Below, piece after piece: positions 1-52,156 of a stretch of 52,156 bases of DNA (position 1 is its first letter; each line of letters starts with the position of its first letter). The notes under the pieces are model-generated. The model worked only from the letters and a program-made list of their open reading frames with translations. It searched no databases and had not been told where the DNA came from. Both the position numbers and the translations under genes were made by a program. The stretch lies in the IMG/VR virus record IMGVR_UViG_3300025120_000077, positions 1 to 52,156 of that record. One strand, 5' to 3'. The DNA is from a virus.

Positions 1-812
1 GTGTTCAAAAATTAGCAGCACTTAGTTCAAATACAGCTACCCGTCATATATTAGACGGAAGTCTTTACATATATCGTACTTTGGCGGAAGCCTTAACGTA
101 TAGGGTGGCTGATATTTTAGAGTATTCAGACTTTAAAGAAGACTTTGTAAATAAAATAGGAAAATACAATGTTAGTATTTTGGGTGAAATATCTGATTTA
201 TATATTTATGACTTTGGCGTATTTATAGAGTTATCTCCTGATGAAGAACAAAAAGCAATGCTTGAGCAAAACATTCAAATGGCTTTATCAAAAGGTGACA
301 TTAACTTAGAAGATGCTATAGATATAAGAGAGATAAAAAATCTTAAGTTAGCAAATCAATTGCTTAAAGTCAAACGTAAATCAAAACAAGAGCAGGACGA
401 ACAAAGAGAAATGCAGAAGCAAGCAATGATATCTCAGCAGCAACTTAAATCACAAGAGCTAGCTGCACAAGTTGCAATGCAAAAAATTGAATTTGAAACC
501 CAAGGCAAGTTAAAATATAAGCAAGGAGAAATGCAGTTAGAGATTGAGCGTAATAAAGTTGAGGCCCAGCTTAAAAGTCAATTAATGGAGCAAGAGTTTA
601 ATTATAATTTACAACTGAGAAATATGGACGGTATGGCATTGTCAAATCGCGAACAAACAAGAGAAGATGCCAAAAGTCAAAGAATAAGTCAGCAAAACAC
701 TGAGCAGTCCAAGTTAATAAACCAAAGAAAAAATAATCTTCCTCCTTTAAATTTTGAATCAAATGAAGATAGTTTGGATGGTTTTGACCTAGCTGAGTTT
801 GAGCCTAGATAA
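1..812 (+). CDS. Portal protein, C-terminal part (5' end outside window)
   Basis: The frame is open from base 3 with no start, so this is the 3' end of a longer gene; the internal TTG at 81 is not its start. The visible part has a short folded segment and then a long Gln/Glu/Lys-rich coiled coil (about residues 90-210 from the TTG). This is the usual layout of portal C-termini in crAss-like phages and Cellulophaga podoviruses, where the portal forms the dodecameric DNA channel at the capsid vertex. It directly precedes a scaffold-like gene and the major capsid gene, which fits. The portal assignment rests on position and this C-terminal pattern, because the conserved core is outside the window. 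A minor head protein is the alternative. Confidence 0.65.
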   Translation, partial: VQKLAALSSNTATRHILDGSLYIYRTLAEALTYRVADILEYSDFKEDFVNKIGKYNVSILGEISDLYIYDFGVFIELSPDEEQKAMLEQNIQMALSKGDINLEDAIDIREIKNLKLANQLLKVKRKSKQEQDEQREMQKQAMISQQQLKSQELAAQVAMQKIEFETQGKLKYKQGEMQLEIERNKVEAQLKSQLMEQEFNYNLQLRNMDGMALSNREQTREDAKSQRISQQNTEQSKLINQRKNNLPPLNFESNEDSLDGFDLAEFEPR

Positions 813-838
813 TGTTAAAAGTGTATATAAATATTATA

Positions 839-846
839 TAACTTTG
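839..846 (+). promoter_or_regulatory. Bacteroidota-type -7 element TAACTTTG
   Basis: TAACTTTG matches the Bacteroidota consensus TAnnTTTG and lies in the gap after the portal gene, 27 bases before the ATG at 874. No clear -33 TTG is visible at the usual spacing. It would drive the scaffold and capsid genes. Confidence 0.45.
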
Positions 847-873
847 TAATTAATAAAATCAAATCTAAATCTA

Positions 874-2031
874 ATGGAAATTAAAGTAAGAGAATTAACT
901 GATGTTGAAGAAAAGTCAGTACAAGAAGTAGAGCAAGAATTGCTTAACAAGCATGAAGCTCAACAAGAATTAAAGTTTGAAGAGGACGCAGAGGCCAAAT
1001 CAAACGCAGAGGTGAAAAGTGATTCAGCAGAAAAAGTTGAAGAGCAAGTAGAAGATCAAGAGACAAATAACGTCGACTCACCTTCCGAAGAAAATAAAGA
1101 ATCTAAGGAGTTATCCGAAGAAGAAGTTCTTTCATATATTGGAAATAGATACGGTAAGGAAATCAATTCTATCGACGAATTGGTTACCGCAAGAGAAGAG
1201 GCACCAGAAATGCCTGAAGATGTTGCGGCTTACTTTAAGTATAAAAAAGAAACAGGAAGAAGCATTGAAGAATTTGTAAAGTTACAAAGAGATTATTCTG
1301 ATGTTAATCCTGATACTTTGGTAAGAGAATATTTGACAATTACTGAAGAAGGTTTAGATCCTGAAGACATAGATTCCTTGATGGAAGATTATGAATACGA
1401 TGAGGATATAGATGATGATTCAGCAATTAAGAAAATTAAATTATCAAAGAAAAAAATTACTGCTAAAGCTAAAAAGTTTTTTAAGGAACAGCAAGAACAA
1501 TACAAGTTGCCCCTTGAGTCAAGGGAAAACCAGTTCACTGATACTGAAGAATATAATGCTTATAAGCAGTATGTGAATACGGCTCAAAGTCAACAGGAAG
1601 AGGCTAAACGCAAAAGCGAATGGTTTGTCAAAAAAAGTGACGAAATATTCAACAATGAATTTAAAGGTTTTAAGTTCAATTTAGATCAAAGCGAATTATT
1701 CTTTACACCTGGTAATGCTTCTGAATTAAAAAAAGCTCAAGAAACACCAATGAATTTTGTAAATAAATTTGTTGACGATCAAGGTCTTTTACAAGATGCA
1801 GAAGGATACCACCGCTCTTTAGCTATTGCAATGAATCCCGAAAAGTTTGCTCAGTTTTTTTATGAGCAAGGTAAATCAAGTGCAACAGAAAATGTAATGC
1901 GTAAGACTAAAAATATTGATATGTCTGAGCGTTCAACTCCTGAAGCAGTTGCTAAATCTGGGTTTCAAGTTAAATCAGTATCATCGCCTTCAAGCAATGG
2001 ACTGAGAATTAAAAGTGTAAAAAGAACTTAA
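874..2031 (+). CDS. Acidic scaffold-like head assembly protein
   Basis: A 385-residue protein whose first 90 residues are dominated by Glu, Lys, Gln and Ser and look disordered. A more ordered, highly charged helical region follows, then a basic Ser/Lys tail. Acidic, coiled proteins encoded between portal and major capsid genes are typically scaffolding or capsid-assembly proteins that act inside the prohead and are then lost. No protease motif is seen. The ATG at 874 follows an A/T-rich leader with no Shine-Dalgarno site, as in the rest of the window. The assembly role is inferred from position and composition. Confidence 0.6.
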   Translation: MEIKVRELTDVEEKSVQEVEQELLNKHEAQQELKFEEDAEAKSNAEVKSDSAEKVEEQVEDQETNNVDSPSEENKESKELSEEEVLSYIGNRYGKEINSIDELVTAREEAPEMPEDVAAYFKYKKETGRSIEEFVKLQRDYSDVNPDTLVREYLTITEEGLDPEDIDSLMEDYEYDEDIDDDSAIKKIKLSKKKITAKAKKFFKEQQEQYKLPLESRENQFTDTEEYNAYKQYVNTAQSQQEEAKRKSEWFVKKSDEIFNNEFKGFKFNLDQSELFFTPGNASELKKAQETPMNFVNKFVDDQGLLQDAEGYHRSLAIAMNPEKFAQFFYEQGKSSATENVMRKTKNIDMSERSTPEAVAKSGFQVKSVSSPSSNGLRIKSVKRT

Positions 2032-2053
2032 TATTAATTAAAAATTTATTATC

Positions 2054-3517
2054 ATGGCAGGACAAGTCAAAAGTACTCCTACTTTTGCGCTAACGCCAAG
2101 TTCAGAGAGAACTCCGACAGCGCAAAATTATCTAACCAATGCAGATTTCGATTGGTTAAATCAATATTTACCTGACACTTACGAAAAAGAATTCGAGCGT
2201 TACGGTAACAGAACTATCTCATCTTTCCTACGTATGGTGGGTGCTGAGATGCCTACTAACTCTGACTTAATCAAATGGGCAGAGCAAGGTAGACTACACA
2301 CTAAATACACTAATGTTGGATCAGCAGGAGCTGGTGCGGCAGACCAAGTTGTATTTCAAGTTAATGATGTATTAGACCCTACAGCTGCAGAGCAAGTTAT
2401 TAGAGTTGGACAGACAGTAGTTATTGTGCAAAACGATGGCTCAGGATCAAACAAAGCTGTAGTTAGTGCGGTTAATAATGCTGGTGGTGGAAGAGGACAG
2501 TTTACAGCTGACTTTTACGAAGCCGGTGGTTTAACAACTGCAGGTACAGGTGTTGGTAATGCTGACGTTACTGTATTTATCTATGGGTCAGAATTCAAGA
2601 AAGGTACTGCTGGAATGGCTGGATCTCTTGAATCAAATGATTTCATCTTTGACAACAAGCCTATTATCATCAAAGATACTTACAATGTATCTGGATCTGA
2701 TATGGCACAAATCGGATGGATTGAGATCACTACGGAAGACGGTGGAACAGGATACCTATGGTATCTAAAATCTGAGCATGAAACAAGACTTAGATTTGAC
2801 GATTATCTAGAAACAGCAATGATTGAAGCTGTACCCGCTGAGACAAACTCAGGAGCTGCTGCCATTCTTGGTAGTGCAGGTGGTGCTGCTGATCCTGGAG
2901 CTGGATCTGATGGTATTTTCTATGCTGTACAACAAAGAGGTAATATCTGGGACGGTGGAAACCCAACAGTGTTAGCTGACTTTGATAATGTAATTAGTCG
3001 TCTAGACAAGCAAGGAGCGATTGAAGAAAACGTATTATTCGTTGACAGACAATTTGCTTTTGATATTGATGATATGTTAGCTGCCCAAAACTCTTACGGA
3101 GCAGGCGGTACTTCATATGGTCTTTTTGACAATGACGAAGAGATGGCGTTAAACTTAGGTTTCTCAGGATTTAGAAGAGGTTATGACTTCTACAAGACTG
3201 ACTGGAAATACCTGAATGACCCAACTATGAGAGGTGGACTTCCAACAGGAGCAGGATCAGGACGTGTAAACGGACTACTTGTGCCCGCTGGATCAACTAG
3301 TGTTTACGACCAAATCCTTGGTAAAAACGCTAAGAGACCTTTCTTACATGTTAGATATAGAGCTTCAGAAACTGAAGACAGACGTTACAAAACTTGGATT
3401 ACTGGTTCTGCTGGTGGTGCAAGAACAAGTGATGTTGATAACATGCAAGTAAACTTCTTGTCAGAGAGAGCTGTTTGTACTTTAGGTGCTAACAACTTCT
3501 TTATCTTCCAAGAATAG
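2054..3517 (+). CDS. Major capsid protein
   Basis: A 487-residue protein with the conserved start of Bacteroidota podovirus capsid proteins: a Ser/Thr/Pro arm, then LNQYLPDTYEKEFERYGNR and an SFLRMVGAEMPT segment. Gly/Ala-rich beta segments and a conserved C-terminal region follow, ending FFIFQE. It would form the HK97-fold capsid lattice. The length suits crAss-like and Cellulophaga podovirus capsids. It lies after the scaffold-like gene and is followed at once by a strong terminator, which fits a very highly expressed gene. Codons are somewhat richer in optimal choices than in its neighbours. Identity comes from recalled family motifs plus position. Confidence 0.85.
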   Translation: MAGQVKSTPTFALTPSSERTPTAQNYLTNADFDWLNQYLPDTYEKEFERYGNRTISSFLRMVGAEMPTNSDLIKWAEQGRLHTKYTNVGSAGAGAADQVVFQVNDVLDPTAAEQVIRVGQTVVIVQNDGSGSNKAVVSAVNNAGGGRGQFTADFYEAGGLTTAGTGVGNADVTVFIYGSEFKKGTAGMAGSLESNDFIFDNKPIIIKDTYNVSGSDMAQIGWIEITTEDGGTGYLWYLKSEHETRLRFDDYLETAMIEAVPAETNSGAAAILGSAGGAADPGAGSDGIFYAVQQRGNIWDGGNPTVLADFDNVISRLDKQGAIEENVLFVDRQFAFDIDDMLAAQNSYGAGGTSYGLFDNDEEMALNLGFSGFRRGYDFYKTDWKYLNDPTMRGGLPTGAGSGRVNGLLVPAGSTSVYDQILGKNAKRPFLHVRYRASETEDRRYKTWITGSAGGARTSDVDNMQVNFLSERAVCTLGANNFFIFQE

Positions 3518-3528
3518 TACACTATCTT

Positions 3529-3560
3529 AATGGGGGTGTAAAAGCCCCCATTATTTTTAT
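3529..3560 (+). terminator. Rho-independent terminator after the capsid gene
   Basis: AATGGGGG (3529-3536) pairs perfectly with CCCCCATT (3545-3552) around an 8-nt loop, followed by ATTTTTATT. It begins 11 bases after the capsid stop codon. Confidence 0.85.
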
Positions 3561-3582
3561 TATAAATTTTAAATCTAATCTA

Positions 3583-4335
3583 ATGAATACGACTACCAAA
3601 TACGTAGATAAAATCTACAAGCTTACACGAGAAACTGCACCTTTATCCTTAATCTTAGCGTCAAGACATACACAGAGATTTCCTCTGTTATGGTTTGATG
3701 AAGAAACAGGATCCAACAAAGCATTAAGGTATGCAAGGAATCAAAACTCACCTTTTCAGGATGAACAAGATAATAATGCTATTTTAGAGCCTATTGTTTT
3801 TGAAAATGGGTTTTTAACAGTTCCTAAGAATAATCAAGTACTTCAGAAGTTTTTAGAATACCACCCTGGTAAAGGGCGTGTATATGTAGAAGTAGACAAA
3901 GCTAAAGATGCTGCACAAATTGTAGAAGAGTTAAATGCTGAAGTTGATGCGCTTATAGAAGCTAGACAACTTAGTGTTGATCAAGTGGAAAACATAGCTA
4001 GGGTTATATTTCAAATAGATATAACAACAGTAACAACAGCGGAGCTTAGACGAGATATATTAGTCTTTGCTAAAAATCAACCACAAGATTTTTTACTATT
4101 ATTAAAAGATCCAGCGTTAAAACTAAATTCTAAAATACAGTTATTCTTTGACAAAAAGTTACTTCAATTTAGAAATAGTAATAAAGAGGTTTGGTTTAAT
4201 ACTCCATCCAATAAAAAGAAAATGTTAAATGTTCCTTATAAAGAAGATCCCTACTATATCATTGCATCTCATTTTCAATCAGATGAGGGATTGGAAGCGT
4301 TAAAGCATCTATCTAATCTAGCAAAAAACGTATAA
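3583..4335 (+). CDS. Head-associated protein of unknown function
   Basis: A 250-residue soluble protein with no signal or membrane segment. The N-terminal part includes a hydrophobic LSLILASRH stretch and an LWFDEETG motif. The middle (about 100-180) is helical with regularly spaced Leu. I do not recognise a family. It lies between the capsid gene and the connector genes, behind the capsid terminator, so it may be a minor head or packaging-associated protein. The ATG at 3583 follows an ATCTAATCTA leader like that of the scaffold gene. Confidence 0.55.
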   Translation: MNTTTKYVDKIYKLTRETAPLSLILASRHTQRFPLLWFDEETGSNKALRYARNQNSPFQDEQDNNAILEPIVFENGFLTVPKNNQVLQKFLEYHPGKGRVYVEVDKAKDAAQIVEELNAEVDALIEARQLSVDQVENIARVIFQIDITTVTTAELRRDILVFAKNQPQDFLLLLKDPALKLNSKIQLFFDKKLLQFRNSNKEVWFNTPSNKKKMLNVPYKEDPYYIIASHFQSDEGLEALKHLSNLAKNV

Positions 4336-4356
4336 ATTCATCGTTTTTATTTTTTG

Positions 4357-4364
4357 TATATTTG
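4357..4364 (+). promoter_or_regulatory. Bacteroidota-type -7 element TATATTTG
   Basis: TATATTTG matches TAnnTTTG and sits 29 bases before the ATG at 4394, in a T-rich gap. No convincing -33 TTG is seen. Confidence 0.4.
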
Positions 4365-4393
4365 TTTTTTGTTTAACCCATAAATTTTTTAAC

Positions 4394-4681
4394 ATGGCAA
4401 AATATATTACATTCGATACTGCAAGTAACGGAAATGTTCACCTTGCAACAGATGACATTCTTTATGCAGAAACTACAAGTTCAACTGCTGGAACAATCTT
4501 TTTGAAAGGCGGAAGCCACAAATTTACTGTTACTGGAACAGGTTTAACTTCAGGTTTTGCAGCAAATGTAAACGCCGCATTAGTTAACGCAGCTGAAACA
4601 AGTTGGACTAACGCAGTAGTTCCTGTAAGTAAATCAGGAGGGCTTTTAGCATTTACTAGCGTAGCTGTAGCTACTATTTAA
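4394..4681 (+). CDS. Small beta-rich virion protein (decoration-like)
   Basis: A 95-residue protein rich in Thr, Ser, Ala and Gly, with alternating beta-type hydrophobics and no charge clusters. It has its own promoter candidate and its own terminator, so it is a separately expressed single-gene unit. That arrangement suits an abundant small structural protein, such as a capsid decoration or head-fibre protein. No specific family is recognised. Confidence 0.6.
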   Translation: MAKYITFDTASNGNVHLATDDILYAETTSSTAGTIFLKGGSHKFTVTGTGLTSGFAANVNAALVNAAETSWTNAVVPVSKSGGLLAFTSVAVATI

Positions 4682-4706
4682 CATTACCTTTTTATTAGGT
4701 ACTAGA

Positions 4707-4741
4707 GAGAGGTCATGAAAAATTGACCTCTTTTTTTTTTA
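4707..4741 (+). terminator. Rho-independent terminator, overlapping the next promoter
   Basis: AGAGGTCA (4708-4715) pairs with TGACCTCT (4724-4731) around an 8-nt loop, followed by about ten T. It ends the 4394 gene. Confidence 0.85.
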
Positions 4742-4751
4742 CTTATCTTTG
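4723..4751 (+). promoter_or_regulatory. Promoter: TTG at 4723, TATCTTTG at 4744-4751
   Basis: A TTG (4723-4725) lies 18 bases upstream of TATCTTTG, close to the Bacteroidota -33/-7 arrangement. The ATG of the ring protein gene follows at 4766. The -33 TTG is part of the 3' arm of the preceding terminator hairpin. Confidence 0.55.
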
Positions 4752-4765
4752 TAAAAAGACTACTA

Positions 4766-5494
4766 ATGATAAATTCTGTAAGAAATACAGTTTTAGCAAT
4801 AATCAACAAAAACAATTACGGTTATTTATCACCTAATGATTTTAATTTATTTGCTAAACAAGCGCAACTAGATTTATTCGACGAATATTTTTTTCAATAT
4901 AATCAACAAATAAACGAGGAAAACGCAAGACTTTCTGGCACAGGATACGCAGATATAAAAAAAGGGTACGAGGAAGTAATTGATACTTTTTCAGTAACTA
5001 GTAACTTAACTCAGAATGCTGCTAATGTATACTTCTTGCCATCAGCAGCGACAACTGGATTTGATTATTATTTAATAAATGAAGTTAGATGTTCTAGCGG
5101 TGCTGTTTTTAAAGGTATTGCGGAATTAGTTTCTAATAGCAAAATAACTTCTCTTAATAATTCTAATCTCACAGCCCCATCAATTATATATCCAGCCTAC
5201 ACTCAAGAAGCGGGGTCTATAACTATTTATCCTTCTACTTTTAACGGAGCAACGGATGTTGCGTCACAATACATTAGATACCCTAAAGATCCTAAGTGGA
5301 CTTATCAAACTATCTCTAATGGGGAACCATTATTTGATCAAAGTCAATCTGATTTCCAAGATTTTGAACTTCCTTTAGATGATGGAAATGATTTAGTTTC
5401 TAAAATATTACAATACGCTGGTATATCTATAAGAGAGGCAGATGTATTTAAATTTGGTCAAGTAGAGGAACAAACACAAAATCAAGAGCAATAA
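4766..5494 (+). CDS. Ring/head-tail connector protein
   Basis: A 242-residue protein starting with a pattern (NKNNYGYLSPNDFNLFAKQA, then LDLFDEYF) that recurs at the N-terminus of a ring protein in crAss-like and other Bacteroidota podoviruses. There it would sit below the portal and build the neck. The C-terminal part is beta-rich with an IRYPKDPKW segment and ends in a Gln/Glu-rich tail. It is the first gene after its own promoter and is followed 2 bases later by a second ring-like gene, so the two are co-expressed. Ring assignment is from remembered motifs and from position before the muzzle. Confidence 0.65.
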   Translation: MINSVRNTVLAIINKNNYGYLSPNDFNLFAKQAQLDLFDEYFFQYNQQINEENARLSGTGYADIKKGYEEVIDTFSVTSNLTQNAANVYFLPSAATTGFDYYLINEVRCSSGAVFKGIAELVSNSKITSLNNSNLTAPSIIYPAYTQEAGSITIYPSTFNGATDVASQYIRYPKDPKWTYQTISNGEPLFDQSQSDFQDFELPLDDGNDLVSKILQYAGISIREADVFKFGQVEEQTQNQEQ

Positions 5495-5496
5495 TT

Positions 5497-6411
5497 ATGG
5501 CATATATAGATCAGAAAAAATATTATACTAATGATGGAGTTGCACCAACAGATTTAAATTGGGGTTCGTATCAGTATGTAAGTTTGACAGATATTGTAAA
5601 TAATTTTTTATTGATGTATAATGGAAACCATTCATTAATAAATAATGTAAATAGATTTAAAATATTATTTCACGCTAAAAGAGGTATACAAGAATTAAAC
5701 TACGATGCATTTAAAGAAATAAAATCATTACAACTCACAGTGTATTCAGACTTAAGATTTGTTTTGCCTTCTGATTACGTTAATTGGGTTCGTATATCTT
5801 TATTTAAAAATAATACCATAAGGCCTCTTCTTGAAAACATTCAAGTTCAATCAGCGCTATCATATGTCCAAAGCGCTACATCTACTTTTACCTACGATGC
5901 AGACGATAATGTTAACACTCAAACATCAAGCTTAGATACGGCTAGAACTGACGGTTCACTAAATAGTATATACCTAAACCAAGCAAATCTTGATCAAGAT
6001 AATAATCCACCTTACAATGAGGATTTTTATGATACGCATATAGGAGCACGCTACGGCCTTAACACCGAAACAGCCAACATGAACCCTACCTTTACTATAG
6101 ATAAGAAAGCAGGGGTCATTAACTTTAACTCTACAATGGCGAACGAGCAGTGTATATTGGAATACATATCTGATGGGATGGAAGGAGGAGATGATTCTTT
6201 AATTACTGTAAATAAATTATTTGAAGATTATATCTACGCATATATTAAATATTCTTTATTAAACGGTAAGTTTGGAGTGCAAGAATATATTGTTAATAGA
6301 GCACGAAAAGACAAAACTGCTTTACTTCGTAATGCAAAAATACGCTTGAGCAATATTCACCCTGGTAGATTACTGATGAATATGAGGGGAGAAAATAAGT
6401 GGATAAAATAA
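5497..6411 (+). CDS. Ring/head-tail adaptor protein
   Basis: A 304-residue protein. Around residues 50-100 it has helical segments (FKILFHAKRGIQELNYDAFK) and the phrase LPSDYVNWVRISL. The C-terminus (about 245-304) is helical and basic. This matches the adaptor/ring proteins encoded next to the muzzle in crAss-like phages, which link portal to tail. It begins 2 bases after the preceding stop and ends 1 base before the muzzle start, so translation is probably coupled. The assignment is a family-level inference. Confidence 0.65.
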   Translation: MAYIDQKKYYTNDGVAPTDLNWGSYQYVSLTDIVNNFLLMYNGNHSLINNVNRFKILFHAKRGIQELNYDAFKEIKSLQLTVYSDLRFVLPSDYVNWVRISLFKNNTIRPLLENIQVQSALSYVQSATSTFTYDADDNVNTQTSSLDTARTDGSLNSIYLNQANLDQDNNPPYNEDFYDTHIGARYGLNTETANMNPTFTIDKKAGVINFNSTMANEQCILEYISDGMEGGDDSLITVNKLFEDYIYAYIKYSLLNGKFGVQEYIVNRARKDKTALLRNAKIRLSNIHPGRLLMNMRGENKWIK

Positions 6412-6412
6412 G

Positions 6413-7456
6413 ATGGCACGGACACAACGGAATTTTATTGCTGGCCGAATGAATAAAAGCCTTGATGAAAGGCTTATACCAAATGGCGAATATGAAGATG
6501 CACTCAACGTAAGGTTGGGATCAACTGAAGCATCGGAAATTGGTTCTGTAGAAAACGCCAAAGGGAACACCTTACTTACCAATTTATTTTTTCTAGATAT
6601 AGAATCATTAAGTACAAACGCTCGTTGCATAGGAGCATTTGAAGATAGTGCTAATGAAACTATTTATTGGTTTGTACATGATCCAGAATTTACTCTTTCA
6701 GATACGGGTAAATGTGATATGATTTGTTCATATAATACCGTAACAGCAAGTGTAAAGTATCATGTAGTCAGTACCGATGATGGCGGCGGCGTATTAACAA
6801 CATTAAACTTTAGCCCCATTAATCTAATAACAGCGGTAAGTAGGGTGGGAAATTTTTTATATTTTACGGATAACTTCAGTCCACCGAGATTTATAAATAT
6901 AAGTAATAGTAAAAAATATGGCCAACCAGAATTAAATGGTGTGCCGCCATCGGGATCAACAGCATTATTTAAATTTAAAGCAGGCTTTGTAACAGTAGGA
7001 GGAAATAATTTTATTGGTTTTCATAGAGGCACTTTAGATGGATGTCCAAGTAGCACACCTGGTTTTGGAACAGGTATAGTACCAACAATAACGGAAATAC
7101 AATTACCAGGAGTTGATTGCTATACTGCAGGGGCCGATAGTGTTACTAAAGGATTTGCTGTACAAGGAAATAATACAGCAAATGGTTTAGCGTTTACACA
7201 GTTTTCAACTAATGAAAGTACAGGCATTACAACTATAGGTTTAATTAATTCAAGTACAGTATCAAATCCAGGAACATCAAGTATTACAGGAAGCATTGTA
7301 GGAGATGATGGAAATAGCGGAACCTATACGGCCAACTATTCTGTTGCAACAGCCTATACAGATGGAAATGGCGCATCGCAGCAACCAGAATCAACAGGCA
7401 CTGTTACTTTGACAGGAATAACTTTAACTAATGAGGTAACTTATACTTTATCATAA
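6413..7456 (+). CDS. Tail muzzle (nozzle) protein, N-terminal piece
   Basis: A 347-residue protein opening with the conserved muzzle/stabilization start ARTQRNFIAGRMNKSLDER, then LIPNGEYEDALNVRLGSTE. Residues 1-175 follow the usual start of a beta-propeller tail nozzle, including a YFTDNFSPPRFINI motif. From about residue 180 it diverges into a Gly/Ser/Thr-rich beta region that ends at a TAA. The conserved continuation is encoded by the next gene, which starts 3 bases later. In relatives as I remember them the muzzle is one chain, so this looks like a split or interrupted gene whose C-terminal part became a separate beta domain. Confidence 0.7.
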   Translation: MARTQRNFIAGRMNKSLDERLIPNGEYEDALNVRLGSTEASEIGSVENAKGNTLLTNLFFLDIESLSTNARCIGAFEDSANETIYWFVHDPEFTLSDTGKCDMICSYNTVTASVKYHVVSTDDGGGVLTTLNFSPINLITAVSRVGNFLYFTDNFSPPRFINISNSKKYGQPELNGVPPSGSTALFKFKAGFVTVGGNNFIGFHRGTLDGCPSSTPGFGTGIVPTITEIQLPGVDCYTAGADSVTKGFAVQGNNTANGLAFTQFSTNESTGITTIGLINSSTVSNPGTSSITGSIVGDDGNSGTYTANYSVATAYTDGNGASQQPESTGTVTLTGITLTNEVTYTLS

Positions 7457-7459
7457 ATT

Positions 7460-10400
7460 ATGGCAGCTTACATTGATCAATTTACTGCGGAGACTTTACT
7501 GGTAATTAAAAAACCACCGGTCGAAGCACCTACAGTTGTTCCGTTTAAAGCAGCTAGTGAAAATAATTTTTTAGAGGATAGGTTTGTTTGCTTTGCTTAT
7601 AGATACCAATACGAAGACGGAGAATACTCAGCAACCTCCCAATTTAGTAATGCTGCATTTACAGCAAAACCTTTTAAATTTAGCGTTGACAGTTATCTTA
7701 ATGAAGGGATGATTAATGCATCTAATGCTGTCACTATTACTTTTAATTCTGGAGGATCTCTTGTCAAGGCAATAGAGTTGCTATTTAAAGAGTTTAATGA
7801 TCCTACAATAAAAGTTATAGAAAGTTTAAATAGATTAAATTTAGGTATTGGGAATGATGAATTAACAACCTACACTTTTGATAATCAAAAAATATTTACG
7901 GTACTACCGGAATATGAAATTTTAAGATTGTATGATAATGTTCCATTATTAGCACAAGCTCAAACTTTAATGGGTAATAGGTTAGTCTATGGAAATTATG
8001 TAGAAGGATATGATTTAAAAGACCGTTTTAATTACCCTATTCGATTAAATTATGACACCACCTTAAAGACAAGTTCTATTGATGTTGTAGATATAACATC
8101 ATCTGAAGCAAATGGTGGGTATGATTTGGGAGGGTATTTACATGTATTTGGATGTGAAGTATTAATGGAGATAGATCCAACGCTTTTAGTAGCTGGCTCT
8201 TCAATTACTTGGAGTATCCAAATAGAACATAGTTCTTTTCAAGGTCAAACACCGTTTCCTGTAGAAACAACTACATCACGTAATGTAAGCTTTACATACA
8301 CTCTGCCACAAACATTTTCATCTGTTTACGAACTAACACAAAGTACTGATTTTGTATCTAAAATAGGGTCGTCTACAAATATCCAAACTGTAGCTAATTC
8401 TTGTAATGGAACTACCTTTACAGATGTTTTTAATTGTGCTATACCAAATCAACTAGATGCATATTTCAAAAAGGCAAGTGGTATAGCGGCGGTTAATGAA
8501 CCTTTTCAAATATTTGGTTCACCAGCCAATAACTTTATAGGTATTCAGCTTGTAGCAATGGAGTTTGTGGATAATATAAATACCCCTACACAAACTTTCT
8601 ATGAGTACTATACTATCTTATCTTCTTCAGTATCTTACTCAAGCTCTTCTAATAATTTTTCTTTACATAGCAATAGAGGATATGAGATCGGGATTATTTA
8701 TATGGATGATTTTAATCGATCATCAACCGCCCTTGTAAGTCCAGAAAACACAATTCACGTTGGTTGTGCTGACTCAATAACGAAAAACGAGATACAAGTA
8801 ACTATCCCAGGGGGCACTACTACCCCACCTCAGATAGCGCCCCGTTGGGCGACAAGGTATAAGTTTGTTATTAAGCCAGATAAAACAACTTATGAGACTA
8901 TATATACAAATGTATATTTTGAAGATCCCGATACCTTCGCTGCATATTTTTTATTAGAAGGAGAAAATGCAAATAAAGTACAAGCGGGCGATAGACTTAT
9001 AGTTAAAATTGACACAGTTGGACCAACAAATACATGTACATTTACTACTGTTTTAGAGAAGGAAAATAAAGCATCTCAATTTATTGAGATAGATAATCCT
9101 TTAGATCCTGGGGGGACTAAAGTAGCGGTCCCTGCTGGAACATACATGAAGTTAAATCCAAACAATTTTTCAATTCAAAACAGTCAAGAAGTTGGAGGTA
9201 ACTTTATTTCATATCCTCCAGTAGCTGCGACTAGTGGTAATGGTAATGGTTATCCTTGTGCAAATTTTCCAGTAACTGTAAAAAACCCTGTAACCACAGG
9301 ATCTCCAATTGCTAATGTTGACTACACCATTCCTGAAGGAAGTACCGTTAAAATTAGATATAGGAATTTTAGAGCGGGATATTTTCAACCCTTCATTGGG
9401 CAAGTACAGTATCTATATGAAGGAGAAATAGTCTCCACGGCTTTATATTCAAATTTTAAAGCATTTTTTGAAGGAGAAAATGTAATAGACAGTATTAATG
9501 CTGATGGTATTTCTTGTAATGGAACTATCAAATGTCTTGACCCTCCTAATACTAATGTTTATGATAATACTTTATACGAGCCATCCCCAGCAGCCGATCC
9601 TAAAAACATTCTAATAGGAACTGCTAATACGCAAATAAGTAGCGCCGAAAACATAAATTACTGGAGATTTGCAAAAAACACCGATACAGGTGAAACTTTT
9701 TTAATGGCCACAGGAACAGTAGGTTCTAGGCCTAGTACGGCAGTTGCATCACTTCAAATAGAAGTCATACGACGTGAAACCAGTATTGTTTTCGAAACTT
9801 TACCGCTAGACGCATTGCCTGACGTATGGTACGAAAATGGCAAGTCATTTGCCATTGACAACCAAGGTCAACATTCGGGAGATGTGCAAAATCAAGTTAT
9901 AAACTTTCAAAATTCTGTTCAGCCGATTACACCTCAAGATGCAATAGTAGATACTGGTTTTAGCAACTGTATTACTTTTGGCAACGGGGTTGAAAGTTAT
10001 AAGATTAGAGACTCTATAACAGGAAAGGAAATTAATTTTGGCAATCGCGTTAGCACAACTTCAACCCAAATATATAAAGAAGCTCATAGATTTGCAGATC
10101 TAACCTACAGTGGTGTATTTAATGATGAGTCTAATGTAAATAAACTTAACGAGTTTAACCTTGGCCTCTTAAACTTTAAGCCTTTAGAAGACTTGTATGG
10201 CCCCATAGAAAGGTTACATGCGAGAAGAACCGATATACTTGTATTACAAGAAGACAAAATATCTTATGTACTTCAAGGTAAAGACCTACTTACCGATGCT
10301 AGTGGAGGCGGCGCTTTAACTTCCGTGCCGACAGTTTTAGGTCAGCAGATTGCTAGAGATGAAGAGTTTGGGATTAGCAATAACCCTGAAAGTTTTGCCG

Positions 10401-11941
10401 TTTATGGATCAGATAAATTTTTTACTGATTCAAAAAGAGGAGCTGTACTAAGACTTCGAGGAGGAGAATCTGGCCCTGAAGCACTGTCAGTTATTTCTGA
10501 GGCGGGAATGCGCAGTTGGTTTAGAGACTTTTTTGTTGACACCATAGGCAATCAAAAGCTTGGTGGTTATGATCCTTACATGAATGAGTATGTATTAGCG
10601 ACAAATGGAGAGTCTATACCAGGCTTTTCAAATTGCTTACTATGTGGCGTAACTGAAAATGTATTAGTTAATCCAGGCGAAGAAACTATCTATTGTGTTA
10701 ATGTCACACAAGAAGTAGGAACTGTATCAATTAGTTATGTTATACCAAACGCTCAAGGAGAAGACGTTATAACAGAAGTAAACACCCCAAGCACTGGAAC
10801 AGGATTAGTAGATGTAATAACGGAACAAGGGCTAGATATAGAAACACAAAGCAGCAGTACTGTTGGTTACACCATTGAAGCTGTTTATAACAATGTTACT
10901 TTTACTACAGGTGTTGTGTTTGTTAGCGGAACATTAGATATAAATAAAAATAATGTTGATGCAACAGATGTAACTTTAAGAATTACAACTACATCAGTGG
11001 TTCCAGATACGATTCAAATTACAACATCATGTCCCATACAAAACATTTTGAGTATATATAACATTGCTGTAACAAGTAGTAATGAAGCAGGGCAGTTTAT
11101 TCATAATCAATACTCGTGGATAGACGGAACCTTCTCTTCTCCGTTACATTCAAATCAAATAACATTTTCTTCAGACACTTCTTCTGATCCTATTATTTCA
11201 CAGTTTAGCAATGTATCCGGACCAATTGGTTCGGGCATAGTGCCTAGTGAAGGCGCAACGGTTAACATTATTAGCAATCAACTAGCGACTGATAATTATG
11301 TTTTTGATGGTTCGACAAACCAATTTAGATATTTAAGAACAGACACTTCTTATGCAAACAACTCAATTGAAATAAGAAATCTACTTAGTGATTCTAATTT
11401 AGCTACGCCAATATTAACAAGTGGTAATAAAAATTACGCACAATTTACTATGCCTAATAACACTGGTAGTAACTTGTATTTAATTTGGGATTACAGAAAA
11501 CCCACACAAACGTTATTAAATTATGACGCTACATCGGCAAGAAATGCGTGCTGTGGAGCAGTCGTAGGACCTGTAGTCTCTTGTGGAAATGTAACAGGTT
11601 ATAGCGGAGGTGAGGCTTTTCCCGACGTACAAGTTATTGATTTAGGTTCAGCTACTGGGGTTGTAACTTTGACGTTTGATGCCTTTACAGTTGTAGATAA
11701 ATTTATATTAGAGTTTGACGGAGTAGAAGTAATAAATACAGGATATCGAGGATCAACTGGATACCAAGGATCATTAAATTCTTTCCTTGCATCACAAGGT
11801 TTACCGGCAGAAACTATCACCGCTCCTGGAAACGGTACGGCTGTGTTTACTAAAAGCACGGCTACAACCACAGCTACGCTGAAGGTTTTTGCACCGTTCC
11901 CTAGTACTTATTGGACTGTAACAGTATCATGTCCAGTATAA
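7460..11941 (+). CDS. Tail muzzle (nozzle) protein, main piece
   Basis: A 1493-residue protein that starts where the previous one breaks off (IDQFTAETLLVIKKPPVEAP), followed by the conserved FVCFAYRYQYEDGEYSATSQ. Around residues 870-1045 is the most conserved muzzle block, including LYGPIERLHARRTDILVLQE, DKFFTDSKRGAVLRLRGG and KLGGYDPYMNEYVLA. Residues beyond about 1060 are Ig-like and Thr/Ser-rich. The last 120 residues form a beta domain (FILEFDGVEVINTGYRG) that recurs in phage tail proteins. It would form the DNA-conducting nozzle at the tail tip. It starts 3 bases after the upstream TAA, which suggests termination-reinitiation coupling. Confidence 0.75.
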   Translation: MAAYIDQFTAETLLVIKKPPVEAPTVVPFKAASENNFLEDRFVCFAYRYQYEDGEYSATSQFSNAAFTAKPFKFSVDSYLNEGMINASNAVTITFNSGGSLVKAIELLFKEFNDPTIKVIESLNRLNLGIGNDELTTYTFDNQKIFTVLPEYEILRLYDNVPLLAQAQTLMGNRLVYGNYVEGYDLKDRFNYPIRLNYDTTLKTSSIDVVDITSSEANGGYDLGGYLHVFGCEVLMEIDPTLLVAGSSITWSIQIEHSSFQGQTPFPVETTTSRNVSFTYTLPQTFSSVYELTQSTDFVSKIGSSTNIQTVANSCNGTTFTDVFNCAIPNQLDAYFKKASGIAAVNEPFQIFGSPANNFIGIQLVAMEFVDNINTPTQTFYEYYTILSSSVSYSSSSNNFSLHSNRGYEIGIIYMDDFNRSSTALVSPENTIHVGCADSITKNEIQVTIPGGTTTPPQIAPRWATRYKFVIKPDKTTYETIYTNVYFEDPDTFAAYFLLEGENANKVQAGDRLIVKIDTVGPTNTCTFTTVLEKENKASQFIEIDNPLDPGGTKVAVPAGTYMKLNPNNFSIQNSQEVGGNFISYPPVAATSGNGNGYPCANFPVTVKNPVTTGSPIANVDYTIPEGSTVKIRYRNFRAGYFQPFIGQVQYLYEGEIVSTALYSNFKAFFEGENVIDSINADGISCNGTIKCLDPPNTNVYDNTLYEPSPAADPKNILIGTANTQISSAENINYWRFAKNTDTGETFLMATGTVGSRPSTAVASLQIEVIRRETSIVFETLPLDALPDVWYENGKSFAIDNQGQHSGDVQNQVINFQNSVQPITPQDAIVDTGFSNCITFGNGVESYKIRDSITGKEINFGNRVSTTSTQIYKEAHRFADLTYSGVFNDESNVNKLNEFNLGLLNFKPLEDLYGPIERLHARRTDILVLQEDKISYVLQGKDLLTDASGGGALTSVPTVLGQQIARDEEFGISNNPESFAVYGSDKFFTDSKRGAVLRLRGGESGPEALSVISEAGMRSWFRDFFVDTIGNQKLGGYDPYMNEYVLATNGESIPGFSNCLLCGVTENVLVNPGEETIYCVNVTQEVGTVSISYVIPNAQGEDVITEVNTPSTGTGLVDVITEQGLDIETQSSSTVGYTIEAVYNNVTFTTGVVFVSGTLDINKNNVDATDVTLRITTTSVVPDTIQITTSCPIQNILSIYNIAVTSSNEAGQFIHNQYSWIDGTFSSPLHSNQITFSSDTSSDPIISQFSNVSGPIGSGIVPSEGATVNIISNQLATDNYVFDGSTNQFRYLRTDTSYANNSIEIRNLLSDSNLATPILTSGNKNYAQFTMPNNTGSNLYLIWDYRKPTQTLLNYDATSARNACCGAVVGPVVSCGNVTGYSGGEAFPDVQVIDLGSATGVVTLTFDAFTVVDKFILEFDGVEVINTGYRGSTGYQGSLNSFLASQGLPAETITAPGNGTAVFTKSTATTTATLKVFAPFPSTYWTVTVSCPV

Positions 11942-11953
11942 AATAAATTAATT

Positions 11954-13087
11954 ATGGCAGTAGGAACATATTTTTTTGACACCGCAACATTTGCAAACGC
12001 ATCCACTGTTTACACGGATCAAGGTTTAACCTTAATCGCGCCCGATGGATTTTATTCAGATGATATAATTGTAAGAGAACAAATAACTGGTAAATTACAA
12101 GTAGCGGAGACGTGTGATTGTTCCGCCGTTACACCTACACCTACGCCTACGCCAGCTACACCTACACCTACGGCAGCTACACCTACACCTACGGCTTTGC
12201 CCCCCACAGCTACAGCGGTTCCACCTCAGCCTACAGTACGCCCTAACCCTCCTACAGCAACACCACCCCCCGTAACAGAACCAATAGCTGGATTTTATTA
12301 TAGATTAGAGCCATGTGTGCCTTGTAATACTACTGAGATTAGGTACATGTTCTCTCTAACAGCACTTACTAACAATCAAAGGTATTTAGAAGCAGAAACG
12401 GGATGTTATTATACTTATACGGATGATGTTAGTTATCCTCCTTTAGTAGCAGTTCCAGTTAATTTAATTATTAATCCATCTGAACTTGCAGGTGAAACAT
12501 CATGTCCTCCTGTGCCTACAGGCCCTCCAGTAAATAATTATATTGTTTCAAAATGTACAACCAATATAAGGTCTATATTCTCTACAACTACAAATTATAA
12601 TAACTTTACTAGAATGGGTGGGGCTTCTGGAACGTATCAGATATTAGGGACTAGTAATGATGCCAACCTATTCCCAACAGTAACTGGTTTACAGTGTGTT
12701 GACGACCAAGGCAGATTAGAGTCAAATACTAATTTCAGTGGGTGTGCAAGTAATTGTCCTGATAACCAATCCTATTTCACATTAAATAGATGTAACAATC
12801 CAAATAACGCTAATATAGGATCACTTATAACTATGAATACAGCTGAATATTGGGAGGCTAGTCCATTCGGTTATCAAACTGGAGATGTAGTTTATGCGCC
12901 TAGTACAGGTAAGTGTTATACTTTAGGCCCAACAAGAACAGGAACTGGCGGCGCCGATCCAATAAATTTAAATGGGTCTTATAAAGTACAAAGTTGTTAC
13001 GAATGTTCTAATTTTGAAAGTCCTGATGCGGGATTTGAGCAGCCCAATACCTTTACAGACTTTGATATTAGAAACCGTCCTTTTTAA
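11954..13087 (+). CDS. Tail adhesin-like protein with mucin-like Pro/Thr linker
   Basis: A 377-residue protein. Residues 1-58 form a small N-terminal beta domain (probably anchoring to the tail). Residues about 59-112 are a Pro/Thr repeat linker (TPTPTPATPTPTAATPTPTA). Residues about 113-377 form a Cys-rich, Asn/Thr-rich domain with many CxxC-like pairs. It lies after the muzzle and just before three glycan-modifying genes. The linker type recurs in the protein encoded at 16646, and such Pro/Thr stretches are typical O-glycosylation targets. Receptor binding is inferred from position and architecture; no enzymatic motif is seen. Confidence 0.6.
   Translation: MAVGTYFFDTATFANASTVYTDQGLTLIAPDGFYSDDIIVREQITGKLQVAETCDCSAVTPTPTPTPATPTPTAATPTPTALPPTATAVPPQPTVRPNPPTATPPPVTEPIAGFYYRLEPCVPCNTTEIRYMFSLTALTNNQRYLEAETGCYYTYTDDVSYPPLVAVPVNLIINPSELAGETSCPPVPTGPPVNNYIVSKCTTNIRSIFSTTTNYNNFTRMGGASGTYQILGTSNDANLFPTVTGLQCVDDQGRLESNTNFSGCASNCPDNQSYFTLNRCNNPNNANIGSLITMNTAEYWEASPFGYQTGDVVYAPSTGKCYTLGPTRTGTGGADPINLNGSYKVQSCYECSNFESPDAGFEQPNTFTDFDIRNRPF
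12130..12197 (+). repeat. In-frame CCTACA/CCTACG microsatellite-like repeat
   Basis: Six-base units of the CCTACA/CCTACG type, some interrupted by GCAGCT, encode the Thr-Pro linker of the adhesin-like protein. The repeat is prone to slippage in whole Thr-Pro steps, so linker length may vary between isolates. Confidence 0.8.
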
Positions 13088-13107
13088 ATTAAATCAAATG
13101 AAATCAA

Positions 13108-14325
13108 ATGGAATCTATATTTATTCAAATTGCGAGTTATCGCGACCCAGAGCTAATACCAACAATTGATGATTTATTAGCTAACGCAAGTAGTCCAGAA
13201 GCATTAACTATATGCATTGCACATCAGCACAGTGAGGAAGATCAGTGGGATACTTTACAAAAGTATGCTGATGACGGAAGGTTTATTATTATTGACATAC
13301 CCCATACTGAATCACTCGGAGCGTGTTGGGCAAGAAATCAAATACAGCAACACTACGACGGACAAAAATATACCCTTCAGTTAGACTCGCACCATAGATT
13401 TATAAAAGGTTGGGATACGGAGTGTATAAAAATGCTCAAAGATTTACAGAAAAAAGGCCATAAAAAACCTTTGCTTACAAGTTATATTTCTTCTTACAAT
13501 CCTGAGAATGACCCCGAAGAAAGGCAACAAACCCCTTGGGGGATGTCTTTTGATAAATTTACTCCTGAAGGTGTAGTGTTTTTTTTACCTTATCACATGG
13601 ATAATGATTACACTGAACCAATAAAAGCTCGGTTTTATTCAGCTCATTTTGCTTTTACGGTTGGTGATTTTTGCAAGGAAGTTCCTCATGATCCTATGTT
13701 ATATTTTCATGGTGAAGAAATAACTATAGCAGTTAGAGCCTACACCCATGGGTATGATTTATTTCACCCCCATAAAATTATTGCATGGCATGAGTACACT
13801 AGAAAGGGAAGAACAAAACATTGGGATGACGACGTCACATGGGGAGAAAAAAATAATAGGGCGCATGATAGAACTAGAATGCTCTTAGGAATAGACGGAT
13901 CAGTATGCTCTCCATGTAATAAAAAAAGTTTTGAAGGTTATAATATAGGGGAGATTAGATCTATTTCTGATTATGAGGTTTATGCGGGCTTAAGGTTTAG
14001 AGACAGAGCAATAACTGAATCGTGCGGTAAAAACCTACCGCCACCAGGCAATAATCAAAATGTGTTTTTACCTGTATTTAGATATCCATTGGCTGTAGAT
14101 GTAAGTCAATTTCACAAAAATGATTATACGTTTTGCGCTTTAATTTGTGCAGATGAAAACCAACAAGAACTTTACAGAAAAGATTACTCTGACTGGAATA
14201 CTTTGATAAAGCAAAAAGATCTTGTTTTACAGATAGAAGCTAACGTAAAAAAACCTCACTTACTTATACTTTGGGCACATTCCAAAAAAGATGGGTGGTC
14301 AGAAAAAATTGTTAAGAATCTATGA
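13108..14325 (+). CDS. GT60-like polypeptide GlcNAc-transferase
   Basis: A 405-residue protein beginning IFIQIASYRDPELIPTIDDL, the signature opening of the GlcNAc family (CAZy GT60, Skp1/mucin-type UDP-GlcNAc:polypeptide transferases). The catalytic region has LQLDSHHRF at residues 91-98, giving the D93-x-H95 metal/nucleotide motif. Later conserved pieces include FYSAHFAFT, FHGEEI and HEYTRKGRTKHW. Members transfer GlcNAc to Thr or hydroxyproline of proteins. The gene sits between two Pro/Thr-rich tail genes and overlaps the next gene by 4 bases (ATGA). A role in glycosylating the phage's own tail is inferred; host-glycan modification is the alternative. Confidence 0.75.
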   Translation: MESIFIQIASYRDPELIPTIDDLLANASSPEALTICIAHQHSEEDQWDTLQKYADDGRFIIIDIPHTESLGACWARNQIQQHYDGQKYTLQLDSHHRFIKGWDTECIKMLKDLQKKGHKKPLLTSYISSYNPENDPEERQQTPWGMSFDKFTPEGVVFFLPYHMDNDYTEPIKARFYSAHFAFTVGDFCKEVPHDPMLYFHGEEITIAVRAYTHGYDLFHPHKIIAWHEYTRKGRTKHWDDDVTWGEKNNRAHDRTRMLLGIDGSVCSPCNKKSFEGYNIGEIRSISDYEVYAGLRFRDRAITESCGKNLPPPGNNQNVFLPVFRYPLAVDVSQFHKNDYTFCALICADENQQELYRKDYSDWNTLIKQKDLVLQIEANVKKPHLLILWAHSKKDGWSEKIVKNL

Positions 14326-15014
14326 TTTACAATATAAAAAATTACCACAACGGAGAAAACTACAATTTTAACCTTTACAATAATTGTTACATTAGTAATA
14401 TTGTACGAGAAGGAAATATATATGAGGCGTTTTTACATAATGTTTTTGAAGAATATATTGATAAGCAAAGTGTTGTTGTGGAAGGAGGTTGTCACATAGG
14501 ATTGCACAGCGTTAAACTTTCAAGGTTATGTAAAACCCTACATTGTTTTGAACCTTTACAATCATCTTTTAATTTACTTAATCAAAACCTTTCTTTAAAT
14601 AATTGCACAAACACTTACTTGTCAAAAAAAGCGCTTTCAGATAAAAAGGAGATTGTTAAATTTAATTGGGTCGGTAATGGAAACCCAGGAGCAAGTGGTT
14701 TAGAAAAAAATCCTATGGGTAATATAAACTTAAATTCAACATCACAAACAGCACAATGCATTACTATAGATGAAATAGATTTAGATAAATTTGATTTTTT
14801 AAAACTAGATATTGAAGGTTATGAGCCTAAAGCATTAAAAGGAGGTTTACGGACAATTAAAAAATTTAAACCTATAATAGTTTTAGAATGTTGGGCGGAT
14901 CATTATGGTAACTCAAACATAGATCATACTAAATTAACGTTTCAACATATTCTAGATTTAGGTTACAGTGTTAAACAAATAAGCCACAGTGATTATTTAT
15001 TTGTTCCTATATGA
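14322..15014 (+). CDS. FkbM-family SAM-dependent methyltransferase
   Basis: A 230-residue protein with the Rossmann SAM-binding motif VVVEGGCHIGLHSVKL (about residues 51-66), then LHCFEPLQSSFNLL and, near residue 161, LKLDIEGYEPKALKGG, the defining FkbM motif. FkbM enzymes O-methylate sugars or related hydroxyls. It overlaps its two glycosyltransferase neighbours by 4 bases on each side, so all three are translationally coupled. It probably caps or modifies the sugar added by them. The substrate is not visible from sequence. Confidence 0.85.
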   Translation: MIYNIKNYHNGENYNFNLYNNCYISNIVREGNIYEAFLHNVFEEYIDKQSVVVEGGCHIGLHSVKLSRLCKTLHCFEPLQSSFNLLNQNLSLNNCTNTYLSKKALSDKKEIVKFNWVGNGNPGASGLEKNPMGNINLNSTSQTAQCITIDEIDLDKFDFLKLDIEGYEPKALKGGLRTIKKFKPIIVLECWADHYGNSNIDHTKLTFQHILDLGYSVKQISHSDYLFVPI

Positions 15015-16627
15015 TACCAAGAATTATACATCAAACCTTTGAAACAGAATTGACTCCGCCAGGTATGTCTAATGCAAGAGAAAGTTGGCGTATTAATAAT
15101 CAGAATTACATTTACAAGTTTTACAATGCTAATAAAAGAATAGAATTTATTAAAAAAAATTTTAATTCTGATGTTTTACAAGCTTATCACAACATCATAC
15201 CAGGTGCTTTTAAAGCTGATTTATTTCGGTACTGTGTTCTATACATACAAGGCGGAGTTTATGCTGATGTTGACACTATATGTTTAAAGCCTTTATCTTA
15301 TTACATAAATAAAACAGATGATTTAGTGGTAGTAAGAGATGATCCTATGGCAAAAAAATGGTTAGCTAATGGGTTTTTAGCTTGTAATCCTAACCACCCA
15401 CTTTTATTATATGCTATACAAAAAGCCGTGCAAAACATACAAAGCCAAGAAAAAAAGTTTTATTTGGACTACACAGGCCCAGGGTTGCTAGGTAAATCTT
15501 TAAACCATGTTTTAAATAGAGATATAGAGACTGAATATGATTTAGGTATATTTAACATTAACAATTACCAACTAAAAATTCTAAAACATAATTTTAGTAC
15601 AACTCAGTTTACGTTTGAAAGTATGCCCGTGATACATGTGGAATACCCTGAATATAGAAAGGAGATGGAGGCCATAAATAATAAACCTTTTTATTTCTAT
15701 GTTCAGACAAATAATCTGTTTACAAGAAAACAAATTAATTTACTTAAACAAGAAATTCGACCTGCCGTTTCACACAACTTAACGATACACCCAACTAAAG
15801 ATGGATACACTGGAGTAGCAAGATTAGACAACGACACATCTAGAACTGAGTTTATGAAAAAGTTGGGGGAGTCGAAAGAATTAATTGAGTACAAATTTGA
15901 TTCTAGATTTAACGTTTTAAAAAAATCTACGCATAAGATTAAAAATATACAGGGCCATTTTAAATTTGAAGATTATCGAGCTTTTAATTATAAATCAAAA
16001 CTTTATTATAGCGTTGCCTATTTAGATGAAAACTTTAACACATATATGGGTGTATTGGATAGTGAATATAATTTTATTGGTAGGATTGATATTGATAGAA
16101 AAAACAAAATGTCATTTGTAGAAAACAAAGAAGTAGATTGGGAAAAAAATTGGTTGTTTTTTGAAAACAAAAAAGATTTATATTTTATTTATTCTACTAC
16201 TCCAAATCTAATTATATATAAATGTACTGACTTTAATCAATTAACATTTAAAGAAACCGTCAATACGTTAAATATATTTTCTTCGGGTTTGCCTCAAGAT
16301 CAACTATATTTTACACAAAACATTACCACAGGCGGATCGACTAATCCCATATTTATAAAAGAATATAATTGTTTTGTTTATTTAATACACACTAAAATAT
16401 ATGCACAAAGAAAATATAATCATTATTTAGTAGGTTTAGATCTTGATTTAAAATTAACATTTTTAAACCCGATACCTTTTATAAGTGCAAATGTCGGATA
16501 TAGTTTAATGTTTATAACTACTATGGTTAAAAACCAAAACGATATAGTTATAAGCGGTGGAGTTGAAGATAATCAAAATTTTGTTTGGCAAATCCCATTT
16601 TCACATTTAAAAATACCTAACAAATAA
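15011..16627 (+). CDS. GT32-like glycosyltransferase fused to a probable beta-propeller
   Basis: A 538-residue protein in two parts. Residues 1-230 are a sugar-transferase domain with the DXD family pattern: IPRIIHQTFE at the start, AFKADLFRYCVLYIQGGVYA, and D86-V87-D88. Residues about 250-538 contain repeated segments such as FEDYRAFNYKSKLYYSVAY and WEKNWLFFENKKDLYFIYS. These resemble the blades of five-bladed propellers in GH32/43/130-type proteins, but no catalytic set is identified. The chain could transfer one sugar and bind or process another. The first domain is confident; the propeller is inferred from motif spacing. Confidence 0.75.
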   Translation: MIPRIIHQTFETELTPPGMSNARESWRINNQNYIYKFYNANKRIEFIKKNFNSDVLQAYHNIIPGAFKADLFRYCVLYIQGGVYADVDTICLKPLSYYINKTDDLVVVRDDPMAKKWLANGFLACNPNHPLLLYAIQKAVQNIQSQEKKFYLDYTGPGLLGKSLNHVLNRDIETEYDLGIFNINNYQLKILKHNFSTTQFTFESMPVIHVEYPEYRKEMEAINNKPFYFYVQTNNLFTRKQINLLKQEIRPAVSHNLTIHPTKDGYTGVARLDNDTSRTEFMKKLGESKELIEYKFDSRFNVLKKSTHKIKNIQGHFKFEDYRAFNYKSKLYYSVAYLDENFNTYMGVLDSEYNFIGRIDIDRKNKMSFVENKEVDWEKNWLFFENKKDLYFIYSTTPNLIIYKCTDFNQLTFKETVNTLNIFSSGLPQDQLYFTQNITTGGSTNPIFIKEYNCFVYLIHTKIYAQRKYNHYLVGLDLDLKLTFLNPIPFISANVGYSLMFITTMVKNQNDIVISGGVEDNQNFVWQIPFSHLKIPNK

Positions 16628-16632
16628 AATCG

Positions 16633-16640
16633 TATTTTTG
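16633..16640 (+). promoter_or_regulatory. Bacteroidota-type -7 element TATTTTTG next to the ATG
   Basis: TATTTTTG ends 5 bases before the ATG at 16646, so a transcript from it would be nearly leaderless. The T-rich match is less specific than other copies. Confidence 0.4.
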
Positions 16641-16645
16641 TTGAC

Positions 16646-18043
16646 ATGGGTGTAGTACAATATTGTGGGCAAAGAATAGAAAATCCAGAAAACAATGGGG
16701 AGAGATATGTATCACCTGTTGGTACTTATACTGTAGGAAATAGAACTTCAATTAATATACCTATAGATTTAGTTTTTAGTGGTAATAATAGACCTTTTGT
16801 AAATGCTAAGTGGGATTCTGGAGGTCAATATAGCTCACAGTCAACAGGTCAAATAAGTGTAGCGGGAGTTTTACTAGATGCTAATGGTGTAGAGGCCATA
16901 AGATTTTATCCTGAAAGACCTTTTGGAGCTACCGCCACACAGTTTAATAATGACGTTACAGAATTTAGTTATACCACTGGAGCAACTTTACCCGCTGGTA
17001 ATTATGACATCTTAACTTTTGAGATTGATGATCCTACCAATGATTCTTATGGAAGTGGGCAGATATGTATAAGAGGAGAAGAAGCGGCAGTTGTTACCCC
17101 AGTACCTCCTACGTTTGAGCCGACAAACCCCCCTACAGCTCGTCCAGCAACTCCTACACCCACGGCGGTAACTCCTGTACCAGCAACTCCTACACCTACC
17201 CCAGTCCCCGCCAATCCCGTACCTGTTCCTATTTTACCGTTGGGGCCACAGTACACTTTGACTTATAGTGAAAACTCAAAGGGTTGGCCATCCTTTTATT
17301 CTTACAATCCTGACTACATGATTGGGATGAATAATTTCTTTTACACTTTTAATGGTGGCAATTTATATAGACACAACACCAATGTTTTAAGGAACAACTT
17401 TTACGGAAGACAATACAACTCATCAGTTACAAGTGTAATAAATGAACTTCCCATCGTAACTAAACTATTTAAAACAATAAACTTACAATCGGACGAGCCT
17501 TGGACAGTAACATTAAAAACAGATATTCAAGGGGGCGGATTTATAAGCAACGAATGGTTTGAGTTAAAGGAGGGGTCATGGTATGCAGATATTAAAAACA
17601 CAACACAAGCACCTACTATAATTTCAAATTTTGCATCTAGAGCCATTAATGGCATTGGGCGATCAAGCGGATTCAGTGGTTTACCATCAGCTAGGCAATT
17701 TGACTTCTTGTCAAGCCCAACAATTAATATTGGATCTATACTTAGCGTTGGAGACTTTTTGTATTTTAATAATGAAATAACCAATACTCCAGAATTAGCT
17801 GGTAGAGTAACGCTGATAAACATAGATTTAACACAAAACATAAATAATATTGTTATTGATGCTACTATTAATGGCGCCGAGGATCCTACAGTTGGAAACC
17901 CTTACGTTATAGGAGTAAAGAATAATACGGCTGAGTCTTATGGTCTTCTAGGACATTTCTGTAGATTTCAAATCGTAAACACGGGGCCTTCCCCAACAGA
18001 GCTCTTTGCCGTACAAGCTGAGATCATGAAAAGCTATCCATAA
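16646..18043 (+). CDS. Tail structural protein with Pro/Thr linker
   Basis: A 465-residue protein. Residues 1-147 form a beta-sandwich-like N-terminal domain. Residues about 150-195 are a Pro/Thr/Ala/Val linker (TPTPTAVTPVPATPTPTPVP). Residues about 200-465 form a conserved domain starting YTLTYSENSKGWPSFYSYNP, with NNFFYTFNGGNLYRHN, a pattern I associate with structural proteins of many marine Bacteroidota phages. It follows the glycan cassette and has its own promoter candidate. A tail spike or collar role is inferred. The linker is a plausible substrate for the upstream GT60-like enzyme. Confidence 0.65.
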   Translation: MGVVQYCGQRIENPENNGERYVSPVGTYTVGNRTSINIPIDLVFSGNNRPFVNAKWDSGGQYSSQSTGQISVAGVLLDANGVEAIRFYPERPFGATATQFNNDVTEFSYTTGATLPAGNYDILTFEIDDPTNDSYGSGQICIRGEEAAVVTPVPPTFEPTNPPTARPATPTPTAVTPVPATPTPTPVPANPVPVPILPLGPQYTLTYSENSKGWPSFYSYNPDYMIGMNNFFYTFNGGNLYRHNTNVLRNNFYGRQYNSSVTSVINELPIVTKLFKTINLQSDEPWTVTLKTDIQGGGFISNEWFELKEGSWYADIKNTTQAPTIISNFASRAINGIGRSSGFSGLPSARQFDFLSSPTINIGSILSVGDFLYFNNEITNTPELAGRVTLINIDLTQNINNIVIDATINGAEDPTVGNPYVIGVKNNTAESYGLLGHFCRFQIVNTGPSPTELFAVQAEIMKSYP

Positions 18044-18050
18044 AAAATAG

Positions 18051-18058
18051 TATCTTTG
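18051..18058 (+). promoter_or_regulatory. Bacteroidota-type -7 element TATCTTTG next to the ATG
   Basis: TATCTTTG ends 7 bases before the ATG at 18066, implying a very short or absent leader on transcripts for the GNAT and internal-protein genes. Confidence 0.5.
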
Positions 18059-18065
18059 TTAGTGT

Positions 18066-18476
18066 ATGGAGTTTGATATACGAAAACTAAATTCCACTGA
18101 CTATGACGAGGTATTAGTTGGTTGGTGGAAGGACTGGGGATGGGAGCCTCCAGCCAAAGACTTTCTGCCAGATGACGGCGAAGGAGGGTTCTTAGTATTA
18201 GACAAAGACATTCCTGTATGTGCAGGATTTATATATGTAACAAATTCAAAAGTAGCTTGGGTGGACTGGATTATATCAAATAAAAATTACGACAGCAAGA
18301 AGAAAAAGCATAGCGCTGTAATCCTATTAGTTGACACTTTAACTAATCTAGCTAAGAACTCAGGAAAAAAATATTCATATGCTCTTATAAAACATAAGGG
18401 CTTGATTAGAACATACGAGAGGCTTGGATATATTAAAGCAGACAATTACACACAAGAAATGATTAAAGTATTATAG
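18066..18476 (+). CDS. GNAT-fold acetyltransferase-like protein
   Basis: A 136-residue protein with GNAT order: N-terminal IRKLNSTDYDEVLVGWWKDW, central strands (GGFLVLDKDIPVCAGFIYVT, WVDWIISN), a helix with KHSAVILLVDTLTNLAK, and a C-terminal GLIRTYERLGYIKAD like the end of GNAT domains. The classical acetyl-CoA loop (Q/RxxGxG/A) is not obvious, so catalysis is uncertain. Similar small proteins occur among structural genes of marine phages. It is followed 1 base later by an internal virion protein gene. Confidence 0.6.
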   Translation: MEFDIRKLNSTDYDEVLVGWWKDWGWEPPAKDFLPDDGEGGFLVLDKDIPVCAGFIYVTNSKVAWVDWIISNKNYDSKKKKHSAVILLVDTLTNLAKNSGKKYSYALIKHKGLIRTYERLGYIKADNYTQEMIKVL

Positions 18477-18477
18477 T

Positions 18478-19266
18478 ATGGCGGCATTTACAACAATAGC
18501 AGCAGGGATAGGATTAGCAACAAATATAGGAGCATCAATCGGTAGTTTTTCACAAGCTGCAAAGCAAAGAGAAAGACAAAAGCAAGCTGAGATAGATGCT
18601 CAAGAAGCAATGGACGCGGCCAAAGCTAAATTGGAAGTTAATTATATGGAGGGCAGATCAATCCAAAAAGAGGCGTACGAGCGAGCTAGAGAAGCTGGTT
18701 TATCTGGTTCGAAACAGATTTTACAAGCTGCTAGAGAGGGAGAGCAAAGAGGTGCGGCAGTTGGTGCTGGTAGGGCGGCAGTGTTTAATCAAGCAGCTCA
18801 AGCACAAGCTCGAACAGATATGGCCCAAGACCTTCAGAACTTTGAGACTGCAGCACTAGAAGAGGAGTCTCGACTACGCGATGCTAGGGCTAATTTAGAC
18901 TTGGGTGAAGTTGCAGGACAACAACAGATTGCCGCTGACGCAAGAGCAGCGGAGCAAGCCGCTAATATGGCAGCCGTCGGCGGATTAGTAAATCTAGGTA
19001 CACAGGCGATGAAGCTTCCTTCATTGTATGGCAGTGCCCAGCCACAAGCCGCACAAGGAACACCATTGCCTGGCGGTACTTTGCCAGATGTGGATACATC
19101 TATTCAAGGCATGGTCAATACTGTACAGCCTCAGTATAATAGAAGTTTTGGCGATCCGTTTCCTACTATATTTGATAGCAATTTTCAAACACCACAGATC
19201 GCATTTCCTGGATTAATAGACATACCAAGTATTTCAGCGGGAGGACAATTTTCAAAATATCAATAA
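18478..19266 (+). CDS. Internal virion/ejection protein, small
   Basis: A 262-residue protein with an N-terminal hydrophobic Gly/Ala segment (residues 3-28) followed by a long Ala/Gln/Glu/Arg-rich helix (about 30-165) and a Pro/Gly/Gln-rich tail. This resembles the small internal core proteins that T7- and P22-like podoviruses eject to form the channel across the cell envelope. It begins a run of three contiguous genes of increasing length (262, 692 and 2575 residues), a common layout of ejection proteins. No enzymatic motif is seen. Confidence 0.65.
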   Translation: MAAFTTIAAGIGLATNIGASIGSFSQAAKQRERQKQAEIDAQEAMDAAKAKLEVNYMEGRSIQKEAYERAREAGLSGSKQILQAAREGEQRGAAVGAGRAAVFNQAAQAQARTDMAQDLQNFETAALEEESRLRDARANLDLGEVAGQQQIAADARAAEQAANMAAVGGLVNLGTQAMKLPSLYGSAQPQAAQGTPLPGGTLPDVDTSIQGMVNTVQPQYNRSFGDPFPTIFDSNFQTPQIAFPGLIDIPSISAGGQFSKYQ

Positions 19267-21345
19267 ATGGCACTAGGATACGGGTACGTTAAGGATGCAA
19301 AGCCAATGCAAATAAATTGGCAAGAGGTTGGTAAACAAATGACCGACAACATCCAAGCTGAAATAACAGATCGTCAAAACAGAAAAGACGATATTGATAA
19401 ACAACTAACACAATATAACAAAGACCTCTTAGATCAACCACAGGGGACAAATGCCGAGGTTAACAGGTTTATGGGGGATTTCTCTGCAGACGCAGGAGAA
19501 GCCATGAGAAACGCCGAGAGGATGCTTAAAAGCGGTAATCTATCTGAGAGAGACTTCTATAAGTTTAGGGCTAATGCTAATCAAGGCACTGATTTAATGT
19601 TCGAAGCTGGCAAAAAATTTAACGAAGGGTATGACGAGTCTATGCGTAGGTTTGCGGATGGTGAAAGCCAGTCCAAAGAGAACTGGATGCGCCAACAGAC
19701 CGAAGGGTTTTTAGCTTTTGCCGACAACGGAGCGTACATCAACCCATTGACGGGCGAGGTAAACGTTGCACGCAGGTACAAAGATGAGAACGGAGAGTGG
19801 CAAATATCAACTAAACCAGGGGAGTTTGCCAACGCCTCAGAGCTTGTTCAGCAAGCCTCAGCGAAGTATAATAAATATGATCTGGATGGTTCTATCAATA
19901 AAGCTATAAAGGGATTAGGCGCAACGCTAATTAAAGAGAGCAGCGGATTAAGTACTAAGCAGTTTTTTCAAGCTATACAAGACGGAACCCTAGGGGATAA
20001 AGAGCAAAAGCTTTTGGACCAAGCTAAATTAAATATGGTAGCGTCTTTCACAGCCAACCCTAACCACGTGTCTAGTATCCTTACTGAGAACATGGGATTT
20101 GCACCTAATGGTGAAGCTTATACTTTTACGTATGATGAGAATAAGGCGAAAATAAATGAGAATCTTATTCTTGTAAACCCTGACGGGACAAACAACTTCA
20201 CAACTGTTAACGGGAAAAAACAACTGCAAGCTGCCGAAGCCTATGCATCTGCACAGTTTGAAGCAGGGCTAGGAGGATCAAGAGAAGAAGCTCAAGATTT
20301 AACTGCTGTACAAAAAGAAGAATTAAAACTTAAAAAACAAAGATTAGCACTAGACATTGACAAGCTAAACTTAGACAAAAAGAAATTTAGTAAAGAAGAT
20401 CGAGACAAGGCGACAGACTTAAAAACAAAAGCTCAACTTATAAGCACCTTGTACTCTGGAACAATTGCTGATATTAACGCGACAGTAGATTACTACAGAG
20501 ACTACGGGGGTAACACCAATGTTCTTGAGGTTAAAAGAAATGATACCGGAATTGTTGTGACCTTTGAAGACGAAAATGGAAACGCTCAAACAAGGTCCGT
20601 GAGTTTCTTTACGGCTGATAGCACTTCAGATACCAATGTCCCCAACCCTGACTTTGATCCAAGCCAACCCGAAAGTGAAACAAATCAAAAGTTTGTCAAA
20701 GGTAGACAATTGACTGAGGCCCAGTTTGTAAATGCAGCTTCACAGCTATTAATAGGTGAAGACGTGTCAACTGAAATAAAAAGCAGAGGAGATGATGGTG
20801 AATTATTATATAACCGAGCCCTGACATCGGTCGACAGTCCGATTACTGCCACCACAACGATTGAAGAGGGTGAAACATTAGCTCAATCCGAAACGTATAA
20901 TGTTTCAGCTGATCAGTATTTTGATAAAATTATTGCTGATCCAGAAATTGATTTTGGTTTTAAACCGCCTTCGCCGTTATCTGGTAGAAAGTCATCGAAC
21001 AAGCCCTTTACGGGACTTGGAGTTGGTCCCCTATTGCTTAATTCAGCTGATGAAGATTTAGCTACTGTTTTAGAATCTAGTTTTAAGGATATAGGATTAA
21101 TTGCTACAGATACTGGTGGTTTAAATAATGAAGTAAATGTAAGAATACCTGGGGTTACTAATACAATTACAATAGACGCTAACAATTATACAGGTTCGGG
21201 ACAATTAGAGGAAACACAAAAGCTTAGAGAATTTATAACTAACGCCCTTAAAACAAGACCTGACTTGCAAGAAAAACTTAATTTAAAAGCTGACGTAAAA
21301 AAGCGAGGCGGGCGGGGATCAAAATACAATAAAGTAGGAGGATAA
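19267..21345 (+). CDS. Internal virion/ejection protein, medium
   Basis: A 692-residue soluble protein starting with no gap after the upstream stop and ending by sharing one base with the start of the giant gene (TAATG). It is mostly helical and charged, with a Lys-rich coiled coil around 340-385 (LKLKKQRLALDIDKLNLDKK), beta segments around 400-560, and a basic C-terminus. No known catalytic motif is recognised. Its place between the small and giant internal proteins suggests packaging in the capsid and ejection with the DNA. Confidence 0.55.
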   Translation: MALGYGYVKDAKPMQINWQEVGKQMTDNIQAEITDRQNRKDDIDKQLTQYNKDLLDQPQGTNAEVNRFMGDFSADAGEAMRNAERMLKSGNLSERDFYKFRANANQGTDLMFEAGKKFNEGYDESMRRFADGESQSKENWMRQQTEGFLAFADNGAYINPLTGEVNVARRYKDENGEWQISTKPGEFANASELVQQASAKYNKYDLDGSINKAIKGLGATLIKESSGLSTKQFFQAIQDGTLGDKEQKLLDQAKLNMVASFTANPNHVSSILTENMGFAPNGEAYTFTYDENKAKINENLILVNPDGTNNFTTVNGKKQLQAAEAYASAQFEAGLGGSREEAQDLTAVQKEELKLKKQRLALDIDKLNLDKKKFSKEDRDKATDLKTKAQLISTLYSGTIADINATVDYYRDYGGNTNVLEVKRNDTGIVVTFEDENGNAQTRSVSFFTADSTSDTNVPNPDFDPSQPESETNQKFVKGRQLTEAQFVNAASQLLIGEDVSTEIKSRGDDGELLYNRALTSVDSPITATTTIEEGETLAQSETYNVSADQYFDKIIADPEIDFGFKPPSPLSGRKSSNKPFTGLGVGPLLLNSADEDLATVLESSFKDIGLIATDTGGLNNEVNVRIPGVTNTITIDANNYTGSGQLEETQKLREFITNALKTRPDLQEKLNLKADVKKRGGRGSKYNKVGG

Positions 21346-24300
21346 TGAACGAACAAGCTTTAAAAGACGCTTATGATTTATTTCGTGCCGAGGGGTATGA
21401 GGGATCTATAGAAGAGTTTATTAGTTTAATGCAAACCAATCCGGAAGCAGTAAATGATGCTTTTTCTATTTTTCAAGATGAGGGATATGAGGATAGTATT
21501 GACGACTTCCAAAACTTAATAGGCGTAAAAAAAAAAGACCCGGTCGCTATGGCTTCCGTATCGGAGGATGGTTCTTCGGTTTTACCAGAGTCTCCAGAGC
21601 AGCCCACTGAAAAAGATTACTTTGAAGGAACCTTTGGCGACATACTCCGAGGGTTTGATAACGTTACACAGACAGGATTAGGTGATTTTGTAGATGACAT
21701 GGCGCGTAGTGTAGCGTCTGGTTATTATCAGGGCGTTGCTTCAGAAAATGCATCCGACCTTCTCCTTGCAGGGTCAATGGCTTCGGAAGAAGATATAGCT
21801 AGTTTTATAGAAGCAAATAAAAACACACAGATGTACGGCCCATCAGCTGAGATGCAAGAGTATCAAAAGGCTTACGAAGATGAGGGTAAAAGCTTTTGGG
21901 GCGTTGTAAAAGGCTTAAGTAAAAGTGGTCTAACTATATTGCCAGAGTTAATTGTAAGCTCTCTTACATCTATGGCAACAAACACGGACTCTCTTTTAGC
22001 TGGTGCAGCTACTATAGGTACAGGAGCAGCAGTCGGAGGAGGTCTTCCTGGTGCAGCCGCCGCCGTACCTTTTGCTTTTGGAGCGGCAAGCTCCGCTTTA
22101 GAGATGGGCGCTACATTCTCAGAATTGTTACAAGAAGAGCTTGATGGTAAAGATTTAACTTCTGAAAACGTTAGAGCTGTCTTAGAAGATCCTGAGGCTT
22201 TTAATAGTATAAGAAATAAGGCTATCACTAGGGGTATTGCTATTGGAACAATAGATGCGTTTACGGGTAAACTGGCGGGAGGCGTAGGCGCAAAACTTTT
22301 AACTAAAGGAGGTAAGAGTCTTTCTGCCGCTAGTAAATTAGACAAAATTAAATCCGTTGGCGCGGCTGGTTTAATAGAGGGGGCTGGCGGGTCAATTGGC
22401 GAAGCCACTGCTAGAGGGCTGATTGGTCAGGAGATGGACATATCTGAGATTGCTTTAGAGGGATTGGCTGAAACCCCAGGGGGGATAAAAGACATAGTCT
22501 CGGCTAGATTCAGCAAGCCTAAGTATAGGATAAACGGTCAGAGAGTAGACGTAGAAGAGATTGATAATGTAATTAATAACTTTACTTTAGAGCAAATACA
22601 AGCCACTAAAATAAAAATTGACAATGATTACTCCGGAAAATCTAAGGAGTTAAACGATAGAGTGATAAGGTTGTCTGTGGAGCGTGAGCTTTTACAAGCT
22701 AACCCAGATTTAAACAAGCCTACACTCGAAGCATTGACTGATCTTCAGTTAGAATTAAACGAGCTAGAAGGAAACAAAACAGAGCCAGCTAAAGAAAAAG
22801 CTTCTTTACTAAGGCAACAAATGAAAGACTTACAAGCCGCTCCCCTACAAGAAGAGGTAGAGGTAGAAGCGGGGCGTGCGCGATTTAGCATGCAAGATGA
22901 CGTAGAGAAGGTATATCACGGTTCACCAAACAAAATAAAAGATGGTGTTTTAAAAAAAGGACAGTCAGGAGCTGTATTTTTAACTCCTTCATTAACTTAC
23001 GCCAAACAATATGCTAGAGACACTGATAATATAGTGGAACTTGAGTTAACACAAGAAAAAATAAATAACCTTTTTGATTTAAGAAATCCAGAGCATATTG
23101 AAAGATTGAGGGAAGGATTTATAAATGAAAATGAAGATTTAGAAATTGTTTATGATTCAGAAGCAGATGCTATAAGAGATTATAATAACGCAATACGGTC
23201 TATGAAAAATGATTCTCAAGGGCGTGAGGGTATAAACGATTGGGCTTCAGGCTCCCAATTTATTGAGGCTATGGAAAATGCTGGATTCGAAGGAGCTGTA
23301 TTTGCAGAAAGACCAGCTGGTTTTGCAGAGACTGATGTTGTAATTAGTTACGCTTTATTTGACAAAGAAATTAATATTGATGCTTCATCCAGACAAAGAC
23401 GACAGCAAAAAGGAGATGCTATAATTCAGTCAACGGAAGAAGATGTAGACGCGATAGCTGAAGAGATGAACGCAATGGATCCTGAAGAAGTAAACTTTAC
23501 TACTCCAGAAGGAGAGACTACCGTTACTGTCAACCCCTTAGAAGAAAGCACAACGCCTGAGACAATAACAGAGGAGGAACTTACAGAGCTTGGATATGAA
23601 ACCACTAATGATCTAGTTAAGCCTATATCTTATTTCGATGGTATTCCTATGATTACAGCAATATCAGATATGCTTTCCACGGGTACAGTTAAAGACTCGA
23701 AAGGGAATGATATGAAGGTTAGCGGAGGATTACTGTTTAATGTTAAGGGAGACAATAAAAATGCTGCATGGGCGGGGGTTGCAAGAGACAAGTCACAAGG
23801 GCAGTATGATAACGCTGTTAGGACCTACCAAAATAACAAAGAACTATTTGATAGGCTATGGAAAGAGGGTAAGATACCAGATGGACACATACCTATGGCT
23901 ATTATAAAAATGGGCAATGAAGCCGTTCATTCAAATGAAGCTTCATTTAGATTTTTCTCTGCTGAAATAAACTCTCAGTCAAAAGAAAATCAAACCGAGG
24001 CAATGAACGATGTTAAATCGATTTTTGAAAACAAACCAGAAAAACAACGTGCTGACGCTGATGCTGTTCTTTCATTTATAAATCAAAATAATATAACAAC
24101 ATTAGGTCAATTTTTTGAAGCTATAGTTAGTGATGCTAACCAGAGATCTAAAAGGAATAAAAATACATTATCTCTAAAAGAAAGAGCATTTATTTTTGAC
24201 AATTTAATTTCACCAGAAAAAAAAGAAGGAGAGGTTAAGGCAAACAAGCCTTTTATTAAATCACTATACAAAGGAGGTGAGGTTAATCAAACTATGTTTA

Positions 24301-27300
24301 CTGCAAATAATTTATATAACGCTATTGGAGAGAAGTCTATGCTTAAGGCTAATAAAGGTGATGTTGTTGCTGTAGTTGGTGTTGATGTAAAAAATGGAGG
24401 GGTTATAGATATTAATCATGAAAACTATGGGACGGGACCTAAGGGTAGACCCATTGCTTTAATAGAAAATCCTACAAACGGGATGGAGGTTTTCCCTACA
24501 TGGAAAGCCAAGTCTAACAGAGTCTTTAAAAAGAATATTCGCGGTAAAAGGCCTGGAGATAAGGAAGTGGCAGCTCAGACCATGGGGACTGTTGCTAATG
24601 ATGAAGCTTTTCAAGGAGATGTTGTCACTACCGAAATGAGTCCTCTCGATATTCTTATAGGTAAATTAAAATTTGCTTTCCCAAACGTTAGCGTTACTAC
24701 AAATATAGAAGAGTTTAATAATATATTGTCACAGCCAGGAGTCCGTACCAAAGAGTCAAAGGGCAGAGTAATACTAGGACTAACAACTGACGGTAAAATT
24801 TATTTAAACCCGGAAGTACAATCTTTAGGCACCCCTATACATGAGTTTGGTCATATATGGTTAGATTTTTTAAGATCAAAAGATAGTGGAAGGAAAGGAG
24901 ATAAGCTTCTTGCGAGAGGGTTAAAGCTTGTTGAAGGAACGCCAGAACTTACAAAAGCTATAGAAAAATATGGTGACACAAAACTTGCAAGGGAAGAAGC
25001 TCTAGTGGAATTATTAGCAACGAAAGGGGAGACCATAGCAAATGCTAGTCAAAGATCTAAGTTTAAGGAGTGGATGAACGCTATGTTTAAATACATAAAA
25101 GAAAAGTTTACCACAACGAAAGATTTAAAAATAAAAGATATTAATAAAATGACCTTAGATGATTTTATTAATACTGGTCTAGCAGATTTATTTAAAGGAA
25201 CGGCTGTTTCTGCAACTTTTGATGCTAAAGCAGAATCAACAGGCTCCGCAGTAAGGATGAGAAAAGGAGAAAAATCTCAGGAGCAAAGAATAAGAGAGGG
25301 CCTTAAAAGAACTGACGATCAAGGAAAAGAAATCCCAAGGAAAACTCCAACTGTTAGTTCCGCTATTAAAACCTTTGAACGTTTATTTACAAACATAAAA
25401 GATCCCTCTAAGATTACCCTGACCCAAAGACAGGCAATAGCAACACAAATAAAACTTTTGAATCGAGGAGCTAGAACCGCTAAAGCCTCGTTTATTAAAG
25501 CTCAAAAGGTGTTGACTTCTCAAATAAAGGACATGAGACGTGGGGGCAAAATATCTGACGCTCAACTTACCGCCGTTCTTAATAGATTTTCTAAGGTTAA
25601 TATGTTTAATCCTACCTCTATAGACCGATTTGTGGACTATATGGCTAAAGTGTTTGCTGATGCCGAGTATGCAGCAAAAATAAATTTTGCGAGTAAAGCC
25701 CGTAGGAATAAAGCAAAGAAAGCGGCGCAGTCTAAAATTGGTATGGCTGATTCAATAGTTCCTCAGTTGTTGGAGTTGTTTAGCGTTAATCCAACTTTAA
25801 TACCCGATAGTGTATTAGATCAGTATATATCTTTAGTTGATTCGTTTAGCAAAGCCGAAGCGGTATTGTCTCTTCCCTCAATATCCGAGGTAAAAAGACA
25901 GGTTGAAAAGGTATTGAAGCAGTTAGATGAGGAGCAATCAATGGCGATTGATCTTGCTGACAGATTTGCAAATACAGATAGCAAGGTCTTTGACTCAGAC
26001 AACAAGTTAGATTATGCAGCTACCCTTAAAAAAATGCTTGATAACGGTGAGATAAACGAGCGGGAGCTTGAGGTAATGCGTAAATATAAGTCACAGATAT
26101 CCCCGCCCCAACTTAAAAAACCAAAAACCGAGGCTGAATTAGAAGCTGAAAGAGAATTACTTTTGGAGGGTATAGACGAATCAACTGATTTTTCTGTGTC
26201 TGAATTGGCATTACCATACGCTAGAGATTTAGCTAAACAGTTTAAAAAACTAATACAAACAGATGCAATTAATAAATTCGATAATGTTGAATTAAAGAAT
26301 GTATTAAAACTAATAGACAATATTAATAATGGTTATGCGCCACATCTTATACAGAGATATAACGAAAAATTAGAATCAATCACCAAAGCCTCCGGCTTGG
26401 CCACATCGATTAATACTGCTAAACCGCTAACGTTTAGTGCAATGTATGCTAGGGTTAAGGCTTTAATAACGGGTAAAGACAGCATCCAAGAATTGGTACG
26501 ACGTAATCCTTTATTTTATATTGACCAAGTCTTTGGAGATTTTAAAACCAAGAATATATTTAACGCTGTTTTTGGAGAGGCTTCTAAAGCTGTAACTAAA
26601 TATAGATCGGAGTTTGACGTTATACAAGAAAAGATAAATGAGGCTGGAGCTAATGTCCTTAAATCTTTAGGTAGTGATCCTAACAAGTTTAGCAAGTCGA
26701 AGTATAAACAGATGGCTTATATGATACAAGAAGAGTATCTGAGTAACCCTGATAGCGAACAAGTTAATCCAGTTACTGAATTTTTAAAAGCCACTATAGA
26801 AAGAATTAACGAACAAAACACACGATATACAAAAGGCGATTCTGATATGCTTCAGGATATACTTGATACGTATACTAATGACCAAGGCGAGTTTGATAAT
26901 CAAGCGTTATTTGATTCTTTTAATAAGGCTGAAAAACAATCTATTCAAACCGTAAGAGACATAAATGATAGTCTAGGGGAAAAGGCTGAGATTGCCGCCA
27001 CACTAATCAGAGGTGAAAAATATAATCCTCTTGATAATTATGTACACCTTAACGTACTTCCTCCTGGTAATAAAAATTCCTTGGAGTCGTCACAGCTTAG
27101 TGTTATTAAGGCCTATAATACTAGCAGAAAACCATCCACCAAAGCAAAGACGTTGATTAAAAGGACTGGAGATGTGTCGCCTCTGAACTTTGACATTTAC
27201 GCTTCAGCAATCCGAGGTAGCAAAAACACATTAATTGATTTCCATTTAACAGCTCCATTAAGGACTGCAAGGGGAACGCTGAACCAAACAAAAAAACTTT

Positions 27301-29072
27301 TAAAAGAACAAGGCAAATACACATTTGATAACGTCAGGGTGTTCAATGCAATAGAAAGTGGCTTTGAAGAGTCAACAGAGAATTTATTGGTTAACATGTT
27401 TGGCGAGTCATCAGCAGCCGATGCTGCTTTAAACTATTTACAAAAAACGGGATACCGATCTATATTGGCGGGAACTGGCAGATTTATTGCTGAATACGTA
27501 TCCAATGTTAGCTTTGCAATGATTGTAGATCCAAAAGGATTTATAGCCGGATCAAAGATGGGATGGTTGAGTTCTCCTAAAGGGGCACAAGTTTTAAATA
27601 ACTTAAGCAGTAAACAGACAACTCGAATATATGCCGATGGCCTGACAGGTAGATTTATAGACAAGTCTATACTTGATCAAGCTGCGGGTGTTCGAGGCGG
27701 TGCTGCTGTTGCGCCCGTACAGAACGAAATCCTTAAAATGTGGAATAAAACAGGTCAGCGCTGGAAGAATGGCGTTGAGGCTGCTGCAGATTTTTTGATT
27801 TCTACTCCTGATAAAGCCGTCATGCGTCCATTGTGGTTTGGAGCTTTTGAAAATGAATTTAAAAGAATTACCGGTAAGTCCCCTGACTTTGACAAAATCG
27901 CAGATAATGATTCAACTTATATACAGGCTAACCAATCCGCTTTAGATGAAGCTACAAATTTAGCTGATAAGAAATCAGTAATGGCGGGCGCTACAGACAA
28001 TGCTTTTATGGGTATCTTAAAGGGTACGGCTAAACCAAATCAAAGCGCACGGCTTAGAGCTTTTAATGCATTTAATAACTTTATGACTCGGTTCCTTATA
28101 TTTGAATATATAACGGCACGTACAGGTGTTGCCAATCTAATAGGCAAAGGCGAGCTCAGCAAAAAACAAGGCGGTAGATTGATCGGCGCAGTTATAAGCC
28201 GAATGATGTTGTATACCATACTAGGGCAGCTTTTAGCTGAGGGAATGACATCTTTGATAAACGATGATGACGACGATGAATTGCCAGGAGAGGGGATGAA
28301 GTCTCCAGAAAAAATGTTGGGTCAAGCCTTTGCATCTACCTTCACCTCTCTTCTTTTAGGTAGGGATTTTGGAAATGCAACTAAATTAATTATTAATAGA
28401 GGTGTAGAAGAATTTAATGAAGCGCAACTTGAGTTCTTAAGGGATGGTGAGTACGATGCCTTTAAGGACGCTTTACAGTATACACCTCTTCCTAAAACTG
28501 CGTCTGGCAGGGGTAATGACTTAGGAGATTTTTTAAAAGGAATGGGCGCTGCATACGGACCCGTTATTGGTGCAGGTTCATTATTAATAAAAAAGTTAAC
28601 AGAAGACAAAAAGAAAACACCTGAAGCGATTGAACGACAAGACATGGAGAGGTTTATAAGGTTGCCCCTGGAGCTTCTTGGTAACCTAGGATTCATACCT
28701 CTTTACAAAGACGTTCGAAAGATTACATTAGATCGTATTTATGGAGATCTTTCTAGAGCCAAGAGAGAGCTTAAGGACAAACAGAAAGCCAAAAAAGAAA
28801 TGTTGCAAGGCTACGACAGTGAGTCGGACATGAAGAGGTACGACAGAGAGTTGTGGAATGCAACCTTTGGTCCTAACTCTCCAGGCTATGATGAAAAACA
28901 GGCGCTTAAAGAAATTGAAAGAGCGCAACGACAAATAAAACAACAACAAAAGGATGAGATGTATAATTATACACCTCCACAGAAAAGAAAAAAGGTAAAA
29001 CAAAAATCACGTTTTAATAAGAAAAAGTCATCGCGATTTAATAAGAAAAAGTCATCGCGATTTAATAATTAA
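21345..29072 (+). CDS. Giant polyvalent ejected protein (ART-like domain, HEFGH metallopeptidase)
   Basis: A 2575-residue protein. Residues 2-62 carry two copies of a ~30-residue repeat (LFRAEGYEGSIEEF, IFQDEGYEDSIDDF). Residues about 211-255 are a Gly/Ala hydrophobic stretch, possibly membrane-inserting. About 515-690 resembles ART-PolyVal ADP-ribosyltransferase domains (VYHGSPNKI at 522-530, FLTPSLTYAKQYA, FIEAMENAGFEGAVF). Around 1166-1170 is HEFGH (IHEFGHIWLDFLR), a zinc metallopeptidase motif with a downstream EEALVELLA helix. The rest is long helices, with a hydrophobic segment near 2276-2300 before an acidic DDDDDE run. The mixture matches polyvalent proteins, which are delivered with phage DNA and act against host defences. 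Domain calls are by eye; ejection is inferred from position. Confidence 0.7.
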   Translation: MNEQALKDAYDLFRAEGYEGSIEEFISLMQTNPEAVNDAFSIFQDEGYEDSIDDFQNLIGVKKKDPVAMASVSEDGSSVLPESPEQPTEKDYFEGTFGDILRGFDNVTQTGLGDFVDDMARSVASGYYQGVASENASDLLLAGSMASEEDIASFIEANKNTQMYGPSAEMQEYQKAYEDEGKSFWGVVKGLSKSGLTILPELIVSSLTSMATNTDSLLAGAATIGTGAAVGGGLPGAAAAVPFAFGAASSALEMGATFSELLQEELDGKDLTSENVRAVLEDPEAFNSIRNKAITRGIAIGTIDAFTGKLAGGVGAKLLTKGGKSLSAASKLDKIKSVGAAGLIEGAGGSIGEATARGLIGQEMDISEIALEGLAETPGGIKDIVSARFSKPKYRINGQRVDVEEIDNVINNFTLEQIQATKIKIDNDYSGKSKELNDRVIRLSVERELLQANPDLNKPTLEALTDLQLELNELEGNKTEPAKEKASLLRQQMKDLQAAPLQEEVEVEAGRARFSMQDDVEKVYHGSPNKIKDGVLKKGQSGAVFLTPSLTYAKQYARDTDNIVELELTQEKINNLFDLRNPEHIERLREGFINENEDLEIVYDSEADAIRDYNNAIRSMKNDSQGREGINDWASGSQFIEAMENAGFEGAVFAERPAGFAETDVVISYALFDKEINIDASSRQRRQQKGDAIIQSTEEDVDAIAEEMNAMDPEEVNFTTPEGETTVTVNPLEESTTPETITEEELTELGYETTNDLVKPISYFDGIPMITAISDMLSTGTVKDSKGNDMKVSGGLLFNVKGDNKNAAWAGVARDKSQGQYDNAVRTYQNNKELFDRLWKEGKIPDGHIPMAIIKMGNEAVHSNEASFRFFSAEINSQSKENQTEAMNDVKSIFENKPEKQRADADAVLSFINQNNITTLGQFFEAIVSDANQRSKRNKNTLSLKERAFIFDNLISPEKKEGEVKANKPFIKSLYKGGEVNQTMFTANNLYNAIGEKSMLKANKGDVVAVVGVDVKNGGVIDINHENYGTGPKGRPIALIENPTNGMEVFPTWKAKSNRVFKKNIRGKRPGDKEVAAQTMGTVANDEAFQGDVVTTEMSPLDILIGKLKFAFPNVSVTTNIEEFNNILSQPGVRTKESKGRVILGLTTDGKIYLNPEVQSLGTPIHEFGHIWLDFLRSKDSGRKGDKLLARGLKLVEGTPELTKAIEKYGDTKLAREEALVELLATKGETIANASQRSKFKEWMNAMFKYIKEKFTTTKDLKIKDINKMTLDDFINTGLADLFKGTAVSATFDAKAESTGSAVRMRKGEKSQEQRIREGLKRTDDQGKEIPRKTPTVSSAIKTFERLFTNIKDPSKITLTQRQAIATQIKLLNRGARTAKASFIKAQKVLTSQIKDMRRGGKISDAQLTAVLNRFSKVNMFNPTSIDRFVDYMAKVFADAEYAAKINFASKARRNKAKKAAQSKIGMADSIVPQLLELFSVNPTLIPDSVLDQYISLVDSFSKAEAVLSLPSISEVKRQVEKVLKQLDEEQSMAIDLADRFANTDSKVFDSDNKLDYAATLKKMLDNGEINERELEVMRKYKSQISPPQLKKPKTEAELEAERELLLEGIDESTDFSVSELALPYARDLAKQFKKLIQTDAINKFDNVELKNVLKLIDNINNGYAPHLIQRYNEKLESITKASGLATSINTAKPLTFSAMYARVKALITGKDSIQELVRRNPLFYIDQVFGDFKTKNIFNAVFGEASKAVTKYRSEFDVIQEKINEAGANVLKSLGSDPNKFSKSKYKQMAYMIQEEYLSNPDSEQVNPVTEFLKATIERINEQNTRYTKGDSDMLQDILDTYTNDQGEFDNQALFDSFNKAEKQSIQTVRDINDSLGEKAEIAATLIRGEKYNPLDNYVHLNVLPPGNKNSLESSQLSVIKAYNTSRKPSTKAKTLIKRTGDVSPLNFDIYASAIRGSKNTLIDFHLTAPLRTARGTLNQTKKLLKEQGKYTFDNVRVFNAIESGFEESTENLLVNMFGESSAADAALNYLQKTGYRSILAGTGRFIAEYVSNVSFAMIVDPKGFIAGSKMGWLSSPKGAQVLNNLSSKQTTRIYADGLTGRFIDKSILDQAAGVRGGAAVAPVQNEILKMWNKTGQRWKNGVEAAADFLISTPDKAVMRPLWFGAFENEFKRITGKSPDFDKIADNDSTYIQANQSALDEATNLADKKSVMAGATDNAFMGILKGTAKPNQSARLRAFNAFNNFMTRFLIFEYITARTGVANLIGKGELSKKQGGRLIGAVISRMMLYTILGQLLAEGMTSLINDDDDDELPGEGMKSPEKMLGQAFASTFTSLLLGRDFGNATKLIINRGVEEFNEAQLEFLRDGEYDAFKDALQYTPLPKTASGRGNDLGDFLKGMGAAYGPVIGAGSLLIKKLTEDKKKTPEAIERQDMERFIRLPLELLGNLGFIPLYKDVRKITLDRIYGDLSRAKRELKDKQKAKKEMLQGYDSESDMKRYDRELWNATFGPNSPGYDEKQALKEIERAQRQIKQQQKDEMYNYTPPQKRKKVKQKSRFNKKKSSRFNKKKSSRFNN
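29013..29069 (+). repeat. 24-bp in-frame tandem repeat at the giant gene's 3' end
   Basis: Two full 24-bp units (29013-29036, 29037-29060) plus a partial one encode FNKKKSSR repeats, giving a basic RFNKKKSS tail that may bind DNA or act as a packaging tag. Confidence 0.8.
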
Positions 29073-29073
29073 T

Positions 29074-29247
29074 ATGCCATTTAAAAGTCAAGCGCAACGC
29101 GCGTACATGTACAAGAACCTGCCGGAGATAGCAGCGCGGTGGGAGGAGGAGACAGTGTCAGGGTCTCTGCCAAAAAGAATACATCCAAAAAAGAAAAGGC
29201 CATCATTAATTTCACAAAGGAGGCGAAGACGCTTGCCTAAAAGATAA
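29074..29247 (+). CDS. Small conserved phage protein (FKSQAQR type)
   Basis: A 57-residue protein starting 1 base after the giant gene's stop. The N-terminus MPFKSQAQRAYMYKNLPEIA, then ARWEEET, matches a small family found in many phages (pattern FKSxAQRxxMYxxxPEIAxxWxxET) whose function is unknown to me. The C-terminal 25 residues are strongly basic (RPSLISQRRRRRLPKR). It is the last rightward gene before the convergent leftward module, and its last 11 bases overlap a small leftward gene. Confidence 0.7.
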   Translation: MPFKSQAQRAYMYKNLPEIAARWEEETVSGSLPKRIHPKKKRPSLISQRRRRRLPKR

Positions 29248-29323
29248 GCAAGAACAGCAGGTACATCACTATAAGAGTGATGCAGATAGCACCAACAAAA
29301 TCAAAATCAGGTTTATACTTCAT
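29237..29323 (-). CDS. Putative 28-residue membrane protein
   Basis: The leftward ATG at 29323 overlaps the end of the upstream gene (stop at 29313). It opens a 28-codon frame: a short polar start (MKYKPDFDF) and one clear transmembrane helix (VGAICITLIVMYLLFLLIF). Small single-helix proteins at the end of phage operons are common and can be holin-like or host-takeover proteins. The overlapping start and strong hydrophobicity support it, but the frame is short. A hairpin CATCACT/AGTGATG (29262-29280) lies within it. Confidence 0.4.
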   Translation of the reverse strand: MKYKPDFDFVGAICITLIVMYLLFLLIF

Positions 29324-29504
29324 CAGTTACAGACTCCCCAACATTACGAAGTTTTTTAGTTAAATTATTTACCTCACCTCTAAGTGTGGTATAGTCCTTA
29401 TCTATTAAGTGTTCGTATATGTTGTTTAGTGAAGTGTGAAGCTCGCCCATGACAAAATTTATGTTCTGTATTCGTCTATTTTCAATCGGAGTTAAGTCAT
29501 TCAT
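29313..29504 (-). CDS. Small helical protein of unknown function
   Basis: About 63 residues from the internal ATG at 29504 (MNDLTPIENRRIQNINFVMG); an alternative start at 29549 would add 15 residues but overlaps the VRR-NUC gene by 20 bases. The protein is helical and amphipathic (ELHTSLNNIYEHLIDKDYTT, then an LTKKLRNV helix), with no membrane segment. I do not recognise a function. It lies late in the replication unit. Confidence 0.55.
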   Translation of the reverse strand: MNDLTPIENRRIQNINFVMGELHTSLNNIYEHLIDKDYTTLRGEVNNLTKKLRNVGESVTDEV

Positions 29505-29529
29505 GCTCACTAAATTATAAAAAATATAT

Positions 29530-29769
29530 TTATCCTCTGTATATTTCACATATAAATCCTAGATCCTCTAGTTCCTTGAGCCTATACTCTTGAAGTTTTG
29601 ATACCCTTCCTTTTTTTGTTTTGCACTCCACAAATAAGGGAGGCCTACCCATATGAAGTGCTACTAGATCAGGTATTCCATTTTTATTAGTCTTGATTAG
29701 CTTTAGGACGTAGTACCCCTGAGCTTCTAGTTGCTTAATCTTTTTTGACTGTATCTGCTGTTCCGTCAT
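29530..29769 (-). CDS. VRR-NUC domain nuclease
   Basis: A 79-residue stand-alone VRR-NUC domain. The key PD-(D/E)XK-type residues are visible: GIPDLVAL (D34), FVECKTKKGRVSKLQ (E48, K50, Q60), and the start helix TEQQIQSKKIKQLEAQGYY. In phages, such proteins are often encoded next to an SNF2-like helicase and probably act on branched or recombining DNA. Here the SNF2-like gene is one small gene upstream. All active-site positions look intact. Confidence 0.85.
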   Translation of the reverse strand: MTEQQIQSKKIKQLEAQGYYVLKLIKTNKNGIPDLVALHMGRPPLFVECKTKKGRVSKLQEYRLKELEDLGFICEIYRG

Positions 29770-29884
29770 CCCATAATTGATTATCAGTTAAATATTTTGG
29801 ACACATTAATGGATAAATAAATTTATATACTCCAGAATATTTGCCCACAAACTCGTATTTTTCTATGTATCCGTAGTCTTTCAT
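29735..29884 (-). CDS. Small protein coupling helicase and VRR-NUC genes
   Basis: A 49-residue frame whose ATG (29884) overlaps the helicase stop as ATGA and whose 3' end overlaps the nuclease start by 35 bases. It begins MKDYGYIEKYEFVGKYSGVY and contains LMCPKYLTDNQLWDDG, a possible single CxxxY treble-clef remnant but no full zinc motif. Tight coupling supports real translation. Function unknown. Confidence 0.55.
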   Translation of the reverse strand: MKDYGYIEKYEFVGKYSGVYKFIYPLMCPKYLTDNQLWDDGTADTVKKD

Positions 29885-31119
29885 AAGCTAAGTAAATCTT
29901 TTTTGAAATGATTAAGTGTGTAATCTTTCTTGCCGATTACAGCTTTATATATCTGATCTTCAATCCCGCCTTTGGCGAATATCCAGTAGACATTGTTGTT
30001 AAGCCTATCTTTGGTGGTCATGCGATCACGTGACTGCCAATAGCTTGTTGCACTAAAATCAATATTGTAGTATACCAAACAGTCAGCTTGTCTCAGACTT
30101 ATCCCTTCCCTGCCGCTTACAATCTGCAGGGCTATACTTTTATTTCCATTTACAAAGTCATCTAACTCGGTAGTAATGCTATCTTGGAATACCTTCTTCA
30201 ACGCTAGGAGCTCCTGTTTAAACTTATAAAATATTCCGATCTTTTTATTCTTAAAACTTTTATGGATAAACTTAGCCTTACTTAGGTCTAGTATCTGTGA
30301 TGATCCACTCTCAAACTTTACAGTGCCTGAGTATATTTGGTGTAGTTTCATCATTAGTTTTACTGGAGTATCTGCCAAGATCACCTCATCTTTACCCTGA
30401 ACGACAAGGTCACTCTTGAGTTTATTAGCTAGGTTATATGTAAATGGATTCATCTTAACGTGCATTACCTTCTCAGTAGTCTGCACTTTGAACCCAGCCT
30501 CTTTCTGACTATAAGACAAAAAGAAAGGTTGCATGGCATCCATAATACTTTTCTGACCCTTGGAGTAGTCACGGATACTAAGGCCGTTAATCATCCTCTG
30601 AGTTACATTAACGTGGTCATCACAAAAACGATAGAAGCTTTTATACCTTCTAAAGGGATTGCTAGGTATACCATAGACCTGGTGATACATCTGACTGTAT
30701 GATTCAGGGGTAGGTGTGCCAGATAAAAGAATAACCTTGGCATCGCTGTTCCATATGTGGTATTTAACATCCTTCGCGCGTTTGCTAGGCTTAGGAAATG
30801 CACCAATGCAATGAGCCTCATCTACAATTACTATATCGTATGTTCCTACGCCAGTCGTTTGCAGTTTATGTAGGCTTTCATAATTAATTATTGTTATATC
30901 AAAGTCAGGCACCAAGGTGTCGTAATCTTGTTGGATGGAGGAGATGGCTTTCTTTTTGGTAATAAACAACACGTTTTTCGCAGCTGTATTTGCACATATA
31001 CCTAGACTAGTAAAGGTTTTCCCTGTTCTCACTTCCATTGCTAAGTATACAAACCCATATTTTTTAAGTATATATGTGCCTTTTTGTATTATTTTAATTT
31101 GATAATCTCTAAACTTCAT
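29881..31119 (-). CDS. SNF2-like superfamily 2 helicase/ATPase
   Basis: A 412-residue protein with SF2 motifs in order: Q-type start FRDYQIKIIQKG, Walker A MEVRTGKTF (K34), motif II VDEAH (100-103), motif III LLSGTP (131-136), and C-terminal motif V/VI pieces (IVSGREGISLRQADCLVYYN, QSRDRM, NVYWIF, EDQIYKAV). It is shorter than cellular SNF2 proteins but typical of phages. It probably remodels DNA forks or displaces proteins together with the VRR-NUC nuclease downstream. It overlaps the upstream primase-helicase gene by 4 bases. Confidence 0.85.
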   Translation of the reverse strand: MKFRDYQIKIIQKGTYILKKYGFVYLAMEVRTGKTFTSLGICANTAAKNVLFITKKKAISSIQQDYDTLVPDFDITIINYESLHKLQTTGVGTYDIVIVDEAHCIGAFPKPSKRAKDVKYHIWNSDAKVILLSGTPTPESYSQMYHQVYGIPSNPFRRYKSFYRFCDDHVNVTQRMINGLSIRDYSKGQKSIMDAMQPFFLSYSQKEAGFKVQTTEKVMHVKMNPFTYNLANKLKSDLVVQGKDEVILADTPVKLMMKLHQIYSGTVKFESGSSQILDLSKAKFIHKSFKNKKIGIFYKFKQELLALKKVFQDSITTELDDFVNGNKSIALQIVSGREGISLRQADCLVYYNIDFSATSYWQSRDRMTTKDRLNNNVYWIFAKGGIEDQIYKAVIGKKDYTLNHFKKDLLSL

Positions 31120-33530
31120 ATCAGCTTTGTTTGAATTTGCGCTTCGCTCCTTGGTTTCAGTCTAATCCATTTACCAGTCATATCTCTACCTACCTCAGCT
31201 TCTATTCCTTGTGTATATTTTGAATAAGATAACATCCAATTTTTAAATTTAAAATGAGATACAGAAAACTTGGATCCGCGAGCATAGTCAGGATATGAAT
31301 TAGTAAAATCATAATAGATTTCATTTAAATGTATTTTTTTGTTTACCACTAACAACGGATTTGGTTGACTAGTATCGGTTAATCCACACCACTCGCAGAA
31401 ATCCCCGTTGGTTTGCATTATCAATCTCTTCATTTCACCGTTTACAGACTCACTTAATATCAATCCTTCTTTTAAATAGAGCTGTAGATTTTTAATCATA
31501 TAGTTATCAAACTTGCACCAGTCCTTATCGTCCCACTCTTCACCAAATATAAACCTACCAAAGTCATCCATTGGAGTGTGCTTATCATTGTAATGAGATG
31601 CTAGTTCAAGCTCCCACCTTCGTCTTGCAAATGATGTGCCTGCACCCTTAATTGTATAATTAGTAGTGATCACCACTTTAGGAGATTTTGAGAATGGTAT
31701 TTTAATTGCGTCCTTGTTTTTCTTTTCTAGGGTCAACCCTTCGGTAACTACACTAAACAACCTCTCGAAATCAAAATATTTTTTTACATCGTCAAAGACA
31801 AGCACTTGGGTGTCAGCTGATACTAACTGATAAGGAAAAGACTTTTCAAATGTAAAAGATTTACCATCAATCATTACTACCTTCTTCATATGACCCACAG
31901 CTTGAAGCCATATACCTTTACCAGTCCCTCCGTTGGCCGTATCAGAAATATTCTCATCGTTTAGAATAACCGCGGGGCAATAGGACATATTTTTATGAGC
32001 GTGCATTAAATATCCAAGAGTTGACTCAAGCGTTACAATGCGATTATCATCTTTGTTTGCTATTTGTTTTACAAATAGTTTAAAATCATTATCAGATTGG
32101 TCACATGATTCATAAACCCTATTTATCACATGGTCTTTCCAGACATAACCATCTAACTCTAAATAGTCAATGGCCTCAATAGAATCCTTGGTGATTTTAA
32201 CTGCACAATTTTCATAGTATAGATAAGAAGTGTCTAAGGTGTCTTCAATAAAGTATATGTCAATAGTACTAAGTAAGGTCAAAAAATCTTCTTTAAATAG
32301 CCTAGTCTGTTCGGCAAAGTAATTATATATAGCCATATCTTCAAGGTCATGCAGATGATTGAGAATAAAATCTTTAATATCTTTTTCAGTGGTATGGTCA
32401 ATCAGGTTGTTTGTTACCTTGACAAAAACATAACTCTTTTGTCCTTCTGGGCAGAATTTAAAATATCCATTTGATTCTAAAAATCTTTTAAATATTAGCG
32501 GTATAGCTTTAACAATTCCTTTTTTACTGAGAGTCCAAAACTTCACAGAATTATTTTCTTCTGCTACTTGGATAACGGAGTCTATGACATCTGACGCCAA
32601 ACTTGACTCCTCTAAGTGTTGGCGAATTACTTTTTTTGATTCTCCTCTTCTTAATCTCTGTTGTATATCATCCAACTTATCTTCATCCTCATAGTATTTA
32701 GTGTTGAAGTTTTTGGTGTTTGCATAGGCTGATGTTATTGTCTTAGATATTTCAGTAGCATTAAAGTCACGGCTTTGATACTGAGTAATAACTAGCGTTG
32801 CCGTTGTAGATGAGATACCAAAGTCATTAAATGCCATCGCAAGTATAAATGCATTCTGATTGCGCTGACCCTCAGACATGGGATATTTTTTCTGCCACCA
32901 CTTTACTAGGATATCAACTATCTTATTTTCATCGGTAATAGGGATTGTGTTGATGCCACTCGTTGAGTTAACTTCTTTATATTGTTTGTCCTCAAACACC
33001 TCCCAGAGTAATGAGTTAACATTAATTTCAATCAATGGATCGTAAGACTCATAACAAACCCTGCTTAAGTTTTTTGATGTCTTATCAAAATAATTAGATT
33101 TAAAATGTTTTTCTAATGCAATAAAGTATCCTGTATGGTTCTCAGGAATAGCAGGTATCTTTACTAAAACCTTCAGCCCTTTACCTGATGGTGAAATAAA
33201 TACTGAGTATACATATTTGTTCTTTGCAAATTTAGTTTTGTCTGATAGTAACTCTTGCTTTTTTAAGTAGCCATCAAAGTCCAAACAGATCAGGCCACTA
33301 TGTTCAAGTAGCGACACGTCCGACCTCTTGTTAAACTTTCCACTAAAACATATTGATGGGAGTTGTTTTTTTAGCTCATTGCGTTTTGCCTTATTATTCT
33401 CAGAACGAATAGATTTTATTAAATCTTTTGACGCTCCTTCTTTGATTCTTTTTAATATAACGTCAACATCTCGGAAGAATGGAGAGGTCGTTGAGTTAAT
33501 ATCTTTAAAAATAGTGACGATTTTTGACAT
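31116..33530 (-). CDS. VirE-N/BT4734-like primase fused to SF3 helicase
   Basis: An 804-residue protein. Residues 1-185 match the BT4734/VirE N-terminal domain common in Bacteroidota mobile elements (LEHSGLICLDFDG, FISPSGKGLKVLVK, SNYFDKTSKNLSRVCYESYD). Next comes a PriCT-like linker, then a helicase from about residue 500 with Walker A NGGTGKGIW near 533-540 and Walker B VLVFDDVKK near 572-580. The sensor region is KVVITTNYTIKGAGTSFARR. This is the likely replicative primase-helicase of the phage. It is first in its operon, behind tandem AACCAACA motifs. Confidence 0.85.
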   Translation of the reverse strand: MSKIVTIFKDINSTTSPFFRDVDVILKRIKEGASKDLIKSIRSENNKAKRNELKKQLPSICFSGKFNKRSDVSLLEHSGLICLDFDGYLKKQELLSDKTKFAKNKYVYSVFISPSGKGLKVLVKIPAIPENHTGYFIALEKHFKSNYFDKTSKNLSRVCYESYDPLIEINVNSLLWEVFEDKQYKEVNSTSGINTIPITDENKIVDILVKWWQKKYPMSEGQRNQNAFILAMAFNDFGISSTTATLVITQYQSRDFNATEISKTITSAYANTKNFNTKYYEDEDKLDDIQQRLRRGESKKVIRQHLEESSLASDVIDSVIQVAEENNSVKFWTLSKKGIVKAIPLIFKRFLESNGYFKFCPEGQKSYVFVKVTNNLIDHTTEKDIKDFILNHLHDLEDMAIYNYFAEQTRLFKEDFLTLLSTIDIYFIEDTLDTSYLYYENCAVKITKDSIEAIDYLELDGYVWKDHVINRVYESCDQSDNDFKLFVKQIANKDDNRIVTLESTLGYLMHAHKNMSYCPAVILNDENISDTANGGTGKGIWLQAVGHMKKVVMIDGKSFTFEKSFPYQLVSADTQVLVFDDVKKYFDFERLFSVVTEGLTLEKKNKDAIKIPFSKSPKVVITTNYTIKGAGTSFARRRWELELASHYNDKHTPMDDFGRFIFGEEWDDKDWCKFDNYMIKNLQLYLKEGLILSESVNGEMKRLIMQTNGDFCEWCGLTDTSQPNPLLVVNKKIHLNEIYYDFTNSYPDYARGSKFSVSHFKFKNWMLSYSKYTQGIEAEVGRDMTGKWIRLKPRSEAQIQTKLI

Positions 33531-33691
33531 TGTGATGTTGGTTTTATGTTGGTTTTAGATTGCTTACCCTTTGACTACATTGCAAAGTGTTGAAAATGTT
33601 GGTTTTAAATATGATTCTGTATTTGAAAAAAGTAAATATAAATAAATATATATATATATAAGTATAGAAAAATAAAATTAACATTTGACAC
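33531..33691 (-). promoter_or_regulatory. Leader/promoter region of the primase-helicase unit
   Basis: This 160-bp gap is extremely AT-rich on the upstream side (alternating TA at 33640-33660). On the minus strand it carries three AAACCAACAT copies, two of them in tandem just before the ATG at 33530. A loose -7 candidate TATATTTA lies in the AT tract. No protein is encoded. Confidence 0.4.
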
Positions 33692-33719
33692 AAAAAAAAG
33701 GGGGAGCATAACTCCCCCT
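33692..33719 (-). terminator. Rho-independent terminator after the SSB-like gene
   Basis: On the minus strand AGGGGGAG pairs with CTCCCCCT around the loop TTATG, followed by a run of T. It lies 18 bases after the SSB-like stop and separates two leftward transcription units. Confidence 0.9.
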
Positions 33720-33736
33720 AGTTTAGTTGGGGTTAC

Positions 33737-34012
33737 CTAAAATGGTAAATCAGGGTCAGCCTTCTCCACTTTGGGAGCTGGTGCAGGGGCAGGTGCATTG
33801 TCCTCTAGTGGCTTTACATAGGGTTCTTTTATGTTAAGAGATAACTTCTCGGCACCTGCTTGAGTTTTACCTTTCCAAGCCGAGATTTCCACTTCCTTAC
33901 CATCCATTGTGGTTCCAGTTCCTCTGTAGTCAGGTTGGTTGCTTCCATTCTTTTTGTTGGTATTAACAAATAAACTTCCTTTCCCGTTAGGGTGTACATA
34001 CTTTTCACTCAT
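33737..34012 (-). CDS. SSB-like (DUF736-type) DNA-binding protein
   Basis: A 91-residue protein. The body (GSLFVNTNKKNGSNQPDYRG, then EVEISAWKGKTQAGAEKLSL) has the beta pattern of small OB/DUF736-like proteins. It ends with a Pro/Ala linker and the acidic tip ADPDLPF, very like the D-D-D-I-P-F tail by which bacterial SSB recruits partners. It is the last gene of the recombination unit (ParB-like, Erf, exonuclease) and has its own terminator. Single-strand binding is inferred from the tail and context. Confidence 0.65.
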   Translation of the reverse strand: MSEKYVHPNGKGSLFVNTNKKNGSNQPDYRGTGTTMDGKEVEISAWKGKTQAGAEKLSLNIKEPYVKPLEDNAPAPAPAPKVEKADPDLPF

Positions 34013-34015
34013 AGT

Positions 34016-34855
34016 TTAAAATTTAAGATTATATATTACGTTTCTTATGTCTTCTTTCTTGTCTTTGCCATGATAGTGTTCATAGATTTGAACTGCAGAT
34101 TCTACCTTCTTTTTCCCCTCTAGCGCACTTTCCTCACTAACTGGGCAGACATAAATCTCATGGTAGATTTCTCCATTGTCACCATACTCTCTTGGGTTTT
34201 TGTCTATAGCTATAAACCACATCGGCTTATCAAATAACGTTTGATAGATATAGGCTTGGGTGTCATAGAAATACTTGTTCTTTCCTAGCCACACAAATTC
34301 CTGGTCGTTCTTTGCCGTTGTAGTTTTTAGGTCTATAATAATTCCTTGAGAGATGATGTCAGCCTTGGCTTTGAACGGATGACCAAATATCTCACCCACT
34401 ATTGGAACCTCATACTCAGCATCCTTGTCTGTTATAAGATCAGCCACTTGTTGCTTGGCTCCCTTATAGCCCTTAACGTTTAAGAGTTCGTCTCGGAGTT
34501 GCTCCATCAACACTGCCTCATGCTCTAACAACGCGCCAGATATGTTGCTCTCTTCAATAAATCTATTGTACTTTACCCCCCTTGTCTTGGTGTCACTAAA
34601 GATTGGAAAATCTTTTGCCTTGTTTGGCTCAAGAATCAACTGGTGGAAGTACCTGCCCTTTATAAAGTTCTCGTTGTCATCCTCAACCTTGCCAAACTGC
34701 TTGAATGTTTTTGGCTGGAGGTCTTGGATGTTTGAGTTGGAAAGCCATTGCCTTCCAAACTCTCCGTAATAATCCTCGTCATTACGGAGTCTGTCTATTA
34801 TTTGCTTATCACTAAGCTTCTTTTTGCTCATTCGTTTTTTGTTTATATTCTTCAA
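34016..34855 (-). CDS. RecE/exonuclease VIII-like PD-(D/E)XK nuclease
   Basis: A 279-residue protein with KGRYFHQLILEPNKA near residues 66-80 (the G-x-x-x-H-x-x-x-LEP motif), then GHPFKAKADII (D166) and IIIDLKTT (D175, K177), followed by FYDTQAYIYQTLF. This is the PDDEXK pattern of phage exonucleases that pair with annealing proteins. The start at 34855 overlaps the Erf gene by 44 bases; the internal ATG at 34831 (MSKKKLSDKQ) is equally possible. With Erf upstream and SSB downstream it forms a complete recombination set. Confidence 0.8.
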   Translation of the reverse strand: MKNINKKRMSKKKLSDKQIIDRLRNDEDYYGEFGRQWLSNSNIQDLQPKTFKQFGKVEDDNENFIKGRYFHQLILEPNKAKDFPIFSDTKTRGVKYNRFIEESNISGALLEHEAVLMEQLRDELLNVKGYKGAKQQVADLITDKDAEYEVPIVGEIFGHPFKAKADIISQGIIIDLKTTTAKNDQEFVWLGKNKYFYDTQAYIYQTLFDKPMWFIAIDKNPREYGDNGEIYHEIYVCPVSEESALEGKKKVESAVQIYEHYHGKDKKEDIRNVIYNLKF

Positions 34856-35408
34856 TTGTTAAATCATCATACGTTAATCTCAGCCAAGCTTCGATATCTT
34901 TCCACTCTTTATTAGCTTTTAGTAATCTTTGGATGGTAGGAATGTCATCTATGGGATCGCCAGTTGGAGGAGACCCTTTCTTCTTTTTAGGTATATCCAA
35001 TTTATTTACTGCCACAGGTTTTACTTCTTCACCATATGCATCAAGGTCTTTATCACTTACAATACCCAGTTGTGATGCCAATGAATATCTTTTTAAATAA
35101 CTAATCCCCGATCCAAAAGATTGGTAAAGATTTTGACCCTTCATCTCCACTAAAGGAATATCTACCGAACCTGAGTCACTCTCCCCAGATTCAGCATGGA
35201 ATATTGTAGTAGTCAAACACGCTTGTCCAGTATCCTTATTGGATCCTAACTTTTGCGTGAACCCCAGTCCATGCTTTTTCATCAATGGATTAATTGTGTG
35301 AATAATTTTTGGTAGGTCAATGTATTTATAATTGAACCCATCGCTTTCTTTTAATAAGACAGGACATTCCTGTTGGAATCCTGCCAAGGCTTTGTAATAG
35401 TTTTTCAT
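34812..35408 (-). CDS. erf: Erf-family single-strand annealing protein
   Basis: A 198-residue protein with the Erf superfamily core: FNYKYIDLPKIIHTINPLMK, GLGFTQKL, an SGSVDIPL strand, then QSFGSGISYLKRYSLASQLG, IVSDKDLDAYG. The C-terminus has a basic Pro/Gly linker (PKKKKGSPPTGDP) and a small helical tail. Erf proteins anneal complementary single strands during phage recombination and genome circularisation or repair. The gene starts 2 bases after the ParB-like gene and overlaps the exonuclease gene. Confidence 0.85.
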   Translation of the reverse strand: MKNYYKALAGFQQECPVLLKESDGFNYKYIDLPKIIHTINPLMKKHGLGFTQKLGSNKDTGQACLTTTIFHAESGESDSGSVDIPLVEMKGQNLYQSFGSGISYLKRYSLASQLGIVSDKDLDAYGEEVKPVAVNKLDIPKKKKGSPPTGDPIDDIPTIQRLLKANKEWKDIEAWLRLTYDDLTIEEYKQKTNEQKEA

Positions 35409-35410
35409 AG

Positions 35411-36115
35411 TTAGGATATTCTATTTTTACCAGTTAATCTTCTATTGTAAGTGTCGACAAGTCCGTTGCGAGTATCTGTTACATTTGGATATACGCTAAC
35501 CTTATACCTTTGCAATGAACCGATCATTCTATTTAATTGAAAGTTGTCATTGTTCATAACGATTCCAATTAGAGGTAAAATAAACCTCCTTGTAAAGCCA
35601 TACATCGGAACATAAGGTTCTATCGCCACTACAATCTCCGTTAATCTTTTACCTTTTTCTATGTCTATTTTATACTCCCCATTTCTCATTCGAGTTGGCT
35701 TATACGCACCTTTACCATACATCTCTACTAAAGTGTTAGTGCCAATTCTTGTGTCGTTCTCTTCAAGTAATTGAACAAGCCTTATATAGTCAGCATTACC
35801 CTTGGAGGCGTAGTGATATATATAGTCTGTCAGCGACCATCCCTTTCTCACAACATTGGTAGTAATAACAGAATCCTCGTCTGTTCCTGGTTTAACTATA
35901 GCCTCGATGTCTAAGCCTAACTCTTGCAGTGCGACAAACCTATTCTGTCCATCAACAATTTGATAATTCTCGTTGACAATTATCTCTTGCAGTAAACCAT
36001 GCTCTTGAATGGACTCTTTAAGGTTGTTGACATGGGACTTGTTAACTTCACGATTGCTATGAAAAAATGAAAATAGATCATAGTTCTTGGTTCTAATAAA
36101 TTTTGGATTACTCAT
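35411..36115 (-). CDS. ParB-like domain protein
   Basis: A 234-residue protein with a ParB/sulfiredoxin-like N-terminal domain: REVNKSHVNNLKESIQEHGL and the key motif YQIVDGQNRFVALQELGL (residues 51-68). A helical second half lacks the usual ParB helix-turn-helix pattern. In phages such proteins may bind or cleave DNA or act as CTP-dependent switches. The ATG follows an AACCAACTATT leader, and its first bases overlap the upstream gene (ATGA). The specific role is not visible. Confidence 0.75.
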   Translation of the reverse strand: MSNPKFIRTKNYDLFSFFHSNREVNKSHVNNLKESIQEHGLLQEIIVNENYQIVDGQNRFVALQELGLDIEAIVKPGTDEDSVITTNVVRKGWSLTDYIYHYASKGNADYIRLVQLLEENDTRIGTNTLVEMYGKGAYKPTRMRNGEYKIDIEKGKRLTEIVVAIEPYVPMYGFTRRFILPLIGIVMNNDNFQLNRMIGSLQRYKVSVYPNVTDTRNGLVDTYNRRLTGKNRIS

Positions 36116-36498
36116 AATAGTTGGTTTAATTTTTGTGTTAATTTAAAATACTTTTTAAGAATCCCTGTGCGTCTTTCTTTTAATGCAGTCAGGGTCTTCT
36201 TGTTGTTTAAAATCTCAGGTATTCTTTTCTCTATTAGATCCAATCGATTCCTATACGACTGGAGTACTAAAGTGTAAACACCTTTTCGCCATCCCCCCTC
36301 AAATAATAAATACTCTTGGGCAGTAAGCTCTTCGTAATATTCCTTGCCTCGTGGGTTGAATATTTTAATCTCGCTTGTCTCATTGTAACACATGATCTGA
36401 ACACCATGCATCATCCGAGACTCATAACCCCTTCCATCTAAGTTGACAGAACTTGGGTCGTTCTTTGCTTGATCAAATATCTCCATAAGATTAGGCAT
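36112..36498 (-). CDS. Hypothetical protein
   Basis: A 128-residue protein without recognised family. The N-terminal half is mixed alpha/beta with GYESRMMHGVQIMCYNETSE; the C-terminal half is a basic helical hairpin (ERIPEILNNKK-type heptads). There is no membrane segment or zinc motif. It overlaps both neighbours by a few bases, between the DnaA-like and ParB-like genes. A replication or recombination accessory role is only inferred. Confidence 0.6.
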   Translation of the reverse strand: MPNLMEIFDQAKNDPSSVNLDGRGYESRMMHGVQIMCYNETSEIKIFNPRGKEYYEELTAQEYLLFEGGWRKGVYTLVLQSYRNRLDLIEKRIPEILNNKKTLTALKERRTGILKKYFKLTQKLNQLL

Positions 36499-36790
36499 CT
36501 ACGATAGATAATTTCTGTAAGATAACTGTGTAGTCAGGATCATTGGCTATCTCTTTTTCAAAGGTAGACAACGCTTGAGGTACAGTATTAGAATAGCATA
36601 CATAACCATTCTCTTCCATGTACGTTTCAATTGCCTTGGTTGATAGGCCTCGATCCTTGCACAATTTGTACAAAAATTTTCTTGCATCAGAACCATCTCT
36701 CTTACGATTATTAGCAAAGAGCTGTTCCTTAGTAAACCCAGTATGCTTGAGAATGTTCTCCACAAACTGGTCAAAAATGTACTGCTTCAT
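36491..36790 (-). CDS. DnaA domain-IV-like DNA-binding protein
   Basis: A 99-residue protein whose residues 12-82 follow the DnaA C-terminal domain pattern: a helix, then FTKEQLFANNRKRDGSDARK (the DnaA 'xSxxRxRxxxxARxxxxYL' basic-loop region), FLYKLCKDRGLSTKAIETYM (the helix-turn-helix core), and the SNTVPQALSTF signature-like helix. It lacks the AAA+ ATPase, so it would bind DNA without ATP-driven melting. It lies 300 bp from three 20-bp iterated repeats, which makes an initiator or operator-binding role plausible. The family call is by eye. Confidence 0.6.
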   Translation of the reverse strand: MKQYIFDQFVENILKHTGFTKEQLFANNRKRDGSDARKFLYKLCKDRGLSTKAIETYMEENGYVCYSNTVPQALSTFEKEIANDPDYTVILQKLSIVDA

Positions 36791-36978
36791 TTGAATAGAT
36801 TTTTAAATAAAGGGTTAATGTTGAGGTCTGTGCTGATTGCACGACCTAAAGAGATCAAGTCATCAGAGGTAGCGATAGGCTTTAGCTTTCGCTCTCGTTC
36901 TGCTTTCTTGATAAACTCTTGGAATTGATACTCGTCATCAGCGAACGCATCAATGCATGGGTTGTTGGTTAAACGCAT
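36787..36978 (-). CDS. Small hypothetical protein, first gene of the recombination unit
   Basis: A 63-residue protein (MRLTNNPCIDAFADDEYQFQ), helical and with mixed charge, no recognised family. It overlaps the DnaA-like gene by 4 bases and is first in the leftward unit that reads away from the iterated repeats. Its leader on the minus strand is AT-rich, with an imperfect TTATCTTTAT -7-like stretch near 37005. Confidence 0.55.
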   Translation of the reverse strand: MRLTNNPCIDAFADDEYQFQEFIKKAERERKLKPIATSDDLISLGRAISTDLNINPLFKNLFK

Positions 36979-37091
36979 TTGATTAAGATTAAATTAAATT
37001 TTCATAAAGATAATATATTTTATTGATATAAGTTTAATAAAAGATGGGAAAATTGGGTGCAGTTGGGAAAAAACCCATGTTTTGTCTACCC

Positions 37092-37147
37092 GTTCCCCTA
37101 ATGGGAACTTTTGTCCCCTAATGGGAACTTTTGTCCCCTAATGGGAA
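37092..37147. repeat. Three 20-bp iterated repeats with inverted-repeat cores
   Basis: CCCCTAATGGGAACTTTTGT occurs at 37095-37114 and 37115-37134, and a third truncated copy starts at 37135. The first copy is embedded in a perfect inverted repeat, GTTCCC-CTAAT-GGGAAC (37092-37108). The 20-bp period places the copies on nearly the same helix face. They lie in the only divergent gap between the leftward recombination unit and the rightward gene at 37172. Iterons or tandem operators are both possible. Confidence 0.85.
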
Positions 37148-37159
37148 AGTAATTTTTTT

Positions 37160-37167
37160 TACCTTTG
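37160..37167 (+). promoter_or_regulatory. Bacteroidota-type -7 element TACCTTTG next to the ATG
   Basis: TACCTTTG ends 4 bases before the ATG at 37172 and lies directly after the third iterated repeat, so a repressor on the repeats could control it. The transcript would be nearly leaderless. Confidence 0.5.
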
Positions 37168-37171
37168 CCAC

Positions 37172-37402
37172 ATGGCAGAAGCTTTCCTAAAAAATAACCT
37201 ATCAATCGTGCTATCTTTTTTGGTTGCAGTCTTTACTGCTGGTGGTATATTCGCTGAGTTTACTGCCATCAAGAATGAACTTACTATGGTGCATGAACGT
37301 CTTGACAAAAAAATTGTTGTTATAAATAAACTTGAAGATCGGATCCTTGATATTGAAAAACAATTGGAATACGAGCGAGGTTTTATTGACGCTACTAAAT
37401 AA
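37172..37402 (+). CDS. Small membrane protein with coiled coil
   Basis: A 76-residue protein with one transmembrane helix (about 9-30: LSIVLSFLVAVFTAGGIFAE) followed by a charged coiled coil (residues 35-70). It is the only rightward gene inside the leftward early region and has its own repeat-associated promoter. This topology suits a holin-like or membrane-anchoring protein, but many small phage membrane proteins look alike. Confidence 0.6.
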   Translation: MAEAFLKNNLSIVLSFLVAVFTAGGIFAEFTAIKNELTMVHERLDKKIVVINKLEDRILDIEKQLEYERGFIDATK

Positions 37403-37430
37403 AAAAAGGAGAGACATCCCTGCCTCTCCT
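37400..37430 (-). terminator. Rho-independent terminator ending the early leftward unit
   Basis: On the minus strand AGGAGAG pairs with CTCTCCT around a 10-nt loop, followed by TTTTTTTATTT. It lies 24 bases after the stop at 37454. Read rightward it is a hairpin with a poor T-tract, so it may also weakly end the 37172 gene. Confidence 0.85.
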
Positions 37431-37453
37431 CTTACTAACAAACAACAAAAAAA

Positions 37454-37612
37454 CTATTTCCTTGTGAACAGATACTCCTGCTGGAGTTGGTTCTTGGCTA
37501 ACTGCAATTCTTGGGTTAGCCTTTTTATTTCTTTTCTTAGAACAACGTTGCTCTGTTTTATAAAGTCAACGTTCATTGGATCGTTTACTACGGGGTCTAT
37601 TACTTTAATCAT
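37454..37612 (-). CDS. Small coiled-coil protein
   Basis: A 52-residue protein from the ATG at 37612 (MIKVIDPVVNDPMNVDFIKQ), chosen over the upstream ATG at 37681 because it directly follows an AACCAACTTAAAT leader and overlaps the upstream gene by only 8 bases. The second half is a coiled coil. It is the last gene before the terminator at 37430. No function recognised. Confidence 0.6.
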   Translation of the reverse strand: MIKVIDPVVNDPMNVDFIKQSNVVLRKEIKRLTQELQLAKNQLQQEYLFTRK

Positions 37613-37868
37613 ATTTAAGTTGGTTTTTAATTTTAAGTTGTTGTAGACTAAGATAAATAATTTGTCTGACTTTTTGATCATTGATCACATAGTCTTTTCT
37701 TGCCAATGCTTTTTTATTTGCCCTTGCCAACTGCAATCTTAATTGCCTACATTTTTGGTCGTTCTTTATTAATTGATCCCATAGCTTATCGTGTCTGCTT
37801 TTTCTGAGTTTTCGTTGCTTAAGTCTTAGCTTTACAAATCTTATTATGTTTACAAATATTTTTTTCAT
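37605..37868 (-). CDS. Small highly basic helical protein
   Basis: An 87-residue protein with many Lys/Arg (FVKLRLKQRKLRKSRHDKLW) and amphipathic helices. It overlaps both neighbours by 4-8 bases. Nucleic-acid binding is plausible from charge alone; no family recognised. Confidence 0.55.
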   Translation of the reverse strand: MKKIFVNIIRFVKLRLKQRKLRKSRHDKLWDQLIKNDQKCRQLRLQLARANKKALARKDYVINDQKVRQIIYLSLQQLKIKNQLKYD

Positions 37869-38119
37869 AGGTCTTTATTTACTTGGTTAATTATAAATTC
37901 ATACAAGTCATGACTGTTGACGTGTTCAATACTTAGCATCTCATTCGTGCCATTCTCTCGAAGAAATACAGTCTGTATACCTTTATCGTTTACTGTCGCC
38001 TCTACAAAAATATATAGGTTTACTCCTGCTCTTCGCCTATACTTCGTATGTACTACGAATGCGACATGGGTGATGTTGCCATACCCTTGTCGCTTTCCAA
38101 AGTTCTGCGTTATTCTCAT
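37865..38119 (-). CDS. Hypothetical early protein
   Basis: An 84-residue protein, mixed alpha/beta (GKRQGYGNITHVAFVVHTKY), ending with a helical segment HDLYEFIINQVNKDL. No membrane or metal motif. It overlaps the next gene by 4 bases and follows the SET gene by 1 base. Function unknown. Confidence 0.55.
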   Translation of the reverse strand: MRITQNFGKRQGYGNITHVAFVVHTKYRRRAGVNLYIFVEATVNDKGIQTVFLRENGTNEMLSIEHVNSHDLYEFIINQVNKDL

Positions 38120-38120
38120 A

Positions 38121-38408
38121 TTAAAATCTATAATAAACTGTTAGTTCTTCATGCTTGATTTTCCGTACTGTGTACAGAAGCCTTGTGTCGTCATTTTGTA
38201 AGATGAAACAGTTAGGTGTATCGCTATGGTTAATAAACCCTCCCAGAGGAGTTCTAATAACCCCATACTGATCGTTTAATACATGGGTAATACCTAAGCA
38301 TACCCCTGCACCAATTTCATCGGTACAAAACAAACCTAACCCCTCGATATCACTTTGCTTTATTGTCAAGTGATCAGGCAGAGGTCGGTAGTTGTTCTTT
38401 TTAATCAT
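38121..38408 (-). CDS. Miniature SET-domain protein
   Basis: A 95-residue protein with SET-domain hallmarks in order: IEGLGLFCTDEIGAG (21-35, the opening G-x-G), GGFINHSDTPNC (57-67, the NHS-x-x-PN SAM/active-site motif), and KHEELTVYY (85-93, the GEEL-x-x-Y motif). SET enzymes methylate lysines of proteins. At 95 residues it is shorter than a usual ~120-130-residue SET core, with little room for the SET-I insert. Host-protein or phage-protein methylation is inferred only. Confidence 0.75.
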   Translation of the reverse strand: MIKKNNYRPLPDHLTIKQSDIEGLGLFCTDEIGAGVCLGITHVLNDQYGVIRTPLGGFINHSDTPNCFILQNDDTRLLYTVRKIKHEELTVYYRF

Positions 38409-38412
38409 ATGG

Positions 38413-38562
38413 TTAATTTGTTTTATGTTTGTTCATAATCAGTAAAAAGCCTTCTCGAAGAACTTTGTCCATTTTACAATTCTCTTCATAGTGTACCACT
38501 TTAATTTTTTGTATCCTACATCGACTTTCTAAATCTTTTAAATATTCCTCTAAATGCACCAT
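38413..38562 (-). CDS. Small helical early protein
   Basis: A 49-residue protein from the ATG at 38562 (MVHLEEYLKDLESRCRIQKI), chosen because it starts 8 bases after the upstream stop; a start at 38595 would overlap by 25 bases. The start region is part of a 17-bp sequence repeated at 38995-39011. No function recognised. Confidence 0.5.
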   Translation of the reverse strand: MVHLEEYLKDLESRCRIQKIKVVHYEENCKMDKVLREGFLLIMNKHKTN

Positions 38563-38572
38563 GCTATCCTTT
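38556..38572. repeat. 17-bp direct repeat, copy 1 (copy 2 at 38995-39011)
   Basis: GCACCATGCTATCCTTT is identical at 38556-38572 and 38995-39011. Copy 1 covers the start codon of the 38413-38562 gene; copy 2 forms the 5' part of tRNA-like element 1. The two copies enclose the 38571-38930 gene, its leader and the T-arm, as if that 439-bp unit were inserted as a cassette with a target duplication. Confidence 0.85.
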
Positions 38573-38930
38573 AAAGTTCTGCTTCTAAATAACAAACGTT
38601 TTCTTTAGGGTTATCGTCAAAGTAGTCCTTAACTTGTTTCCCTAAACGATAGTCAGCGTACTCAGATAAATCTTCTTTTGTAACATTGTACTGTTTCTGA
38701 ATCTCATCATTGTAACCATTGTTTTCTTCAAACATTTTACTGACCCTTTCAATTGACCCCTTATCAATTGAATCCAGCTCCTTGACTATATCATCATAAC
38801 TATTTCTACTGATCTCATAATCAATATAGCCTCTTTCCACTTCTTCTGCACCAAATCTTGTGTGTGCATCGCTTGACTGTACTGCAAACATAAACTTTCC
38901 GTTTACATCGCCATTGTAATATCTTCCCAT
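38571..38930 (-). CDS. Acidic early protein
   Basis: A 119-residue protein from the ATG at 38930 (MGRYYNGDVNGKFMFAVQSS), which follows a TTTAACCAACATTAAA leader; the longer frame from 38993 would run through the tRNA-like element and is rejected. It is rich in Asp/Glu/Tyr (EEVERGYIDYEISRNSYDDI). The N-terminal GRYYNGDVNGKF phrase recurs in small phage/Bacteroidota proteins as I remember, without known role. Confidence 0.65.
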   Translation of the reverse strand: MGRYYNGDVNGKFMFAVQSSDAHTRFGAEEVERGYIDYEISRNSYDDIVKELDSIDKGSIERVSKMFEENNGYNDEIQKQYNVTKEDLSEYADYRLGKQVKDYFDDNPKENVCYLEAEL

Positions 38931-38966
38931 TTTAATGTTGGTTAAATTATTGAGCATTATTACTCG

Positions 38967-39008
38967 TGGATAGGGAGGAATCGAACCTCCCAACGCACCA
39001 TGCTATCC
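38967..39008 (-). ncRNA. Miniature tRNA-like element 1 (acceptor + T-arm)
   Basis: On the minus strand GGATAG (39008-39003) pairs with CTATCC (38973-38968), leaving an unpaired A (38967) in the discriminator position. A 12-nt connector leads to a T-stem GGAGG/CCTCC with loop TTCGATT, a perfect tRNA T-loop pattern. There is no D-arm or anticodon arm. It sits between the genes at 39027 and 38930. One base later comes a small hairpin, GAGT-AATAAT-GCTC (38965-38952), then the AACCAACA leader. Confidence 0.75.
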
Positions 39009-39026
39009 TTTCATTTTATTTTATTT

Positions 39027-39248
39027 TTAGTTTGTTAAATCTTGTACGAATAGTTTATCACATTTACATAAAACTATTCTTTGCATACAGTTACCAATTT
39101 TTTGCATCTCTCTTGTAGTGCTTTTATACTCTGTCGTGTTACATTCTTTACAACATTTCTTATATTCTTTTATTCCATTTAATTCGTGATGGATAACAAT
39201 ACTTGATGTGTTTCTGACTGCTTCACGCCACATTTTGTGTACATTCAT
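39027..39248 (-). CDS. Small Cys-rich, zinc-ribbon-like protein
   Basis: A 73-residue protein with clustered cysteines (KCCKECNTTEY and, 20 residues later, NCMQRIVLCKCDKLF), which could form one zinc site, though the spacing is not a textbook ribbon. It is basic in the N-terminal half. It lies just upstream of tRNA-like element 1. Function unknown. Confidence 0.55.
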   Translation of the reverse strand: MNVHKMWREAVRNTSSIVIHHELNGIKEYKKCCKECNTTEYKSTTREMQKIGNCMQRIVLCKCDKLFVQDLTN

Positions 39249-39249
39249 T

Positions 39250-39492
39250 TTATTTAAAGTTTATAAATTGTTGGTGTATGTACTCTTCAGGATCAGGAGA
39301 TAGAATATGTACTTCCGAATCGATATCGCCATCCTCGATGACTTTGGTCATTAGGCTTACATCATATCCCGTTGAGTCCATGATCGCTATCTCTTTGTTC
39401 TTGTTGTCATTGGTATACTCCCATACCATATAGCTATCCCCGTTAAAGGAAATAGCTTTTTCTATGACTTTTGTGTTAACTATTATTTTCAT
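39250..39492 (-). CDS. Small early protein
   Basis: An 80-residue acidic protein with two beta-type segments (KVIEKAISFNGDSYMVWEYT, VSLMTKVIEDGDIDSEVHIL) and no recognised family. It overlaps the upstream gene by 4 bases and is spaced 1 base from the downstream one. Confidence 0.5.
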   Translation of the reverse strand: MKIIVNTKVIEKAISFNGDSYMVWEYTNDNKNKEIAIMDSTGYDVSLMTKVIEDGDIDSEVHILSPDPEEYIHQQFINFK

Positions 39493-39698
39493 TTGTACTT
39501 TATTATTTTGATTAAATTGTTTATCCTTCGCTTGGATAAAGGTCGTGCATATTCCAATAAAATTTTATCCATTTTTTCGTTCGATATATTACAGTAGTTC
39601 GTTGTTTTAAGGGTTGAACGATCCCATAATTTAATGGTCTTTTGTTTTGGATTTATTTTTATTTTAAAAAATGCTGACACTGTGTTGTGAGTTATCAT
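39489..39698 (-). CDS. Small basic early protein
   Basis: A 69-residue basic protein (KIKINPKQKTIKLWDRSTLK) ending in a Lys/Arg-rich helix. It overlaps both neighbours by 4 bases. No family recognised. Confidence 0.5.
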   Translation of the reverse strand: MITHNTVSAFFKIKINPKQKTIKLWDRSTLKTTNYCNISNEKMDKILLEYARPLSKRRINNLIKIIKYK

Positions 39699-39952
39699 AT
39701 TATATAATATTTTAGGTTTTTACGTTCTCGTTTGAATGAATCCTCTGCTTGACTTAAATATCCAAATTCATTTTCAATAAGGAAATTTCTATCTTCAATG
39801 TCTTCAAAATCATAGCCTTTAACAAAGATGTCATCTTCAGCCATACAATCTTTAAGGTCTCCATCATCAGTGCGTATAAATACCATTGCTTCAGCCCCAA
39901 TAATATCATTGTTTTTATTTAGTAATTGGTGTACTTCTAATGTATAAATCAT
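39695..39952 (-). CDS. Small acidic early protein
   Basis: An 85-residue protein, acidic in the middle (VFIRTDDGDLKDCMAEDDIF) and basic at the end (ERKNLKYYII). No membrane segment and no recognised family. It overlaps the next gene by 4 bases. Confidence 0.5.
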   Translation of the reverse strand: MIYTLEVHQLLNKNNDIIGAEAMVFIRTDDGDLKDCMAEDDIFVKGYDFEDIEDRNFLIENEFGYLSQAEDSFKRERKNLKYYII

Positions 39953-39970
39953 AATTATAGTTTTTATTGT

Positions 39971-40216
39971 TTATAGTAAATCATCTAAACGATCTAACAG
40001 ATCATCAAGTTCAGGAATATCGGCAGAAACATCACCATTGTGATAAAGTTCTTCATCAGACCCCTCCTCCGTTATTAACCTATCGCACCATCCATTAGAA
40101 TCACAAGTTCCATGAACAGATACTTCTACTTCTTTATTGTCATCCACTTGAGTGATTGCATGATAACCAACAGTTACTAATTCATCTCTCCATTCTGTGT
40201 CTTTAATAATTCTCAT
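39971..40216 (-). CDS. Small strongly acidic early protein
   Basis: An 81-residue protein with many Asp/Glu, especially near the C-terminus (ADIPELDDLLDRLDDLL). Very acidic small phage proteins are sometimes DNA mimics that block restriction or other defences, but the evidence here is composition only. It follows the 40218 gene by 1 base. Confidence 0.5.
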   Translation of the reverse strand: MRIIKDTEWRDELVTVGYHAITQVDDNKEVEVSVHGTCDSNGWCDRLITEEGSDEELYHNGDVSADIPELDDLLDRLDDLL

Positions 40217-40217
40217 T

Positions 40218-40712
40218 TTATTCTACTTTTAAATTAAACGTTTTTAGGTAATTGCCATTAAGAATGTTTTCCCCATTTTTAATAGCATCATCGATTATCT
40301 TTTGATATTCGGATGTGACCTCATCTACTCCCCACTTCTCAAATGTTTTGGGAATGCTTGTCTTGAATCCTCTTATCTCATAACTATGTGGTATACCAAT
40401 CAATACACCTTTCTTCTCATCCTTTTTCATGTATCCCATCGTCTTCAATTCATCCATTAATAATTCAAGATTTGTAGTCCATCCATACTCCTTATCATAA
40501 AGAGAATCCTTATTAATAGAATTGTAAATATCCTCGATACTTTGATTGTCGTAATTAGTGATCTTTAACTCACCACCATAGGAATCATCCCAACAATTAC
40601 AAATCTTCTTGCCATCAAAGTAGATGTCCCATTCATAAGAGGGTGCATCATGACCCCTCATCTCTTTTAAGTTTTTAGCTGATGCTCGTTTTAAAAATTC
40701 TTTTTTTAACAT
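40218..40712 (-). CDS. Hypothetical early protein
   Basis: A 164-residue protein from the ATG at 40712 (MLKKEFLKRASAKNLKEMRG); an upstream ATG at 40739 is also possible and does not overlap the previous gene. It has the phrase WDIYFDGKKICNCWDDSYGG near residue 30-50 and a mixed alpha/beta pattern. No known family recognised. Confidence 0.55.
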   Translation of the reverse strand: MLKKEFLKRASAKNLKEMRGHDAPSYEWDIYFDGKKICNCWDDSYGGELKITNYDNQSIEDIYNSINKDSLYDKEYGWTTNLELLMDELKTMGYMKKDEKKGVLIGIPHSYEIRGFKTSIPKTFEKWGVDEVTSEYQKIIDDAIKNGENILNGNYLKTFNLKVE

Positions 40713-40761
40713 AATATTATTTTTGTTGATTATGACCATTCTTTCGGATATTGAATCCTCA

Positions 40762-41055
40762 TTAGATATTTTGAATTAGCTTACTTTCATTGTAGAAACA
40801 ATCATCAGCATAATAACGTTCATCATGGACTGACTTACTTTCTACTAATCCAAACGATGCAATTGCTTCGACATTCTCAGGTATTTTATATTCATCTATG
40901 CACTCACCATCTTCCAACAGTATAACACTATATCCTACTATACTTTCAAGGTCGTTATATAATGTTTCTCTCACTACTTCATACTGAGCATTACCTTGAT
41001 CTTTAAAACCATCTTCAAGATAGGTTTTGAGTTTGTTTTCTGTTATTGTTTTCAT
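40762..41055 (-). CDS. Hypothetical early protein
   Basis: A 97-residue acidic protein (VVRETLYNDLESIVGYSVIL) with an alternating strand-helix pattern and a Tyr/Asp-rich end (DERYYADDCFYNESK). It overlaps the upstream gene by 4 bases, and its ATG follows an AAACCAACAATAAA leader. Function unknown. Confidence 0.5.
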   Translation of the reverse strand: MKTITENKLKTYLEDGFKDQGNAQYEVVRETLYNDLESIVGYSVILLEDGECIDEYKIPENVEAIASFGLVESKSVHDERYYADDCFYNESKLIQNI

Positions 41056-41318
41056 TTTATTGTTGGTTTAAAAAAACTACTGAAATGATTTACTATCTCG
41101 AATGTAGTCTCAATGTTATTTAAATCATCCTTTAGAATCTCTTCTATACTATCATTGGTATATCGCATTACCTTTGTGGTGTAAAAGTCCTCAATCGCAT
41201 CCTCTGATGGATTGGTAGCCATAAACTCTCTGACCATACTTGGCAAATCTTTCTTCCAATTCGCCAATTCCCTTTGCTCTCGTTTTTGAAGAGAGCCATG
41301 TAAAATTTTGTGTGACAT
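41052..41318 (-). CDS. Hypothetical early protein after tRNA-like element 2
   Basis: An 88-residue helical protein (QKREQRELANWKKDLPSMVR), no recognised family. Its ATG at 41318 follows the leader ACACCAACAAATT, which in turn follows a small hairpin and tRNA-like element 2, so it would be the first gene of a processed downstream mRNA. Confidence 0.55.
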   Translation of the reverse strand: MSHKILHGSLQKREQRELANWKKDLPSMVREFMATNPSEDAIEDFYTTKVMRYTNDSIEEILKDDLNNIETTFEIVNHFSSFFKPTIK

Positions 41319-41353
41319 AATTTGTTGGTGTTAGTTAGTGACAATATTGTCGA

Positions 41354-41394
41354 TGCGAGAGAGGGAATCGAACCCTCTCATGATCCAATCTCGC
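41354..41394 (-). ncRNA. Miniature tRNA-like element 2 (acceptor + T-arm)
   Basis: On the minus strand GCGAGA (41394-41389) pairs with TCTCGC (41360-41355), followed by an unpaired A (41354). An 11-nt connector (TTGGATCATGA) leads to the T-stem GAGGG/CCCTC with loop TTCGATT; the T-stem can extend to 7 bp. It begins 6 bases after the ArdC-like stop. Two bases later a palindromic hairpin GACAATATTGTC (41351-41340) begins, then the next gene's leader. Confidence 0.8.
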
Positions 41395-41400
41395 TAGTGA

Positions 41401-42354
41401 TTACTTACCTTGGATGTAAGCTACAATCTTCGTAGCTTGTTGCATCGCATATAGGCATTCTTTTGGCTTATCCTCTAAAGCCTTACACCATCCTTTGATA
41501 TAGGCAATGCTATTCTCCTTATCATCTTTTGGATCAAGTCCCAATAACCCTGAGATGTACATCGCTGATATCTCTGCAACCAATTCCTCCTTAGCATAGG
41601 TGTTATCACCCCAAAAGGATATCTCAGTTAGGCTTTTACGATCCATTCGATCTTTGTGACCGGTTGAATGGGCTAACTCATGAAACAGTACCTTATAGTA
41701 GGAATCAGAGTCAACAAACTTATTTAGCTTAGGCATATTCACTGTATCGGTTTCAACATTGTAAAATGCCCTATCTCCAAACAGATGACATACTACCAAT
41801 TTACCATCTCGATCTACATAGCTTTTGCTCAGTTGATCAGCTATCTCAATTGGCTTATTGTCAGCAGGAACATCAGCATCCAATACATGAGGAACAATGC
41901 CATTGCATTGATCAACATTGTATACTTGCCAATATCGGATTGAAAATGTTTTACGATATCTTAATTGCCTTTTGCCATTGATTACAATCTTTTCACTTTG
42001 ATTGATTTTTTTAACGTTTTTTGATGCTACATAACATTCTTTCTTAGCATCATAAAATCCTATCGTCCATCTGTAAACATCAGCAGTATTACCCTTTTCA
42101 CCTGATTTGATTGAACCACCTAATTCTCTACAATGATTTTCAGTTAACCATTGGTTATGCTCATAACCCTCAGCCATCATAACTGCATTGAGCATAAATA
42201 CATTGAATCCTTTGTAGTAGTATTTTTTGTTGTAACTCATAGGTTGATTCACATCTCCTGATTTCCATGGCATGAACCATTTCATCCCATCTCGCTTTAG
42301 TCCCTCTAAAACGGCATCATTAACTTTCTGAAAAATTTTGTCTTGGTTTGACAT
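41401..42354 (-). CDS. ArdC-like antirestriction protein
   Basis: A 317-residue protein from the ATG at 42354 (MSNQDKIFQKVNDAVLEGLK); a frame from 42423 would cross tRNA-like element 3 and is rejected. The N-terminal half matches the ArdC ssDNA-binding domain (WFMPWKSGDVNQPMSYNKKY, YYKGFNVFML, CRELGGSIKSGEKG). The C-terminal half is the associated metallopeptidase domain with FHELAHSTGHKDR (HELAH near residue 223) and a downstream YAKEELVAEISAMY glutamate helix. ArdC proteins protect incoming DNA from restriction. It is flanked on both sides by tRNA-like elements. Confidence 0.85.
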   Translation of the reverse strand: MSNQDKIFQKVNDAVLEGLKRDGMKWFMPWKSGDVNQPMSYNKKYYYKGFNVFMLNAVMMAEGYEHNQWLTENHCRELGGSIKSGEKGNTADVYRWTIGFYDAKKECYVASKNVKKINQSEKIVINGKRQLRYRKTFSIRYWQVYNVDQCNGIVPHVLDADVPADNKPIEIADQLSKSYVDRDGKLVVCHLFGDRAFYNVETDTVNMPKLNKFVDSDSYYKVLFHELAHSTGHKDRMDRKSLTEISFWGDNTYAKEELVAEISAMYISGLLGLDPKDDKENSIAYIKGWCKALEDKPKECLYAMQQATKIVAYIQGK

Positions 42355-42389
42355 ATTTGTTGGTGTTTGTTGTTTGACATTATTGTCGA

Positions 42390-42429
42390 TGCCTATCGGG
42401 GAATCGAACCCCGATACATCCAATTAGGC
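42390..42429 (-). ncRNA. Miniature tRNA-like element 3 (acceptor + T-arm)
   Basis: On the minus strand GCCTA (42429-42425) pairs with TAGGC (42395-42391), with A (42390) in the discriminator position (a T-A pair could extend the stem). The connector ATTGGATGTAT leads to the T-stem CGGGG/CCCCG with loop TTCGATT. It starts 6 bases after the upstream stop codon (42436-42438). Two bases downstream is the hairpin GACA-ATAA-TGTC (42387-42376), then ACACCAACAAAT and the ArdC start. Confidence 0.8.
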
Positions 42430-42435
42430 AGTTGA

Positions 42436-42678
42436 TTATTGATAGTAAGCTATCATATCATAGGTAGATGAATAAACCTTTTCACTCCCATTTAAACTTG
42501 GGATTCTCTCTACTTTTGCTATTTCTGTTATCTTCTCTCTAAATTTATCATGAAGTAATTTGTTTGGATTTTCTTGACCTACTATTGCTGATATTAAATT
42601 TGTCTCTAAATCATATCCATTGTAATAGGTAGATGTTTCGTCTGTGATTAGGTTTATTACTGTTGAAATTTTTTTCAT
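42436..42678 (-). CDS. Small early protein before tRNA-like element 3
   Basis: An 80-residue protein (MKKISTVINLITDETSTYYN), mixed alpha/beta with a helical middle (HDKFREKITEIAKVERIP). No recognised family. Its stop codon lies 6 bases before tRNA-like element 3. Confidence 0.5.
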   Translation of the reverse strand: MKKISTVINLITDETSTYYNGYDLETNLISAIVGQENPNKLLHDKFREKITEIAKVERIPSLNGSEKVYSSTYDMIAYYQ

Positions 42679-42680
42679 AA

Positions 42681-42866
42681 TTATTGTTTTTTTCTGTTGT
42701 TATATTCATTAGTTAATACCTGAAGAAATAAGAGATTTTCCTCTGTTAAATCATACTTGATTCTAAGGAGGATTTTTCTTTCGATCTCTTCCATAGTCAT
42801 ATTGTCTACTATCCTTTGGAAAATTTTTTGGTTAAACTCTTGTCTTTCTGTTGTTGAAATTTCCAT
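42681..42866 (-). CDS. Small helical early protein
   Basis: A 61-residue helical protein (MEISTTERQEFNQKIFQRIV) with a C-terminal EENLLFLQVLTNEYNNRKKQ helix. It follows the 42869 gene by 2 bases. No recognised family. Confidence 0.5.
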   Translation of the reverse strand: MEISTTERQEFNQKIFQRIVDNMTMEEIERKILLRIKYDLTEENLLFLQVLTNEYNNRKKQ

Positions 42867-42868
42867 TG

Positions 42869-43174
42869 TTATTGTTTTTTGATTAATTTATTAAATGCTC
42901 TTTTGATGATCGATAGATCGTATTTTAGTTGATCGAATTGCCATTCGTTATTGACATTGTATCTCTTGTCGAATCCATATGCATGATACCCTTTGTCTTC
43001 ATGGATGTAAACGAATTGGTTTTTTACTTCAATTGGCTTAGTTAAGATCACAAAGGATTCGTAAGTACTACCTGCCATTGTTGTAGCAAGATGACCCGTT
43101 GAAAGTTCATGCTTTTCCACTATAGGTAGCATTTCATTGATTGCATTGATTCTGTTTTGGATTGCTTTTTTCAT
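42869..43174 (-). CDS. First protein of the early leftward unit
   Basis: A 101-residue protein with a basic helical N-terminus (MKKAIQNRINAINEMLPIVE), a beta-rich middle (TYESFVILTKPIEVKNQFVY) and a Lys-rich end. It reads from the divergent region at 43175-43807 and is likely among the earliest genes expressed. No recognised family. Confidence 0.55.
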   Translation of the reverse strand: MKKAIQNRINAINEMLPIVEKHELSTGHLATTMAGSTYESFVILTKPIEVKNQFVYIHEDKGYHAYGFDKRYNVNNEWQFDQLKYDLSIIKRAFNKLIKKQ

Positions 43175-43807
43175 TGTGTTTTGTTGTTGATTAGTATCTC
43201 AGATTTCGTCCTAATGGACTCATCAGATCAGCCATTCAGCTGATGATCTAAAGATGAAGATTTTTGCCTGTGATGTCCGTATAACCCTTAATTTGCATTT
43301 GCCTATCGAGTCAACTTGGCAGGAGAGAGGTCTCATTTCCTCCCAGCAATTTTTATGAAGTATTACCAAACTTAAAATGCTAATATATATTAAATTTATA
43401 TAACTACCAAATGAAACCTATATAAATGCATTTGATCAAATGTTGGAAATGTTGTTTTGTGATGCAGTTTGCAGGAAATCATACTGCACAAATCGATTGG
43501 ACTGATCGAGTTTACTTACTTTGATTATTGTTTCTGAATTGTTTTGGGGGTATTAAGTGAACGAAGTGAGCTTCCCCCCAAAGGGATTATTTTTGCGAGA
43601 TGTCAAACAAAAAACGGATCGACAAAGGATGCCCTCCAGTTGACAACCTTGTAACTACCTGATAGCCAGTCAGGTAAAACGTCAAAAAATCTGCAATGCA
43701 CCGATCATGTGTTACCCCACACCTAAGTTTTTTTTTGAGTTTTTTTTTTGGGCCAGCGCGCGTACAGTATAGTATAATACAACAGTTCCGTGTATCTAAT
43801 AAATTTG
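43175..43807. other. Divergent intergenic region with several hairpins
   Basis: No gene is supported here. Structures seen: GTCC-TAAT-GGAC near 43210; ATCAGC/GCTGAT near 43228-43245; a 14-bp perfect palindrome CATTTGATCAAATG (43429-43442); a long hairpin with TTTTGGGGG and CCCCCCAAA arms around an AACGAAGTGAGCTT core (about 43540-43583); and TACCTGA/TCAGGTA with a 7-nt loop near 43655-43677. A leftward -7 candidate TAAGTTTG lies at 43367-43374. It is likely the early promoter/leader region, and possibly an origin. Confidence 0.5.
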
Positions 43808-43815
43808 TATCTTTG
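43808..43815 (+). promoter_or_regulatory. Bacteroidota-type -7 element TATCTTTG next to the ATG
   Basis: TATCTTTG ends 3 bases before the ATG at 43819, which decides that start over the in-frame ATG at 43696 and implies a leaderless message. Confidence 0.55.
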
Positions 43816-43818
43816 ATA

Positions 43819-43974
43819 ATGTCTTATAGGCTAGAGTTATACAACAGGTTACGGGTAGGGTTTGCATTAGGTTGGTCCTATTACTCTAGAGATAGGAAAC
43901 ATGACTGGTCAGAGCTGGTTATATATTTAGGTTTAATAAGTATAACAATAAAGGGATATGAAAAAAATGAGTAG
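43819..43974 (+). CDS. Small protein with hydrophobic C-terminal helix
   Basis: A 51-residue protein (MSYRLELYNRLRVGFALGWS), with an amphipathic start and a hydrophobic stretch LVIYLGLISITI near the end. The ATG at 43819 is preferred because the promoter element lies directly upstream. The earlier in-frame ATG at 43696 would translate the promoter and a T-rich tract. It overlaps the next gene by 17 bases. No function recognised. Confidence 0.5.
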   Translation: MSYRLELYNRLRVGFALGWSYYSRDRKHDWSELVIYLGLISITIKGYEKNE

Positions 43975-44167
43975 AGACAACACTATCAGCGATATGGTTG
44001 ACGGGTTGTATGTAAAGAACGGCAGGTTAATAAATGGAAGACCTGATAGTATGACAGGTATACAGCAGGCGGCAAATATGAAAAGGATCATTGATGAAGA
44101 TCGTAAGATTAAGATGATTGCAGATGGTATTGGTCGAGCTGAAATGATGAAGGGTTTGTTTGGATAA
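43958..44167 (+). CDS. Small hypothetical protein
   Basis: A 69-residue protein (MKKMSRDNTISDMVDGLYVK), rich in Met, Gly and Arg/Lys, with an alternative start at 43967. The body is helical (GIQQAANMKRIIDEDRKIKM). It is followed by a strong terminator, so it ends the short rightward unit. No family recognised. Confidence 0.55.
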   Translation: MKKMSRDNTISDMVDGLYVKNGRLINGRPDSMTGIQQAANMKRIIDEDRKIKMIADGIGRAEMMKGLFG

Positions 44168-44194
44168 TTTGTTGGTTAATTATCTTTATTGTGG

Positions 44195-44225
44195 AAAGGC
44201 TACTTTTAATCGGGTAGCCTTTTTT
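44195..44225 (+). terminator. Rho-independent terminator
   Basis: AAAGGCTAC pairs with GTAGCCTTT around a 10-nt loop, followed by further T. It starts 28 bases after the stop at 44167. Confidence 0.85.
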
Positions 44226-44246
44226 ACGTTTAAAAACCAACATATT

Positions 44247-44452
44247 TATGTTAAAAAACCTGTAAATAGACAAGAATAAAAAATAAATAATTTTTCTTAT
44301 ATATATTTTATAGTAATTTAATGAGTCATCATTTTGTTTTTAGGATTGACAAACCGTTAATTATGTTAATTTTCAACATAAAGTATGTTAAATACATGTC
44401 GGTTATAGACCCTTAACTATTTGATAATCATTACTTATGTTGATTATGTTAA
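44247..44452. repeat. Six TATGTTRA repeats in an AT-rich region before groEL
   Basis: TATGTTAA occurs at 44247, 44362, 44384 and 44445, TATGTTGA at 44436, and the reverse form TCAACATA at 44373-44380. The 44373/44384 pair forms an inverted repeat. The rest of the 44226-44546 gap is AT-rich without an open frame, plus a TTCTC-GCAT-GAGAA hairpin near 44457-44470. Binding sites for a regulator or an origin are possible. Confidence 0.65.
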
Positions 44453-44546
44453 TTCTTCTCGCATGAGAAAAGTAAAAATAATAATAAAAAGAAATAAATA
44501 TATATATAAGTAAAGGGGAAAAAAAACTAACATTCAACATTTTTTA

Positions 44547-44554
44547 TATATTTG
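44547..44554 (+). promoter_or_regulatory. Bacteroidota-type -7 element TATATTTG before groEL
   Basis: TATATTTG lies 25 bases before the groEL ATG, followed by an AAATCAAATCAAAT-type leader like those of the late genes at 874 and 13108. Confidence 0.5.
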
Positions 44555-44579
44555 TATAAATCAAATCAAATAAAATCAA

Positions 44580-46169
44580 ATGGATAATTCGGGAGGATAT
44601 TCGCCAAAGGATTTACATTTTGGCAAAGAAGCACAATCAAAACTTATTTCGGGTATTACAAAACTATCAGATGCTGTTAAGAGCACCTTGGGTCCAATGG
44701 GTAATACGGTGCTGATTGAAAGCCCGCATCACACCCACGGGATAACTGTAACAAAAGACGGCGTTACTGTAGCTAAGAGCATACAACTTTTGGATGCGGT
44801 AGAGAACCTATCGGTCCAAATGATGAAAGAGGCGGCAGATCGAACAGCCTCAGAAGCTGGTGATGGTACTACTACGGCAATTGTATTAACAGAGGCGCTT
44901 GTAAAAAAGGGCCTTGAGCTTATTGGGCCAAAGGACAATAAAACCATGATCTTGCGTGAAGTTGCGGCAATGAGTGAAGAGGTTATTGAGAAATTAAAAA
45001 AGCGTTCGATACCCGTCACCAAGGAGCTCCTACTTGATGTTGCTACGATATCATCCAACAATGACCCTGAGATCGGCCAGATTATATCACAGACCTATAA
45101 CCAGGTAGGAGAGAATGGGATCGTAACAGTTGAGAAAAGTCAAACCTCTGAGACCACCTTCGAGACCACACAGGGTATAAAGGTTGACCGAGGGTACTCA
45201 AGCCACCTGTTTATAAACAACCACAAGAAGGATGAGTGTATACTTGAGGATGTGTTTGTCTTGGTGTCTGACTCTGAGATAAACAATATACTCTCGATTG
45301 AGAATGTTCTAAAGCCAATTATTGCCGAGAACAAGAAATTATTAATAGTAGCGCCGTGTTCTCAAAACGTAACAAATACGTTGGCGGCCAACGTCATGAA
45401 GAACAATCTGAAACTTTGTACCATTATTCCTCCCAATTTTGGATACAAACGCCATGAGCTGATGCATGACATCGCTCTCTCGGTAGGTGCTACTTATTTT
45501 TCTGAAAGCACAGGTGATGACCTGAGCCTTATGACCTTCAAAGATTTAGGCAGAGCCAAAAAGGTGATCGTAGGGAAAGACAGCACGATCATACTCAAGG
45601 ACGATGACAAGGTCAGCAAGGAGGACATTGACAAAAGGGTTGAGGAGCTGATGGACGCCCATAAAATAACAAAGAAAAAAGCCGACAAGGATTTTATCAT
45701 GTCTCGCATCGCGTCCCTCACAGGCGGTGTAGGCGTTATCTATGTCGGCGGGAATACTGATCTGGAGCAGAAAGAACTCTATGATCGGGTGGACGATGCC
45801 GTATGTGCAGTACGATCTGCGCTAGTTGAAGGTGTTCTTCCTGGAGGAGGCCTTGCCTTGTGGGAGGCAGGTGACGATATTATATTTTCAAAATCGATCG
45901 CTCACGCGATTTTCGGTGAGGCACTTCTTGCCCCTTTAATCCAAATAATTGAGAACGCTGGGGTTGACTGGGCACCTTATGGCGCTGATGTAGGCCACGG
46001 GTTAGATGTAAAGTCTGGTAAGGTTGGTGACATGATTGAGATGGGGATCATAGACCCTCTGAAGGTTACGCGGACGGCGCTGCAAAATGCTGTGTCTGTC
46101 GCCACCACGATACTATCAACAAACGCCATAGTTACTATGGCTAGGAGTTATGAAACAAAAGATAAATGA
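44580..46169 (+). CDS. groEL: GroEL-type chaperonin
   Basis: A 529-residue group I chaperonin. Seen in order: LSDAVKSTLGPMGNTVLIES, TVTKDGVTVAKSI, the ATP motif SEAGDGTTTAIVLTEAL (about 92-108), apical segments, RIASLTGGVGVIYVGG, and VEGVLPGGGLALW. It lacks the flexible GGM-repeat C-terminal tail of bacterial GroEL, ending MARSYETKDK. It is more diverged and visibly more GC-rich than its neighbours. It is followed by a small coupled gene and groES, so the phage brings its own folding chamber, probably for capsid or tail proteins. Acquisition from a bacterium is plausible. Confidence 0.95.
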   Translation: MDNSGGYSPKDLHFGKEAQSKLISGITKLSDAVKSTLGPMGNTVLIESPHHTHGITVTKDGVTVAKSIQLLDAVENLSVQMMKEAADRTASEAGDGTTTAIVLTEALVKKGLELIGPKDNKTMILREVAAMSEEVIEKLKKRSIPVTKELLLDVATISSNNDPEIGQIISQTYNQVGENGIVTVEKSQTSETTFETTQGIKVDRGYSSHLFINNHKKDECILEDVFVLVSDSEINNILSIENVLKPIIAENKKLLIVAPCSQNVTNTLAANVMKNNLKLCTIIPPNFGYKRHELMHDIALSVGATYFSESTGDDLSLMTFKDLGRAKKVIVGKDSTIILKDDDKVSKEDIDKRVEELMDAHKITKKKADKDFIMSRIASLTGGVGVIYVGGNTDLEQKELYDRVDDAVCAVRSALVEGVLPGGGLALWEAGDDIIFSKSIAHAIFGEALLAPLIQIIENAGVDWAPYGADVGHGLDVKSGKVGDMIEMGIIDPLKVTRTALQNAVSVATTILSTNAIVTMARSYETKDK

Positions 46170-46314
46170 TCCTCTTTTGTGTGAAGAGCAAGCAAATATA
46201 TTAGCAGAGATAATAGCCAGTAAATTAATAGTTGAGAAGCTTAGTAAATCAAAAAAAGGCAAGACTGTTTTTGGAGTAGTGCTTGAGATATTATCTGAAT
46301 ATAGAAGTTTATGA
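46150..46314 (+). CDS. Small protein between groEL and groES
   Basis: A 54-residue frame starting inside the groEL 3' end (20-base overlap) and ending 4 bases into groES (ATGA). It is helical (EEQANILAEIIASKLIVEKL) with a basic GKTVFGVVLEIL end. Overlaps on both sides argue that it is translated and coupled. No family recognised. Confidence 0.6.
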   Translation: MKQKINDPLLCEEQANILAEIIASKLIVEKLSKSKKGKTVFGVVLEILSEYRSL

Positions 46315-46568
46315 AACCAATTGGGAAATACGTTGTGATCAAAACCATTGAGGAAGAACTCAAAACCTCATCGGGGTTATTACTTTCTGCGGAGGATGCA
46401 AACCAGCTTCGGTATAAAAAGGGTAGGATTGTTGAGGTAGGTACTGATGTTGTAGCTATCGATAAGGATAGCCTGATATACTACGATAAACGTGCGGGAT
46501 ATACTATGCTTATTCATGATGAGCCTTATACGATTATTCGTGAGAATGACATTGTTCTTGTCGAATAG
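46311..46568 (+). CDS. groES: GroES-type co-chaperonin
   Basis: An 85-residue protein with the GroES plan: MKPIGKYVVIKTIEEELKTS at the start, the mobile loop (SSGLLLSAEDANQL), GRIVEVGTDVV, and a C-terminal YTIIRENDIVLVE strand. It forms the lid of the chaperonin chamber. The order groEL-orf-groES is the reverse of the usual bacterial groES-groEL operon. Its last 35 bases overlap the convergent gene at 46534. Confidence 0.85.
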   Translation: MKPIGKYVVIKTIEEELKTSSGLLLSAEDANQLRYKKGRIVEVGTDVVAIDKDSLIYYDKRAGYTMLIHDEPYTIIRENDIVLVE

Positions 46569-46986
46569 CCTCGTTCATTTTTAGAATTTGTTTTCTATAA
46601 ACCTTATCGCTATAGCCTATCTCAGCCATAAAAATGGGGTTGTTTGATTTTGCTGTTGGGATCATGCCACCATCCAATTTATCGTATATTGACCCTAGCA
46701 TTCTGTTGGCTTTAAACGACAAACCATAAAGGGCCTTTTTTCTTTCTCGTCTGTTGTATGGTTTTATAACTTCAATCCATCCCTCTTGACGGAGTTTGTT
46801 AAATCTATTTTTATTCCAGCCTAGCACTGAATTAAACTCTTGAAACTTATCTACGTTAAAGTATTCTTCGCTATATAAAAACAGCAGCATGTCTAGCTCT
46901 TGAGTGTTAACTTTATACTTTCTCATCACGAAGTATCGGATGACTCTCCAGTATTTCAAGTAGTCTCTGTTTCTTGAATTTTTCAT
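46534..46986 (-). CDS. Winged-helix DNA-binding protein (MarR-like)
   Basis: A 150-residue protein with a MarR/winged-helix pattern: VMRKYKVNTQELDMLLFLYS, FQEFNSVLGWNKNRFNKLRQ (recognition-helix-like), EGWIEVIKPYNRRERKKALY (basic wing), and a C-terminal dimer-like helix with YRKQILKMNEAIRQ. It lies leftward, divergent from the 47034 gene and convergent with groES, so it could control the 47001 promoter. Such proteins recur in marine Bacteroidota phages as I remember. Regulation is inferred. Confidence 0.65.
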   Translation of the reverse strand: MKNSRNRDYLKYWRVIRYFVMRKYKVNTQELDMLLFLYSEEYFNVDKFQEFNSVLGWNKNRFNKLRQEGWIEVIKPYNRRERKKALYGLSFKANRMLGSIYDKLDGGMIPTAKSNNPIFMAEIGYSDKVYRKQILKMNEAIRQEQCHSHE

Positions 46987-47000
46987 TAGATTTAATTTTA

Positions 47001-47008
47001 TAACTTTG
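47001..47008 (+). promoter_or_regulatory. Bacteroidota-type -7 element TAACTTTG
   Basis: TAACTTTG lies 25 bases before the ATG at 47034, in the divergent gap after the winged-helix gene. It would drive the late small-gene run. Confidence 0.5.
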
Positions 47009-47033
47009 TATAAAGATATTTATTATTATACGG

Positions 47034-47402
47034 ATGCAAAAAGATATTGCCAAAGAAATTAGGAACTACGCAGGGGCGTTAGGGATATTTATAGTTGTTA
47101 TTGGGCTATTATTTTTCTTATCCTTCAATCAAATACCTACAGAAAACAAAGATTTATTTGTTTCTATAGTTGGTGTAATATCAGGCTCCTTGTCTGTTAT
47201 TCTTTTCACCATCATAGGAAGAAACCCAAATGAGGTACAAGAGCTTAAAAATTCAAATGAAAAACTAAGCGGTCAAGTACATCAGCTGATACGTCAGAAG
47301 GATGAGCTTGAAGGAATGCTTATAGAGATGCAAAAGGAAATAGTAGACAAGCTTTCAATCGCCGGCGTATACTTTGAATTAAAAAACAAAAAGAAAGAAT
47401 AA
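47034..47402 (+). CDS. Holin-like membrane protein
   Basis: A 122-residue protein with two transmembrane helices (about 14-31, GALGIFIVVIGLLFFLSF, and 42-63, LFVSIVGVISGSLSVILFTI) and a long charged coiled coil (70-122). Two helices plus a charged tail suit a class II holin, timing lysis by opening the inner membrane. No endolysin is recognised in the window, so lysis is not demonstrated; a membrane-anchored virion protein is the alternative. Confidence 0.6.
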   Translation: MQKDIAKEIRNYAGALGIFIVVIGLLFFLSFNQIPTENKDLFVSIVGVISGSLSVILFTIIGRNPNEVQELKNSNEKLSGQVHQLIRQKDELEGMLIEMQKEIVDKLSIAGVYFELKNKKKE

Positions 47403-47430
47403 TAATTTAACTTAATCAAAATTAGAAATC

Positions 47431-47538
47431 ATGGCTAGTAAAAAAACAGAAACAAAAAAAGCAGCACCGAAAAAACCTGCAGCACCAAAAACCAGACAAC
47501 TCTGGAATGGTGAGCAGTATGTAACAGTTAAAATTTAA
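47431..47538 (+). CDS. Very small Lys/Ala/Pro-rich protein
   Basis: A 35-residue frame (MASKKTETKKAAPKKPAAPK, then TRQLWNGEQYVTVKI) preceded by an ATCAAAATTAGAAATC leader. The histone-tail-like start suggests nucleic-acid binding; the WNGEQYV end is more structured. First of a run of small proteins. Confidence 0.55.
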   Translation: MASKKTETKKAAPKKPAAPKTRQLWNGEQYVTVKI

Positions 47539-47541
47539 GTT

Positions 47542-47730
47542 ATGCCCGATCCAAGGAAAAAACTTTACGATTCTATTCCTATGCGGAATAAACAGATCGA
47601 TACACTTAAAACAAAATTTAAGATTGGACCATCAGGTATGGCTTATAACCCAGCCTACGAAGCTGGTAGAAACCCACAGGTGAACGACTCAGTTCCTGTA
47701 ACACAAAAAAATAAACCTAAAAGAAAATAA
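47542..47730 (+). CDS. Small protein of the late small-gene run
   Basis: A 62-residue protein starting MPDPRKKLYDSIPMRNKQID, with a GPSGMAYNPAYEAGRNPQV middle and a basic end. Starts 3 bases after the previous stop. No known family recognised. Confidence 0.6.
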   Translation: MPDPRKKLYDSIPMRNKQIDTLKTKFKIGPSGMAYNPAYEAGRNPQVNDSVPVTQKNKPKRK

Positions 47731-47732
47731 TT

Positions 47733-47888
47733 ATGCCTACAGTAAAACTACCTAACGGAACAAGCAGAACCTTTCCCTACAATGCGGTAGGAAAAGCACA
47801 AGCCGACACATTTGCCAGAATGATGAAAGGCAAAAAGAAAAACAACCCAGGTTATGGGATGGAGAAAAAAACTAAGTCTGGTTACTAA
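47733..47888 (+). CDS. Small basic protein
   Basis: A 51-residue frame (MPTVKLPNGTSRTFPYNAVG, then a Lys-rich RMMKGKKKNNPGYGMEKKTK segment). It starts 2 bases after the previous stop and shares its last base with the next start (TAATG). The pattern MPxVKLPNG...FPY recurs in short phage proteins as I remember. Confidence 0.6.
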   Translation: MPTVKLPNGTSRTFPYNAVGKAQADTFARMMKGKKKNNPGYGMEKKTKSGY

Positions 47889-48043
47889 TGGCCGGAAGAA
47901 CAAAATCAAAGGGCAACAAAATCTGCCCCGCAGGCATAGCATGGGCCAAGCGTACTTTTGACAAGTACCCTTCGGCTTATGCTAATATGGCGGCAAGCAA
48001 ATATTGCAAAGACCCGAACTATGCGAAAAAAAGCAAACGATGA
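47888..48043 (+). CDS. Small conserved phage protein (KICPAGIAWAK type)
   Basis: A 51-residue frame with KICPAGIAWAKRTFDKYPSA and YCKDPNYAKKSKR, a pattern I recognise from many marine and T4-like phages, with two conserved cysteines. It is coupled on both sides by one- and four-base overlaps. Role unknown; abundant basic small proteins in this position may be internal head or tail components. Confidence 0.7.
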   Translation: MAGRTKSKGNKICPAGIAWAKRTFDKYPSAYANMAASKYCKDPNYAKKSKR

Positions 48044-48159
48044 TAGATTCAAAAAAATTAAGAACGATTTCTGCTGAGTTAAAAAAAGCCTCTGCTATGC
48101 ATAAGGCACAAGCAGGACGAATTGATCGTATGTTAAAATCTTTAAATAAGAAAAAATGA
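48040..48159 (+). CDS. Very small helical protein
   Basis: A 39-residue frame (MIDSKKLRTISAELKKASAM, then HKAQAGRIDRMLKSLNKKK), one amphipathic basic helix. Overlaps its neighbours by 4 bases each (ATGA), which supports translation. Confidence 0.55.
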   Translation: MIDSKKLRTISAELKKASAMHKAQAGRIDRMLKSLNKKK

Positions 48160-48236
48160 AATATCAACCCATGTGCCAGTGTGGCAATACATCAAATGCT
48201 GATGGCCACTGTGATGGTTCACACTTAAACAAGTAG
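48156..48236 (+). CDS. 26-residue CDGSH-like Fe-S peptide
   Basis: A 26-residue frame containing CQCGNTSNADGHCDGSH. It closely follows the CDGSH iron-sulfur motif CxCxx[S/T]xxxPxCDG[S/A/T]H, with one extra residue and Asp for Pro. The three Cys and one His that bind a [2Fe-2S] cluster are present. No other domain fits in so short a chain. Its start overlaps the upstream gene by 4 bases. Cluster binding is inferred. Confidence 0.6.
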   Translation: MKYQPMCQCGNTSNADGHCDGSHLNK

Positions 48237-48238
48237 AG

Positions 48239-48373
48239 ATGAGTAAGATGAACAAAAAAACGCGGATGAAAAAACGTCCAGCATTCGGTATGCTAAGTGT
48301 AAAAGCAGGCATCGATAATAATCCCAACCCTACTCAAGCAGATAGAATTGCTGGAGCTCAAATGAAAAGCTAG
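48239..48373 (+). CDS. Small basic protein
   Basis: A 44-residue frame (MSKMNKKTRMKKRPAFGMLS) whose C-terminal half is IDNNPNPTQADRIAGAQMKS. It starts 2 bases after the previous stop and its last base is the first of the next GTG start. No family recognised. Confidence 0.55.
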   Translation: MSKMNKKTRMKKRPAFGMLSVKAGIDNNPNPTQADRIAGAQMKS

Positions 48374-48606
48374 TGAGCGAGCTTAAAAAATGGCGCGATC
48401 AGAAGTGGGTTCGTATAGGCACCGACGGAAAGATTAAAGGCGCTTGCGGAACAAGCAAGAACAAGAAAAATCCTGATCGATGTTTGCCATTAGCAAAAGC
48501 AAGAAGACTTAGTAAAAAACAATTGGCTGCTACCGCTAAAAAGAAAAAAGCTTCAGGCGGTAAAAAACAATTTGTAAGAAACACTTCAACTGTAAGAAAC
48601 GCATAA
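48373..48606 (+). CDS. DUF5872-like small protein
   Basis: A 77-residue protein from a GTG start that overlaps the previous stop. Motifs WRDQKWVRIGTDGKIKGACG and DRCLPLAKARRLSKKQLAAT match the DUF5872-type phage proteins (W-x-W-x-R-I...CG...C-x-P-x-AKA). The end is Lys/Ser-rich. Its function in phages is unknown to me; the paired Cys suggest a small fold stabilised by metal or disulfide. Confidence 0.65.
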   Translation: MSELKKWRDQKWVRIGTDGKIKGACGTSKNKKNPDRCLPLAKARRLSKKQLAATAKKKKASGGKKQFVRNTSTVRNA

Positions 48607-48722
48607 TGAAAAAATTTAAAGTTCACAAGATGTATAGCAAAACGGGATTAGTAAAAACTGCTAAGACAATGGCAGATCATAACCGTTTAAAAAAACAAGG
48701 CTATACGCATAAAAAAAAGTAA
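48606..48722 (+). CDS. Very small basic protein
   Basis: A 38-residue frame (MKKFKVHKMYSKTGLVKTAK, then TMADHNRLKKQGYTHKKK). Its start overlaps the previous stop (TAATG). The YSKTGLVKTAKT... phrase recurs in small phage proteins as I remember. Function unknown. Confidence 0.55.
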   Translation: MKKFKVHKMYSKTGLVKTAKTMADHNRLKKQGYTHKKK

Positions 48723-49013
48723 ATGGCTAATAAGACCAAGATGAAATGCAATGTCGTAGTAAAAAGCGATAGGGCAGGAAAAAAGAAAATGGTTAAGGGC
48801 TGCGAGGGTGGAAAGGAAAAACTTATTCATTTTGGCGCTAGCGGTTATGGACATAACTATTCTGCAGCAGCAAGAAAATCTTTTAAGGCTAGACACAAGT
48901 GTAGCACTGCAAAGTCTAAACTTACTGCAAGATATTGGTCGTGTAAAAAATTATGGGCAGGATCGGGAGGATCTACCAAAAGTTCACCTAAAAATAGACA
49001 AGGAAAATATTAG
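48723..49013 (+). CDS. DUF5754-like small basic protein
   Basis: A 96-residue protein with KLIHFGASGYGHNYSAAARK, SFKARHKCSTAKSKLTARYW and SCKKLWAGSGG, a well-conserved pattern in many phages (DUF5754-type), with four Cys. It starts directly after the previous stop. Highly basic; possibly an internal DNA-associated protein, but no function is established that I know of. Confidence 0.7.
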   Translation: MANKTKMKCNVVVKSDRAGKKKMVKGCEGGKEKLIHFGASGYGHNYSAAARKSFKARHKCSTAKSKLTARYWSCKKLWAGSGGSTKSSPKNRQGKY

Positions 49014-49021
49014 TATCTTTG
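49014..49021 (+). promoter_or_regulatory. Bacteroidota-type -7 element TATCTTTG
   Basis: TATCTTTG begins at the base after the upstream stop codon and lies 26 bases before the ATG at 49048. Confidence 0.5.
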
Positions 49022-49047
49022 TCTGTATAATTTAAAATATTTCAATT

Positions 49048-49260
49048 ATGGATCAAGGTTATAACGCTCGTCTAGATGAGTCTTTAGGAGCAAAAAACGG
49101 AAAGAAAACTCAAAGCTATAAAGCTAGGAGAGACGAAAGCAAAGCCATGTCAAAAAGATTATATGGTCATTCTTACGGAGGGGATCATTCTATGGTTTAC
49201 GAATCTCATGGTGAGAAGGGTAGTGTTAAAGGTCATTTATCATCTTTGATTAAAAAGTAA
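49048..49260 (+). CDS. Small protein of the late run
   Basis: A 70-residue protein (MDQGYNARLDESLGAKNGKK), rich in Ser, Lys and Gly, with RRDESKAMSKRLYGHSYGGD in the middle. It shares a base with the next start (TAATG). This LDESLGxxxG...RRDES pattern recurs in marine phages as I remember; function unknown. Confidence 0.6.
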   Translation: MDQGYNARLDESLGAKNGKKTQSYKARRDESKAMSKRLYGHSYGGDHSMVYESHGEKGSVKGHLSSLIKK

Positions 49261-49466
49261 TGGCAGTTAGAGGCAGAACAAAAGCAGGTGCATTTCCTGA
49301 GATAAAGGAAAAAAACCAAGGTAAATTTACCCGGTGGGCTAAGAATAATATGCCTGGTAAAAGCACTTGCAGTGCTGCGTCAGCTGTAATGAAAAGTAAA
49401 AACAAATATTCAAAGAGTGTAGTTGCTATGGCAAATTATGCTAATAATTTTGGATGTAAAAAATAA
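49260..49466 (+). CDS. Small Cys-containing protein
   Basis: A 68-residue protein (MAVRGRTKAGAFPEIKEKNQ) with KFTRWAKNNMPGKSTCSAAS and a C-terminal MANYANNFGCKK. Two Cys and many Lys. Coupled to the preceding gene. No function recognised. Confidence 0.6.
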   Translation: MAVRGRTKAGAFPEIKEKNQGKFTRWAKNNMPGKSTCSAASAVMKSKNKYSKSVVAMANYANNFGCKK

Positions 49467-49468
49467 TT

Positions 49469-49624
49469 ATGAAATCCAAAGGGTTAGGAGATAGCGTTGC
49501 AAAATTCACACAGGCCACTGGCATAAAGTACGTTGTTGATAAAGTTGCAGAAGCAACAAACAGCGACTGCGGATGTGATGAACGCCGCGACACTTTGAAC
49601 CGAGTATTTCCATATAAAAGATAA
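49469..49624 (+). CDS. Small protein with CGCDER motif
   Basis: A 51-residue frame with MKSKGLGDSVAKFTQATGIK, and SDCGCDERRDTLNRVFPYKR at the end. The DCGCDER-x(4)-N-x-x-FPY motif is shared by small proteins of many marine phages as I remember. Starts 2 bases after the previous stop. Confidence 0.65.
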   Translation: MKSKGLGDSVAKFTQATGIKYVVDKVAEATNSDCGCDERRDTLNRVFPYKR

Positions 49625-49629
49625 TAACT

Positions 49630-50133
49630 ATGGCATATCAAAAATTACAAGCTGGAAGAGCTTGGTCAGTAAATCCAAGCGACAACACCGACATCCCCAA
49701 CAATGGTTTAAATAGTCCTACCGGCACAACAACAACGGGTAGTGCTACACAATTAATAGATGCCAATAGAGTGGGTACGGATCCTAGTAATATGGCAACT
49801 TTAAGTTTTTTATTAGCTGGAATAAAGCCTGGGATGATAATTGTTAATACAACGGACTCAACACAAACTACAGTATTAAAAGTGGTTAATGCTACTACTT
49901 TGTTGGTAAAAGATAATGTCTTTGCAGTCACAGCAAAAAGTTATGCTATATACGGTGGGGTACAAGACGGAGCTGTTTTGTATGTAGGAGCTTCAGGAAA
50001 TATTAGAGTCACTACCGCGGGTGGTGATGATGTAATATTTGTTGGTGTGCCGACAGGTACATTTTTTCCCGTTCAAGTAGTTAAGGTGTGGAGTACAAGC
50101 ACAACTGCTACTAATATTATGGCGTTATGGTAA
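49630..50133 (+). CDS. Beta-rich structural protein
   Basis: A 167-residue protein (MAYQKLQAGRAWSVNPSDNT), Thr/Val/Ala/Gly-rich with alternating beta pattern and no charge clusters, similar in texture to head- or tail-fibre proteins. It begins the tail-fibre-like group at the right end. The start AYQKLQxGRAWxVxPSDN is one I associate with marine phage structural proteins. Confidence 0.6.
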   Translation: MAYQKLQAGRAWSVNPSDNTDIPNNGLNSPTGTTTTGSATQLIDANRVGTDPSNMATLSFLLAGIKPGMIIVNTTDSTQTTVLKVVNATTLLVKDNVFAVTAKSYAIYGGVQDGAVLYVGASGNIRVTTAGGDDVIFVGVPTGTFFPVQVVKVWSTSTTATNIMALW

Positions 50134-50155
50134 TAGTAATTGGTATTATTATATA

Positions 50156-50299
50156 ATGATAAGTTACATAGCTATAAGCAACTCCATTGGGAGTTTAAAA
50201 ATAATAAGTGGCTCTGGATCTAGTCAAAGAATAGTATCAGAAGTATCGGATCAAATTGTAACTGAAGCCTCTAGTCAAAACATGATAACAGAACAATAA
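50156..50299 (+). CDS. Small Ser/Ile-rich structural-like protein
   Basis: A 47-residue frame (MISYIAISNSIGSLKIISGS) with Ser/Gly/Gln/Ile-rich, possibly beta, sequence, placed between two structural genes with short gaps. No known family. Confidence 0.5.
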   Translation: MISYIAISNSIGSLKIISGSGSSQRIVSEVSDQIVTEASSQNMITEQ

Positions 50300-50300
50300 A

Positions 50301-51803
50301 ATGGCAGTAAAATTTTCACAGTTCACCCAAGAAACAGTAGCCGCTAATGTAACGAGATTGGTAGGATATACAGCTACTGGAGATTTAAATATCCAAATAC
50401 CACCCGCTAATTTAGATACTACATATACTTTTGCCACTGCACAAGATGGCAACAATGTAGATTTAACCCTAACTGGCACAAAAACAGGAACAGCAAATAC
50501 AACTGAGGTATTGCAGTTTACTGCAGGCGCAGGCGTAACCCTTACCTCTGGAACGGATGCCCTAACCATTGCGGCTACTGGGGCTGTTAGTTCGGTTGAC
50601 GAAACAACACCGGGGACATCAAGTGGTGTACCTATAGTAGTTAATCCAACAACTGGAGCTGTCCTTATCCAGTCAATGTCATATGCTGGGACAACAAATA
50701 TCGGCCATGTCCCCGCTGGCGGAACGGCTTCTACTTTTTTGAGAGGGGATGGAACTTGGGTTACACCATCAGGAGGGTTTTCAAACTTTGACATTGCTGG
50801 TGACACGGGAAGCGAAACAGTAAATAGTGGTGATACTGTAACATTTACAGGTGGCACGAATATTACCACCGCAGTCACTGCAACCGATACGGTAACTATT
50901 AATTTAGATACTACCGCAACGCTTTGGACTTTAGCTGGAGGAGATGGCGCAGGTACAAGTCAAATAATTACCCCTGGCAATATTGCAACAATTAAAGAAA
51001 ACACATCCACAATTAAAAACAGCGTACAAGTTGGTGGTGGTATACAAACAAAAGCAAACGACACAGATGAATTATTACTTGATCAAACGGCGGAGCTTGT
51101 TGTAACGATGATAAATCCAGGCAGTGGAAATCTTTTGTATATAGACGGAGACTACCAGCCTATAATAAATTTAACCCAAGGCTTCACTTACGAGTTTAAT
51201 CAAGATGCAGCTACAAACAGTGGGCATCCATTAGAAATTGGAGAAGTTCTAGATGGAGCAACTCCTTATGCAACAGGTATACAATACTACGGAAGCGCTT
51301 CGGCAAACACTTTAACACTAGTAGACCAAGACGATTATGTTACAAACAGTGCAACATATTCAGGGGGTTCAGGGACAGCGAGAGTAAGATTAAGAATTAC
51401 TCAAAATACACCTGCACTTTATTATTATTGTTCAAACCACTCTGGAATGGGTGGATCATTAGTTGCATTAAACGATAGATATACAGGCTTGTCTGCCCTA
51501 GGGTCAGGATCAACCTTTGCTTTAAATTTTGCAACTGCGACTACATTTACTGCTACAGCTAATGCTAATGCAACATTTAACTTTAGCAATGCCATTCAGG
51601 GACAGGTTGTAGATTTAATTGTAAGTGGGGCATACACACTAGAGTTTGCAGAAACAGGAAGTACATTTAACAGAGTGGGCTCAGTGGAATATGATTCAAC
51701 TACAAATAATATAATTCAAATTATTTGCACGGATGATGCTCCCGGCGCAAAAGTATATCATTATTCAGTAGCAACATTCCAAAGCGACACAACACCAGGA
51801 TAA
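50301..51803 (+). CDS. Tail-fibre-like protein with cupredoxin-like domain
   Basis: A 500-residue protein. The N-terminus (MAVKFSQFTQETVAANVTRL) and the NIGHVPAGGTASTFLRGDGT repeat-type motif are typical of marine phage tail fibres. Around residues 270-390 is a compact domain with GHPLEIGE (H309) and YYYCSNHSGMGG (C377, H380, M383). This His...Cys-x-x-His-x-x-Met set resembles type-1 copper sites of plastocyanin-like folds. The last ~110 residues form another beta domain. The fibre call is from motifs; copper binding is inferred. Confidence 0.65.
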   Translation: MAVKFSQFTQETVAANVTRLVGYTATGDLNIQIPPANLDTTYTFATAQDGNNVDLTLTGTKTGTANTTEVLQFTAGAGVTLTSGTDALTIAATGAVSSVDETTPGTSSGVPIVVNPTTGAVLIQSMSYAGTTNIGHVPAGGTASTFLRGDGTWVTPSGGFSNFDIAGDTGSETVNSGDTVTFTGGTNITTAVTATDTVTINLDTTATLWTLAGGDGAGTSQIITPGNIATIKENTSTIKNSVQVGGGIQTKANDTDELLLDQTAELVVTMINPGSGNLLYIDGDYQPIINLTQGFTYEFNQDAATNSGHPLEIGEVLDGATPYATGIQYYGSASANTLTLVDQDDYVTNSATYSGGSGTARVRLRITQNTPALYYYCSNHSGMGGSLVALNDRYTGLSALGSGSTFALNFATATTFTATANANATFNFSNAIQGQVVDLIVSGAYTLEFAETGSTFNRVGSVEYDSTTNNIIQIICTDDAPGAKVYHYSVATFQSDTTPG

Positions 51804-51804
51804 C

Positions 51805-52156
51805 ATGAAAGCAAAACTAATAGACGGGAATATTATCACCTACAAGCAAGTACCCAATACATATACCAAATCAAATGGTAGTGTGGTACTTAACTTTAGT
51901 AAATCTGATAGAGCAGAGCTAGAGGCCGAAGGGTTTTACGATTTAGTAAAGCCTGTTTATAATCAACTTACACAAGATAGAGGAGGATTGCAGTGGGATG
52001 AAGAAAATAAGATATTTACTTTTCCTATCACCGACAAAGATTTTGACGCTACCTATGATGAGCTTGACGAGGACGGAAAGCCTACTGGCAACAAGTTGCC
52101 CGTATATGATGTGGATGTTTTAAAGGCTACTACAATAAAAGGGTTAAAAGGTACAG
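51805..52156 (+). CDS. Structural or accessory protein, N-terminal part (cut by window end)
   Basis: The ATG at 51805 follows the previous stop by 1 base and the frame stays open to the window end (117 codons). The protein starts MKAKLIDGNIITYKQVPNTY and is acidic, with KIFTFPITDKDFDATYDELD later. I do not recognise a family; similar small proteins occur next to marine phage tail fibres as I remember. The 3' end is outside the window. Confidence 0.6.
   Translation, partial: MKAKLIDGNIITYKQVPNTYTKSNGSVVLNFSKSDRAELEAEGFYDLVKPVYNQLTQDRGGLQWDEENKIFTFPITDKDFDATYDELDEDGKPTGNKLPVYDVDVLKATTIKGLKGT

Follow-up and report, generated by a model that had tools for sequence, protein, structure and literature searches.

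Minimal tRNA-like elements at the gene junctions of phages infecting three bacterial phyla: candidate substrates for host RNase P and RNase Z

On balance, a previously unrecognised form of mRNA punctuation appears to be in use among phages of Bacteroidota, Cyanobacteria and Actinomycetota, and so in at least three bacterial phyla; in it, 41-nt tRNA mimics with a nano D-arm, present in up to eight copies per genome, would exploit the tRNA-maturation enzymes of the host to split transcripts at chosen junctions. The elements themselves probably form a family of phage RNAs, each a minimal RNase P and/or RNase Z substrate, that punctuate polycistronic mRNA. Three of them lie in a 52,156-nucleotide stretch of viral DNA (IMGVR_UViG_3300025120_000077, hereafter referred to as the window), and our catalogue contains about 180 distinct elements from 126 phage loci, the named carriers including Gordonia phage Trine, Streptomyces phage Endor1 and the cyanophages Syn5, S-TIP37 and P-SSP2. 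The family is apparently widespread in phages and uncatalogued: a comparison of Rfam 15 with the window and 20 element-bearing loci yielded no family at the gathering threshold on any element, and no earlier description was found in full-text literature searches, although a listing as an unnamed candidate in the structured-RNA surveys of 2017 and 2023 is possible.

The minus strand of the window contains exactly three elements, 41–43 letters long (Table 1), all at sites proposed previously from the letters alone (the sequence-only reading). They have a common plan, with an acceptor-like stem flush with the T-stem (11–12 bp together), a TTCGATT T-loop that is, as had been claimed, identical in all three, and a connector of 10–12 nt containing GG. 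There are exactly three occurrences of GGTTCGATTCC in the window, each inside an element (expectation 0.33 even at one mismatch), and the whole layout was found in 0 of 400 simulated windows of equal composition. The acceptor and T-arm plan originally proposed was retained, but element A extends one base further in the 5' direction than had been stated and forms a gapless, flush helix of 6+6 bp. This register was adopted because the U-A pair of the window is replaced by C-G in the relatives L002 and L004, in which the T-stem displays compensatory changes. Elements B and C have an additional A.A mismatch at the outer end. The counterparts of element B in L003/L004 have the acceptor CCGGG/CCCGG and the loop ATCGTTT, and element C has relatives in L004, L007, L008 and L140.

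The intergenic gaps holding the three elements measure about 81, 82 and 93 nt in the ORF table, in agreement with the claim that they are the three largest. The upstream stops lie 5, 5 and 17 nt before the corrected element starts; two elements are close to the upstream stop, as had been noted, but at 5 rather than 6 nt. In the window clade, a hairpin of 4–5 bp begins 1–2 nt past each element and is followed by the leader, the ATG lying 35, 35 and 36 nt downstream of the three elements. The stop of the ArdC-like gene is located 5 nt before element B. An apparent relic of element C lies immediately past the stop of the next gene; its ATG begins a downstream ORF, and it was matched in neither of the covariance searches, R1 and R2. 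The window operon has no DNA similarity to known phages. Several elements mislead gene callers and tRNA callers. The “tRNA-Trp” called by ARAGORN at 41352-41449 was rejected as false, being built on element B and extending into the end of the upstream gene.

Table 1. Features of the window associated with the mini-tRNA elements.
Feature	Position	Strand	Sequence or basis
Mini-tRNA element A	42390..42430	-	TGCCTA-ATTGGATGTA-TCGGGG-TTCGATT-CCCCGA-TAGGCA; nano D-arm ATTGGAT; R1 E 7.5e-14, R2 E 1.6e-17
Small hairpin after element A	42376..42387	-	GACA-ATAA-TGTC
ArdC-like anti-restriction protein gene, 317 aa, downstream of element A	41401..42354	-	PHROG 7245, E 1.2e-63
Mini-tRNA element B	41354..41395	-	(A)GCGAG-ATTGGATCATG-AGAGGG-TTCGATT-CCCTCT-CTCGC(A); 11 bp; R1 E 9.4e-10
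Small hairpin after element B	41340..41351	-	GACAATATTGTC
Mini-tRNA element C	38967..39009	-	(A)GGATA-GCATGGTGCGTT-GGGAGG-TTCGATT-CCTCCC-TATCC(A); 11 bp; nano D-arm CATGGTG; R1 E 7.7e-5
Small hairpin after element C	38952..38965	-	GAGTA-ATAA-TGCTC
Apparent relic: 5' half of element C duplicated (AGGATAGCATGGTGCATT), T-arm absent	38551..38570	-	Sequence

A pattern search with the connector and T-loop only, the acceptor stem being ignored, recovered the fold in every one of 21 phage contigs, and a second search, which also ignored the acceptor stem, recovered it at 94 of 116 distinct sites. With the cyanophage-type pattern, 75 of 106 matches lacked the layout and were left out of the counts. Partial matches in Maribacter phage Panino were found to be genuine tRNAs. 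In the first covariation set, 99.7% of cells were paired, versus 43–51% in slid controls, with 133 double changes against 32 in shuffled alignments; over 14 pairs, 295 double changes were counted against 74. Both the acceptor stem and the T-stem covary, with compensatory changes in independent phages. The sequence-only reading had named unconserved paired positions in relatives as grounds for giving it up; on inspection, the pairing was conserved. Throughout the family, acceptor and T-arm form a flush coaxial helix of 11–13 bp (12 bp in 102 of 184 elements) closed by a TTCRAYT loop, as in tRNA. Independent phages strongly support an acceptor stem plus T-arm with no anticodon arm. The accompanying statement that there is no D arm holds for a full D-stem, but overlooked a two-pair nano D-arm (RWTGGWY) in the connector, positions 1:7 and 2:6 of which covary as base pairs around TGG. 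Covariation in the two stems, together with a connector conserved among unrelated phages, shows that the elements are under selection. Some members are weak or irregular (P-SSP7 2562-2604 and S-RIP2 39620).

The elements lie mostly at gene junctions. For 156 of 179 elements an upstream stop was found nearby (at a median of +7 nt, and no further than 12 nt away in 111), and for 155 of 179 a start codon no more than 120 nt downstream (median 34 nt). The T7-like cyanophages Syn5 and S-TIP37 each have one element immediately upstream of the major head protein gene. This location between same-strand cistrons is that of tRNA punctuation, with at least one exception: the Endor1 element lies within the leader of the gene annotated as first in a leftward run, so “punctuation between cistrons” is not valid for every case. 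The other camviruses Joe, Alsaber, phiScoe2 and phiScoe15 have no element at the place orthologous to that of Endor1. A hairpin followed 55% of elements, versus 36% in shuffles, with the same result on the upstream side; a universal downstream hairpin is unsupported by these counts, the feature being confined to the window and cyanophage clades.

The ends of the elements resemble those of tRNAs. In the 12-bp set (n = 102), the discriminator was A in 69 and a purine in 84, position 1 was G in 55, and C was present at +2 in 78 but at +3 in only three; CCA was encoded in a single element. A point against processing is the rarity of U at -1 (6/102), the base that RNase P usually prefers there. These ends (purine discriminator, mostly G1, no CCA) are compatible with both RNase P and RNase Z, and the combination of an acceptor plus T-arm of about 12 bp, a T-loop, a purine discriminator and no CCA is that of their substrates. 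RNase P requires the T-loop, not the D-loop (PMC4919913). The elements also exchange with complete tRNAs. One junction of L091 holds a complete tRNA-Arg(UCU), 7 nt past the stop codon of the preceding gene. The homologue of that gene in L140 (30% identity, E 2e-11) is followed by a mini element instead, and the leader TTTAAACTATATAATATG lies downstream of both; exchange at an equivalent junction is documented by this one orthologous pair. Lone tRNAs are found 6–16 nt past a stop in L327, L351 and L394.

These features suggest a mechanism. The elements would be transcribed within polycistronic phage RNA, just past a stop and shortly before the next start, each as a coaxial acceptor/T-arm helix with a standard T-loop, on which two G's presented by the nano D-arm (R-W-TGG-W-Y) might dock like G18/G19 of tRNA. 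Host RNase P would recognise the helix as the top half of a tRNA and cut at its 5' end, and/or RNase Z or exonucleases would cut 3' of the discriminator base. The upstream message would be freed, and the downstream one would be left with a short leader behind a new 5' end; in the window, the small hairpin ahead of the leader may protect that end. The presumed benefit is that cistrons acquire separate stability and translation. The punctuation envisaged by the sequence-only reading is strongly supported in its geometry, by junctions in three phyla and by the complete tRNAs at such sites in some relatives, but does not extend to the Endor1 leader case.

An RNase P cut about 6 nt past the stop would strip the upstream mRNA of a protective 3' hairpin, so perhaps the 3' cut alone is used. 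The elements may then be 3'-end tags, a possibility that we hold only tentatively: RNase Z or an exonuclease would cut the 3' side only, the downstream mRNA would gain a 5' end and the mini-tRNA would stay as a protective, possibly CCA-tailed, 3' terminus of the upstream mRNA. Consistent with this, stops directly adjoin the 5' strand of the acceptor or run into it (median +7 nt), leaving little 3' UTR, and R73 and C74 are conserved whereas C75 is avoided, which suits RNase Z followed by the CCA enzyme. However, complete tRNAs at the same junctions would normally be cut by RNase P as well. It is unlikely that the elements are uncut cis-regulatory structures altering ribosome termination or re-initiation, binding a tRNA-binding protein (TruB, TrmA, EF-Tu or a synthetase) or modifying RNA polymerase as put-like RNAs. 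Their site between stop and start and the near-constant 35–36 nt from element to ATG in the window would fit such a role, but start-codon spacing differs widely among phages (10th–90th percentile 14–60 nt) and the elements exchange with complete, presumably processed tRNAs.

It is highly improbable that the elements are decaying tRNA genes stripped of their anticodon arm, or host tRNA ends copied as attP, with no role in mRNA. The 3' ends of tRNAs are frequent integrase targets, longer, intermediate connectors exist (P-SSP2 8598 and S-RIP2 39620) and the window contains a half-element relic; against this, pairing covaries in both stems, unrelated phages have conserved the connector, the many copies in one genome all have different stems, and acceptor pairing would not survive decay. 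Identity with a host tRNA 3' end was not observed: 84,980 bacterial and archaeal species genomes contained no true copy, the single match being a chance one in coding DNA. Attachment sites, decaying tRNAs and DNA operators were rejected alike on the grounds of covariation and this absence from bacterial genomes. The probability of operator or promoter palindromes for a phage regulator is negligible: the T-arm and its extension do form an inverted repeat at the DNA level, but pairing and loop are constant and the stem sequence varies freely, whereas a protein operator would show the opposite; moreover, one stem is nested in the other, and the elements are on the coding strand at junctions.

For a structured RNA family so common among phages, absence from Rfam 15 is unusual. 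If they work as proposed, the elements would provide many non-T7 phages with a general answer to the processing of polycistronic messages, relying on a host activity that is essential and not easily given up. They would further offer a natural collection of minimal RNase P and RNase Z substrates, and compact processing tags ready for use in synthetic operons; with a covariance model, phage annotation pipelines could mark junctions. The processing idea is directly testable in the cultured phages Syn5, Trine and Endor1.

Among known RNAs, mascRNA-menRNA (RF01684) is the sole Rfam model aligning across the whole element, at 23.4 bits (E 0.65), far under its gathering threshold of 42.5. It is likewise tRNA-like, without an anticodon arm and embedded in a long transcript, and the known members mature through cleavage by RNase P and RNase Z; however, it belongs to eukaryotic lncRNA and has a 56-nt model with a larger D-loop region, whereas the phage element is 41 nt long and multicopy between genes. 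No Rfam tRNA (RF00005) match was obtained on any element, ARAGORN found no tRNA in L133, L134 or L140, and the anticodon arm and D-stem of the cloverleaf are absent, because the 10–12 nt connector leaves no room for them. Matches to tmRNA (RF00023) were limited to 15–17 nt of the T-arm. The tRNA-like domain of tmRNA and armless mitochondrial tRNAs, those of nematodes being similar in size to the phage elements, also combine acceptor and T-arm with a reduced D-region, but the phage elements have no mRNA-like part, anticodon arm or encoded CCA. The early and late RNase III sites of T7 are phage cis structures at junctions from which a host endonuclease makes discrete mRNAs; they consist of an RNase III stem, in contrast to the acceptor/T-arm mimic described here. 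M3 RNA and the C4 antisense RNA of P1/P7 are phage RNAs cut by host RNase P (cited in PMC11143913), and are individual small RNAs of other structures rather than a multicopy junction element. A parallel in arrangement is tRNA punctuation in mitochondrial genomes and phage operons, in which a tRNA or tRNA-like structure between coding genes is likewise proposed to be cut by RNase P and RNase Z into separate mRNAs; the phage marks, for which cleavage is inferred, differ in being non-decoding minimal mimics rather than tRNA genes.

All three sites at which the sequence-only reading had placed miniature tRNA-like elements were confirmed on the minus strand of the window, in which their T-arm core (GGTTCGATTCC) is found nowhere else; of 400 first-order Markov simulations of the window, 0 contained the complete layout, in which the acceptor stem abuts the T-stem and the connector has a GG. 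The 5' border of element A was displaced, as a start one base further upstream gives a perfect 6+6 bp. The elements lie in an early-type minus-strand operon of small genes, which surround one for an ArdC-like anti-restriction protein (PHROG 7245). The window (52 kb; a virus record of IMG/VR) encodes replication proteins similar to those found in phages of Flavobacterium and other Bacteroidota. A 20-nt stretch located 3' of the next gene's stop (38551-38570, minus strand) repeats element C over its 5' half and contains an ATG beginning a new small ORF; this half-copy looks like a recombination scar and suggests that the elements can serve as gene-exchange sites. The window also encodes a GroEL chaperonin (44580-46169; PHROG 5725, E 4e-132), followed by a small ORF (46311-46568) that looks like a GroES co-chaperonin, and a 2575-aa ORF (21345-29072), the product of which, as a guess from size and position alone, may be one of the virion proteins that are ejected along with the DNA.

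Mini elements of the window and complete tRNAs with the junction geometry seen in L091
Feature	Location	Strand or placement	Basis
Element A	42430-42390	minus	sequence and R1 covariance-model search
Element B	41395-41354	minus	sequence and R1 covariance-model search
Element C	39009-38967	minus	sequence and R1 covariance-model search
tRNA-Arg	L327	stop+6	complete tRNA
tRNA-Leu	L351	stop+7	complete tRNA
tRNA-Trp	L394	stop+16, start+12	complete tRNA

Pairing in the mini elements is under selection. In alignment A2, the rows of which were picked largely by pairing, 99.7% was paired (57% when shuffled), with 133 double changes versus 32 when shuffled; alignment A3, picked for perfect pairing and hence 100% paired by construction, had 295 versus 74. 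Slid controls brought pairing down to 43-51%. Because these rows were pre-selected, the fair test of the fold was a pattern search of 2.9 million viral contigs in which just the connector and T-loop were specified and the acceptor stem was left out. ATTGGATGTA-N-GGTTCGATTCC matched 21 contigs (some near-identical, about 15 distinct sequences), with the unsearched acceptor stem paired in 21/21. ATGGTYGYA-N-GTTCGAYTC yielded at least 120 matches, and 94 of the 116 distinct sites listed had the full flush 11-14 bp layout, many of the others being one pair short.

The covariation claimed for the stems was borne out in close phages, which keep the elements with compensatory changes. The element A T-stem, TCGGGG/CCCCGA in the window, is CCGAGG/CCTCGG in one relative (L002) and CCGGGG/CCCCGG in another (L004). 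In L003 and L004, the element B acceptor changes from GCGAG/CTCGC to CCGGG/CCCGG, the T-stem is GAGGGG/CCCCTC and the T-loop ATCGTTT, the rest being conserved; in this loop, positions 54 and 58 are exchanged (U..A to A..U). Throughout the window clade, each element has on its 3' side a hairpin of 4-5 bp that shows sequence changes of its own (GACA..TGTC, GAGTA..TGCTC), and the element-to-ATG distance in the window is 35-36 nt. The elements had been described as lacking a D-arm, which requires qualification: the connector (consensus R-W-T-G-G-W-Y-G-Y-A) carries a small two-pair “nano D-arm” (1:7, 2:6) around TGG. Pair 1:7 is A-U or G-C (C-G in CATGGTG and CTTGGAG), and position 1, free in the second pattern search, still tracks position 7, except in a few rows with a shifted register. 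Pair 2:6 is A-U or U-A, a swap partly produced by the two search patterns used. The TGG triloop could offer G-G to the T-loop, like tRNA G18/G19.

We catalogued about 180 distinct mini elements at 126 loci, clustered on one strand; one 47-kb record has eight, and other records have three to five. Named carriers include Streptomyces phage Endor1, Gordonia phage Trine (three tandem elements, the first starting 8 nt 3' of gene 41) and the T7-like cyanophages P-SSP2, Syn5 and S-TIP37, the last two with an element preceding the gene for the major head protein. The elements are restricted to phages: 84,980 bacterial and archaeal species (one genome each) gave a single match, judged to be chance, and covariance model R2, which does recover phage elements, had 0 matches in 149 Bacillota genomes with no positive control among them, despite dozens of tRNAs expected per genome. 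Annotated gene 40 of Trine (31979-32249, minus strand) reads through the three tandem elements; its true start is probably the ATG 3' of the third, with an SD-like GAGAGGA. Elements with 16-28 nt connectors in P-SSP2 (L165, 33-124) and S-RIP2 (L168) look like intermediates between complete tRNA and mini element. S-TIP37 has a Glutamine-II riboswitch match (L172, 1336-1389) 3' of psbA, a few hundred bases 5' of the major head protein gene. In viral locus L010, the elements at 7291 and 6313 (both minus strand) are each followed by CGTGGATGTTCCACGTGAAACA, which includes TGTTCCACGTGAAACA, presumably resembling a ParB parS site.

Mini elements occupy gene junctions. An upstream stop codon is nearby in 156/179 (median +7 nt; within 12 nt in 111), sometimes falling inside the acceptor, and a start codon lies ≤120 nt downstream in 155/179 (median 34 nt). 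Their ends are tRNA-like: in the 12-bp class (n = 102), 55 elements start with G and 5 with C. Directly 3' of the helix, 69 have A and 15 have G; the second base there is C in 78 and the third is C in only 3, with CCA after the discriminator in 1. RNase Z acts on tRNA-like ends without CCA, and the mini elements would be substrates of this kind.

Complete tRNAs can take the place of mini elements. A mini element lies 3' of a 145-aa gene in viral locus L140; in L091, a complete tRNA-Arg(UCU) sits 7 nt 3' of the stop codon of the homologue (30% identity, E 2e-11). The leader TTTAAACTATATAATATG precedes the gene next to this tRNA and is also found 3' of mini elements in L091 and L140. The strongest support for the view that mini elements may work as tRNAs do, by being cut, comes from this exchange, which is based on one orthologous pair and three analogous cases (table).

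To be recognised by RNase P, a substrate needs a T-loop and a coaxial helix, whereas the D-loop is dispensable (PMC4919913). RNase P and/or RNase Z would recognise the mini element, the cistrons would become separated there and the hairpin, where present, would protect the new 5' end. Cutting at the 3' side only, so that the upstream message would keep the mini-tRNA as a 3' cap protecting it, is a serious rival favoured by the adjoining stop codons. A regulatory role without cutting is less likely, because spacing to the start codon is loose.

The interest of the mini elements lies in their breadth and testability. We found no earlier description in a literature search, although they may have entered structured-RNA surveys as an unnamed candidate. 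No Rfam 15 family matched, at gathering, any element of the window or of 20 element-bearing loci, and mascRNA was the only full-length sub-threshold match. Tested for membership, the mini elements fell outside the tRNA, tmRNA and mascRNA families, but would work in a manner similar to mascRNA and punctuation tRNAs.
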